Positions 1 through 64,000 of a DNA stretch of 64,000 bases are shown piece after piece. How positions within the stretch are numbered: the stretch's first letter is position 1; each line of letters opens with the position of its first letter. The notes under the pieces are model-generated. The model was not told the DNA's origin. It ran no database searches and saw nothing but the letters and a program-made list of their open reading frames with translations. The translations under genes were made by a program, and so were the position numbers. Source of the stretch: Pseudomonas allokribbensis (lineage in GTDB: Bacteria > Pseudomonadota > Gammaproteobacteria > Pseudomonadales > Pseudomonadaceae); assembly GCF_014863605.1 (NCBI RefSeq), contig NZ_CP062252.1:2551001-2615000 (forward strand). Reading direction: 5' to 3'.

Positions 1-838
1 CGCGAGCCTGCCGCTGGTGGTGTCGAACCTGGTCAACATCGTCTCGGCAGACTTTTTTCACATCGGTTTCAATCGCTATGCGGCGGTGATGGTGCCGGTC
101 AATTTCGTCAGCGTCGCCGCCACGCTGGCGGTGTTGTTATGGTTTTTCCGCCGCGACATCCCGAAAGACTACGACCCTGAACAGCTCGAACATCCGGAAT
201 CGGCGATTCACGACAAAGCCACGTTCTACGCCGGTTGGGCGGTGTTGCTGATTTTGCTGGTGGGCTGTTTTGCCCTGGAGCCGTTGGGCATTCCGATCAG
301 TGCGATTTCGGCCGTGTGCGCGGCATTGCTGCTGGGCATTGCCGCTCGCGGGCACAAGATCTCCACGCGCAAGGTGATGAAAGAGGCACCGTGGCAGATC
401 GTGATTTTCTCGCTGGGCATGTATTTGGTGGTCTACGGACTGCGCAACGCCGGGCTCACGGATCATCTGGCCGGCTGGCTGGATGTCTTTGCCGGGTACG
501 GCGTCTGGGGCGCAGCCATGGGCACTGGTGTGCTGACGGCGCTGTTGTCGTCGATCATGAACAACCTGCCGACGGTGCTGATCGGGCTGTTGTCGATCGA
601 TGCCAGCCAGGCGACCGGTGTCGTGAAAGAGGCGATGATCTACGCCAACGTGATCGGCAGCGACCTGGGGCCGAAGATCACCCCGATCGGCAGTCTGGCG
701 ACCTTGCTCTGGCTGCATGTGCTGGAGCGCAAGGACATCCGGATCGGCTGGGGGTATTACTTCAGGGTCGGGATTGTGCTGACGGTGCCGGTGTTGCTGG
801 TGACGTTGGCCGCGCTGGCGCTGCGGTTGACCGTCTAA
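1..838 (+). CDS. arsB: Arsenical efflux pump membrane protein ArsB, 3' part
   Basis: This is the C-terminal part of an arsenite/antimonite efflux permease of the inner membrane. The reading frame is open from base 2 and runs into the window, so the GTG at 17 is not the true start; the gene begins upstream. The visible protein begins with [19 protein letters not shown], a segment typical of ArsB. About seven further hydrophobic segments follow, separated by short charged loops such as [14 protein letters not shown]. The stop is TAA at 836-838. The 3' end overlaps the end of the convergent DUF1853 gene by four bases. ArsB normally sits with arsR and arsC, which would lie to the left of the window. 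The family assignment rests on recognised sequence; the substrate is taken from the family. Confidence 0.9.
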
Positions 839-1785
839 CTCTGCCCGGGCACGTTCGGCCACAGATCCGAAACCAGGAACAGCCGTTCGGCCTCTTCCCA
901 GTCACCCCGGGCATTTTCGGTCAAGCGCACCATCAACTGCGCCGGGGCCAGCGGTTCGAGTTCATCGAGCCAGGCCTGTAAATGCTCGTGGCTCCAGGTC
1001 TGATCCGCCGGGTAATGCGCCGGCGCCAGCCACGCATGGCGGGGCAGGGGTTGCCAGCGTCCGGCCGGGCGCTGGGCGACAAATGCCGGCCAATCCTTTT
1101 GATGCAACCAGCTTCCGCGCAGGTGCTGCGGATGGGCGCCGCTCGGCGGTTCGGATTGCCCGGGCCACGGGTACAACAGATAACCGCCCAGCCACAATTG
1201 CGCACTGAACGTCCCGACATCCAGCGCCGCCAGGGCTTCGCGGCTTTCCGGGCGGGCGGAAATCGGCAACTGATGTTCGCTCAGGTGGGCCAGTTTGCGG
1301 TCCAGCCGATCATGGCAGCCGGGGCCGAGCCATTGCGCCGGATCACGGCCGTCGCCGTTCTGCGGGCCGAGGTAGAGTTTGATCGCCAGCTCCAGGTGAT
1401 GCACGCCGTCGCGGTCGCGCAGCAGCATGTCGAGTTCGCCGAGGGTGTGGCCCTCGCGGCGGATCGGCAGGTTGGCGGCGATCAGTTCGATCCCCGGCGC
1501 ATGCTCGACGGCGAACTGCCAGAGCCGTTCGTAATACAGGCCCAGACGCCGGGTGCGGGCCTGGGACAGCCAGTGGAGCAGGCCGTAGCTGTCGCGGTCG
1601 AGTTCATGCAGCCAATGCGCCAGCCGTTCGGGATCGCGCACCCAATCGCTGCCGGCCAATGGATGGCGTTGTGGCCACGGCGTGGCGGCGAGCATCGGCG
1701 GGGCGAGGATCACCCACGCCAGATCGCGCACCTCAGGGTGACGCAATTGGTGGGGCAACTGGAGCAAATCGGGAAATAGGATCAT
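835..1785 (-). CDS. DUF1853 family protein
   Basis: A 316-residue protein that I recognise as the DUF1853 family, of unknown function and common in Pseudomonas. Features visible include an N-terminal stretch around [15 protein letters not shown], and a central segment with [14 protein letters not shown] and [12 protein letters not shown]. The central segment, with ExD-type acidic residues followed by [12 protein letters not shown], resembles the core of PD-(D/E)XK nuclease-like folds; that fold link is my inference. No signal peptide or membrane segment is seen. It starts at ATG 1785 and is transcribed away from nadK with 115 bases between the two start codons, so they probably share a divergent promoter region. 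It converges on arsB. Confidence 0.8.
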
Positions 1786-1900
1786 CTTGCGAGCATAGCC
1801 TCAAACACGGTCGCCCCCTCGGGGCTGAAAGGATTTTGTCTATCCGGCGCTTTCGCCCATAATCGTCGTTTTCGCCGTTGCAGCCCCCCGCAGGAGTCCC

Positions 1901-2791
1901 ATGGAGCAATTTCGTAATATCGGCATCATCGGTCGCCTGGGCAGTTCCCAGGTGCTGGATACCGTCCGCCGACTGAAACGGTTTCTGCTCGATCGTCACC
2001 TGCATGTGATCCTCGAAGACACGATCGCCGAAGTCCTGCCCGGTCATGGCCTGCAAACTTCCTCGCGCAAGATGCTCGGCGAAGTCTGCGACATGGTCAT
2101 CGTCGTCGGCGGTGACGGCAGCCTGCTCGGCGCCGCCCGGGCGCTGGCCAAACACAATATTCCGGTACTGGGCATCAACCGTGGCAGCCTTGGCTTTCTG
2201 ACCGATATACGTCCCGATGAGCTGGAAGTCGAAGTCGCCAAGGTGCTTGACGGCCATTATCTGGTGGAAAACCGCTTCCTGCTGCAAGCCGAAGTTCGCC
2301 GCCACGGCGAAGCCATCGGCCAGGGCGACGCGCTGAACGACGTGGTGCTGCACCCCGGCAAGTCGACACGGATGATCGAATTCGAGCTGTACATCGACGG
2401 GCAGTTCGTCTGCAGTCAGAAAGCCGACGGCCTGATCGTCGCCACACCGACCGGTTCCACGGCGTATGCGCTGTCGGCCGGTGGCCCGATCATGCATCCC
2501 AAGCTCGACGCCATTGTGATCGTGCCGATGTATCCCCATATGTTGTCCAGCAGGCCGATTGTGGTCGATGGCAACAGTGAGCTGAAGATCGTCGTGTCCA
2601 AAGATATGCAGATTTACCCGCAAGTCTCCTGTGACGGGCAGAACCACTTTACCTGCGCGCCGGGCGACACCATCACTGTCAGCAAGAAAGCGCAGAAGCT
2701 GCGGCTGATCCATCCGCTCGACCACAACTATTACGAAGTGTGCCGTACCAAGCTCGGCTGGGGCAGCCGCTTGGGGGGTGGAGGCGAGTGA
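1901..2791 (+). CDS. nadK: NAD(+) kinase
   Basis: A 296-residue cytoplasmic NAD kinase that phosphorylates NAD to NADP using ATP or polyphosphate. The diagnostic GGDG motif lies at residues 70-73 (VVVGGDGSLLGAAR). The substrate-binding region follows: NDVVLHPG, then the glycine-rich block around ATPTGSTAYALSAGGP. Length is normal for the bacterial family. The ATG at 1901 is preceded by a good ribosome-binding site (AGGAG) six bases upstream. The stop codon overlaps the next start (TGATG at 2789-2793), so nadK and the phosphatase gene are translationally coupled, the usual arrangement in Pseudomonas. Confidence 0.96.
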   Translation: MEQFRNIGIIGRLGSSQVLDTVRRLKRFLLDRHLHVILEDTIAEVLPGHGLQTSSRKMLGEVCDMVIVVGGDGSLLGAARALAKHNIPVLGINRGSLGFLTDIRPDELEVEVAKVLDGHYLVENRFLLQAEVRRHGEAIGQGDALNDVVLHPGKSTRMIEFELYIDGQFVCSQKADGLIVATPTGSTAYALSAGGPIMHPKLDAIVIVPMYPHMLSSRPIVVDGNSELKIVVSKDMQIYPQVSCDGQNHFTCAPGDTITVSKKAQKLRLIHPLDHNYYEVCRTKLGWGSRLGGGGE

Positions 2792-3762
2792 TGCTCGATC
2801 CCGCGCGTGGTTACGATCTGATCGGTGACGTGCACGGTTGCGCTCTGACCCTTGAGCACCTGCTCGACCGGCTCGGCTATCACAAACAGGCAGGCGTCTG
2901 GCGGCACCCCTCGCGTATGGCGGTGTTCGTCGGCGACATCATTGACCGCGGCCCGCGGATTCGCGAGGCGCTGCACATCGTCCACGACATGGTCGAGGCC
3001 GGTCAGGCGCTGTGCATCATGGGCAACCACGAGTTCAACGCGCTGGGCTGGAGCACGTCGGCGCCTCCGGGCAGCGGCAAACAGTTCGTGCGTGAACACA
3101 CGCCGCGTCACGCCCGGTTGCTGCATGAAACCCTGACCCAGTTCGAAGGCCATCCTGGCGACTGGCACGACTTCCAGCAGTGGTTCTACAAACTGCCGCT
3201 GTTCGTCGATGCCGGACGCTTCCGGGTGGTGCATGCCTGTTGGGATGCCGGCCTGATCGAGCCTTTGCGCGCGCTGTTCCCCGACGGCTGCATCGATGAA
3301 CACTTCCTCCAGGCGTCGGCCGTGCCGGGCAGTTTCGCCTGCACTGTGTTCGATCGCCTGCTGCGTGGCACCGACATGCGCCTGCCCGATGGCCTGACCA
3401 TGACCAGCGGCGACGGTCTGGTGCGTTCATTCTTCCGCACCAAGTTCTGGGAAGACGACCCGCAAACCTACGGCGACATCGTGTTCCAGCCTGACGCCTT
3501 GCCGGAGCCGGTGGCGCAGAAGCCGCTGACCTCCAGCGAAAAGAATTCCCTGCTGCGCTACGGCGTCGAAGAGCCGTTGCTGTTCGTCGGCCACTACTGG
3601 CGCAGCGGCAAACCGGCGCCGATCCGCCCGAACCTCGCGTGCCTGGATTACAGCGCCGTGCTTTACGGCAAACTGGTGGCTTATCGTCTGGATCAGGAAA
3701 CCCGCCTCGATCCGCATAAATTTGTCTGGGTCGATGTCGAGCGGCCGGAGGTGCTGCGATGA
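2791..3762 (+). CDS. Calcineurin-like metallophosphatase (PPP-type)
   Basis: A 323-residue protein of the PPP/ApaH-like metallophosphoesterase family. All three metal-site signatures are visible: GDVHG at residues 12-16, GDIIDRG at 48-54 and GNHE at 78-81. A further histidine-containing segment, LLFVGHYWRSG, lies near the C-terminus. The family hydrolyses phosphoesters (phosphoprotein, dinucleoside polyphosphate or similar) with two divalent metals; the real substrate is unknown. I start it at ATG 2791, which overlaps the nadK stop, rather than at the upstream in-frame ATG 2740 inside nadK; the added 17 residues would be nadK sequence in another frame. It overlaps the rhomboid gene by four bases (ATGA), so the three genes form an operon. 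Confidence 0.88.
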   Translation: MLDPARGYDLIGDVHGCALTLEHLLDRLGYHKQAGVWRHPSRMAVFVGDIIDRGPRIREALHIVHDMVEAGQALCIMGNHEFNALGWSTSAPPGSGKQFVREHTPRHARLLHETLTQFEGHPGDWHDFQQWFYKLPLFVDAGRFRVVHACWDAGLIEPLRALFPDGCIDEHFLQASAVPGSFACTVFDRLLRGTDMRLPDGLTMTSGDGLVRSFFRTKFWEDDPQTYGDIVFQPDALPEPVAQKPLTSSEKNSLLRYGVEEPLLFVGHYWRSGKPAPIRPNLACLDYSAVLYGKLVAYRLDQETRLDPHKFVWVDVERPEVLR

Positions 3763-4628
3763 GCGCGGTAGCGGTATTGCGTCTGCCACTGGCGGCGGAC
3801 CTGAGCGGTTTCGTCAAACTGCTGCAACGGATGCAGGTGCCTCACCGCGTCAGCGAAGAGTCGGGCGAGCAGGTGTTGTGGGTGCCGTCGGAAATCAGCG
3901 ACGACGTGCGTTCACTGTACGAGCGCTTCCCGGCAGGTGACCCGGAGCAGCAACTGGATATTCCGGTGGCGCCGACGTTCAAGCGTCCGAGCTTCGCCGA
4001 GCAACTGAAACATGCCAAGGCCACCGGGTTCATTCTGTTGCTGAGCCTGCTGGTCGGCGGGCTGACGTATCTGGGCGACAACCTCGACACGATGCGCTGG
4101 CTGACCTTCCTCGATTTCCGCGTAATCGGCGACTACATCCACTTCACGCCATTGGCCGACAGCCTGGCGGCGGGGCAGTGGTGGCGTCTGTTCACGCCGA
4201 TGCTGATTCACTTCGGCATCCTGCACCTGGCCATGAACGGCATGTGGTACTGGGAACTGGGGCGGCGCATCGAGTCGCGCCAGGGCAGCGTCAACCTGAT
4301 CGGCCTGACGTTGCTGTTCAGCCTGGTGTCGAACTATGCGCAGTTTGCGTGGAGCGGCCCGAGCCTGTTCGGCGGTCTGTCCGGCGTACTTTACGGGTTG
4401 CTCGGTCACTGCTGGATCTTCCAGTTGCTGGCGCCAAACCCGGCCTATCGCCTGCCGCGCGGCGTGCTGGTGATGATGCTGGTGTGGTTGCTGGTGTGCA
4501 TGTCCGGGCTGATCTCGATGATCGGTTTCGGCGAAATCGCCAACGCCGCCCACGTCGGCGGGTTACTCATCGGATGCTTCACCGGTTTGTTGGGCGGTTT
4601 GTATAACCGCCGTAAACTGGCCGCCTGA
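3759..4628 (+). CDS. Rhomboid family intramembrane serine protease (GlpG-like)
   Basis: A 289-residue integral membrane protease. Residues 1-85 form a soluble N-terminal domain as in GlpG. About six membrane helices follow from residue 90. The catalytic serine is S208 within GGLSGVLYG and the catalytic histidine is H265 within NAAHVGG. The conserved HLAMN motif (residues 156-160) supplies the oxyanion-side H and N. Rhomboids cut transmembrane segments of other membrane proteins; no substrate can be deduced here. The ATG overlaps the stop of the phosphatase gene. A 30-base gap separates it from the following DUF1315 gene. Confidence 0.9.
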   Translation: MSAVAVLRLPLAADLSGFVKLLQRMQVPHRVSEESGEQVLWVPSEISDDVRSLYERFPAGDPEQQLDIPVAPTFKRPSFAEQLKHAKATGFILLLSLLVGGLTYLGDNLDTMRWLTFLDFRVIGDYIHFTPLADSLAAGQWWRLFTPMLIHFGILHLAMNGMWYWELGRRIESRQGSVNLIGLTLLFSLVSNYAQFAWSGPSLFGGLSGVLYGLLGHCWIFQLLAPNPAYRLPRGVLVMMLVWLLVCMSGLISMIGFGEIANAAHVGGLLIGCFTGLLGGLYNRRKLAA

Positions 4629-4658
4629 ATTTTTTGGATAAAGAGCACGGAGACCCTG

Positions 4659-4919
4659 ATGTCCTCTTTTAACGACCTGATCAAGAACATCACCCCGGAT
4701 ATCTACCAGAGCCTGAAACTGGCCGTAGAGATCGGCAAATGGTCCGACGGCGGCAAACTCACCGCCGAGCAGCGTGAACTGTCGTTGCAGGCAATGATCG
4801 CCTGGGAAATGCAGAACCTGCCCGAGGAAGAACGCACCGGTTACATGGGCCCGCAGGAGTGCGCGTCGAAGTCGATCGAAGTGCCGAACATCCTGTTCAA
4901 GTCGGACGCCATCCATTGA
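4659..4919 (+). CDS. YeaC-like DUF1315 family protein
   Basis: An 86-residue soluble protein matching the DUF1315 (YeaC) family of gammaproteobacteria, of unknown function. It begins MSSFNDLIKNITPDIYQ and carries the family features GKWSDGGKLT and AIAWEMQNLPEEERTGY. It has no signal peptide or membrane segment. The start ATG is preceded by GGAG. It is co-directional with the upstream rhomboid gene and overlaps the next gene by three bases if the TTG start at 4916 is used, so it appears to be in the same transcription unit. Confidence 0.88.
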   Translation: MSSFNDLIKNITPDIYQSLKLAVEIGKWSDGGKLTAEQRELSLQAMIAWEMQNLPEEERTGYMGPQECASKSIEVPNILFKSDAIH

Positions 4920-5746
4920 TCGAGATTGGCCGCGGTGCAATCAGCAAAATGTCGGCGCGCCTGGACGGGCCGAACGTGCAATACGCGTTTCGTCTGGATG
5001 ACGTCGAGGTGCCGGTCAACCCGTTGATCGGCACGACGGTGCGTCTGGAATATCTGGGAGCGATTCACTGCACCCATTGCGGGCGCAAGACCAAGACCAG
5101 TTTCAGTCAGGGTTATTGCTACCCGTGCATGACCAGACTGGCCCAGTGCGACGTGTGCATCATGAGTCCGGAGCGCTGCCACTTTGACGCCGGTACCTGC
5201 CGGGAACCGGAGTGGGGCGAGAAGTTCTGCATGACCGACCACGTTGTCTACCTGGCCAATTCGTCGGGGATCAAGGTCGGCATCACCCGCGCCACCCAGC
5301 TGCCGACCCGCTGGCTCGATCAGGGCGCCAGTCAAGCGCTGCCGATCATGCGCGTCGCCACGCGGCAGCAGTCCGGTTTCGTCGAAGACCTGTTCCGCAG
5401 TCAGGTGGCCGACAAGACCAACTGGCGCGCCTTGCTCAAGGGCGATGCGGCAGCGGTGGATCTGGCACAGGTGCGCGATCAGCTGTTCGACAGCTGCGCC
5501 GAAGGTCTGCAAGGCTTGCAGGAACGTTTCGGTCTGCAGGCGATTCAGCCGGTGACCGACGTCGAGCCGCTGGAAATCCGTTACCCGGTCGAGCAGTACC
5601 CGGCCAAGATCGTCAGCTTCAACCTGGACAAGAACCCGATTGCCGAAGGCACGCTGTTGGGGATCAAGGGTCAGTACCTGATCTTCGACACCGGCGTGAT
5701 CAACATTCGCAAGTACACGGCCTATCAGCTCGCCGTGCATCAATAA
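4916..5746 (+). CDS. DUF2797 family cysteine-cluster protein
   Basis: A protein of about 276 residues that I recognise as the DUF2797 family, function unknown. Counting from the TTG start it has cysteines in paired clusters at about residues 52/55, 68/71, 78/81, 88 and 95 (CTHCGRK, CYPCM, CDVC), a pattern typical of zinc binding. A GIY-YIG-like block (VVYLANSSGIKVGITR) follows near residues 105-121; that resemblance is my own reading. The start is uncertain: TTG 4916 overlaps the preceding stop and gives the expected N-terminus IEIGRGAISKM, while a GTG at 4859 would add 19 residues that overlap the upstream gene. Confidence 0.82.
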   Translation: MIEIGRGAISKMSARLDGPNVQYAFRLDDVEVPVNPLIGTTVRLEYLGAIHCTHCGRKTKTSFSQGYCYPCMTRLAQCDVCIMSPERCHFDAGTCREPEWGEKFCMTDHVVYLANSSGIKVGITRATQLPTRWLDQGASQALPIMRVATRQQSGFVEDLFRSQVADKTNWRALLKGDAAAVDLAQVRDQLFDSCAEGLQGLQERFGLQAIQPVTDVEPLEIRYPVEQYPAKIVSFNLDKNPIAEGTLLGIKGQYLIFDTGVINIRKYTAYQLAVHQ

Positions 5747-5756
5747 GGACTTCAGC

Positions 5757-8414
5757 ATGCGCACCGAACAACCGAAGATGATTTACCTGAAGGACTATCA
5801 GGCGCCCGAGTACCTGATCGATGAAACACACCTCACCTTCGAGTTGTTCGAGGACCACAGTCTGGTCCACGCGCAACTGGTGATGCGCCGCAACCCGGCC
5901 CGTGGCCCGGGCCTGCCGCCGCTGGTGCTCGATGGCCAGCAGCTGGAGCTGCTCTCGGTGACCCTGGCAGACCAGGAGCTGAGCGCCGACGACTACCAAC
6001 TGACCGAGAACCAACTGACCCTGCAACCGGCCAGCGAAACCTTCACGGTCGACACCAGCGTCAAGATCCACCCGGAAACCAACACCGCACTGGAAGGCCT
6101 GTACAAGTCCGGCACGATGTTCTGCACCCAGTGCGAGGCCGAAGGTTTCCGCAAGATCACCTATTACCTCGACCGCCCGGACGTGATGAGCAAGTTCACC
6201 ACCACCGTGGTGGCCGAGCAGCACAGCTATCCGGTGCTGCTGTCCAACGGCAACCCGATCGCCAGCGGTCCCGGCGAAGACGGCCGGCACTGGGCGACCT
6301 GGGAAGACCCGTTCATGAAACCGGCCTATCTGTTCGCGCTGGTGGCCGGTGACTTGTGGTGCGTTGAAGACAGCTTCACCACCATGACCGAGCGCAACGT
6401 GGCGCTGCGCATCTATGTCGAGCCGGAAAACATCGACAAATGCCAGCACGCCATGAACAGCCTGAAGAAGTCGATGCGCTGGGACGAAGAGGTCTACGGT
6501 CGCGAGTACGATCTGGACATCTTCATGATCGTCGCCGTGAACGACTTCAACATGGGTGCGATGGAGAACAAAGGCCTCAACATCTTCAACTCCAGCGCCG
6601 TGCTGGCCCGTGCCGAAACCGCCACCGACGCCGCGCACCAGCGGGTCGAGGCGATCGTCGCCCACGAATACTTCCACAACTGGTCGGGCAACCGCGTGAC
6701 CTGCCGCGACTGGTTCCAGCTGTCGCTGAAAGAAGGCTTCACCGTATTCCGCGACGCCGGTTTCTCCTCCGACATGAACTCGGCCACGGTCAAGCGCATT
6801 CAGGACGTGGCGTACCTGCGTACCCACCAGTTCGCCGAAGATGCCGGCCCGATGGCCCACGCCGTGCGTCCGGACAGCTTCATCGAGATTTCCAACTTCT
6901 ACACCCTGACCGTGTACGAGAAGGGCTCGGAAGTGGTCGGCATGATCCACACCCTGCTGGGCGCCGAAGGCTTCCGCAAGGGCAGCGATCTGTACTTTGA
7001 ACGTCATGACGGCCAGGCCGTGACCTGCGACGACTTCATCAAGGCCATGGAAGATGCCAACGGCGTCGACCTGACCCAGTTCAAGCGCTGGTACAGCCAG
7101 GCCGGTACGCCGCGTCTGGCGGTGAGCGAGTCGTACGATGCCGCCGCGAAAACCTACAGCCTGACCTTCCGTCAGAGCTGCCCGGAAACCCCGGACAAGG
7201 TTGAAAAGCTGCCGTTCGTGATCCCGGTGGAACTGGGTCTGCTCGACAGCAAGGGTAATGAAATCGCCCTGCGTCTGGCTGGTGAAGCCTCGGCCCAAGG
7301 CACTACCCGAGTGATCTCGGTAACCGAAGCCGAGCAGACTTTCACCTTCGTTGACATCGCCGAACAGCCGCTGCCGTCCTTGCTGCGTGGTTTCTCGGCG
7401 CCGGTGAAACTGAGCTTCCCGTACAACCGCGACCAATTGATGTTCCTGATGCAGCACGACAGCGACGGTTTCAACCGCTGGGATGCCGGTCAGCAACTGT
7501 CGGTGCAGGTGCTGCAAGAGTTGATCGGCCAACAGCAGAAGGGCGAAAGCCTGGTGCTCGATCCACGTCTGATTTCCGCTCTGCGCACTGTGCTGGCTGA
7601 CCAGACGCTGGATCAGGCGATGGTCGCGGAAATGCTCTCGCTGCCGAGCGAGGCGTACCTGACCGAAATCAGCGAAACCGCCGATGTCGAGGCGATCCAC
7701 ACCGCTCGCGAATTTGCCCGTCAGCAACTGGCGGACAATCTGTTCGATGCCTTGTGGCAGCGTTATCAGGCCAACCGCGAGCTGTCGAAAAAGACCCCGT
7801 ACGTGGCCGAAGCCGAGCATTTCGCCCGTCGCGCGCTGCAGAACATCGCGCTGTCGTACCTGATGCTCAGCGGCAAGCCCGAAGTGCTGGCGGCAACACT
7901 GGAGCAGTTCGACGCCTGTGACAACATGACCGAGCGCCTCACCGCGCTGGCGGTGCTGGTCAACTCGCCGTTCGAAGACGAGAAGGCCAAGGCGCTGGCC
8001 AGTTTCGCCGAGCACTTCAAGGACAACCCGTTGGTCATGGATCAGTGGTTCAGCGTGCAGGCCGGCAGCACCTTGCCGGGCGGTCTGGCACGGGTCAAAG
8101 CCCTGATGCAGCACCCAGCGTTCAACATCAAGAACCCGAACAAGGTGCGTGCACTGGTCGGCGCTTTCGCCGGGCAGAACCTGATCAACTTCCACGCGGC
8201 GGATGGTTCGGGCTATCGCTTCCTCGCGGATCTGGTGATCGAGCTGAACGGCTTCAACCCGCAGATCGCTTCGCGCCAATTGGCGCCGTTGACTCGTTGG
8301 CGCAAGTACGACAGCGCTCGTCAGGCGTTGATGAAAGCGGAGCTGGAGCGGATTCTGGCGTCGGGTCAGTTGTCCAGCGATGTGTACGAGGTGGTCAGCA
8401 AAAGCCTTGCCTGA
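5757..8414 (+). CDS. pepN: Aminopeptidase N (M1 family)
   Basis: An 885-residue zinc aminopeptidase that removes N-terminal residues from peptides in the cytoplasm. The substrate-anchoring GAMEN motif is at residues 267-271. The zinc site HEYFH is at 303-307, with the third ligand E326 in LKEGF, the spacing expected for M1 enzymes. The length fits gammaproteobacterial PepN, with its four-domain layout and a helical C-terminal domain. The ATG at 5757 has an upstream AAGGAC ribosome-binding site and lies ten bases after the DUF2797 stop. A strong bidirectional terminator follows at 8432-8462. Nothing in the sequence suggests damage. Confidence 0.97.
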   Translation: MRTEQPKMIYLKDYQAPEYLIDETHLTFELFEDHSLVHAQLVMRRNPARGPGLPPLVLDGQQLELLSVTLADQELSADDYQLTENQLTLQPASETFTVDTSVKIHPETNTALEGLYKSGTMFCTQCEAEGFRKITYYLDRPDVMSKFTTTVVAEQHSYPVLLSNGNPIASGPGEDGRHWATWEDPFMKPAYLFALVAGDLWCVEDSFTTMTERNVALRIYVEPENIDKCQHAMNSLKKSMRWDEEVYGREYDLDIFMIVAVNDFNMGAMENKGLNIFNSSAVLARAETATDAAHQRVEAIVAHEYFHNWSGNRVTCRDWFQLSLKEGFTVFRDAGFSSDMNSATVKRIQDVAYLRTHQFAEDAGPMAHAVRPDSFIEISNFYTLTVYEKGSEVVGMIHTLLGAEGFRKGSDLYFERHDGQAVTCDDFIKAMEDANGVDLTQFKRWYSQAGTPRLAVSESYDAAAKTYSLTFRQSCPETPDKVEKLPFVIPVELGLLDSKGNEIALRLAGEASAQGTTRVISVTEAEQTFTFVDIAEQPLPSLLRGFSAPVKLSFPYNRDQLMFLMQHDSDGFNRWDAGQQLSVQVLQELIGQQQKGESLVLDPRLISALRTVLADQTLDQAMVAEMLSLPSEAYLTEISETADVEAIHTAREFARQQLADNLFDALWQRYQANRELSKKTPYVAEAEHFARRALQNIALSYLMLSGKPEVLAATLEQFDACDNMTERLTALAVLVNSPFEDEKAKALASFAEHFKDNPLVMDQWFSVQAGSTLPGGLARVKALMQHPAFNIKNPNKVRALVGAFAGQNLINFHAADGSGYRFLADLVIELNGFNPQIASRQLAPLTRWRKYDSARQALMKAELERILASGQLSSDVYEVVSKSLA

Positions 8415-8431
8415 AGTCTTTTCAGGGCAAT

Positions 8432-8462
8432 AAAAAACGCCGCTCAATGAGCGGCGTTTTTG
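8432..8462. terminator. Bidirectional intrinsic terminator between pepN and katG
   Basis: A perfect stem with arms AAAAACGCCGCT and AGCGGCGTTTTT surrounds the five-base loop CAATG. It is flanked by A and T runs on both sides, so it can stop transcription from pepN (rightward) and from katG (leftward). It lies exactly between the two convergent stop codons. Confidence 0.93.
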
Positions 8463-8480
8463 TGGGTGGGTAAAAAGCCC

Positions 8481-10835
<2,355 letters not shown>

Positions 10836-10838
10836 CTA

Positions 10839-10875
10839 ATAGGCCGACTATTGGTGCCTGATAGGTAAAGTCTTT
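10839..10875. promoter_or_regulatory. Possible OxyR-type site upstream of katG
   Basis: The 212-base gap between katG and the PhoD-like gene holds ATAG at 10839, CTAT at 10848, ATAG at 10861 and CTTT at 10872. The known OxyR pattern is four such tetramers with seven-base spacers. The first, third and fourth fit that phase (the fourth with one mismatch), but the second is two bases out of register. The position upstream of a peroxide-detoxifying gene supports the idea; it remains an inference. Confidence 0.35.
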
Positions 10876-10879
10876 TACC
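10864..10879. promoter_or_regulatory. Inverted repeat GGTAAA-N4-TTTACC
   Basis: A perfect six-base dyad, GGTAAA and TTTACC with GTCT between, lies about 90 bases upstream of the PhoD-like start and 110 bases upstream of katG. It partly overlaps the possible OxyR site. It could be an operator for either divergent gene; which protein binds is unknown. Confidence 0.35.
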
Positions 10880-10966
10880 GGTTGCTTCGACGGATTTGCT
10901 ACTACGCTGATATCAGCAAGACGCAGCGCGGTTCGGGACACCCGACGTGATGACCAGGAGGTTCGC

Positions 10967-12364
10967 ATGATGCTCTCTGCCCGTCCTTTGATCGGCCCAC
11001 CGGGGATATTCCGGGTCTGGGTGGGTGCCTTTGGCGTAATCAATCCGCCGGTTCCCCGATTCACCATCGACGGTACGCCGGCTGCGACGGTGGGCCCGGC
11101 GGTGTTCTTCGAGGTGCGCGACAAGCAGCGCCAGGCCGGTTCCGGCAACAGTCCAGCCAATCATCAGGGCGTTTTCGAATTGCAATCGCCGGGGCCCGGG
11201 GATCATGTGGTGGTTGTCAGCCTGGCGGGAGAAACGTCGTCCGTTCGCTTGCGGGAGATGCCCGCCCGGGTGACCGAACCGTTTGCCGGCGGTTTCACAA
11301 TGCTGCTGGCCTCCTGTTATTACCAGAAGAACGACAAAGGCGCGCTCGCCAGCCTGCAATCGCGCCTCAAATCGCGCCCGGACATGGTGTTGCTGGCCGG
11401 TGATCAGGTGTACCTGGATTTGCCGCTTCACGAAGACCTTCCGGGAAACGAACCGGCGCTCTCGCGGATGCTGGGCGACAAGTACGCTAAGCACTGGCTC
11501 TCGAGGGAAAAGCAGATCAACGGGCTGGACCCGCTGTTGCAACTGGCGCCCACGGCCTGCATTCCCGACGATCACGAATACTGGAACAACGCGCCGCATT
11601 TCTCGCCATGGCTGCCTTGCACCTATACCGCGCAGAGCCGGCAGATGCTCGCCAGTGCCGGGCGCAATCTGTATGAGGACTTTCAACTGGGCGGTGACCC
11701 CGCATCCCATCAGGGCGCGCAGCGAATCGAGGTCGATCCGCTGCGCATGATTTTGCTCGACACTCGTTCGGATCGCGATCCGGGCGGGGCTTACGATGGC
11801 CGGTACGGTTTGATGAGCAAGGCCACCGAAGACGATCTGGTGCAGTGGCAAAACGACCTGCTGAACGATCACCGCGCCGGCAAACTGACCATCGGCGTAC
11901 TGGCCGCCGGACAGACGCTGTTTTCCAAGGCGCCGCCCTGGTACTCCGAGTGGGCGGACTCGGATCTGCAGAGCTACGCGCAGTTCGGCATCATCCTTCG
12001 GGTGCTGCGCACGGTCTGCGAGGCGGGCATCCCGGTGGTGTTTCTCAGTGGCGATGTGCATTACAGCACCATCTCCAGGGCGACCTGGACCAAGACCGGA
12101 CAGGAATGCCTGTTTGAAGTGGTCAGCTCGCCGGTTTGCCAGATCGATGGACCGCCGACCAAGGCCGACCCACCGGTTACGGATCTGGACGCCAAACGCT
12201 TCCAGACGAAATGGGTCGACCATTACTCAGGCAACGTCGTTCTGACGATCAACTTTTTGCGGGGAGGTGGCAGTGTCGACATGAACATCACCTTGTACCC
12301 GCTGGATGGCGGCCACCTGTCGCCTCGCGCTCTGGAGACGATTCGTCTCACCCCTCGGCATTGA
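10967..12364 (+). CDS. PhoD-like alkaline phosphatase/phosphodiesterase family protein
   Basis: A 465-residue metallophosphoesterase of the PhoD-like group. Metal-binding signatures are GDQVY at residues 145-149, DDHEY at 201-205 and GDVH at 362-365. Residues 1-100 form a beta-rich N-terminal domain ahead of the catalytic core, as in PhoD proteins. There is no evident Tat or Sec signal peptide at the N-terminus (MMLSARPLIGPPGIF), so the protein may be cytoplasmic, unlike classical secreted PhoD. A strong AGGAGG ribosome-binding site precedes tandem ATGs at 10967 and 10970. The next gene follows after 38 bases in the same direction, suggesting a two-gene operon. Confidence 0.82.
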   Translation: MMLSARPLIGPPGIFRVWVGAFGVINPPVPRFTIDGTPAATVGPAVFFEVRDKQRQAGSGNSPANHQGVFELQSPGPGDHVVVVSLAGETSSVRLREMPARVTEPFAGGFTMLLASCYYQKNDKGALASLQSRLKSRPDMVLLAGDQVYLDLPLHEDLPGNEPALSRMLGDKYAKHWLSREKQINGLDPLLQLAPTACIPDDHEYWNNAPHFSPWLPCTYTAQSRQMLASAGRNLYEDFQLGGDPASHQGAQRIEVDPLRMILLDTRSDRDPGGAYDGRYGLMSKATEDDLVQWQNDLLNDHRAGKLTIGVLAAGQTLFSKAPPWYSEWADSDLQSYAQFGIILRVLRTVCEAGIPVVFLSGDVHYSTISRATWTKTGQECLFEVVSSPVCQIDGPPTKADPPVTDLDAKRFQTKWVDHYSGNVVLTINFLRGGGSVDMNITLYPLDGGHLSPRALETIRLTPRH

Positions 12365-12402
12365 CCACGTTTTGCACAGGTTCGACTCAAGAGGTAAAAA
12401 CC

Positions 12403-13173
12403 ATGTTGAAAAATCGCAGTGGAAGCGGACGCAACCCGGAGATCGTCGAGCAGGAGCGCCGCCGGAGTGAGAGTAACGATGGATGGCTGGAGCGTGCGTT
12501 CAAGGACCTCGGCCAGCCGGATCTGAAGAAAACCACCTTGCTCGTGCTGGCCGGGGGCAAGGATCAACTGGCCACGCGGGTGCGCATTGCCCAGTCGGCC
12601 CTGCGTAATGACCGGTTGCCGTCCTATTGGTCCGACTGCTTTCTGCTCAAGATCAAGGATGACGGCTTGTCAGGCGCCAAGGTCTTTCACGTGCCTTTGA
12701 TCCAGCCGGCCAGACCGTTCGCGACCGAGCGCAACGGTGTGGTGGAGGAGGATCTGGCGTTTCTGTCGAACAAGGACGAATGGCCGAATCTGGCGTTGCT
12801 GGCGTTTCCGGTCGATCAGCGCGACGTGGTGTCGAAGCTGAAAAGGTTCATGATCGATCGCAACAGCCTCGATGCCCTGGAGCACATTCTCAAATGGCTG
12901 GCGTATGCCTGGGGTGTTTCGCGAACCCCCAATCCGGTGCACGAAGACATGGGTTTCCCCTCGGCGTGCATGCTGGAGGTGGCGTTTTCCGCCGCTCAAC
13001 TTGACCTGACGCCGGGCCTGGCTTCAAAGGTTTCCTGCCCCGAAGCGATCTGGAGCACGGCCTGTTACTGGCAGAAATACTACGAGCAGAGTCGTGGCGC
13101 GGTGCCCTTGGGACGGTACGTGATCGGGCACACCTACGACATCGATGACGGCAGACCGAAACGGGGGAAATGA
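12403..13173 (+). CDS. Hypothetical protein downstream of the PhoD-like gene
   Basis: A 256-residue protein that I do not recognise. It begins with a charged, arginine-rich tail (MLKNRSGSGRNPEIVEQERRR), then DLKKTTLLVLAGGKDQ, a possible beta-strand and glycine turn. It ends basic (DDGRPKRGK). It has no signal peptide, clear membrane helix or known motif; several aromatic-rich helices occur in the second half (HILKWLAYAWGV, WSTACYWQKYYEQS). I choose ATG 12403, which has a GAGGT ribosome-binding site; the longer open frame back to 12136 lies within the PhoD-like gene. It is probably co-transcribed with that gene, so a linked role is possible but unproven. Confidence 0.7.
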   Translation: MLKNRSGSGRNPEIVEQERRRSESNDGWLERAFKDLGQPDLKKTTLLVLAGGKDQLATRVRIAQSALRNDRLPSYWSDCFLLKIKDDGLSGAKVFHVPLIQPARPFATERNGVVEEDLAFLSNKDEWPNLALLAFPVDQRDVVSKLKRFMIDRNSLDALEHILKWLAYAWGVSRTPNPVHEDMGFPSACMLEVAFSAAQLDLTPGLASKVSCPEAIWSTACYWQKYYEQSRGAVPLGRYVIGHTYDIDDGRPKRGK

Positions 13174-13250
13174 CCGGGCGCTCCTTTGGAAGACCCGTGT
13201 TTGAGCGGTTGTTGTAAGCATTGAGGCAAGAATCGTGATGGTCATTGGAA

Positions 13251-13267
13251 ATGTTATTGTATAACAT
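13251..13267. promoter_or_regulatory. Zur-box-like palindrome upstream of the TonB receptor
   Basis: The sequence ATGTTATTGTATAACAT has perfect seven-base arms (ATGTTAT and ATAACAT) around a three-base centre. It closely resembles the GTTATA/TATAAC dyad recognised by the zinc repressor Zur in Pseudomonas and other proteobacteria. It lies about 90 bases before the receptor start, in an A+T-rich stretch suited to a promoter. It predicts repression by zinc. Confidence 0.7.
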
Positions 13268-13283
13268 AAAAATGATTTCATCT

Positions 13284-13325
13284 GATCGATGTCACTGACC
13301 TGTCCGTGTGGCAGTGGCATCGATC
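13284..13325 (+). promoter_or_regulatory. Long hairpin in the 5' untranslated region of the receptor gene
   Basis: Arms GATCGATGTCACTG (13284-13297) and CAGTGGCATCGATC (13312-13325) pair over 14 positions, with one T-G wobble, around a 14-base loop. The hairpin lies between the Zur-like box and the start codon and is followed by a pyrimidine-rich stretch (CTTACTTTTCT). It could be an attenuator, an mRNA-stability element or a regulatory RNA structure. No known riboswitch family is recognised. Confidence 0.5.
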
Positions 13326-13354
13326 CTTACTTTTCTGCCTTACGGAATTTAGAA

Positions 13355-15385
13355 ATGCCTTCCCGTTACCACTCCTTCCAGCCAAGCCTGTTGGCGGCTG
13401 CGCTGCTGATCACGTCCCCCGCATTCGCCGCCGAACCCCTCGAACTGCAACCGCAAGTCATCACCGGCAATCCGCTGGGCAGCCAGAGCCTGGCTTCGCC
13501 CTCGACGGTGTTGAGCGGCGATGAGCTGACGCTGCAGCAGAAGGGCAGCCTGGGCGAAACCCTGAACAAACAGCCGGGCGTGTCGTCGTCCTACTTCGGG
13601 CCGGGCGCCAGTCGCCCGATCATTCGTGGGCAGGACGGCGATCGCATTCGCATTCTGCGCAACGGCGTCGGCGCGCTCGACGCCTCGTCGCTGTCCTACG
13701 ACCACGCCGTGCCGCTGGACCCGGTCAACGTCGAACGCATCGAAATCGTCCGTGGCCCGGCCGCGTTGTTGTATGGCGGCAGCGCCATCGGCGGGGTGGT
13801 CAACACCTTCGACAACCGCATCCCGACCGAAGCCATCGACGGCATCCACGGTGCCGGCGAGCTGCGCTACGGCGGCGCCGACACCACCCGCAGCAGCGCG
13901 GGGAAACTCGAGGCCGGCAACGGCCAGTTCGCCTTGCACCTGGACGCCAGCGCCCGCGAGTTCAATGACCTGAAAATCCCCGGCTACGCCAAAAGCAGCC
14001 GCGAACGGGCGGGCGACGATGGCGATTCCAGCAAGCATCGTCTGGCCAATAGCGACGGTCGTCAGGACGGCGGCGCGGTGGGCGGGTCTTACACCTGGGA
14101 CGACGGTTATGCGGGGCTGTCGTACAGCAATTACGACTCCAACTACGGCTCGCCGGCCGAAGACGACGTGCGCATTCGCATGCAGCAGGAGCACTACGCG
14201 TTCGCCTCGGAAATCCGCAACCTGGAAGGCCCGTTCAGCTCGGTCAAGTTCGACGCCGGCTACACCGATTACCAGCACCGTGAAATTGAAGGCGGTGAGG
14301 TCGGCACCACGTTCAAGAACAAGGGCTACGAAGCGCGGGTCGAAGCCCGGCACCAGCCGTTGGGGCCGTTCAACGGGGTGATCGGCGCACAGGTCAGTCG
14401 CAATGAATTCTCGGCGCTGGGCGAAGAAGCCTTCGTGCCGCAGACCGACACCAACGCCGGTGCACTGTTCGTTCTGGAAGAGCTGCAAGCCACGGATCGC
14501 TTGCTGTTCACCCTTGGTGGTCGCCTGGAGCACACCACGGTCGACCCGGACGCCAAAGGCAACGAGCGCTTTGCCAATGCCGACCGCTCCAGCAGTTTCA
14601 CCGCCGGCAGCCTGTCGTCCGGCGCGGTGTACACACTGACGCCGATCTGGTCGGTCGCCGCCACGCTGGGCTACACCGAGCGGGCGCCAACGTTCTATGA
14701 GCTGTACGCCAACGGCGCCCACGTCGCGACCGGTACGTATGAAGTCGGGGATGCGGGCCTGTCGAAGGAAAAAGCCGTCTCCAGCGATCTGGCGCTGCGC
14801 TTTGACAATGGCACGCACAAGGGCAGCGTGGGCGTGTTCTACAGCCACTTCTCCAATTACATCGGCTTGCTCGGCACCGGCCGCACGCTGAATGACGAAG
14901 GGGAAGAGGACGCGGGCGGAATTCCCGAATACGCCTATTCCGGTGTCCGTGCGCGCTTCAGCGGTATCGAGGCCCAGGATCGCTGGCAGCTCGGCGAGAG
15001 CGCCTATGGCAAGTTCGCGCTGGAATTGTCGGGCGACTACACCCGCGCCAAGAACCTCGACAACGGTCAGGATCTGCCGCGCATTGCGCCGCTGCGGTTG
15101 AACACCGGTCTGCTCTGGGAGCTGGATCGCTGGCAGGCGCGGATCGATGTGGAGCACGCCAGCGCTCAGCATCGGGTGCCGGACAATGAAAGCAGCACCG
15201 ATGGCTACACCACGCTGGGTGCGAATGTGGGGTATCACTTTGACGTCGGCCAGAGCAAATGGCTGGCCTTCGTCAATGCCGAGAACCTGACCAACCAGAC
15301 TGTGCGCTACGCCAGCTCGATCCTGCGCGACATTGCGCCGGCAGAAGGGCGAAGCATTCAGGTCGGGCTGCGCAGCACGTTCTGA
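13355..15385 (+). CDS. znuD: ZnuD-like TonB-dependent outer-membrane receptor (probable zinc uptake)
   Basis: A 676-residue TonB-dependent receptor. Residues 1-27 form a signal peptide (LLAAALLITSPAFAA). The plug domain follows, with GASRPIIRGQDGDRIRIL and VERIEIVRGPAALLYGGSAIGGVVN, and then the beta-barrel ending in RSTF with a terminal phenylalanine. Several barrel segments, such as YANGAHVATGTYEVG and RVEARHQPLG, resemble Neisseria ZnuD. The Zur-like palindrome upstream fits zinc import under zinc starvation. I start at ATG 13355 because it directly precedes the signal peptide; the in-frame ATG at 13289 would bury it behind 22 unrelated residues. The ribosome-binding site is weak (CGGAA). 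Ligand assignment combines similarity and the operator; haem or another metal remains possible. Confidence 0.85.
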   Translation: MPSRYHSFQPSLLAAALLITSPAFAAEPLELQPQVITGNPLGSQSLASPSTVLSGDELTLQQKGSLGETLNKQPGVSSSYFGPGASRPIIRGQDGDRIRILRNGVGALDASSLSYDHAVPLDPVNVERIEIVRGPAALLYGGSAIGGVVNTFDNRIPTEAIDGIHGAGELRYGGADTTRSSAGKLEAGNGQFALHLDASAREFNDLKIPGYAKSSRERAGDDGDSSKHRLANSDGRQDGGAVGGSYTWDDGYAGLSYSNYDSNYGSPAEDDVRIRMQQEHYAFASEIRNLEGPFSSVKFDAGYTDYQHREIEGGEVGTTFKNKGYEARVEARHQPLGPFNGVIGAQVSRNEFSALGEEAFVPQTDTNAGALFVLEELQATDRLLFTLGGRLEHTTVDPDAKGNERFANADRSSSFTAGSLSSGAVYTLTPIWSVAATLGYTERAPTFYELYANGAHVATGTYEVGDAGLSKEKAVSSDLALRFDNGTHKGSVGVFYSHFSNYIGLLGTGRTLNDEGEEDAGGIPEYAYSGVRARFSGIEAQDRWQLGESAYGKFALELSGDYTRAKNLDNGQDLPRIAPLRLNTGLLWELDRWQARIDVEHASAQHRVPDNESSTDGYTTLGANVGYHFDVGQSKWLAFVNAENLTNQTVRYASSILRDIAPAEGRSIQVGLRSTF

Positions 15386-15403
15386 TCGTTCCCCGCGATC
15401 TTG

Positions 15404-15436
15404 CGCCAGCGTCCCGCGAATCGCGCGACGCTGGCG
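15404..15436. terminator. Inverted repeat between convergent genes
   Basis: Perfect ten-base arms CGCCAGCGTC and GACGCTGGCG surround a 13-base, GC-rich spacer. The element lies 19 bases after the receptor stop and just before the convergent sulfatase stop. It lacks a U-run in either direction, so it may be a weak terminator, a 3'-end stabiliser or a degenerate REP-like element. Confidence 0.5.
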
Positions 15437-15442
15437 TCGACA

Positions 15443-17653
15443 TCAGCTCGACTGAGCGGTGTCGTCTTCCGGGAGTTCCTCCCGCAGATCCTGTTGCCCC
15501 GGCAGCTCGGTGATCACGCTGAAGTCCGTGACCTCCACCGCCCCCAGCCCATAACCCAGCAAATGGAACGAGAAGGCCTTGCGCGGTTGCGGGTTGTCGA
15601 AGCTGAAATCCATTTCCAGCGGCTGGTCCGCCGTGGCGACCATTTCCGAAGGCAGGCCGAGTTGCACGTCCTGTTCGAATTCCTTGGCCTTGAGCTGGAT
15701 GTAGGCTGCCTGCTGTGGATCCATCGAGCGCACGGTCAGACGCACGCGGGTGTGCGAGCCCTTGGGCATTTCCAGGTATTGCGCGCCGATCAGGTTGTCG
15801 GCCCAGTCATCTTTGATCTGAGCTTGCAGCGGGATGATGTTGTCGCTGCCGAACTGATAGCGCTGGTTCAGCGGGTTGCGCAGCAGCGACAGGTCCAGCG
15901 CATCGGCGCGGGCCGCAATCTGCCGGGCATTCTGGCCGCTGGCATTGCCCTTGAACGTGGCGCTTTCGGCGATGAAACCTTCGCTGGCGTAAGCGCGGCA
16001 GCGGCGCGGCATGTCGCACTCGGTCAGGATGCCGTGGCCGTCGTGGTAGCGCAGCTTGCCGTTGGTGAACGACATGATTTCGCGACCGGTGTCGTAGTCG
16101 CGAAACAGCGAGCGGCCACTGAGTGCTGCCGGGACTGGCAGGTCAAAGTAATCGAGGATCGATGCGCTCAAATCGACATGCCCGTAGACCCCGGCGTTCA
16201 GGTGCGGCAACTGGGTCTGCTCCGGTGCGAGGGTCAGGTTGAATCCCCAGGACGACGCCAGTCGCACGCCATCGATGCCATGGGATTCGTCCGAGGTGAT
16301 CACCACCAGCGTGTCTTTCAGCACGCCCTGACGTTCGAGGCCGCTGAGAAACTGGTCAAGGGCGTCGTCCAGATAGCCGACGGCGGCTTGTTTCGGCGTG
16401 TCGTAGCGTTGCAGGTAATCTTCCGGAGCGGAGTAGGGCTGATGGGTGCCGACGGTCAGCAGGGTCAGCATCCACGGCTTTTTCTGTTTCTTCAGTTGGC
16501 CGACGTAACCCAGCGCGCCTTCGAAGAACGCCTTGTCGTCCTTGCCCCACGGGAATTCCAGATAGTTGGCGTTGGTGAACCACTCAAGGCCATGGGTCGC
16601 ATCGAAGCCGATGTGCGGCATGATCTTGTCTTTGGCCATGAAGCGCAGGCCGGCGCCTTGCAGGTAGTGAGTGCTGAAGCCGTTCTGGCGCAACTGGGCC
16701 GGCAGGCAGGCCTGGTTGCGTTCGTTCTGGGTCAGCATTTCCACGCCTTTGGGCGTGCCGTTGTTCAACTTGTCGTAATCGCCGCAGAGCATGGCGTACA
16801 GGCCGCGAATGGTCTGGTGCGTGTGCAGCACGTAGTCCGGCGTGTTCATGCCGCGCTCGGCCCAGCGGCTGAGCTTGGGCATCAGGTCTTCCTGATAATG
16901 GCTGCCGATGGCCTCGCGATTGGCGCGGATGTAGGCGCCGGGAATGCCCTCGACGGTAACGATCAGGACATTGCGCGCCTGACCTTTGGCTGCCAGTAAC
17001 GAGTGACCATTCAGGTCGAGGTCGGTGAGCCCGGCCATCGAGGGTGGGGGTATTTCGCTACCACCTTCCAGCCATTCCTCGGCCTGCATTTGCGCGTCGG
17101 CGACCTGCGCGGCGAGCAACTGATGCGGCAGGTTGTACAGGCGCCATGGGTCGGCGTCGCTCGGCGAAAGGTTTTGTGCGCCCCAATGGGCGGCGAACAG
17201 CAACACCGGTGCCGTCCACGCCGCGCGGGGCAGGGCCGGGGCGGGAGTCGCGCGGTTTGCCCACTGCGTCGCCAGCCACAGCAACAGGGCCAGCAGCAAT
17301 GCGCCGGCCACCGCCGGATGGGCAAAACCGCCGCCGGTGGAGTTCTCCACGAATTGCGGGTCGATCAGGTAATGCAGGTCCTGGGGATTGGGCAGGCGTC
17401 CGACCGCGCTGACCAGTTCAGCTGTCGCCACTGCCAGCAAGCCCCAGAACACTAGCACCGGCAGCCCGAGCCACCACGGCCGGCGATGCAGCAGGACCAC
17501 CAGCAGGCTGCCGATGGCCAGGTCCGAAAGATAGCCGAACAGGCTCGACCAGCCGAGTGCCGCACGCAGGCACACCGGTATGATCAGTACCAGAAAAACC
17601 AGAGAGAGAAGACGGGCGTCGGGGTGCCGAAGCCGTTGAAAAAGAGCGCTCAC
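15443..17653 (-). CDS. LTA synthase family / sulfatase-fold membrane protein
   Basis: A 736-residue inner-membrane protein. About four membrane helices lie in residues 15-160 (LLSLVFLVLIIPVCL, AIGSLLVVLLHR, WLGLPVLVFWGLLAVA, AGALLLALLLWLATQW). A large periplasmic alkaline-phosphatase-superfamily domain follows from about residue 225. Metal and catalytic positions fitting this family are E235 in IVTVEGIPG, a threonine (T281) in HTHQTIRGLYAMLCG as the likely nucleophile, and the later TSDESHGIDG. Relatives transfer phosphoglycerol or phosphoethanolamine groups to envelope glycans and lipids; the substrate here is unknown. A C-terminal extension of about 200 residues is beta-rich. It is a single-gene unit, convergent with the TonB receptor gene. 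Confidence 0.85.
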   Translation of the reverse strand: MSALFQRLRHPDARLLSLVFLVLIIPVCLRAALGWSSLFGYLSDLAIGSLLVVLLHRRPWWLGLPVLVFWGLLAVATAELVSAVGRLPNPQDLHYLIDPQFVENSTGGGFAHPAVAGALLLALLLWLATQWANRATPAPALPRAAWTAPVLLFAAHWGAQNLSPSDADPWRLYNLPHQLLAAQVADAQMQAEEWLEGGSEIPPPSMAGLTDLDLNGHSLLAAKGQARNVLIVTVEGIPGAYIRANREAIGSHYQEDLMPKLSRWAERGMNTPDYVLHTHQTIRGLYAMLCGDYDKLNNGTPKGVEMLTQNERNQACLPAQLRQNGFSTHYLQGAGLRFMAKDKIMPHIGFDATHGLEWFTNANYLEFPWGKDDKAFFEGALGYVGQLKKQKKPWMLTLLTVGTHQPYSAPEDYLQRYDTPKQAAVGYLDDALDQFLSGLERQGVLKDTLVVITSDESHGIDGVRLASSWGFNLTLAPEQTQLPHLNAGVYGHVDLSASILDYFDLPVPAALSGRSLFRDYDTGREIMSFTNGKLRYHDGHGILTECDMPRRCRAYASEGFIAESATFKGNASGQNARQIAARADALDLSLLRNPLNQRYQFGSDNIIPLQAQIKDDWADNLIGAQYLEMPKGSHTRVRLTVRSMDPQQAAYIQLKAKEFEQDVQLGLPSEMVATADQPLEMDFSFDNPQPRKAFSFHLLGYGLGAVEVTDFSVITELPGQQDLREELPEDDTAQSS

Positions 17654-17952
17654 AAAAAAGACCTTCCAGCCATCAAACCGTCATAAAAGTGTGCGCGATG
17701 ATACCAAGGGTGGGCTGTCTGATCGCCCCTTTAAACGCGAAGCTGATCCGCTGTCGAACGGCTGTGCGATCACGGCGAAATGCCTGAGGCCCAGACCTGC
17801 GTTCATGTCAGGGGTGGCGGAGGGCTTTTTCCGGCGTACCGGAGCAGGGGATTAATTGTTTCAGGCTGTTTATTACGCCTTTGATCCCTTTCGGCTGCAT
17901 TTGCGAAACGTTGCGATTTACAATGCCCGACCTCTGATGGAGACCAGCCTCC
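17654..17952. other. Divergent intergenic region, no gene seen
   Basis: This 299-base gap separates the divergently transcribed sulfatase and sterol-desaturase genes. It must hold both promoters. I see no convincing small gene, RNA or large repeat. A short element, GATGATACCAA at 17697-17707, recurs as CATGATACCAA upstream of the SCO gene (near 24088); it may be no more than a common promoter-like sequence. Confidence 0.4.
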
Positions 17953-18984
17953 GTGGATGTCCTCACGCAACTCAACGCTTATCTGCACCGACTGCTGATC
18001 GAGCCGGTCGCCGAGCAGTTCTTCAGCCTGTTCGATCTGAACGGTCGCATTGGCGTGGCGTTTATCTTCACGTCCTATTGCGTGGCCTATGGTCTGTTCC
18101 GCTACAGAAAATCCCGAGGCCTGACCGAGGCCCCAACCTTCTGGCAGTTCCTTGGCGGCGGTCGCGTGCATGGGCATCGCTCGGCGTGGCTGGATTATCG
18201 CTACTACTTCATCAAGGGCATTCTGCGGGTCGCGCTGGTGTTGCCGGTCGTGGCGCTGGTCGACCCGCATATTCTGCGCTCGGGTGATTACGTGCAGTTT
18301 TTCACCCGGCTCTGGGGCGCCCGCGAGCAGGTCTCGGATCACCCCTCGATCGCATTGTTGTACGGCCTCGGCGTATTTGTGTTCAGAGACTTTTTGCACT
18401 ACTGGATTCACCGCGCCTTTCATTCCCGTTTTCTGTGGGAATTTCATAAGGTCCATCATTCGGCACCGGTGCTGGTGCCGGCCACCGCCAGCCGCATTCA
18501 CATCGTCGAATCGATCTTCGAACGAGTCGTCATCACCGCCGGCCTTGGCGCTTTTGCCGGCGTGGTCTGGTATGCCTGTGGCGGGGAGGTCAGCCGCTAC
18601 ACGCTATTCGGCGTAACGTGGCTGGCACTGATCATCAACAGCCTGGGGGCCAATCTGCGGCACAGCCATGTCTGGCTGTCGTTCGGGCCGTCGGTGGAAC
18701 ACGTGCTCAACAGCCCGGCCCAGCACCAGATCCACCACAGCGACGCACCGCGACATTTCAACAAGAATTTCGCAATCAACCTGTCGCTGTGGGACTGGAT
18801 GTTCGGCACGTTGTACGTCACCACTTCAAAACCCGAAGTCTTGCGCTTCGGCACGGGCGAGCAGGACCGCACGCGTTATCTGACGCTGTACAGCCTGATC
18901 GTCACGCCGTTTGTGGACACCGCGAAACGCTTGTCGTCGAACGCCGACGGGCTCAGAACCTGGTTCAACCAGCGTACGCCATGA
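17953..18984 (+). CDS. Sterol desaturase / fatty acid hydroxylase family protein
   Basis: A 343-residue membrane protein of the fatty acid hydroxylase superfamily, di-iron enzymes that hydroxylate or desaturate lipids. The eight-histidine signature is visible in three clusters: HYWIHRAFH, EFHKVHH and, later, HSHVW with QHQIHH. Several hydrophobic segments (such as VALVLPVVALV, RVVITAGLGAFAG) precede and separate them. The start is GTG 17953, with GGAG ten bases upstream. Its substrate is unknown; bacterial members act on fatty acids, hopanoids or sphingolipid-like compounds. It overlaps the end of the convergent GFA gene by 20 bases. Confidence 0.85.
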   Translation: MDVLTQLNAYLHRLLIEPVAEQFFSLFDLNGRIGVAFIFTSYCVAYGLFRYRKSRGLTEAPTFWQFLGGGRVHGHRSAWLDYRYYFIKGILRVALVLPVVALVDPHILRSGDYVQFFTRLWGAREQVSDHPSIALLYGLGVFVFRDFLHYWIHRAFHSRFLWEFHKVHHSAPVLVPATASRIHIVESIFERVVITAGLGAFAGVVWYACGGEVSRYTLFGVTWLALIINSLGANLRHSHVWLSFGPSVEHVLNSPAQHQIHHSDAPRHFNKNFAINLSLWDWMFGTLYVTTSKPEVLRFGTGEQDRTRYLTLYSLIVTPFVDTAKRLSSNADGLRTWFNQRTP

Positions 18985-19408
18985 GGGCTTTGCCGAAGGC
19001 CTGCGGGGTCGGGCTTTGCGGCCAGCTCGGCAGCCCCTCGGGCAGCGTCAGCCAAGGTTGTTTGTGACTGACCCAGATGTGTGCCATCGGTTGCAGTGAG
19101 CGGCTTTCATCGAGCGTGCCGGCGCGCAGAACGCTCATCCCCGGTGCGGCCGTGGTGGTGTTGCACAGACGCGTATGGCAGACACTGCACAGCTGATGTT
19201 CGGCGTGTTGCCCATTGAGATCGTAGGCATAAGTGGCCAACGGTCCGGTCAGCGTCAGGGCGTCGGTGGGCAGCAGGGCATGCAGTGCAAAGGCACTGCC
19301 GCTCCAGGTCTGGCAATCCGTGCAATGGCAGGCGTAGATGGCCGGCGGCACTTCGGTGTTCAACTGATAACGGACGGCACTGCAGCGACATTGGCCGGTG
19401 AGTGTCAT
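18965..19408 (-). CDS. GFA family (glutathione-dependent formaldehyde-activating-like) protein
   Basis: A 147-residue protein of the GFA/Mss4-like zinc fold. The conserved cysteines are visible: CRCSAVRY at the N-terminus, CHCTDCQTWSG near residues 29-39 and CSVCHTRLCN near 75-84. Members bind zinc; only some have been tied to S-hydroxymethylglutathione chemistry, so catalytic activity is not certain. I start at ATG 19408, giving MTLTGQCRC, the family's normal N-terminus; the longer frame back to 19501 has an unrelated tail. It is divergent from the LysR regulator, with 127 bases between starts, so that regulator might control it. Confidence 0.85.
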   Translation of the reverse strand: MTLTGQCRCSAVRYQLNTEVPPAIYACHCTDCQTWSGSAFALHALLPTDALTLTGPLATYAYDLNGQHAEHQLCSVCHTRLCNTTTAAPGMSVLRAGTLDESRSLQPMAHIWVSHKQPWLTLPEGLPSWPQSPTPQAFGKALMAYAG

Positions 19409-19535
19409 GGGCAAGGCTCCTTCAACTGCGGGTTCGATGCCGGGCGCAAGGCCCGTGCGGTATGCTCGCGCAGCATGCCGCAGACCCCGGTGAATGAACA
19501 TCGGCCAAAACTGCCCAACCGCTCACAGGAAATGT

Positions 19536-20426
19536 ATGAACGCTCCACAACTTCATTGGGAAACCCAGCGCGCCTTTCTCGCGGTACTGCGCACCGGCAG
19601 TCTGTCGGGCGCCGCGCGCTTGCTGGGCATTGCCCAGGCCACGGCACGGCGGCGGATCGAGGCGCTGGAGCAGAGTGTCGGCGTCAGCCTGTTCATTCGC
19701 TCACCCTCGGGGCTGTTGCCGACCGAGACTGCCAAGGAGTTGATCGGTCACGTCGAAGCCATGGCCCTGGCCGCCAATGCTTTCAACCGCGCCGCTTCCG
19801 CTGACGTGGCGCAAACCAGCGGCACCGTGCGCCTGACCGCCGGCAAGCTGTTGGGCGTCGAGATCCTGCCGCCGATGTTGCGCCGCCTGCGTCAGCAACA
19901 CCCGCAATTGGCGCTGGAATTGAACGTGTCGAATCGTCTGCAAACCCTCTCACAGCAGGAGGCCGACGTAGCCGTGCGCATCCGCCGTCCGACCGAAGCT
20001 TCGGTGGTGGCGCGCAAGGTCGGCGATCTGCACGTGGGCCTCTACGCCACACCCGAATTGCTGGCGGAGCAGGGCGTGCCTGAAACGGTTGAGGACTTGC
20101 GCCGGCTTCCGCTGATCGGCCCGGATCGTCATGGGGGCGAGATCGAGTTTCTATGTGCGCGCGGCTTCGATTGTTCGGCAGAGCACACGGCCATCCGCAC
20201 CGATGATCATCTGGCGCAATGGGCGGCGTTGCGCGCGGGTCTGGGGATTGGCGTGAGTTTTCGGCAACTGGCCCAGCGACATGGACTGGTGCGAGTCCTG
20301 CCCGGTCAGGTGGACTTTACGGTGGATGTGTGGATTGCAATGCATCAGGACATGCGCCGGGTTCAACGGGTTTCAGCGGTGTTCGATGGCTTGGGAGCGG
20401 ACTTGCAGGCTTTTCTGGAGGCCTGA
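19536..20426 (+). CDS. LysR family transcriptional regulator
   Basis: A 296-residue LysR-type regulator. The N-terminal winged helix-turn-helix is clear (FLAVLRTGSLSGAARLLGIAQATARRRIEALEQ, residues ~12-44), followed by the usual linker and a two-lobe effector-binding domain from about residue 90. I start at ATG 19536, which has AGGAAA upstream; the in-frame ATG 19494 would add 14 residues unlike the family. LysR genes are often divergent from their target, here the GFA gene. The co-directional substrate-binding protein 103 bases downstream is another possible target. Confidence 0.9.
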   Translation: MNAPQLHWETQRAFLAVLRTGSLSGAARLLGIAQATARRRIEALEQSVGVSLFIRSPSGLLPTETAKELIGHVEAMALAANAFNRAASADVAQTSGTVRLTAGKLLGVEILPPMLRRLRQQHPQLALELNVSNRLQTLSQQEADVAVRIRRPTEASVVARKVGDLHVGLYATPELLAEQGVPETVEDLRRLPLIGPDRHGGEIEFLCARGFDCSAEHTAIRTDDHLAQWAALRAGLGIGVSFRQLAQRHGLVRVLPGQVDFTVDVWIAMHQDMRRVQRVSAVFDGLGADLQAFLEA

Positions 20427-20529
20427 TTTTCAGATGATATCAATATGCGATAACGGTATTTAAATTTCGTTTTTTATAGCGATAGAGTCCCGCCTCACAG
20501 ATTTCCCAGAAAATCACTGCGAGGTTGTC

Positions 20530-21543
20530 ATGGCCCTACCGTTCAAACGTTCTGCACTGACGCTGCTGGCGGCTTCGTTGGCTGGCGCTCTGCTCGGCAA
20601 CACTGCTCAAGCCGAAGGCAAGATCAGCATCGCCCAGCAATTCGGTATCGGTTATCTGATTCTGGATGTGGTGCGCGATCAGCACCTGATCGAAAAGCAC
20701 GGCAAGGCTCAGGGGCTGGACATCAAGGTCGACTGGAACAGCATTTCCGGCGCTACCGCCATGAACGAAGCGCTGCTGACCGGATCGCTGGATGTGGTCT
20801 CGGCCGGCGTGCCACCGATGCTCACTGTGTGGGATCGCACCAAGGGCAAACAGAACGTCAAGGCCATCGCTTCGCTGGGCTCGATGCCCAACTACCTGCT
20901 GACCAATAACCCGAACGTGAAAACCCTCAAGGACTTCAGCGACAAGGATCGCATCGCCGTGCCGGCGGCGGGCGTGGGTTTCCAGTCCCGCACTCTGCAG
21001 ATCGAAACGGCCAAAGAATTCGGTAATGACCAATACAAGAAATTCGACGACATCTCCGTCAGCCTGCCGCACCCGGATGCCACGGCCGCGTTGATCGCCG
21101 GCGGCTCGGAAATCAACGCACATTTCTCCAGTCCGCCATTCCAGTACCAGGCGTTGCAGAATCCCAACGTGCATAAAGTGCTGAGTTCCTACGATGTGCT
21201 CGGCGGCCAGGCCACCTTCAACGTGCTGTACACCACGGAAAAATTCCACGACGAAAACCCGAAAACCTACAGGGCGTTCTACGACGCACTGGTCGAGGCC
21301 GAGCAGATCATCAAGGCCGACAAGCCTGCGGCCGCACAAGCTTACATTCGTGTTGAACAGTCGAAGTTGCCGTTGGCGCTGGTGGAGAAAATCGTTACCG
21401 ATCCGGAAATCGATTTCACCGTGGTACCGCAACGCACCTACATATATGCAGAGAAGTTGCAGGAGCTGGGTGTGCTGAAAAACAAGGCGGACAGCTGGAA
21501 GGATTATTTCTTTGAAGAGGCGCATGGCGGGGCGGGGAGTTGA
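20530..21543 (+). CDS. ABC transporter substrate-binding protein (NitT/TauT type)
   Basis: A 337-residue periplasmic binding protein. Residues 1-29 are a signal peptide (ALTLLAASLAGALLGNTAQA). The mature part has the NitT/TauT/SsuA fold signatures, such as DVVSAGVPPMLTVWDR, DFSDKDRIAVPAAG and LPHPDATAALIAGG. Family members bind taurine, aliphatic sulfonates, nitrate or thiamine precursors; the ligand here cannot be called. No permease or ATPase gene follows: a terminator lies 20 bases after the stop. The protein must therefore work with a transporter encoded elsewhere. The upstream region is strikingly A+T-rich (20440-20485), typical of a regulated promoter. Confidence 0.87.
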   Translation: MALPFKRSALTLLAASLAGALLGNTAQAEGKISIAQQFGIGYLILDVVRDQHLIEKHGKAQGLDIKVDWNSISGATAMNEALLTGSLDVVSAGVPPMLTVWDRTKGKQNVKAIASLGSMPNYLLTNNPNVKTLKDFSDKDRIAVPAAGVGFQSRTLQIETAKEFGNDQYKKFDDISVSLPHPDATAALIAGGSEINAHFSSPPFQYQALQNPNVHKVLSSYDVLGGQATFNVLYTTEKFHDENPKTYRAFYDALVEAEQIIKADKPAAAQAYIRVEQSKLPLALVEKIVTDPEIDFTVVPQRTYIYAEKLQELGVLKNKADSWKDYFFEEAHGGAGS

Positions 21544-21562
21544 ACAGTCGTCATTTGTGAAC

Positions 21563-21600
21563 AGTCCGCCCGGCAGCCTGTGCTGACGGGCGGACTTTTC
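21563..21600 (+). terminator. Intrinsic terminator after the substrate-binding protein
   Basis: Perfect ten-base arms AGTCCGCCCG and CGGGCGGACT surround a 14-base loop, followed by TTTTC. It ends the rightward transcript just before the convergent regulator gene. Confidence 0.85.
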
Positions 21601-21603
21601 GTA

Positions 21604-21801
21604 TCAACTCACCGAGTCATCAAAGATGCTCTCAATCGGCATCTCGAACGCCCGGGCAATCTGGAACGCCAAAGGCAGGCTCGGGTCGTAGCGTTCGTTT
21701 TCAATCGCATTGATGGTCTGGCGCGAAACGTTCAGACGTTCGGCCAGATCCACCTGTGACCATTTGCGCTCGGCGCGCAGTTCCTTGAGGCGGTTCTTCA
21801 T
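21604..21801 (-). CDS. Small Xre-family helix-turn-helix regulator
   Basis: A 65-residue DNA-binding protein consisting almost entirely of a Cro/C1-type helix-turn-helix (WSQVDLAERLNVSRQTINAIENERYDPSL). It resembles the small YozG-like regulators that sit beside membrane proteins. The start ATG 21801 overlaps the stop of the upstream membrane-protein gene (ATGA), so the two are translationally coupled. Two matching dyads upstream of the operon (22186-22203 and 22226-22243) are good candidates for its autoregulatory operator. Confidence 0.9.
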   Translation of the reverse strand: MKNRLKELRAERKWSQVDLAERLNVSRQTINAIENERYDPSLPLAFQIARAFEMPIESIFDDSVS

Positions 21802-22172
21802 TGGTAGCGGCGCCGGGCGATGCGCAGGCCGATCATCCACATTGCGCCCATCACCGGCCAGACCCACAACCACGGGATATGCGGGGCGCCCACCGTTTCC
21901 AGAAAACCGTAAGTGAAGGTCAGCAGGGCCGATGCGGCGAATGCAAAGCCGAGGGCTTCGAACTGGATACGCAGATACATTTCGTCGAGACGTCGCATGT
22001 CGCGTACGACCGTCCAGCAGAACAAGCCGACCGGAATCATCGGCATCAGCACGATGACGCCGCGCAGGTAAGCGTTGGCATCCGCCAGATAAATCAACGC
22101 GAATTGCGATGCCAGCAGCACCACTGCGTACAGAACCATTGCCGCAGCCATCTCTCGGTTGAATCGGTTCAT
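21798..22172 (-). CDS. Four-helix inner-membrane protein, co-operonic with Xre regulator
   Basis: A 124-residue membrane protein of unknown function with four predicted helices: MVLYAVVLLASQFALIYL, GVIVLMPMIPVGLFCW, ALGFAFAASALLTFTYGF and WLWVWPVMGAMWMIGL. Between helices two and three is a conserved-looking cytosolic loop, RDMRRLDEMYLRIQFEA. It ends with basic residues (RIARRRYQ). I start at ATG 22172 (MNRFNREM); the longer frame to 22244 would run through the dyad operator. Pairs of this type, small membrane protein plus Xre regulator, recur in bacteria; the membrane protein may sense or modulate, but nothing here proves it. Confidence 0.8.
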   Translation of the reverse strand: MNRFNREMAAAMVLYAVVLLASQFALIYLADANAYLRGVIVLMPMIPVGLFCWTVVRDMRRLDEMYLRIQFEALGFAFAASALLTFTYGFLETVGAPHIPWLWVWPVMGAMWMIGLRIARRRYQ

Positions 22173-22182
22173 GTCCAAACTC

Positions 22183-22206
22183 CTATGTAAAAGACGCTTT
22201 ACATAG
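22183..22206. promoter_or_regulatory. Operator dyad 1 upstream of the membrane-protein/Xre operon
   Basis: Nine-base arms CTATGTAAA and TTTACATAG surround a six-base centre. The inner core TGTAAA-N6-TTTACA matches dyad 2 20 bp upstream. Position directly upstream of ATG 22172 suits repression by the small Xre protein. Confidence 0.65.
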
Positions 22207-22225
22207 TCGCTTAAGATATTTCCGA

Positions 22226-22243
22226 TGTAAAGCATGCTTTCCA
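22226..22243. promoter_or_regulatory. Operator dyad 2, same pattern
   Basis: TGTAAAGCATGCTTTCCA repeats the TGTAAA-N6-TTTNCA pattern of dyad 1 with one mismatch and contains the perfect palindrome AAAGCATGCTTT. The distance between the starts of the two cores is 40 bases, close to four helical turns, so both lie on one DNA face. Confidence 0.6.
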
Positions 22244-22438
22244 TAAGGGTCGTGCCCGATCACTTCTCTGCATTCATTGGCCGGATAACGAAGGCGGTTG
22301 CCCGCACGTCCGTTGCCCGGGTGAGCAGTAAACTCGCGTCTATAGTGAGAGGGCTGTGTGAAACGGGTTGGCGCACCTCAAGGCTGCGACGGGAGGCGCC
22401 GAGTGAACAATCTGCTGTTATTCATTCAGGAGATCGCC

Positions 22439-22855
22439 ATGAGCCAGATCGAAAAAGTCCTCTACACCGCAAAGACCCACACCACCGGCGGACGTGACGG
22501 GGCGTCGCGCAGTTCCGACGGGATTCTCGATGTGAAGCTATCGTCCCCCGGCTCCAACGGCGGTGGGACCAATCCGGAACAACTGTTCGCTGCCGGCTGG
22601 TCGGCGTGCTTCATCGGCGCGATGAAAGCGGTGGCGGGGCAACAGAAAATCAGCCTGCCAGCGGACCTTGCGGTGGATGCCGAAGTAGACCTGGGCACCA
22701 ACTCGGGAGGGTATCTGTTGCAGGCACGTCTCAATGTGAGCCTGCCGGGCATGGAACGCGGCGCGGCGCAGCAACTGGTGGATGCGGCGCATCAGGTGTG
22801 CCCGTACTCCAAGGCCACGCGCAACAATATCGAAGTCGAGTTGAAACTGGTCTGA
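22439..22855 (+). CDS. ohr: Organic hydroperoxide resistance protein (Ohr/OsmC family)
   Basis: A 138-residue thiol peroxidase that reduces organic and fatty-acid hydroperoxides. Both reactive cysteines are present: C57 in GWSACFIGAM and C121 in HQVCPYSKATR. The N-terminal block VLYTAKTHTTGGRDG and the segment NPEQLFAAGWSACF are typical of Ohr, including the arginine (R19) and glutamate (E48) that complete the active site. The ATG 22439 has a GGAG ribosome-binding site. An ohrR regulator is not adjacent. A strong terminator follows. Confidence 0.93.
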   Translation: MSQIEKVLYTAKTHTTGGRDGASRSSDGILDVKLSSPGSNGGGTNPEQLFAAGWSACFIGAMKAVAGQQKISLPADLAVDAEVDLGTNSGGYLLQARLNVSLPGMERGAAQQLVDAAHQVCPYSKATRNNIEVELKLV

Positions 22856-22866
22856 CATCCAGATGC

Positions 22867-22911
22867 AAACGGGGCGGCATGATCGTCGATCATGCCGCCC
22901 CGTTTGTTTTT
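22867..22911 (+). terminator. Intrinsic terminator after ohr
   Basis: A long GC-rich stem starting AAACGGGGCGGCATGATC and closing with GATCATGCCGCCCCGTTT around GTC is followed by GTTTTT. It separates ohr from the convergent PCu(A)C gene. Confidence 0.92.
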
Positions 22912-22937
22912 GAAGCCGTAAAACTGTCAGTCAGCGA

Positions 22938-23417
22938 TCAATGCATCTTGCTGTGATCGTGGCCTTCCATGTTGGTCAGCGAGCGCACCGGCGCCTGGAC
23001 TTCGATGGCTTGTTTCTCGCCCTTGGCGTTTTCGACGGTCAGGGTCAGCGGCACGTTGTCGCCTTCCTTCAGTTGACCGTTCAGGCCCATCAGCATCACG
23101 TGGTAGCCGTTCGGATCGAACTTCACAGCCTTGCCGGCCGGCAGGTCGACCGAGTTGACCGGGCCCATGCTCATGACGTCGTTCTTCATGGTCATTTCGT
23201 GAATCTGCACATCCTTGGCCACCGGCGATGCAACGCTGAGCAGCTTGCTGTCGCTGTCGGCGGTGACGGTCATGAACGCGCCGCTGGCCGACTGGTTTGG
23301 CACGGTTGCACGGACCCAGGCGTCATCGACCTTGGTCTGCGCCGAAACCTGGAAAGCCACGCCCAGCAGGGACAGGCCCAGAGCAGCACGTTTGATGTTG
23401 TTCAGAAAAGGGTTCAT
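22938..23417 (-). CDS. PCu(A)C-type periplasmic copper chaperone
   Basis: A 159-residue periplasmic copper(I)-binding protein. Residues 1-26 form a signal peptide (AALGLSLLGVAFQVSA). The metal-binding pattern H-X10-M-X21-H-X-M is exact: H73, M84, H106 and M108. The tail is histidine-rich (GHDHSKMH). The family delivers copper to the CuA/CuB sites of cytochrome oxidase. I start at ATG 23417, which overlaps the SCO stop by one base (TGATG), so the two proteins are translationally coupled and act in the same pathway. The longer frame to 23456 lies inside the SCO gene. Confidence 0.92.
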   Translation of the reverse strand: MNPFLNNIKRAALGLSLLGVAFQVSAQTKVDDAWVRATVPNQSASGAFMTVTADSDSKLLSVASPVAKDVQIHEMTMKNDVMSMGPVNSVDLPAGKAVKFDPNGYHVMLMGLNGQLKEGDNVPLTLTVENAKGEKQAIEVQAPVRSLTNMEGHDHSKMH

Positions 23418-24022
23418 CAGCAGACCTCCATGACGGTAAGCAAGTCTTCCGTACACTCTTGTGCAGAAAGCGATTGGGACAGACCCACGCGCAGGTTGCC
23501 GCGGGTGTCGTAGACATAACTGGTAGACGTGTGCGACAGGGTGTAGGTGTCGCCGGCAGGGACTTTTTCGTAGAAGACGTCGAATTCCTTGGCGGTGGCC
23601 TTGGTTTCCTCAAGGGTGCCGTACAGGGCGACGAAGCTCGGGTCGAAGGTCTTGACGTAGGCGTCGAGGATTTGCGGCGTGTCGCGTTCCGGGTCGAGGG
23701 TGATGAACACCACTTGCAGGATGTCGCCATCCTTGCCCATCAGCTTCTTGATTTTTGCCGCGCGGGCCAGTGTCGTCGGGCAGACGGCCGGGCACTGGGT
23801 GAAACCGAAGAAGATCATCGGCATCAGGCCGCGAAAGCTCGACAGCGTCACGGTGTTGCCTTCGGTGTCCTTGAGCTTGAAGGTGCGTCCGAGGATCTTG
23901 TCACTCAGATCCTTGCCGTACTTGTACGACAGTTGGCCACGGGTGTCGCAGCCGGCGAGCAGGCCCAGACCAAGCACGCCCATTCCCGCAAGCACCTTGC
24001 GGCGAGTCAACAAAGCCGTCAT
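23417..24022 (-). CDS. SCO1/SenC family protein, copper delivery to cytochrome oxidase
   Basis: A 201-residue membrane-anchored thioredoxin-fold protein. The N-terminus holds a twin-arginine-like RRK and a lipobox LLAGC with C25 as the likely lipidation site. The copper-binding CXXXC is C77-PAV-C81 and the third ligand is H164 in TLSHTSTSYV. The family acts with PCu(A)C in CuA-site assembly or as a thiol reductase preparing it. No cytochrome oxidase subunit gene is nearby in this window. It is followed without a gap by the PCu(A)C gene. Confidence 0.92.
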   Translation of the reverse strand: MTALLTRRKVLAGMGVLGLGLLAGCDTRGQLSYKYGKDLSDKILGRTFKLKDTEGNTVTLSSFRGLMPMIFFGFTQCPAVCPTTLARAAKIKKLMGKDGDILQVVFITLDPERDTPQILDAYVKTFDPSFVALYGTLEETKATAKEFDVFYEKVPAGDTYTLSHTSTSYVYDTRGNLRVGLSQSLSAQECTEDLLTVMEVC

Positions 24023-24178
24023 CTAATACCGCCCTTTGCAGCCCGCCGGTCAGCAAGACAGGCGGGGGGTTAACCGTAAAAGCGGCGCATGATACCAAAA
24101 TGAACCGCCAGGTCGGTTTTTGATCACCAACCAATGTCGGATCGGGCGACAAAAGGTGTAAGAAAACATGACCTGCGG

Positions 24179-25591
24179 TTATTGCGGCGACGGTTCAACC
24201 GGGCTCCAGCTGCCGCCCAGCGCGGTGTACAGGTTCACTTGCGCCACCAGTTGCGCCAATCGGTCAGTGATCAAGCCCTGCTGGGAGCTGAACAGCGAAC
24301 GCTGGGCATCGAGGAACGTCAGGCTGCTGTCGACGCCGGTCTGATAGCGGTGCTGCGCCATGTCGTAATAGTCCTGGGTCGCCTGCACCAGATCACGCTG
24401 GGCCTGGAGTTGTTGCTGGTAGGTCTGGCGCGCCGCGAGTCCGTCGGACACTTCCTGGAAGGCGGTCTGAATGGTCTTTTCGTACTCGGCGACGCTGATG
24501 TCTTTTTGCAGCTTCGCGTAATCCAGACTGGCGCGCAGACTGCCGGCGTTGAAGATCGGCAGGCTGATCTGCGGCTGGAACGTCCAGGCGCCGGAGCCGC
24601 CCTTGAACAGCCCCGACAGGTCGCGACTGGAAGTGCCGGCGTTGGCGGTCAGGCTGACGCTGGGAAAGAACGCCGCCCGGGCCGCGCCGATATTGGCGTT
24701 GGCCGCCTTGAGCTTGTATTCGGCCTGGAGAATGTCCGGCCGGCGCTGCAGCAGATCCGACGGCAACCCGGCCGGTACTTGCGCCACCAGATCACTGTCC
24801 AGCGGACGTGCCGGCAGAGTTTCAGGAACCGGCGCGCCGACCAGCAGCGTCAGGCTGTTCAAGTCCTGTGCGACCTGGCGTTGATAGCGGGCGAGGCTGG
24901 CGCGGGTGCTGTCGACGCTGGTCTGTGCCTGGATCTGATCCAGCGCCGAGGACTTGCCGGCCTCGCGGTTGCGCGTGGTCAGGCGCAGGCTTTTCTCGTC
25001 GGCGGCGAGGGTTTCTCGGGCCAGGGCCAGCAACTCCTGGTCGGCGCGCCAGGTCAGGTAGGCATTGGCGACATTCGCCACCAGGCTCAGTTGCGCACTG
25101 CGCCGGGCTTCTTCGGTGGCCAGCCAGCTCATCAACGCCTGATCGCTGAGGCTGCGCACCCGGCCGAAGAAATCCAGTTCGTAGGCGCTGATGCCAAGGT
25201 TGGCGGAGTAGGTCGACGTGATCGCCGCTTTGGTTTTGGTCACGCTCGCCGGCACACGCTGGCGCAGTTCGTTGGCATTGGCCGAGACCGCCGGCAACAG
25301 ATCGGCGCGCTGAATGCGGTACTTCGCCTGGAACGCCTCGACGTTCAGCGCGGCGACCCGCAAGTCGCGGTTATTGACCAGCGCGCTCTCAATCAACTGT
25401 TGCAATGCCGGGTCATTGAACAATCCGCGCCAGTCCTCGACCGCGCTGGTGGCCTGGGTTGGCGCAGGGTAGGCGGGGCCTTTTGGATACTGCGCCGCAC
25501 TGGGCGACGCGGGCTGCTGGTAGTCGGGAATCAGCGAGCAGCCGCCCATCAGCAACGCCATGGACAGCAGGGAGATCGGCAACCTGGACAT
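24179..25591 (-). CDS. NodT-family outer-membrane efflux lipoprotein
   Basis: A 470-residue outer-membrane channel of the TolC/OprM type (RND or MacAB partner). The signal sequence [18 protein letters not shown] ends in a lipobox with C18. Two repeated outer-membrane efflux domains follow, with typical landmarks such as [55 protein letters not shown] and [10 protein letters not shown] start at ATG 25591; the open frame further upstream (to 26086) overlaps the LuxR gene and has no signal peptide. Its place beside a LuxR gene and lipopeptide NRPS genes is the arrangement seen in many Pseudomonas lipopeptide clusters, so it is probably the exit channel for the peptide. Confidence 0.92.
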
Positions 25592-25653
25592 CAAACAGCC
25601 TCGTTCACGAATGAGAGCGGGCGCCGGGCGCCCATGATGAGAGAAACGCCGGA

Positions 25654-26448
25654 TCAGGCCCCGGCCATCCATTTCGCCAGACCGTGACGACCACTGACCC
25701 CGAGCTTGGCGGCCGCGCGCTTGAGGTAGGTCTCGACCGAGCTGTTCTTGACCCGCAACCGCTCGGCCATCTGCGGCACGGTGCCGCCGGTCAGCAAGCC
25801 CAGGCAGACTTCCTTCTCGCGCACTGACAGGGTGATGTCGCCCAGCGCCAGGCGTTCGTCGAACACCTGTTGCAACGGTGTCTGCTCCTGATCGGCCTGG
25901 AGCGGGCGCGGTTGTCGGGCGACGATTTGCCGACGGATCTGCGCGTGACGCTCGATCAACGGCAGCAGGGTGTCGGACAGGCTTTTGAGAAACGACAGTT
26001 CCGGCAGGGAAAACACCCGGTGCGTGTGAGGGCGACAGAACGAGATGACACAGCGGCGGTTGGAGGTGCGTGACACCAGATTGCACTGATGGACGCTGCG
26101 GTGCGGGTGTCGTTGCTGCAGCGAAGCTTTGAGTTGAATCAGCAGCGAGTCATTCATCTCGATCATCTTCTGCAACAGCGGATGATCGTCCTGGCATTGC
26201 AGGGGATCCGGGGGCGGGAAGGTATCCGGCAAACCGGCGCTGCCCAATGCCTTGATCTCGACCACGCTGGCCTCGCGCTCGTCGAGTGTCCATTCGCTGA
26301 GATCCACCCGGTTGACCGGCACCAGGGTGTCGACCAACTGAAACATGTTCGTGGCGAAACGCTCGTTCCCCGTGCTGGCGATCAACTCGCCCAGCTGCCA
26401 ATAGAAGTGCGGGTTGTCCATGTTGCGAAGACTGCCGGTCAGATTCAT
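25654..26448 (-). CDS. LuxR-type transcriptional regulator of the lipopeptide locus
   Basis: A 264-residue regulator with a C-terminal LuxR helix-turn-helix: [44 protein letters not shown] (about residues 206-250). The N-terminal two-thirds ([23 protein letters not shown] onwards) do not look like an acyl-homoserine-lactone-binding domain or a response-regulator receiver. This matches the regulators flanking Pseudomonas lipopeptide NRPS genes, which are generally required for NRPS expression and are under Gac control. The start ATG 26448 is chosen because AAGGA lies nine bases upstream; ATG 26421 has none. It is divergent from the first NRPS gene, across a 492-base control region, and co-directional with the NodT gene 62 bases downstream. 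Confidence 0.88.
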
Positions 26449-26940
26449 ATCTTTGTCATCCTTGATTTAAAGCCATAGCCGAATCGTCTGCCGTGCATGC
26501 ACCTGTGAAGCCGCCACCCAATCATTTCTCCTTGAAATCGATCTGGAGCGGGATTTAAGCCTATGCATTTGTCCTACGTCTGTAGGGGAAAACGGGGACA
26601 CAAAGTGCCACTATTTCCGGATTAATGGCGCCACGTTTCTGTCAGTCCTAGGGTGACAAGCCTGTAGGACGTGACTGTGCGGTCTAGTGGAAACCCCGAA
26701 AACCGGGGTTCAGAGCGCCGTTTCCCACCATTGCGAAGTCGTAGTCAGCGCAGGTGGATGGCGATTGTCCTACAGGATTTTCAGTCATTTCTTTCCGAAC
26801 TTTTGGTGGGATGGCCGGCCAGTCGAGGCCTGTCAGCCCGCAGGGCAGGGCAAAGAGGGGGGAGTTGTCCGGGTTTCACGTGTCATGCGGGTTTCGGGGC
26901 CGATGCTTGAATACGCGCCAAATCACATGAGACGGATCTT
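26449..26940. promoter_or_regulatory. Control region between luxR and the first NRPS gene
   Basis: This 492-base gap has no convincing protein gene. It contains three TCCTAC/GTAGGA hexamers: CCTAC-N4-GTAGG (26573-26586), GTAGGAC (26664-26670) and TCCTACAGGA (26768-26777). A dyad TGTCA-N9-TGACA lies at 26640-26658 (TGTCAGTCCTAGGGTGACA). This resembles, without matching, the TGTC...GACA syr-syp box bound by lipopeptide LuxR regulators in Pseudomonas. A hairpin AACCCCG-N5-CGGGGTT lies at 26692-26710. These are candidate operators for the adjacent LuxR protein and candidate leader structures. Confidence 0.5.
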
Positions 26941-29900
26941 ATGAACCAATTTGCTGCCGATGCGGCGGACGGTCTGTCCGCGATTTCCGAGGCCTTCCCG
27001 CTGACTGCCGCCCAGAGCGACATCTGGCTCGATCAACTGCGTCAGGGGGATTCACCGCTGTATAACATCGGCGGCTACGTCGAGCTGACCGGCCCACTGG
27101 ATCCGGCGCTGATGCAAGCGGCTCTGGAAGGTCTCGTGGCCCGGCACGACGCCATGCGCACGATTCTGTTGCCGGGCGCCGGCCAGCACGGCTTGCCCCT
27201 GCAGCGCTTTGCGCAGTCCTTGCCGACCCCGATGCCAATCCATGACGTTTGCGCGCAGCCCGATCCACAGTCCGCGGCGCGCAGGCTGATTCAGGAACGC
27301 ATCGAGCAGCCGTTCACGCTGGACGGCGGGCCGTTGTTCCGGTTTCTTCTGATCCGTCTCGATGCCGATCATCATTGGTTGTCGATCCTCGCCCATCACC
27401 TGATCGTCGACGGCTGGGGGTTCGGCGAGATGCTCAAGTCGCTGGACGAGATCTATAACGCGCTGGCGCTTGGGCAACAGCCGCCGGACTCGGCACCGTC
27501 CTATGTTGATTTCATCCATGACGATGCGCGTTATTACGAGTCGGCACGCTATACCCACGACCGGACGTACTGGCTGGAAAAGTACCGCAACCTTCCCGAG
27601 CCGTTATTGCTGCCCCGATATCAGGAACGCTTTGCCGGTGCCCCGGCCCCGACCCGGATTTTCTCTCAGGCTTTTCCCGCACGACTGCACGAACGCATGA
27701 AGTACGTGGCTCGCGAATACGGCGGGTCGGCGTTCCATGTGTTGCTGGCAGCCTTGCACGTGTATTTCAGTCGCACCGCCCAGCGTGACGAATGGGTGGT
27801 GGGGGTGCCGCTGCTCAACCGTTCCGGTGCCCGGTTCAAGTCCACGCTCGGGCTGTTCACTCAGGTCAGCGCAGTGCGGATGGGGTTTGGCCGGGCGTTG
27901 TCGTTCGGCCAATTGATCACGGCGATCCGTGACGAATTGAAGCGCGATTTCCGTCATCAGCGTTTTCCGCTGAGCGAAATGAATCGTGCATTGGGCCTGC
28001 TGCGCGAGGATCGCTCCCAACTGTTCGAACTGACGGTGTCCTACGAGCAGGATGTTCACGAGTACCGCTACGGCGAGGCTCAGGCGCGGGTCATCAAGGT
28101 CTCGAACCACGAGGAGGGCACGCCGCTGGCGGTGCATTTGCTCAGCACCCTCAACAACGACAAAGACAGTTTGTACATGGTCTACAACGAAGCCTATTTT
28201 GGCGCCGATGAGATCGAAGCGCTGTCCGGGCGCCTGTTGCTGGTGCTGGAACAGGGCCTGGAGAATGTTGACCTGGCGCTGGATGATTTCAATCTGAGCC
28301 TGCCAGCCGAATCGGCGTTGCTGCAGCAGTGGAATGACACGCGCGCGGATTACCCCAACGAGTTGACCATCCATCAGCGCATCGAAGCGCAAGCGGCGGC
28401 GCGGCCAGAGGCGGTGGCCGCAGAGTTTCAGGGACAACGGCTGACCTATGCCGAGCTGAACCGAAAGGCCAACGCCCTGGCCCATCACTTGATCGGGCTC
28501 GGTGTACGGCCCGATGACCGCGTGGCGCTGGTCGCCCGCCGAGGGCTGGACACGCTGGTCGCGCTGCTGGCGATCCTCAAATCCGGCGCCGGTTACGTGC
28601 CGGTTGATCCGGCCCATCCTGCGGAGCGCTTGAGCTATTTATTGCGCGACAGCGCTCCGGTCGTCGTCTTGACCCAGCGCGATCTGCGCGAACGGCTGCC
28701 GGTGCTGAATGTGCCAGTGATCGACATTGACGCGCGCATCTGGCCGGTCAACGATCTCAACCCCGAGGTCTCGGGCCTGACCACCGCGCATCTGGCCTAC
28801 GTGATCTACACCTCCGGTTCCACCGGCCAGCCCAAAGGCGTGATGGTTGAGCATCAGACCCTGTCGAACCTGATCGATTGGCATTGCACTGCTTTCGATC
28901 TGTGCGCCGGTCGCCACACCTCGAGCCTCGCCGGCTTCGGTTTCGACGCCATGGCCTGGGAAGTCTGGCCCGCGCTGTGTGCCGGTGCGACCCTGCACCT
29001 GGCGCCGTCCCGCGACGGGGGAGAAGACATCGACGCGCTGCTCGACTGGTGGCGTGCGCAACCGCTGGACGTGAGTTTCCTGCCGACCCCGATTGCCGAA
29101 TACGCCTTCAGCCGCCACCTCGAACACCCGACCCTGCGCACGCTGCTGATCGGCGGTGATCGCCTGCGCCAGTTCAATCGCGAGCAGACGTTCGCGGTGA
29201 TCAACAACTATGGCCCGACCGAGGCCACCGTGGTCGCCACCTCGGGCCGAATCGAACCGGGTCGGACGCTGCACATCGGCAAACCCGTGAGCAATGCCAC
29301 GACCTATCTGCTGGATGACCGACAGCGGCCGGTACCGATTGGCGTGGCTGGCGAGCTGTACGTCGGTGGCGCCGGGGTGGCGCGGGGTTATTTCAACCGG
29401 CCGGAGCTGACCGCCGAACGCTTTCTCGACGATCCATTCAGCTGCCAGCCCAACGCGCGGATGTACCGCACCGGCGACCTCGCACGCTGGCGCCCGGACG
29501 GCACTATCGAATACCTGGGCCGCAACGACGATCAGGTGAAAATCCGTGGTGTGCGCATTGAGCCCGGTGAAATCGAAGCCGCGTTGAGCAGCCATGAATT
29601 CGTGCGCGATGCGGTGGTGCAGGTGCGCGACGGGCAGTTACTGGCCTGGTTCACCGAACGCCAGCCGCTGGACATCACACAACTGCATGCCCATCTGCAA
29701 ACCCGTCTACCCAGCGCAATGCTGCCGTCGGCGTACGTGCGCCTGGCGGTGTTGCCGCTGACGGCCAACGGCAAACTGGATCGCCAGGCGTTGCCTGCAC
29801 CGGGACCTGAGGCGTTGATCCGCCGCGAATATGAAGCCCCGCAAGGTGACGTCGAAATCCTCCTGGCGCAGATCTGGGCCGAGGTGCTGCAAGTCGAAAA

Positions 29901-32900
29901 GGTCGGGCGTCACGATCACTTCTTCGAACTGGGCGGGCACTCGTTGCTGGCGGTCAACCTGATCGAGCGCATGCGTCAGCTCGGCATGAGCAGTGATGTG
30001 CGGGTGTTGTTCGGCCAGCCGACGTTGGCGGCACTGGCCGCGTCGGTGGGCACTGGCCGAGAGGTCGAAGTGCCGGCCAACCGCATTCCGCCGGGCTGCA
30101 CGCAAATCACGCCGGACCTGTTGCCGTTGGTAGAACTGGATCAGACCACTCTCGACCGGATCATCGCCACGGTGCCGGGTGGGGCGGCCAACGTGCAGGA
30201 CATTTATCCGCTGGCGCCGTTGCAGGAAGGCATCCTTTATCACCACATCACCGCCGCGCAGGGTGATCCGTACCTGCTGCAATCGCAGCTGGCGTTCGAC
30301 AGTGTCGAGCGGGTCGAGGCCTACGCGGCTGCATTGCGTCAGGTCATGGCGCGGCACGATATCCTGCGCACCGCCGTGGTCTGGGAAGGCTTGACCACAC
30401 CGGTGCAGGTGGTCTGGCGCGAAGCTGAACTGCCGGTGCAGGAAATCACCCTCGATCCGGCCGAGGGCGATGTCCTCGCGCAACTGCACGCGCGTTTCGA
30501 TGCCCGGCGTTATCGCATCGACGTCAGTCAGGCGCCGCTGATCCGGCTGATGTATGCACGCGACCCGGCCCACGGGCGGATCGTGGCGATTCTGTTGTTC
30601 CATCACCTGGCGCTGGATCACATCGCGCTGGAAGTCTTGCGTCATGAAATGCGCGCCAACCTGTTGGGGCTGAGTGAACCGTTGCCGCCGGCGGTGCCGT
30701 ACCGCAATTACGTGGCGCAGACACGACTGGGCGTCAGCGAACAGGAACACGAAGCGTTTTTCCGCGAGATGCTCGCCGACATCGACGAGCCGACCCTGCC
30801 TTTCGGTTTGCAGGACGTGCAGGGCGACGGTCGCGGCATCGACGAAGCCGTGCGAACGCTTGCGCCTGAACTGGACCGGCGCTTGCGCCTTCAGGCGCGG
30901 CAGGCAGGCGTCAGCGTGGCGAGTCTGATTCACCTGGCCTGGGCGCAGGTGCTGGCGGCGACGTCGGGGCAGGAACATGTGGTGTTCGGCAGCGTTTTTA
31001 TGGGCCGCATGCAGGGCGGCGAGGGCGCGGACCGCGCGCTGGGGGTGTTCATCAACACCTTGCCATTGCGGGTGGACATGGACCGGGGCGCGCGCGATGC
31101 GGTGCTGCTCACCCACGCCCGACTGACCGACTTGCTCGGGCACGAACATGCGTCACTGGCGCTGGCCCAGCGTTGCAGCGGGGTCGCGTCACCGGCGCCG
31201 CTGTTCAGTGCGTTGCTCAACTATCGACACACTGACCTTGAGGCGCAGGAAGAGGCGTCGGACCAAGCCTGGCAAGGCATCCAGACCCTGGAGAACGAAG
31301 AACGCACCAACTACCCGATGACCTTGAGTGTCGATGATCTGGGTAGCGCCTTGCAGATCACCACACGGACCCTGATCAACATCGGCGCGCAACGCATCGG
31401 CGACTATGTGCAGACCGCGTTGCAGACGCTGGTGGATGCCCTGGAGCAGACACCACAACAACCGCTGAATCGCTTGCCGATTCTGCCGTTGGCGGAGCTT
31501 GAGCAACTGCTGGTCGGGTTCAATGCCAGCGAAGTCGATTGCCCGCTCGATCAGCCGCTTCAAGTGCTGTTCGAACAGCAGGCGCAACGCAGGCCCGACG
31601 CCATTGCCTTGCAGGCCGGGGATCAACAGCTGACGTATCGCCAATTGAACGAGCAGGCTAACCGTCTGGCGCATCATCTACGCGAGCAGGGTGTGCAGCC
31701 CGATTCTCGGGTGGCGATCTGTGTCGAGCGCAGCCTGGACCTGGTGATCGGCCTGCTCGGCATTCTCAAGGCCGGCGGTGCGTATGTGCCGCTGGACCCG
31801 GACTATCCGCTGGAACGCCTGCATTACATGTTGCAGGACAGCGCGCCGGTGGCGGTGCTGGTGCACGAAGCCACCCGCCATCTGCTGGGCGATCCGGGCG
31901 TGCCGGTCATCGATTTCGACCGTTGCACCTGGCAGGACGCGTCGGCCGATAACCTGCACGTACCGGGTTTGAGCGCTGCGAACCTGGCCTACATGATTTA
32001 CACCTCGGGCTCCACCGGCACGCCGAAGGGCGTGATGATCGAACACCGAAGCGCCTGCAACATGGTGCATTGGGGCTCGCAGATCAGCCCGCCGACCGAG
32101 CACGGCGCGCTGTTGCAGAAGGCGCCGTTCAGCTTCGACAGTTCGGTGTGGGAGATCTTCTGGCCGCTGTGTTCCGGCCTGCGGCTGGTGCTGGCGCGTC
32201 CCGACGGCAACCGCGATTCGGCGTATGTGACCCAGGTGATTCGCGAACGACAGATCACCGTGGTCAAGTTCGTGCCAGCGCTGCTGCAACAGTTCGTCGA
32301 ACAGGACGATGTCAGCCAGTGCACCAGCCTGACCGACGTGCTCAACGGTGGCGGCGAACTGACCGCCGCACTGGCCCGGCGTGTCCGCGAGCGCCTGCCA
32401 TGGGTGCGTCTGCATAACGTTTACGGGCCGACCGAAACCACGGTCGACAGCACCGGCTGGACGCTTGAACCCGATCAATCGGTGCCGGAGGCCGTAGTGC
32501 CAATCGGCAAGGCGTTGAGCAACACCCGTCTCTATGTGCTGGATGCCCACGACCAACCGGTGCCATTCGGCGTCAGTGGTCACCTGCACATCGGCGGGGT
32601 CGGAGTCGCGCGCGGTTATCTGGGACTGCCGCAGATGCAGGCCGAGCGCTTCATCGACAGCCCGTTCGTGGCCGGTGATCGCCTGTACCGCACCGGCGAT
32701 CTGGTGCGCTACCGAGCGGATGGCAATCTCGAATTCCTTGGGCGCAACGACTTCCAGGTCAAGCTGCGTGGCCTGCGTCTGGAACCGGGGGAAATCGAAG
32801 CGCGGCTGATCGAGCATCCAGCGGTGCGTGAAGCGGTGGTGCTGGTGCGGGATGAGCGGCTGGTGGCGTATTTCACCGTGCGTGAAGGCTTCGATGCGCC

Positions 32901-33351
32901 CAGCATCGAAACCTTGCGCGCCCATGTGCTTGAGCGCTTGCCGGAGTACATGGCGCCGGGCGCTTACGTGAAGCTCGATGCGTTGCCCCTGACCCCCAAC
33001 GACAAGGTCGATCGCAAGGCCTTGCCGGCACCGGGGGCAGAAGCGGTGCTCAGTCGTCGTTACGAGGCGCCCGAAGGCGAGGTCGAGATCAGGCTGGCGC
33101 AGATCTGGGCCGAGGTGCTGCAACTGGAGCAGGTCGGGCGCAACGACCACTTCTTCGAACTCGGCGGGCATTCGTTGCTGGCGGTCAGTCTGGTGGCGCG
33201 CATGCGTCAGGCCGGGCTGCACGTCGATGCCCGGACGCTGTTCAGCCAGCCGACCCTGGCTGCTCTGGCGGCTCAGACTTCGGCGCAGTCAACGCAGGTG
33301 GAAGTCCCTCAAACCACCATACCGACGCTCAATCGCAAACGCCGGCTCTGA
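26941..33351 (+). CDS. Lipopeptide NRPS 1: Cs-A-T-C-A-T (modules 1-2)
   Basis: A 2136-residue nonribosomal peptide synthetase. Module 1 begins with a starter C domain (AFPLTAAQSDIW at 18; HHLIVDG at 152-158) that probably N-acylates the first residue with a 3-hydroxy fatty acid. A1 has its A3 motif near 620, the A10 lysine at 945 and the code DAWFLGNVVK (Leu). T1 carries the phosphopantetheine serine at 1001. C2 has HHITAAQGD at 1101-1109, the elongated motif of dual condensation/epimerisation domains, and HHLALDH at 1221. A2 reads DSWKLGVVDK, probably an acidic residue (K278), with NDK at 2020-2022 replacing the usual NGK; T2 serine is at 2078. There is no thioesterase. The C-terminal tail ends TLNRKRRL, a likely docking tail. 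The start ATG has only GAGACGG upstream. NRPS2 follows after 184 bases. Confidence 0.93.
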   Translation: MNQFAADAADGLSAISEAFPLTAAQSDIWLDQLRQGDSPLYNIGGYVELTGPLDPALMQAALEGLVARHDAMRTILLPGAGQHGLPLQRFAQSLPTPMPIHDVCAQPDPQSAARRLIQERIEQPFTLDGGPLFRFLLIRLDADHHWLSILAHHLIVDGWGFGEMLKSLDEIYNALALGQQPPDSAPSYVDFIHDDARYYESARYTHDRTYWLEKYRNLPEPLLLPRYQERFAGAPAPTRIFSQAFPARLHERMKYVAREYGGSAFHVLLAALHVYFSRTAQRDEWVVGVPLLNRSGARFKSTLGLFTQVSAVRMGFGRALSFGQLITAIRDELKRDFRHQRFPLSEMNRALGLLREDRSQLFELTVSYEQDVHEYRYGEAQARVIKVSNHEEGTPLAVHLLSTLNNDKDSLYMVYNEAYFGADEIEALSGRLLLVLEQGLENVDLALDDFNLSLPAESALLQQWNDTRADYPNELTIHQRIEAQAAARPEAVAAEFQGQRLTYAELNRKANALAHHLIGLGVRPDDRVALVARRGLDTLVALLAILKSGAGYVPVDPAHPAERLSYLLRDSAPVVVLTQRDLRERLPVLNVPVIDIDARIWPVNDLNPEVSGLTTAHLAYVIYTSGSTGQPKGVMVEHQTLSNLIDWHCTAFDLCAGRHTSSLAGFGFDAMAWEVWPALCAGATLHLAPSRDGGEDIDALLDWWRAQPLDVSFLPTPIAEYAFSRHLEHPTLRTLLIGGDRLRQFNREQTFAVINNYGPTEATVVATSGRIEPGRTLHIGKPVSNATTYLLDDRQRPVPIGVAGELYVGGAGVARGYFNRPELTAERFLDDPFSCQPNARMYRTGDLARWRPDGTIEYLGRNDDQVKIRGVRIEPGEIEAALSSHEFVRDAVVQVRDGQLLAWFTERQPLDITQLHAHLQTRLPSAMLPSAYVRLAVLPLTANGKLDRQALPAPGPEALIRREYEAPQGDVEILLAQIWAEVLQVEKVGRHDHFFELGGHSLLAVNLIERMRQLGMSSDVRVLFGQPTLAALAASVGTGREVEVPANRIPPGCTQITPDLLPLVELDQTTLDRIIATVPGGAANVQDIYPLAPLQEGILYHHITAAQGDPYLLQSQLAFDSVERVEAYAAALRQVMARHDILRTAVVWEGLTTPVQVVWREAELPVQEITLDPAEGDVLAQLHARFDARRYRIDVSQAPLIRLMYARDPAHGRIVAILLFHHLALDHIALEVLRHEMRANLLGLSEPLPPAVPYRNYVAQTRLGVSEQEHEAFFREMLADIDEPTLPFGLQDVQGDGRGIDEAVRTLAPELDRRLRLQARQAGVSVASLIHLAWAQVLAATSGQEHVVFGSVFMGRMQGGEGADRALGVFINTLPLRVDMDRGARDAVLLTHARLTDLLGHEHASLALAQRCSGVASPAPLFSALLNYRHTDLEAQEEASDQAWQGIQTLENEERTNYPMTLSVDDLGSALQITTRTLINIGAQRIGDYVQTALQTLVDALEQTPQQPLNRLPILPLAELEQLLVGFNASEVDCPLDQPLQVLFEQQAQRRPDAIALQAGDQQLTYRQLNEQANRLAHHLREQGVQPDSRVAICVERSLDLVIGLLGILKAGGAYVPLDPDYPLERLHYMLQDSAPVAVLVHEATRHLLGDPGVPVIDFDRCTWQDASADNLHVPGLSAANLAYMIYTSGSTGTPKGVMIEHRSACNMVHWGSQISPPTEHGALLQKAPFSFDSSVWEIFWPLCSGLRLVLARPDGNRDSAYVTQVIRERQITVVKFVPALLQQFVEQDDVSQCTSLTDVLNGGGELTAALARRVRERLPWVRLHNVYGPTETTVDSTGWTLEPDQSVPEAVVPIGKALSNTRLYVLDAHDQPVPFGVSGHLHIGGVGVARGYLGLPQMQAERFIDSPFVAGDRLYRTGDLVRYRADGNLEFLGRNDFQVKLRGLRLEPGEIEARLIEHPAVREAVVLVRDERLVAYFTVREGFDAPSIETLRAHVLERLPEYMAPGAYVKLDALPLTPNDKVDRKALPAPGAEAVLSRRYEAPEGEVEIRLAQIWAEVLQLEQVGRNDHFFELGGHSLLAVSLVARMRQAGLHVDARTLFSQPTLAALAAQTSAQSTQVEVPQTTIPTLNRKRRL

Positions 33352-33535
33352 GCGACATCGGCGCCGATTCGCGGTTCCCGCGGATCGGCGCCATGACTGG
33401 CCGGTCACGGGTCTTGTCCCCGCTTCCCATGTCAGACACCCAAGCCCCGATGTTTTAGCTTTTCCGGGCTGCGCGTGGCCGCACGGATTCGCCGCTGCGC
33501 GCTCCTTTTTCCCGAATTTACAGCAGGTTACCCCC
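33352..33535 (+). promoter_or_regulatory. NRPS1-NRPS2 spacer with a strong hairpin
   Basis: The hairpin at 33360-33392 has outer arms GGCGCCGAT and ATCGGCGCC and inner arms CGCGG and CCGCG, with one T-G wobble, around TTC. No U-run follows. It is more likely a transcript-processing, stability or partial-attenuation element than an intrinsic terminator. The rest of the spacer shows no gene; the NRPS2 ribosome-binding site (CAGGTT) is weak. Confidence 0.55.
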
Positions 33536-36500
33536 ATGCAATTTCGCGAGCTGATGGCTGTTATTTCCACCCATGCGATCCGCCTTCAACAGGACGATGA
33601 AGACCTGGTCATTCTGGGCAACGACGACGCGCTGGACGACGCGTTGTGGGACAGCCTCGCCAAGCACAAGGCGCAATTGCTGGAACTGGTGGCGAGCCAC
33701 GGTGGCGACTGGTCGAGCCCGGCGCTGCGCATCACCCCGGACATGCTGCCGCTGGTAAAACTGGATCAGCCGGCCATCGACCGCATCGTCGCCACCGTGC
33801 CGGGTGGCGTGGCGAATGTGCAGGACATCTATCCGCTGGCGCCGCTGCAGGAAGGCATGCTGTATCTGCACCTCGCGGCCGGCGAAGGTGATCTGTATGT
33901 GCAACAGGCGCAGTTCACCTTCGACAATCACCAGCGCCTCGACGCATTTGCCCAGGCGTTGCAATGGGTGATCGACCGTCACGACATTCTGCGTACCTCG
34001 TTTGTCTGGGAACGTCTGGACGAGCCGGTGCAAGTGGTCTGGCGCCAGGCACCGCTGGTCTGCGAAGAGGTGCAGCTCGACACCTCCACGGATGTGCTCA
34101 GCCAGTTGCAGGCGCGTTACGACGCCCGTCACTTGCGCCTCGATCTGCAACAGGCGCCGCTGCTGCGCTTGGTCTATGCACGGGATCCGGCGCAGGGACG
34201 GATCGTCGCGTTGCTGCTGTTCCATCACATGATTATCGACCACGTTGCACTGGACGTGGTGCGCCGGGAAATCCAGGCCTGGCTGCAAGGGCAGACTGAG
34301 CTCGTGGCGCCGGCGGTGCCGTTTCGCAATCACCTGGCGCGGGCGCGCATGGCCCTCGATGAACAGGCCCACGAGACGTTCTTCCGCGAGATGCTCGGCG
34401 ATATCGACGAACCGACATTGCCGTGGGGCCTGCAGGATGTTCACGGCGGCGGACAGGATTTCGAAGACGCACAGCTCAGACTCTCTGACGATTTGAACCT
34501 GCGACTGCGCACGCAGGCGCGGCAACTCGGCGTGAGCGTGGCGAGCCTGATGCACCTGGCGCTGGCGCGGGTATTGGGCCAGTTGTCCGGGCGCACCTCG
34601 GTGGTGTTCGGCACCGTGTTGCTGGGGCGGATGGAGGCGGGCGACGGTGGCGAGCAGGCGCTGGGCATGTTCATCAACACCTTGCCGCTGCGGGTCGATG
34701 TCGGCGCGCAAAGCGTTTACGACGGCGTGCTCGCCACACACCGACGGCTGAGCGCCTTGCTCGCCCACGAACAGGCGTCGCTGGCATTGGCCCAGCGTTG
34801 CAGCGCGTTGAGCGCGCAGACACCGTTGTTCAGCGCCATGCTCAATTACCGTCACAGTGCTGTCGGTGATGTCGCCGAGGTGATCGAACTGGCCCCCGGC
34901 GTCCAGGTCCTGAGTGGCAAGGAACCGACCAACTACCCGCTGACCTTGAGCGTCGATGATCTGGGCAGTGGTTTCCGACTGTCCGCCATCGCCCCAATCG
35001 GCATTGGCGCTGAACGGGTTTGCGGTTACGTGCAAACCGCACTCGACGCCTTGCTGAACGCTCTGGAACAGTCGCCCGAGACGCTGATCAACCAGTTGCC
35101 GATTTTGCCAGCGCACGAGCGGCAACAATTGCTGGTGGGTTTCAATGACAGTCGCGTCGATCTCGACCTGGAACAGACCGTTCACAGTCTGTTCGAGGCT
35201 CAGGTCGAGCGCACGCCGCAAGCCATCGCGTTGCAGGCCGATGAGCAGTCTCTGACGTATGTTGAACTCAATGCGCGGGCCAATCGCCTGGCTCACCGAT
35301 TGCGTGAGCTGGGTGTCGGGCCGGATACGCCGGTGGCGATCTGCGTCGAGCGCGGGCCTGAACTGGTGATCGGTCTGCTGGGCATTCTCAAGGCCGGTGG
35401 CGCTTACGTGCCGCTGGATCCGGCCTACCCGGCGGAGCGTCTGAATTACATGCTCAAGGACAGCGCCCCGGTGGCGCTGCTGGCGCACGGCGCGACCCGG
35501 GCGATATTCGAGGCGGGCGGCGTGCCGTTGCTCGATTTCGATCAGGATCACTGGCAGGACTACTCCGAGCACAATCCTCAGGTGCCGGGCCTGAATGCTT
35601 CGAACCTGGCCTACGTGATCTACACCTCTGGCTCCACCGGTACGCCGAAAGGGGTGATGGTCGAGCACCGTGGCCTGGGCAATCTGCTTCATTGGAGTTC
35701 GCAGGTGTGCCCGCCCGTGGCGGACGGCGCCCTGTTGCAGAAAACCCCTTACAGTTTTGATGCTTCGGTCTGGGAGCTGTTCTGGCCGCTGACGGCAGGC
35801 CTGCGACTGGTGCTGGCACGTCCCGATGCGCACTTCGAACCGGCGTATCTGACGCAAGTGGTGCGCGAGCAGCGCATCAGCGTGATCCAGTTCGTCCCGG
35901 CGTTGCTGCAACAGTTCCTCGACGTGGAAGACGTCAGTCAGTGCACCAGCCTTACGGATGTTTTCTGTGGCGGCGGCGAGCTGACGCCAGCGTTGGCCCG
36001 CCAGGTCCGCGAGCGTCTACCGCAGGTTCGCTTGCACAACGTCTACGGCCCGACCGAAACCACCGTCGACAGCACGGTGTGGACGCTGGAGCCGTCGATG
36101 CCCGTGTCGGAAGCGCTGTTGCCCATCGGCCGACCGGTCAGCAACACCCGTTTGTACATTCTCGACGAACAACGGCAACCGCTGCCGATGGGCGTGGCCG
36201 GTGAGCTGTACATCGGCGGCGTGCAGGTGGCGCGCGGCTACTTGAACCTTGCATCGCTCACCGCCGAGCGTTTCCTCGACGATCCGTTCAGCGATCAACC
36301 GAACGCGCGGCTGTACCGCACCGGCGACCTGTGCCGCTATCGAGCTGATGGCAACCTTGAATACCTCGGTCGCAACGACGATCAGGTAAAGATTCGCGGC
36401 TTGCGTATCGAACTCGGGGAAATCCAGGCACGGCTGATTCAACTCGATACCGTACTCGCCGCCGAAGTACTGGTGCGCGAAGACGTGGCCGGCGATCCAC

Positions 36501-39500
36501 GGCTGGTGGCGTACTACACCGGTGAGCCGCTGGACATCGGCGAACTGCGCGGCCATCTGCTGGAGCAGTTGCCGGATTACATGGTGCCGACGGCGTTCGT
36601 CCATCTCGACGCCATGCCCCTGAGCCCCAACGGCAAACTCGACCGCAAGGCCTTGTCGGCCCCGGATCAGAGCGGCCAGTTGCTGCGCAGGTACGAGGCG
36701 CCGGTCGGCGATGTGGAATGTCGCATCGCCGAGATCTGGCAGACCCTGCTGAACGTCGAGCAGGTCGGGCGCCACGACAATTTCTTTGAATTGGGCGGCC
36801 ATTCCCTGTTGGCTGTGAAACTGGTCGAGCGCATGCGCCGGCAGGAATTGAGCTGCGATGTGCGGGTTCTGTTCGGCCGGCCAACCGTGGCGGAACTGGC
36901 GGCAACTCTGGGCGCGTCGTCCAGCGTGCAAGTGCCGGTCAATCGCATCACCCCTGACTGCCAATACATCACGCCAGACCTGCTGCCCCTGGCCTCACTC
37001 GATCAGGCCGGCATCGACCGGGTGCTGGAAAGTGTCCCCGGTGGCGTCGCCAACGTGCAGGATATCTATGCGCTGGCGCCGTTGCAGGCGGGGATTCTGT
37101 ATCACCACATGGCCGCGACTGCCGGTGATCCTTACGTGTTGCAGGCGCAATTCGTGTTTGACGGGATCAAGTCGATCAAGGCCTTTGTGCGCGCCGTCAA
37201 TGTGGTGATCGCGCGCCACGACATCCTGCGTTCCAGCGTGGTCTGGGAAGGCCTCGAAGAGCCGGTGCAAGTGGTCTGGCGGGCGGCGCCGCTGGCGCTT
37301 GAGCGAGTCGATGCCGACCCGCAGGACGGCGATGTGCTGCAACAGATGCAGGCACGTTTCGACCCGCGTCACTATCGTCTGAACCTGGGCCGCGCACCGA
37401 TGATGCGCTTTGCCTACACCGAGGACCCGCAGCAACAACGTTGGGTCGGCATCCTGCTGATGCACCACCTGATGCTCGATCACACCGCGCTGGAAGTGCT
37501 GGTGACCGAGATGAACAGCGTGCTGCACGGTCACGCCGCCGAACTGGCGACCCCGGTGCAGTACCGCAACTATGTCGCGCAGGCACGGCTTGGCGCGGAT
37601 GCCGAGGCGCACGAAGGGTTTTTCCGCGACATGCTCGGCGACATCGATGAGCCGACCCTGGCGTTCGGCGTGCAGGACGTGCATGGCGACGGCAGCACGG
37701 TGGTCGACAGCCAGCTCACGCTGGACACCGCGCTGGCCTTGCGTCTGCGCGAGCAGGCACGCCGGCTCGGCATCAGCGTGGCGAGTCTGGCGCACCAGGC
37801 CTGGGCGCAGGTCCTGGCGCAGCTTAGTGGCCGGGATGAGGTGGTGTTCGGCACGGTACTGCTGGGCCGGATGCAGGGCGGCGAGGGCGCCGACCGGGCG
37901 TTGGGACTGTTCATCAACACCTTGCCGCTGCGCGTCAGCGTGACCGCCACGGCGGTACGCGACAGCGTGCTCGCCACCCATGAACGGCTGGCGCAGTTGC
38001 TCGCGCATGAACAAGCGTCACTGGCGCTGGCCCAGCGTTGCAGCGGGGTTTCGGGGGCGTTGCCGCTGTTCGGCACGTTGCTCAACTATCGCCACAGCGC
38101 ACCGCAGGCTGCCGGCTTGACTCTGGACGGCATTGAATTGCTCAGCTCCCGCGAGCGCAGCAACTATCCGCTGGTGGTCAGCGTCGATGACCTTGGCGAA
38201 GGCTTGCGTCTGAGTGTGCAAGCGGTGCCGGGTATCGATGGTGCGCGGGTCTGCGAGTACATCAATGTTGCTTTCGACAGTCTGGTGCAGGCGCTGGAGC
38301 AGACGCCGCAACTGGGTGTCGATCAGTTGTCGATTCTGCCGCCGGATGAGCGTCGGGAGTTGCTGGTCGGTTTCAATGCCACCCAGCGGGATTACCCGTC
38401 GGGTTCGACGGTTCATGGTCTGTTTGAACAGCACGTGGAACTGCATCCGCAAGCTGTGGCGGCGGTGCATGGCCACACAACGCTGACGTATGAGGAACTG
38501 AATCAACGGGCCAACCGACTGGCCCACCATCTGATCGGGCAGGGCGTGCAGCCGGGCGACCATGTAGCGATCTTGCTACCGCGTTCGCTGGAGTTGTTGG
38601 TCGCGCAACTGGCCATCGTTAAATGCGCAGCGGCTTATGTGCCGCTGGATATCAACGCGCCGGCCGAGCGTCAGGCGTTCATGGTTGAAGATTGCGGGGC
38701 GAAAGCGCTGTTGACCTTGAGCACTGAAACGGTTGATTACGCGGTGCGCCGGATCGATCTGGATGCGCTGCCGTTGGACGCGCAACCGACGCATAACCCG
38801 GACCTGCCGCAGTCTCCAGAATCCGTGGCCTACATCATGTACACATCCGGTTCCACCGGCACGCCGAAGGGTGTGATGGTGCCGCACCGGGCGATCGGTC
38901 GACTGGTGATCAACAACGGTTATGCCGATTTCAACCCACAGGATCGCGTGGCGTTCGCCTCCAACCCGGCGTTCGACGCCAGCACCATGGACGTCTGGGG
39001 GCCGCTGCTCAACGGCGGGCGAGTGGTGGTCATTGATCACGCGACCTTGCTTGATCCGCACGCATTCGGACAGGAATTGGCGACTTCGGGCGCCACGATT
39101 CTGTTCGTCACCACCGCGCTGTTCAACCAGTATGTGCAGCTGATTCCCGAGGCGCTGAAGGGGCTGCGCATCGTGCTCTGCGGTGGCGAACGCGCCGACC
39201 CGGCCGCCTTCCGCCGCTTGCTGGCCGAGGCGCCGGATCTGCGCATCGTTCACTGCTACGGCCCGACCGAAACCACCACCTATGCCACGACGTTTGAAGT
39301 GCGCGAAGTGGCAGAAGATGCCGACAGCGTGCCAATTGGCGGCCCGATCTCCAACACCCAGGTCTATGTACTCGATGCCCGCCAGCAACCCGTGCCGATG
39401 GGCGTGACCGGCGAGTTGTACATCGGCGGCCAGGGCGTGGCGCTGGGCTATCTGAATCGCCCGGACCTGACCGCCGAAAAGTTCCTGCAAGACCCGTTCA

Positions 39501-42500
39501 GCGAGCAACCGGGCGCGTTGCTGTACCGCACCGGCGACCTCGCACGCTGGCTCGCACCGGGCCAACTGGAATGCATCGGTCGTAATGACGATCAGGTGAA
39601 AATTCGCGGTTTCCGCATCGAGCTGGGGGAAATCGAAAACCGTCTGCTGAACTGCGAAGGGGTCAAGGAAGCCATCGTGCTGGCCCGTCAGGACGGTCAG
39701 GAACCGTTACGCCTCGTGGCATATTTCACCGCCGAAGAGGGCGTGGACAGCGCCAGCCTGCGCGAACAATTGCAAGCGCGCCTGCCGGAATACATGGTGC
39801 CCTCGGCCTGGGTGCAGCTCGACGCGTTGCCGCTGAGCAACAACGGCAAGGTCGACCGCAAAGCCTTGCCGCTGCCGGATCAGAGCGCCTGGCTCAGCCA
39901 GGCATACGAAGCCCCGCAAGGCTCGGTGGAAACCGCGCTGGCGCAGATCTGGGCCGATGTCCTGAAGCTGGAAAAGGTCGGTCGCCACGACAACTTCTTT
40001 GAACTGGGCGGCCATTCATTGCTGGCGGTGAGCCTGATCGAGCGCCTGCGCCGGATCGGCCTGAGCACCGACGTGCGCGTGCTGTTCAGTCAACCAACCC
40101 TGGCAGCATTGGCAGCGGCGGTGGGTAGCGGACGCGAAATCGAAGTGCCGGCCAATCGCATTCCTGCTGATTGCACCCACATCACCCCAGACCTGCTGAG
40201 CCTGACCGAACTGGATCAGGCCAGCATCGACCGGATCGTCGCCAGCGTGCCGGGCGGTGCTGCCAATGTGCAGGAAATCTACCCGCTGGCGCCGTTGCAG
40301 GAAGGCATCCTTTATCACCACTTGAGTGCTGAGCAGGGCGACCCGTACCTGCTGCAATCGCGGCTGGCCTTCGACAGTGTCGAGCGTCTGCGCACCTTCA
40401 CCGACACCTTGCAACAAGTCATCGCACGCCACGACATCCTGCGTACCAGCGTTGTCCACGAAGGCCTGGCGACGCCTCATCAAGTGGTGTGGCGCCACGC
40501 CGAACTGGTGATGCAGCACGTAACGCTGGACCCGGCGCAGGGCGACATCCTCGAGCAATTGCACGAGCGCTTCGATGCCCGTCACTACCGCCTCGACATC
40601 AGCCAGGCACCGCTGCTACGCATGGTGTATGCCGAGGATCCGAAACAGCAGCGCGTGGTGGCGATCCTGCTGTCCCATCACCTGATCCTCGATCACACCG
40701 CGCTGGAAGTGATCGTCGAAGAAATGCGCGATGTGATGTTCGGTGAGATCGACCACCTTTCGGCGCCGATCCCCTATCGCAACTACGTCGCCCAGGCACG
40801 CCTGGGGCTCGGCGAGCAGGAGCACGAAACGTTCTTCCGCGAGATGCTCGGTGATATCGACGAGCCGACGCTGCCGCTAGGACTACGGGATGTGCAGGGT
40901 GATGGTCACGGCGTCGAGGAAGCGCTGCAACCGGTGGCGGCGGAACTCAACGGGCGCCTGCGTGAACAGGCGCGGCACCTGGGCGTGAGCGCGGCCAGCC
41001 TGATGCACCTGGCCTGGGCGCAAGTGCTGGGCGTGCTGTCGAACCGGCGCGACGTGGTGTTCGGCACGGTGATGATGGGACGGATGCAGGGTGGCGATGG
41101 TGCCGACCGGGCGCTGGGGGTGTTCATCAACACCTTGCCGCTGCGCATCGATGTCGGCGCCGGCGCGCGCGACGGGGTCAAGGCGACCCACGCACGACTG
41201 ACTGCGCTGCTCGGGCATGAACACGCCTCGCTGGCACTGGCCCAGCGTTGCAGTGGTGTCGCGGCGTCATCGCCGCTGTTCAGTGCCTTGTTCAACTACC
41301 GCCACAGTGCCCCCGCGCAACAGTCGCAGAACGGCCAGGGTATCTGGGAGGGCGTGCAGAAACTCGGTGGTGAAGAACGCACCAACTATCCGCTGACCCT
41401 GAGCGTGGACGATCTGGGCGAAGGGTTTGCCTTGTCGGTTCTGGCGGTCAGCCAGATCGGCGCGCAACGGATTTGCAGTTACATGCACACCGCGCTGGAG
41501 CAACTGGTGCAAGCGCTGGAGCAGACGCCGCAAAAGCCGCTGAACCGTTTGCCGATCCTTTCGACCGCGGAACTGGAGCGTCTAGTCGACGGCTTCAATC
41601 CTCCGGTTACGGCCTATCCCCGTGGCGCAACGATTCACGCAATGGTCGAGGTTCAGGCCGAGCGCAATCCGCATGTCCTCGCGGTGATTCAAGGTGCGCA
41701 ACAGCTGACCTACGGTCAGCTCAATCAGCGCGCCAACCAACTGGCCCGTCATTTGATCGGCCTCGGCGTGCAACCGGACGACCGCGTTGCGCTCTGCGTG
41801 CGTCGCGGCCCGCAGATGCTGGTCGGGTTGCTGGCGATTCTCAAGGCCGGCGCCGGTTATGTACCGGTGGATCCGGCGCATCCGGTGGAACGCATCGCCT
41901 ACCTGTTGCAGGACAGCGATCCGGTGGCCGTGCTCGCACAGGCTTCGACCCGGGAGCTGCTGGGCATGATGCCGGTGATCGATCTGGACAGCGACGCCTG
42001 GCAACACCTGCCCGACAGCAACCCGAAACTGCCGTACCTGACTCCGGCGCACCTGGCCTACGTGATCTACACCTCGGGCTCCACTGGCCAGCCAAAAGGG
42101 GTGATGGTCGAACACGCCACCCTGGAAAACCTCGTGCACTGGCACGCCGAAGCCTTCGACCTGCACGCCGGCAGCCACACCGCCAGCGTTGCCGGGTTCG
42201 GTTTCGATGCGATGGCCTGGGAAGTCTGGCCGGCGCTGTGCGTCGGTGCGACCCTGCACCTGCCGCCGGAATCGGTGAGCAATGAGCATCTGGACGAACT
42301 GCTCGACTGGTGGCGAGCGCAGCCGTTGCAAGTCAGCTTCCTGCCGACTCCGGTGGCCGAATACGCCTTCAGTCGCGAGCTGCAACACCCGACCCTGCGC
42401 ACGTTGCTGATCGGCGGCGACAAGCTGCGCCAGTTCAACCGTGCGCAAACCTTCGCGGTGATCAACAACTACGGCCCGACCGAGGCCACGGTGGTCGCGA

Positions 42501-45500
42501 CGTCCGGCCCGGTGGAAGTCGGCCAGCCGCTGCACATCGGCCGGCCGATGGCCAACGCTCGCATCTATCTGCTTGATGACCAGCAACGTCCGGTGCCGGT
42601 GGGCGTGACGGGCGAGTTGTATGTGGCCGGCGCCGGTGTGGCGCGGGGTTACCTGAACCGTCCCGATCTGACCGCCGAACGCTTCCTCGCCGACCCGTTC
42701 AGCGACCAGCCGCAGGCACGGATGTACCGCACCGGCGACCTCGCGCGCTGGCTGGCGGACGGCAACATCGAGTACCTGGGCCGCAACGACGATCAGGTGA
42801 AACTGCGCGGCGTGCGGGTTGAACTGGGGGAAATCGAAGCCGCGCTGGCCAGCCATCCAGAGGTACAGGACGCGGTGGCGCTGGTTCGTGACGGGCAGTT
42901 GCTGGTGTGGTTCACCGAGCGTGCGCCGGCCGATATCGAAGCCCTGCGCAATCATCTGCAAACGCTTCTGCCGCAAGCCTTGATCCCGGCGGCTTACGTG
43001 CGACTCGACGCCTTGCCGCTGACCGCCAACGGCAAACTCGACCGCAAGGCCTTGCCGGAACCGGATCAGAACGCCTGGCTCAGCCGTGAATACGAAGCCC
43101 CGCAGGGCCCGGTGGAAACCGCACTGGCGCAGATCTGGGCCGATGTCCTGAAACTGGAAAAGGTCGGTCGCCACGACAACTTCTTCGAACTGGGCGGCCA
43201 TTCGCTCCTAGCGGTGAGCCTGATCGAACGCCTGCGTCAGATCGGCCTGAACACCGATGTGCGTGTGCTGTTCAGCCAGCCAACGCTGGCTGCACTGGCC
43301 GAAGCGGTAGGCAGCGGTCGCGAAATCGAAGTGCCGGCCAACCGCATTCCCGTTGGCTGCACCCACATCACCCCGGACCTGCTGAGCCTGGCCGAACTGG
43401 ATCAGCCTAGCATCGACCGGATCGTTGCTACGGTGCCCGGCGGCGCCGCCAACGTGCAGGACATTTATCCGCTGGCACCGTTGCAGGAAGGCATCCTTTA
43501 TCACCACTTGAGCGCGGAGCAGGGCGACCCGTACCTGCTGCAATCGCGGCTGGCCTTCGACAGAGTCGAGCGTGTCGAGAGCTTCGCGGCGGCGCTGCGT
43601 CAGGTCATGGCGCGCCACGACATCTTGCGCACGGCGGTGATCTGGCAAGAACTGGCCGAACCGATGCAAGTGGTCTGGCGTCACGTCGAATTGCCGGTGC
43701 AGGAAATCGTGCTCGCCCCGGCGGATGGCGACGTCCTCGAGCAGTTGCACGGGCGTTTCGATGCCCGACACTACCGCCTCGACATCAGTCAGGCACCCTT
43801 GCTGCGTCTGGTGTATGCCCGTGATCCGGCTCACGACCGGGTGGTCGCGATGTTGCTGTTCCACCATGTCGTGATGGATCACACCGCGCTGGACGTGGTG
43901 CAGCACGAAATGCTCGCCTGCCTGCAAGGGCGCGAAGCCTCGCTGGGCGCGGCCGTGCCTTACCGTAACTACGTGGCGCAGGCGCGGCTGGGTGTTAGCG
44001 AGCAGGAGCACGAAGCGTTCTTCCGCGACATGCTCGGCGACATCGACGAGCCGACCCTGCCGTTCGGCTTGCAGGATGTACAAGGTGACGGTCGCGACAT
44101 CGAGGAAACGCAACAGGCCCTGACCGCCGCCACCGGTCAGCGTCTGCGCAGCCTCGCGCGGCAACTGGGCATCAGCGTGGCCAGCCTGTTCCACCTCGCG
44201 TGGGCGCAGGTGCTGGCGGCGACGTCCGGGCAGGAGCGCGTGGTGTTCGGCACGGTGCTGATGGGCCGGATGCAGGGCGGCGAGGGGGCCGACCGGGCGT
44301 TGGGGATGTTCATCAACACCTTGCCGCTGCGGGTCGATCTGGGGGCAACCCCGGTGCGCGAAGGGGCTCGGGCGACACATGCGCGTCTCAGTGCGCTGCT
44401 CGGCCACGAGCACGCGTCACTGGCGCTGGCCCAGCGTTGCAGCGGTGTGGCTGCGCCATCGCCACTGTTCAGTTCGATGCTCAACTACCGCCACAGCGCC
44501 GACGAGGCGCAACAGCAAAACGTGCGTCAGGCCTGGCAAGGCATCGAGACCCTGAGCAGCGAAGAACGCACCAACTATCCGTTGAGTCTGGGCGTCGATG
44601 ATCTGGGCAATGGGTTCGTCCTCACCGCCATGACCTCGGCGAGCATCGGTTCGCAGCATATCTGTGACTACATGCAGACCGCGCTGGAGAACCTCGCGGA
44701 TGCCCTGGAACAAGCCCCGGATCAGCCGCTGAATCGCTTGCCGATCCTTGTAGGCGCAGAACGTCAGCAGGTGCTGTACGACCTTAACGTCACCGGCACC
44801 GCAGACGATCTGCAGCAAACCGTTCACGCACTCTTCGAAGCGCAAGTACAACGCACGCCACATGCCATCGCGTTGCAGGCCGGTGAACAGCGGCTGACCT
44901 ACGCCGAACTCAACGCACAGGCCAACCGTCTGGCCCATCACCTGCGCGAACTGGGCGTGGGGCCGGATGCACGGGTGGCGATCTGCGTCGAGCGCGGGCT
45001 GGAACTGATGGTCGGTCTGCTCGGCATTCTCAAGGCAGGTGGTGCGTATGTGCCGCTGGACCCGGCATACCCGGCGGAGCGTCTGGATTACATGCTCAAG
45101 GACAGCGCCCCGGTGGCCGTGCTGGTCCATGGGGCGACTCGTGAGTTGCTGGGCGAGAGCACTGCGCTGGTGATCGATCTGGACCAGGCTCACTGGACAT
45201 TCAACCCGGATGACAATCCGCAAGTGCCGAACCTGAGCGCTTCGAACCTGGCCTACGTGATCTACACCTCCGGTTCGACCGGTGCGCCGAAGGGCGTGAT
45301 GGTCGAGCATCGCGGCGTGGGCAATCTGTTGCACTGGAGTTCGCAACTGTGTCCTGCCGTGACGGACGGCGCCCTGTTGCAGAAAACCCCGTTCAGTTTC
45401 GATGCCTCGGTCTGGGAGCTGTTCTGGCCATTGAGCGCCGGGCTGCGTCTGGTGCTGGCGCGTCCTGACGGGCACCGCGAGCCGGCGTATCTGGCGCAGG

Positions 45501-48500
45501 TGATTCGTGAGCAGCGGATCAGCGTGATCCAGTTCGTGCCGGTGCTGCTGCAACAGTTCCTCGAGCAGGACGACGTCAGCCAGTGCAGCAGCCTCACCGA
45601 TGTGTTCTGTGGCGGCGGAGACCTGACGCCAGCGCTGGCGCGTCTGGTTCGTGAGCGTTTGCCGCAGGTGCGTTTGCACAACGTCTACGGCCCGACTGAA
45701 GCGACGGTCGACAGCACGGTGTGGACGCTGGAACCGTCGATGTCGGTGCCGGACAGCGCGTTGCCGATCGGACGGCCGATCAACAACACTCGTCTTTATG
45801 TACTCGACGCCGCCGAACGGCCGGTGCCGATGGGCGTCATCGGTCAATTGTTCATTGGTGGTGCCGGGGTTGCGCGGGGCTATCTGGGGTTGCCGCAGTT
45901 GATGGCGGAACGGTTTATCCCGAGCCCGTTCGTGGCCGGCGATCGGCTGTACGCCACGGGCGACCTGGTGCGCTACCGCGCCGATGGCCAGCTCGAATTC
46001 ATCGGGCGCAACGACTTCCAGGTCAAACTGCGTGGCCTGCGCCTGGAGTTGGGTGAAATCGAAGCCCAACTGCTCAGCCATCCGGCGCTGCGTGAAGCCG
46101 TGGTGCTGGTGCGTGAGGAGCGTCTGGTGGCGTACTTCACCTGGCACGTCGAAGCCGGCCAACCGGGGATCGAGTCGTTGCGCGAACACTTGCTCGCACG
46201 CTTGCCCGATTACATGGTGCCGTCAGCCTTTGTCGCACTCGACAGCCTGCCGCTGAGCCCCAATGGCAAGGTGGATCGCAAGGCGCTGCCGGCCCCCGGT
46301 GCCGAGTCGGTGCTGGTGCGTGAATACGAGCCTCCCGTCGGTGAGACCGAAGTCGCCCTGGCCCGGTTGTGGGCCGAGGTGTTGAAGGTGGAGCGGGTCG
46401 GACGTCACGATCACTTCTTTGAGCTGGGCGGGCACTCGCTGCTGGCGGTGAGCCTGATCGAGCGCATGCGTCAGATAGGCCTGAGCACCGATGTGCGCGT
46501 GCTGTTCAGTCAGCCGACCCTGGCCGCGCTGGCCGCCGCCGTGGGCAGCGGGCGGGAAATCGAAGTGCCGGCCAACCGCATCGCAGCCAATTGCACCCGC
46601 ATCACCCCGGACATGCTGACGCTGGTCACGATGGATCAAGCCGCCATCGACCGCGTGGTGTCCAGCGTGCCGGGCGGCGCCGCCAACGTGCAGGACATCT
46701 ATCCGCTGGCGCCGTTGCAGGAAGGCATTCTTTATCACCACTTGAGTGCGGGAGAAGGCGATCCGTACCTGCTGCAATCGCGGCTGGCGTTCGACAGCCT
46801 TGAACGTCTGCAGCGTTTCCGTGCGGCGTTGCAACACGTCATCGACCGCCATGACGTTCTGCGCACGGGTGTGGTGTGGGAAGGCTTGAGCGTGCCGGTG
46901 CAGGTCGTGTGGCGCCAGGCTGAACTGGTGGTGCAGGAGGTCCTGCTCGATCCAGCGGCAGGCGACATTCTTGAGCAGTTGCACACCCGGTTCGATGCCC
47001 GGCATTACCGTCTCGACATCGCCCAGGCACCGTTGCTGCGACTGGTGTATGCCCGCGATCCGGCCCGTGGCCGGGTGGTGGCGATGCTGCTGTTCCATCA
47101 CATCGTGCTCGACCACACCGCGCTGGAAGTGGTGCGCCATGAAATGCAGGCGTACCTGCGCGGGGCTGACGAGCCGTTGCCGGCGGCGGTGCCGTACCGC
47201 AACTACGTGGCGCAGGCGCGTCTGGGCGTCACGGAGCAGGAGCATGAGGCATTTTTCCGCGACATGCTCGGCGACATCGACGAGCCGACCCTGCCGTTCA
47301 GCCTGCGCGATGTGCGCGGCGACGGACGCGGCATCGAGGAAGTGCAGCAGGTACTCGACAACGGCCTGAACTTGCGCCTGCGCAGTCAGGCGCGGCAGAT
47401 GGGCATCAGCGTGGCCAGCCTGTTCCACCTTGCGTGGGCCCAGGTACTGGCGGCGACTTCCGGGCAGGACAATGTGGTGTTCGGCACCGTGCTGATGGGC
47501 CGGATGCAGGGCGGCCAGGGCGCCGACCGTGCGCTGGGCATGTTCATCAACACCTTGCCGTTGCGGGTCGATCTGGGCGAGACCCCGGTGCGCGAGGCGG
47601 TCAAGGCGACGCATCAGCGTCTCACCGCGCTGCTGGGGCATGAGCATGCTTCGTTGGCACTGGCCCAGCGTTGCAGCGGGATTGCGGCGCCGTCGCCGTT
47701 GTTCAGCGCGATGCTCAACTATCGACACAGCCACGGCGCAGAGCATTCGGACAGCGTGATTCAGGCCTGGCAAGGCATCGAGACCCTGAGCAGTGAAGAA
47801 CGCACCAACTACCCGCTGAGCCTGAACGTCGATGACCTGGGCAACGGTTTCTCGCTGATAGCCATGGTGCCGACGGACATCGGCGCGCAGCGGATTTGCG
47901 GTTACATGCAAACGGCGTTGTTGGCATTGGTGGAGGCGCTGGAACAGGCACCGACGCAGGCGATGAATCGCTTGCCGATTCTTGAGGGAGCAGAGCGGCA
48001 GCGCTTGTTGTTCGACTTCAACGCTACCGATGTTGGTTATGACCTTCAGCAAAGCATCCACGGTTTGTTCGAGGCGCAGGTCTTGCGCACGCCGCAGGCT
48101 GTGGCGGTGCTCTCAGGCGAACAGCGGCTGAGCTATGCCGAGCTGAACGCTCGGGCCAACCGTTTGGCGCATCACTTGCGCGGACTGGGCGTTGGCCCGG
48201 ATGCGCGGGTGGCGATCTGCGTCGAGCGGGGGCTGGAGATGGTGGTCGGGTTGCTGGCGATTCTGAAGGCCGGTGGCGGTTATGTGCCGCTGGATCCGGC
48301 GTATCCGCTGGAACGTCTGGCTTACATGCTGGAGGACAGTGCACCGTCTGCGGTGTTGGTGCAGGGTTCGACTCGCTCGTTGCTGGGTGAGGTGTCGGTG
48401 CCGATGGTCGATCTCGATCACCAAACCTGGCAATCGCTGTCGGCCGATAACTTTTCCGTCGATGGACTGACTCCGCAGCACACGGCTTACGTGATCTACA

Positions 48501-49800
48501 CCTCGGGCTCCACCGGTCAGCCGAAAGGCGTGATCAACGAGCACAGCGGGGTGGTCAACCGCTTGCTGTGGATGCAGGACGCTTATCGCCTGACGGCTGA
48601 GGACGTGGTGCTGCAGAAAACCCCGTTCAGTTTCGACGTCTCGGTCTGGGAGTTCTTCTGGCCGTTGATGACCGGCGCCCGACTGGTGATGGCTCGTCCG
48701 GGTGGCCACAAGGATCCGCTGTATCTGAGCGAAGTGATCGAGCGTGAACGCATCACCACGCTGCACTTCGTGCCGTCGATGCTCGACGTGTTCCTCGCCC
48801 ATGGCGAAACCGCACGTTGCAACGGTTTGCGTCAGGTGATGTGCAGCGGTGAAGCGTTGCCGGGCAGTCTGGTGCGGCGCTTCAAGCAGCAATTACCGGG
48901 CAGCGGCTTGCACAACCTGTACGGCCCGACCGAAGCGGCAGTGGACGTTACCGCATGGGATTGCGCCGGGCCGTTGGAGCTAACGCCAGACAACACGCCC
49001 ATCGGCAAACCGATCGCCAACACCCGCATGTACATCCTCGATGCCCAGCAACAACCGGTGCCGCAAGGCGTGGTCGGCGAGCTGTACATCGGCGGGGTAC
49101 AAGTGGCTCGCGGTTACCTGAATCGTCCTGAACTCAGCGCCGAACGTTTCCTTCAGGATCCATTCCAGCCGAACGGCCGGATGTACCGCACCGGCGACGT
49201 CGCCCGTTATCTGGCCGATGGCAACATCGAATACCTGGGCCGCAACGACGATCAGGTGAAGATCCGTGGCCTGCGCATCGAACTCGGTGAAATCCAGTCT
49301 CGCCTGACCGACATCGGTGGCGTGCAAGAAGCGGCGGTGCTGGCCCGAGAAGATGTGCCGGGAGACAAACGCCTGGTGGCCTATTACACCGGCGCACGGC
49401 TGGAAATCGACGTGCTGCGCGGTCATTTGCTGGAGCACCTGCCGGATTACATGGTGCCGGCGGTATTCGTGCACCTGGATGCGCTGCCACTGAGCCCCAA
49501 CGGCAAACTCGACCGCAAGGCACTGCCGGCACCCGATCAAGCGTCTGTGATCACTCGCGAATACGAAGCCCCGGTCGGCGAAGTGGAAATTCTCCTCGCC
49601 GGGCTCTGGGCCGAATTGCTCAACGTGGAACGGGTAGGGCGGCACGACAACTTTTTTGAACTGGGCGGACACTCATTGCTGGCGGTCAGTCTGATCGGCC
49701 GGTTACGTCAGGAAGGCATGGAAGCCGACGTCAGGGCGTTGTTCGAACAACCGACCCTGGCCGGTTACGCCGCAATTACGGAAAGAATGGAGATCGTCCT

Positions 49801-49804
<4 letters not shown>
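33536..49804 (+). CDS. Lipopeptide NRPS 2: five C-A-T modules (modules 3-7)
   Basis: A 5422-residue synthetase. Residues 1-52 are an acidic TubC_N-type docking domain (ELMAVISTHAIRLQQDDED). Five C-A-T modules follow; A3 motifs lie near residues 693, 1766, 2842, 3907 and 4985, and T-domain serines at 1090, 2161, 3223, 4301 and 5380. Codes read by eye are DAWQFGVVD (Gln, module 3), DAMFLGCTY (probably Val/Ile, module 4), DAWFLGNVV (Leu, module 5), DAWQFGVVD (Gln, module 6) and DVWHMSLVD (Ser, module 7). All C domains have the HHxxxDH core, and all carry the HH-x5-GD dual C/E motif except that C3 reads LHLAAGEGD. The ATG 33536 begins the docking domain; the longer frame to 33227 overlaps NRPS1 out of frame. 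The tail ends TERMEIVL. The stop overlaps the next start (GTGA). Confidence 0.93.
48040..49675 (+). repeat. A-T cassette copy 1 (module 7)
   Basis: This segment aligns without gaps to 57741-59376 at a constant offset of 9701 bases. Runs of exact identity include 48074-48321 (248 bases), 48518-48663 and 48830-49011 (182 bases). It spans the adenylation and thiolation domains of the serine module, but not its C domain. It is a product of intragenic duplication or gene conversion, not a mobile element. Confidence 0.85.

Positions 49805-64000
<14,196 letters not shown>

Follow-up and report, generated by a model that had tools for sequence, protein, structure and literature searches.

A stretch of a Pseudomonas genome that had been read as encoding a new lipopeptide very probably carries a complete gacamide/cocoyamide-type cluster, in which the synthetase genes gamABC are accompanied by pleC, luxR1, pleA, pleB and luxR2. 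On this reading of the sequence the assembly line is real and of an already described kind, not a new one: gacamide/cocoyamide (11:5) was published in 2019. Few gacamide-type producers are known, and this genome is one more complete example; correcting the idea of a new xantholysin spares the effort of a re-discovery.

The window—the whole stretch of 64,000 nucleotides that was analysed—corresponds to bases 2551001–2615000 of a genome that forms a single contig of 6,565,027 bases. It contains three NRPS genes arranged head to tail, all on the plus strand, whose A domains number 2, 5 and 4, with T motifs in the same numbers. The gamA-like gene A (26941–33351; open frame of 2,136 codons) encodes modules 1–2, arranged as starter C–A(Leu)–T and C(dual)–A(Asp/Glu)–T. 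Modules 3–7, with predicted specificities Gln, Ile(Val), Leu, Gln and Ser and with C3–C7 of the dual E/C type, fall in the gamB-like gene B (33536–49804; about 5,420 codons). The gamC-like gene C (4,882 codons) starts at 49801, runs through the end of the window at 64000 and ends at 64449, so that its final 449 bases lie beyond the window; it encodes modules 8–11, predicted for Leu, Leu, Ser and Ile(Val), and tandem thioesterases. The long open frames and ordered domains rule out chance as the source of this layout. A whole-genome Pfam search placed 11 condensation domains at genome positions 2577989–2611945, within the studied stretch, and all 11 modules retain their A, T and C motifs within open frames. 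The original prediction of three collinear NRPS genes in a 2-5-4 arrangement, with 11 A domains, a starter C domain and tandem thioesterases, was found in full, and the 11-residue lipopeptide that it foresaw is supported. The start of gene B is probably better placed at 33536, where its homologue P0143 begins (98% identical over 91% of 1,200 residues compared, among the matches listed). This start leaves 184 bases between genes A and B; a gap of 150–300 bp is printed for such clusters (PMC9948697).

Published motif rules were applied to the condensation domains. C1 (HHLIVDG) sits at the N terminus of gene A with no preceding module, which is the position of a starter C domain. C2–C8 and C11 combine HHxxxDH with the secondary motif that dual E/C domains have at their N terminus, and C9 and C10 (HHIISDG) are of the LCL type. 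The secondary histidine motif of C3 (window positions about 33830–33900) reads LYLHLAAGEGD, with LH instead of HH, in all four gacamide-type genomes and LYLY in P0143. LH is a doubtful sign of an idle domain and an L residue 2, as two of five other lipopeptide synthetases also have LH (P0217 and P0227; HH in P0121, P0213 and P0214), and published work gives no clear rule. Gene C begins with a TubC_N docking domain and ends with two PF00975 thioesterase stretches, in which motif reading places the nucleophiles at GWSFG (62974, TE1) and GHSFG (63850, TE2), together spanning 62974–63864 on the plus strand.

The flanking genes complete the cluster. Upstream, on the minus strand, lie a pleC-like gene for an outer-membrane efflux protein of the OprM/TolC type (24179 to about 25600, start not fixed; Pfam PF02321 OEP in two stretches, E = 7e-53) and luxR1, a LuxR-family regulator gene divergent from the NRPS genes (25654–26448; Pfam GerE, E = 2.8e-8). 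Downstream of gene C, in window numbering, follow the MacA-like pleA (64504–65664), the MacB-like pleB (65661–67625) and, on the minus strand, a second LuxR-type gene, luxR2 (67690–68526). The resulting order, pleC–luxR1–NRPS–pleAB–luxR2, is that of Pseudomonas lipopeptide clusters in print. Genes for a PCu(A)C copper chaperone and an SCO1/SenC-like protein (22938–24022, minus strand) adjoin the efflux gene of the cluster.

Specificity codes were read on the GrsA frame. Positions 1, 5, 8 and 9 share the Leu code DAWSLGNVVK, the fourth letter of which lies beside an alignment gap; position 2 has DSWKLGVVDK; positions 3 and 6 have DAWQFGVVDK; positions 4 and 11 share the Ile-type code DAMFLGCTYK; and positions 7 and 10 have DVWHMSLVDK. 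As the generic residue meanings of such codes were our assumption, we calibrated them on entolysin-, xantholysin- and amphisin-type clusters, whose family labels are our own reading. In G127 and G190 the codes at positions 3–14 reproduce the published entolysin order. G200 and G110 are lines of the 2-8-4 type with Ser at position 7 of 14, the place that the 14:8 xantholysin ring requires; the full xantholysin residue order is here a presumed one. G312 reads as a published undecapeptide, with DSWKLGVVDK as its second code (Asp2 there) and DAMFLGCTYK as its tenth (Val10 there). Given the same code opposite Asp2 in G312, residue 2 here is probably Asp, with Glu possible. DAMFLGCTYK is also the code that ends entolysin-type lines (Ile14), with Val again possible. 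The predicted peptide is Leu-Asp(Glu)-Gln-Ile(Val)-Leu-Gln-Ser-Leu-Leu-Ser-Ile(Val); the 11 residues originally called by eye agree with these codes, and their order holds. With Asp2, Ile4 and Ile11 and a 3-OH-C10 chain, the predicted product is C66H115N13O19 (monoisotopic mass 1393.8432, in silico). Glu2 combined with one Val (Val4) yields the identical formula in silico.

Gacamide A/cocoyamide A, encoded by gamABC in P. fluorescens Pf0-1, as loci Pfl01_2211–2213, and in Pseudomonas sp. COW5, has 11 residues, a 5-residue ring and 7 modules on the first two synthetases (PMC12948218), a tandem thioesterase on gamC and, with a 3-OH-C10 acyl chain, the composition C66H115N13O19 (PMC9431178). The window has 11 modules, 7 of them on NRPS-A and NRPS-B (2 + 5 + 4 over the three genes), a tandem thioesterase, a contiguous cluster flanked by luxR/pleC and pleAB, and that same composition for the predicted peptide with Asp2, Ile4 and Ile11; these features show no difference between the two. 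As the formulae are equal, Leu8, which had been put forward as a mark setting this peptide apart from known members, distinguishes nothing. The match is one of length, layout, formula and relatedness, with the type cluster known here by its published description. No row named Pf0-1 appeared among the best 80 of 110 relatives in a scan of named genomes (best identity 80%; the scan may omit records very near the window), nor among the best 120 of 808 and the best 120 of 1,150 protein matches, which are 90% cluster representatives inside one of which Pf0-1 may sit. The relatives named in the genome scan and among the best 120 of 808 protein matches of gene A are overwhelmingly Pseudomonas. With respect to the P. 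koreensis subgroup, expected for a gacamide/cocoyamide producer, relatives of gene A at 90–91% among those 120 matches include P. bananamidigenes and P. glycinae.

In the biosynthesis that we propose, the starter C domain would attach a 3-hydroxy fatty acid to Leu1, and the line would then add Asp(Glu), Gln, Ile(Val), Leu, Gln, Ser, Leu, Leu, Ser and Ile(Val) in order. Dual E/C domains would invert residues 1–7 and 10, and the LCL domains C9 and C10 would leave residues 8 and 9 in the L form. The thioesterases would then free the product by joining Ser7 to the C-terminal residue 11 in a lactone, which closes a 5-residue ring, and PleABC would export the lipopeptide as a swarming surfactant under Gac/Rsm and LuxR control. 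Module order, starter position, codes, C-domain types, thioesterases and the export and regulator genes are read from the sequence. Ser7 is the probable lactone residue, as in the original prediction, for closure at Ser7 would give the 5-residue ring known from gacamide and closure at Ser10 a two-residue ring. For gacamide itself, predictions from E/C domains agree with the solved configuration (PMC9431178). E/C domains are idle in several other lipopeptide families (PMC9431178 among the sources), so the D/L pattern given here is a prediction. In Pf0-1, gacamide is a swarming surfactant that needs gamABC, pleA, pleC and Gac/Rsm control (PMC11237744, PMC9578434).

The tandem-thioesterase region was searched against 398 genomes of the genus, including the window's own; 142 of the 398 gave a match with E no higher than 1e-100. 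Apart from the genome of the window, three were 93% identical or more (G029, G084 and G353). These three, of 397 other genomes, have the 2-5-4 layout, identical codes and proteins that are 93–97% identical. The core from A1 to pleB (window 28301–67625) shares 89–95% identity with each of these three genomes. For the flanks, the luxR genes and the starter C domain, identity is 92–98% with G029 and 81–88% with G084 and G353, reaching 93% at the edge on the SCO1 side. The same pairing of species emerges from four housekeeping loci, with 97.0 and 97.1% within and 94.6–95.1% between pairs; parE and rpoB were compared on both strands for these identities and dropped from the site-pattern test, in which the G029 loci were apparently in opposite orientation (49–52% identity). 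G253 and G016 were left out of the final comparison of core and flanks. Whereas the flanks, luxR genes and starter C follow the species pairs, the NRPS core is almost star-like between species, with discordant site patterns of 816:248:240 in the core and 870:28:31 in the flanks. The core pattern could come from exchange between species or from gene conversion. We do not take the discordant sites as decisive proof of inter-species recombination, as parallel changes can arise on the core's longer terminal branches; this objection is our own rough estimate.

These comparisons also bear on whether the product might be a gacamide congener, a minor variant with another residue or acyl chain such as Glu2, Val4/Val11 or a different fatty acid. 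Promiscuity is described for Asp/Glu and Ile/Val domains (PMC9948697). The starter C is 98% identical to that of G029 and only 84% identical to those of G084 and G353, against 91–98% for the other domains, and acyl preference could therefore differ. However, the residue codes are identical across all four gacamide-type clusters and the divergence of the starter C tracks that of the flanking genes, and we regard a congener as possible but unlikely next to gacamide itself.

Somewhat less likely again is a silent or non-functional cluster. The gacamide cluster of Pf0-1 is reported to have been silent until its defective gacA was complemented. Here, the intact motifs of the 11 modules in open frames argue against such a state, as does a GacA-type regulator frame in the same genome (G000:C1:3632799-3633434) that scores above the family cut-off and has no stops, although it may carry a point mutation. 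A candidate control element lies in the window itself. The sequence CAAGGATG, at 26457–26464 on the minus strand, stands directly ahead of the luxR1 start codon in all four gacamide-type genomes. We take CAAGGATG to be an RsmA-type motif, which would fit Rsm control, and it is a possible Rsm site. A second GGA lies beside it in the other three gacamide-type genomes and is absent from the window's own. Across the window RsmA-type motifs number 16, against 27 expected by chance; because they are rarer than chance, only the position before luxR1 is remarked on.

Among other families, entolysin (14:5, P. entomophila) has the same ring size, and its last nine positions are similar to those predicted here; the last nine residues and ring of gacamide are likewise said to resemble entolysin, and most gacamide A domains to be homologous to those of amphisin (PMC9948697). 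The C-domain types of gene C (E/C, LCL, LCL, E/C) would also yield the configuration printed for entolysin (D-Ser10, L-Val11, L-Leu12, D-Ser13). However, entolysin has 14 residues, against 11 modules here, and entolysin-type clusters follow the starter gene with 8 + 4 modules, carry different codes and are less closely related in their domains. The amphisin family (11:9) shares 11 residues, a close starter gene and close A domains, but differs in its 2-4-5 layout and Thr3 (in G312) and its 9-residue ring (PMC12948218), where the window has 2-5-4 and Gln3. G203, which we read as a member of the bananamide family (8:6), supplies, for modules 1, 2 and 6, the closest non-gacamide A and C domains (82–97% among 11 comparator clusters); bananamides differ in having 8 residues and Thr3, and G203 shows 2, 3 + 1 and 2 modules, its middle gene being split across two frames. 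The comparison set every A and C domain of the window, 11 of each, against those 11 comparator clusters. G066, G313 and G335 (3-5 lines), G168 (a 4-4 line) and G346 (cut off by its contig) were used in it only, and G188, also a 4-4 line, was dropped. For all 22 domains the best non-gacamide relative is of the bananamide or amphisin type, the two types that stand nearest to gacamide in print as well (PMC9948697), and no entolysin- or xantholysin-type domain is among the best three non-gacamide relatives of any of them in these 11 comparators.

The idea that the window encodes a new, short xantholysin-like lipopeptide, derived by module deletion from a 14-module line, is very improbable: residues 3–7 (Gln-Ile/Val-Leu-Gln-Ser) do resemble xantholysin and the xantholysin-type G200 and G110, but xantholysin (14:8) has 14 residues and an 8-residue ring, the Gln and Val codes of xantholysin- and entolysin-type clusters differ (DAWQVGVVDK, DALWMGGTFK), and we rejected membership in the xantholysin family on the layout and on the relatedness of all 22 domains, more distant from xantholysin among the 11 comparators; layout, length and predicted composition match gacamide/cocoyamide (11:5) instead. 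The comparisons first drawn on to support it also need correction, for print gives xantholysin as 2-8-4, not 2-7-5 (PMC3656897), and MDN-0066 as 8 residues (8:6), not as an 11-mer (PMC12948218).

Within the gacamide-type cluster, some A domains appear to have a history separate from that of their neighbours. The Ser A domains of module 7 (48053–49583) and module 10 (57754–59284; both on the plus strand, located to a resolution of 30-codon bins) appear homogenised by gene conversion that stays within the A domain. We examined 5 of the 55 module pairs of gacamide-type lines, in four genomes, and 8 pairs of entolysin-type lines. The DNA of the module 7 and 10 A domains is 93.3, 90.5, 93.0 and 93.5% identical within the four genomes and 88.5–91.9% identical between orthologues; the value of 90.5 (G029) falls inside the orthologue range, which speaks against a simple reading. 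Around A3, the 17 bins that cover codons −150 to +359 hold 1,530 sites and 0 fixed differences between the two modules, and the +360 bin has 1 in 90; outside, fixed differences take up 177 of 516 sites ahead of −150 and 91 of 263 from +390 on. Moreover, 50 biallelic sites carry a variant that is private to one genome and common to both of its modules. This pattern is what repeated conversion of A domains predicts.

The Ile-type modules 4 and 11 (A3 motifs at 38846 and 61426) give a weaker pattern, with 29 fixed differences and 26 shared variants (17 of the 26 from G353), and within-genome identities of 85.7, 86.7, 87.0 and 90.8% that are not above the orthologue range of 87.1–91.3%. Among the control pairs, 8/9 has 134 fixed differences and 6 shared variants, 3/6 has 229 and 6, and 1/5 has 246 and 1. 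In two genomes with entolysin-type lines, the Ser10/13 domains are 93.7 and 97.5% identical within a genome, against 94.2–95.0% between orthologues; among the 8 pairs, Val4/7/11 and Gln6/9 are near orthologue values and Leu8/12, Leu5/8 and Gln3/6 are not.

Taken jointly, we think it likely that A domains that share a specificity but lie on different genes (Ser7/Ser10 and, more weakly, Ile4/Ile11) are kept alike within each species by repeated conversion, with a tract that covers the A domain alone, from about −150 to +360 codons around A3, and leaves the neighbouring C and T domains separate; that Ser10/Ser13 and Val4/7/11 of entolysin-type lines may follow; and that this accompanies a star-like core beside paired flanks and starter C. 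Concerted evolution in NRPSs is in print (PMC4256081, which includes syringopeptin, and PMC9205934). A literature search that covered few subscription journals returned no title on A-domain conversion in Pseudomonas cyclic lipopeptides such as gacamide. If general, the process would mark the natural limits of A-domain exchange, with a bearing on where natural and engineered domain swaps work, and it would mislead histories of these lipopeptides that are based on duplication.

The same genome holds a second large NRPS locus (2084013–2124863) with several HHxxxDG domains. Its codes presumably specify Ser, Asp, Thr and amino or hydroxyamino residues, and it is perhaps a siderophore cluster.
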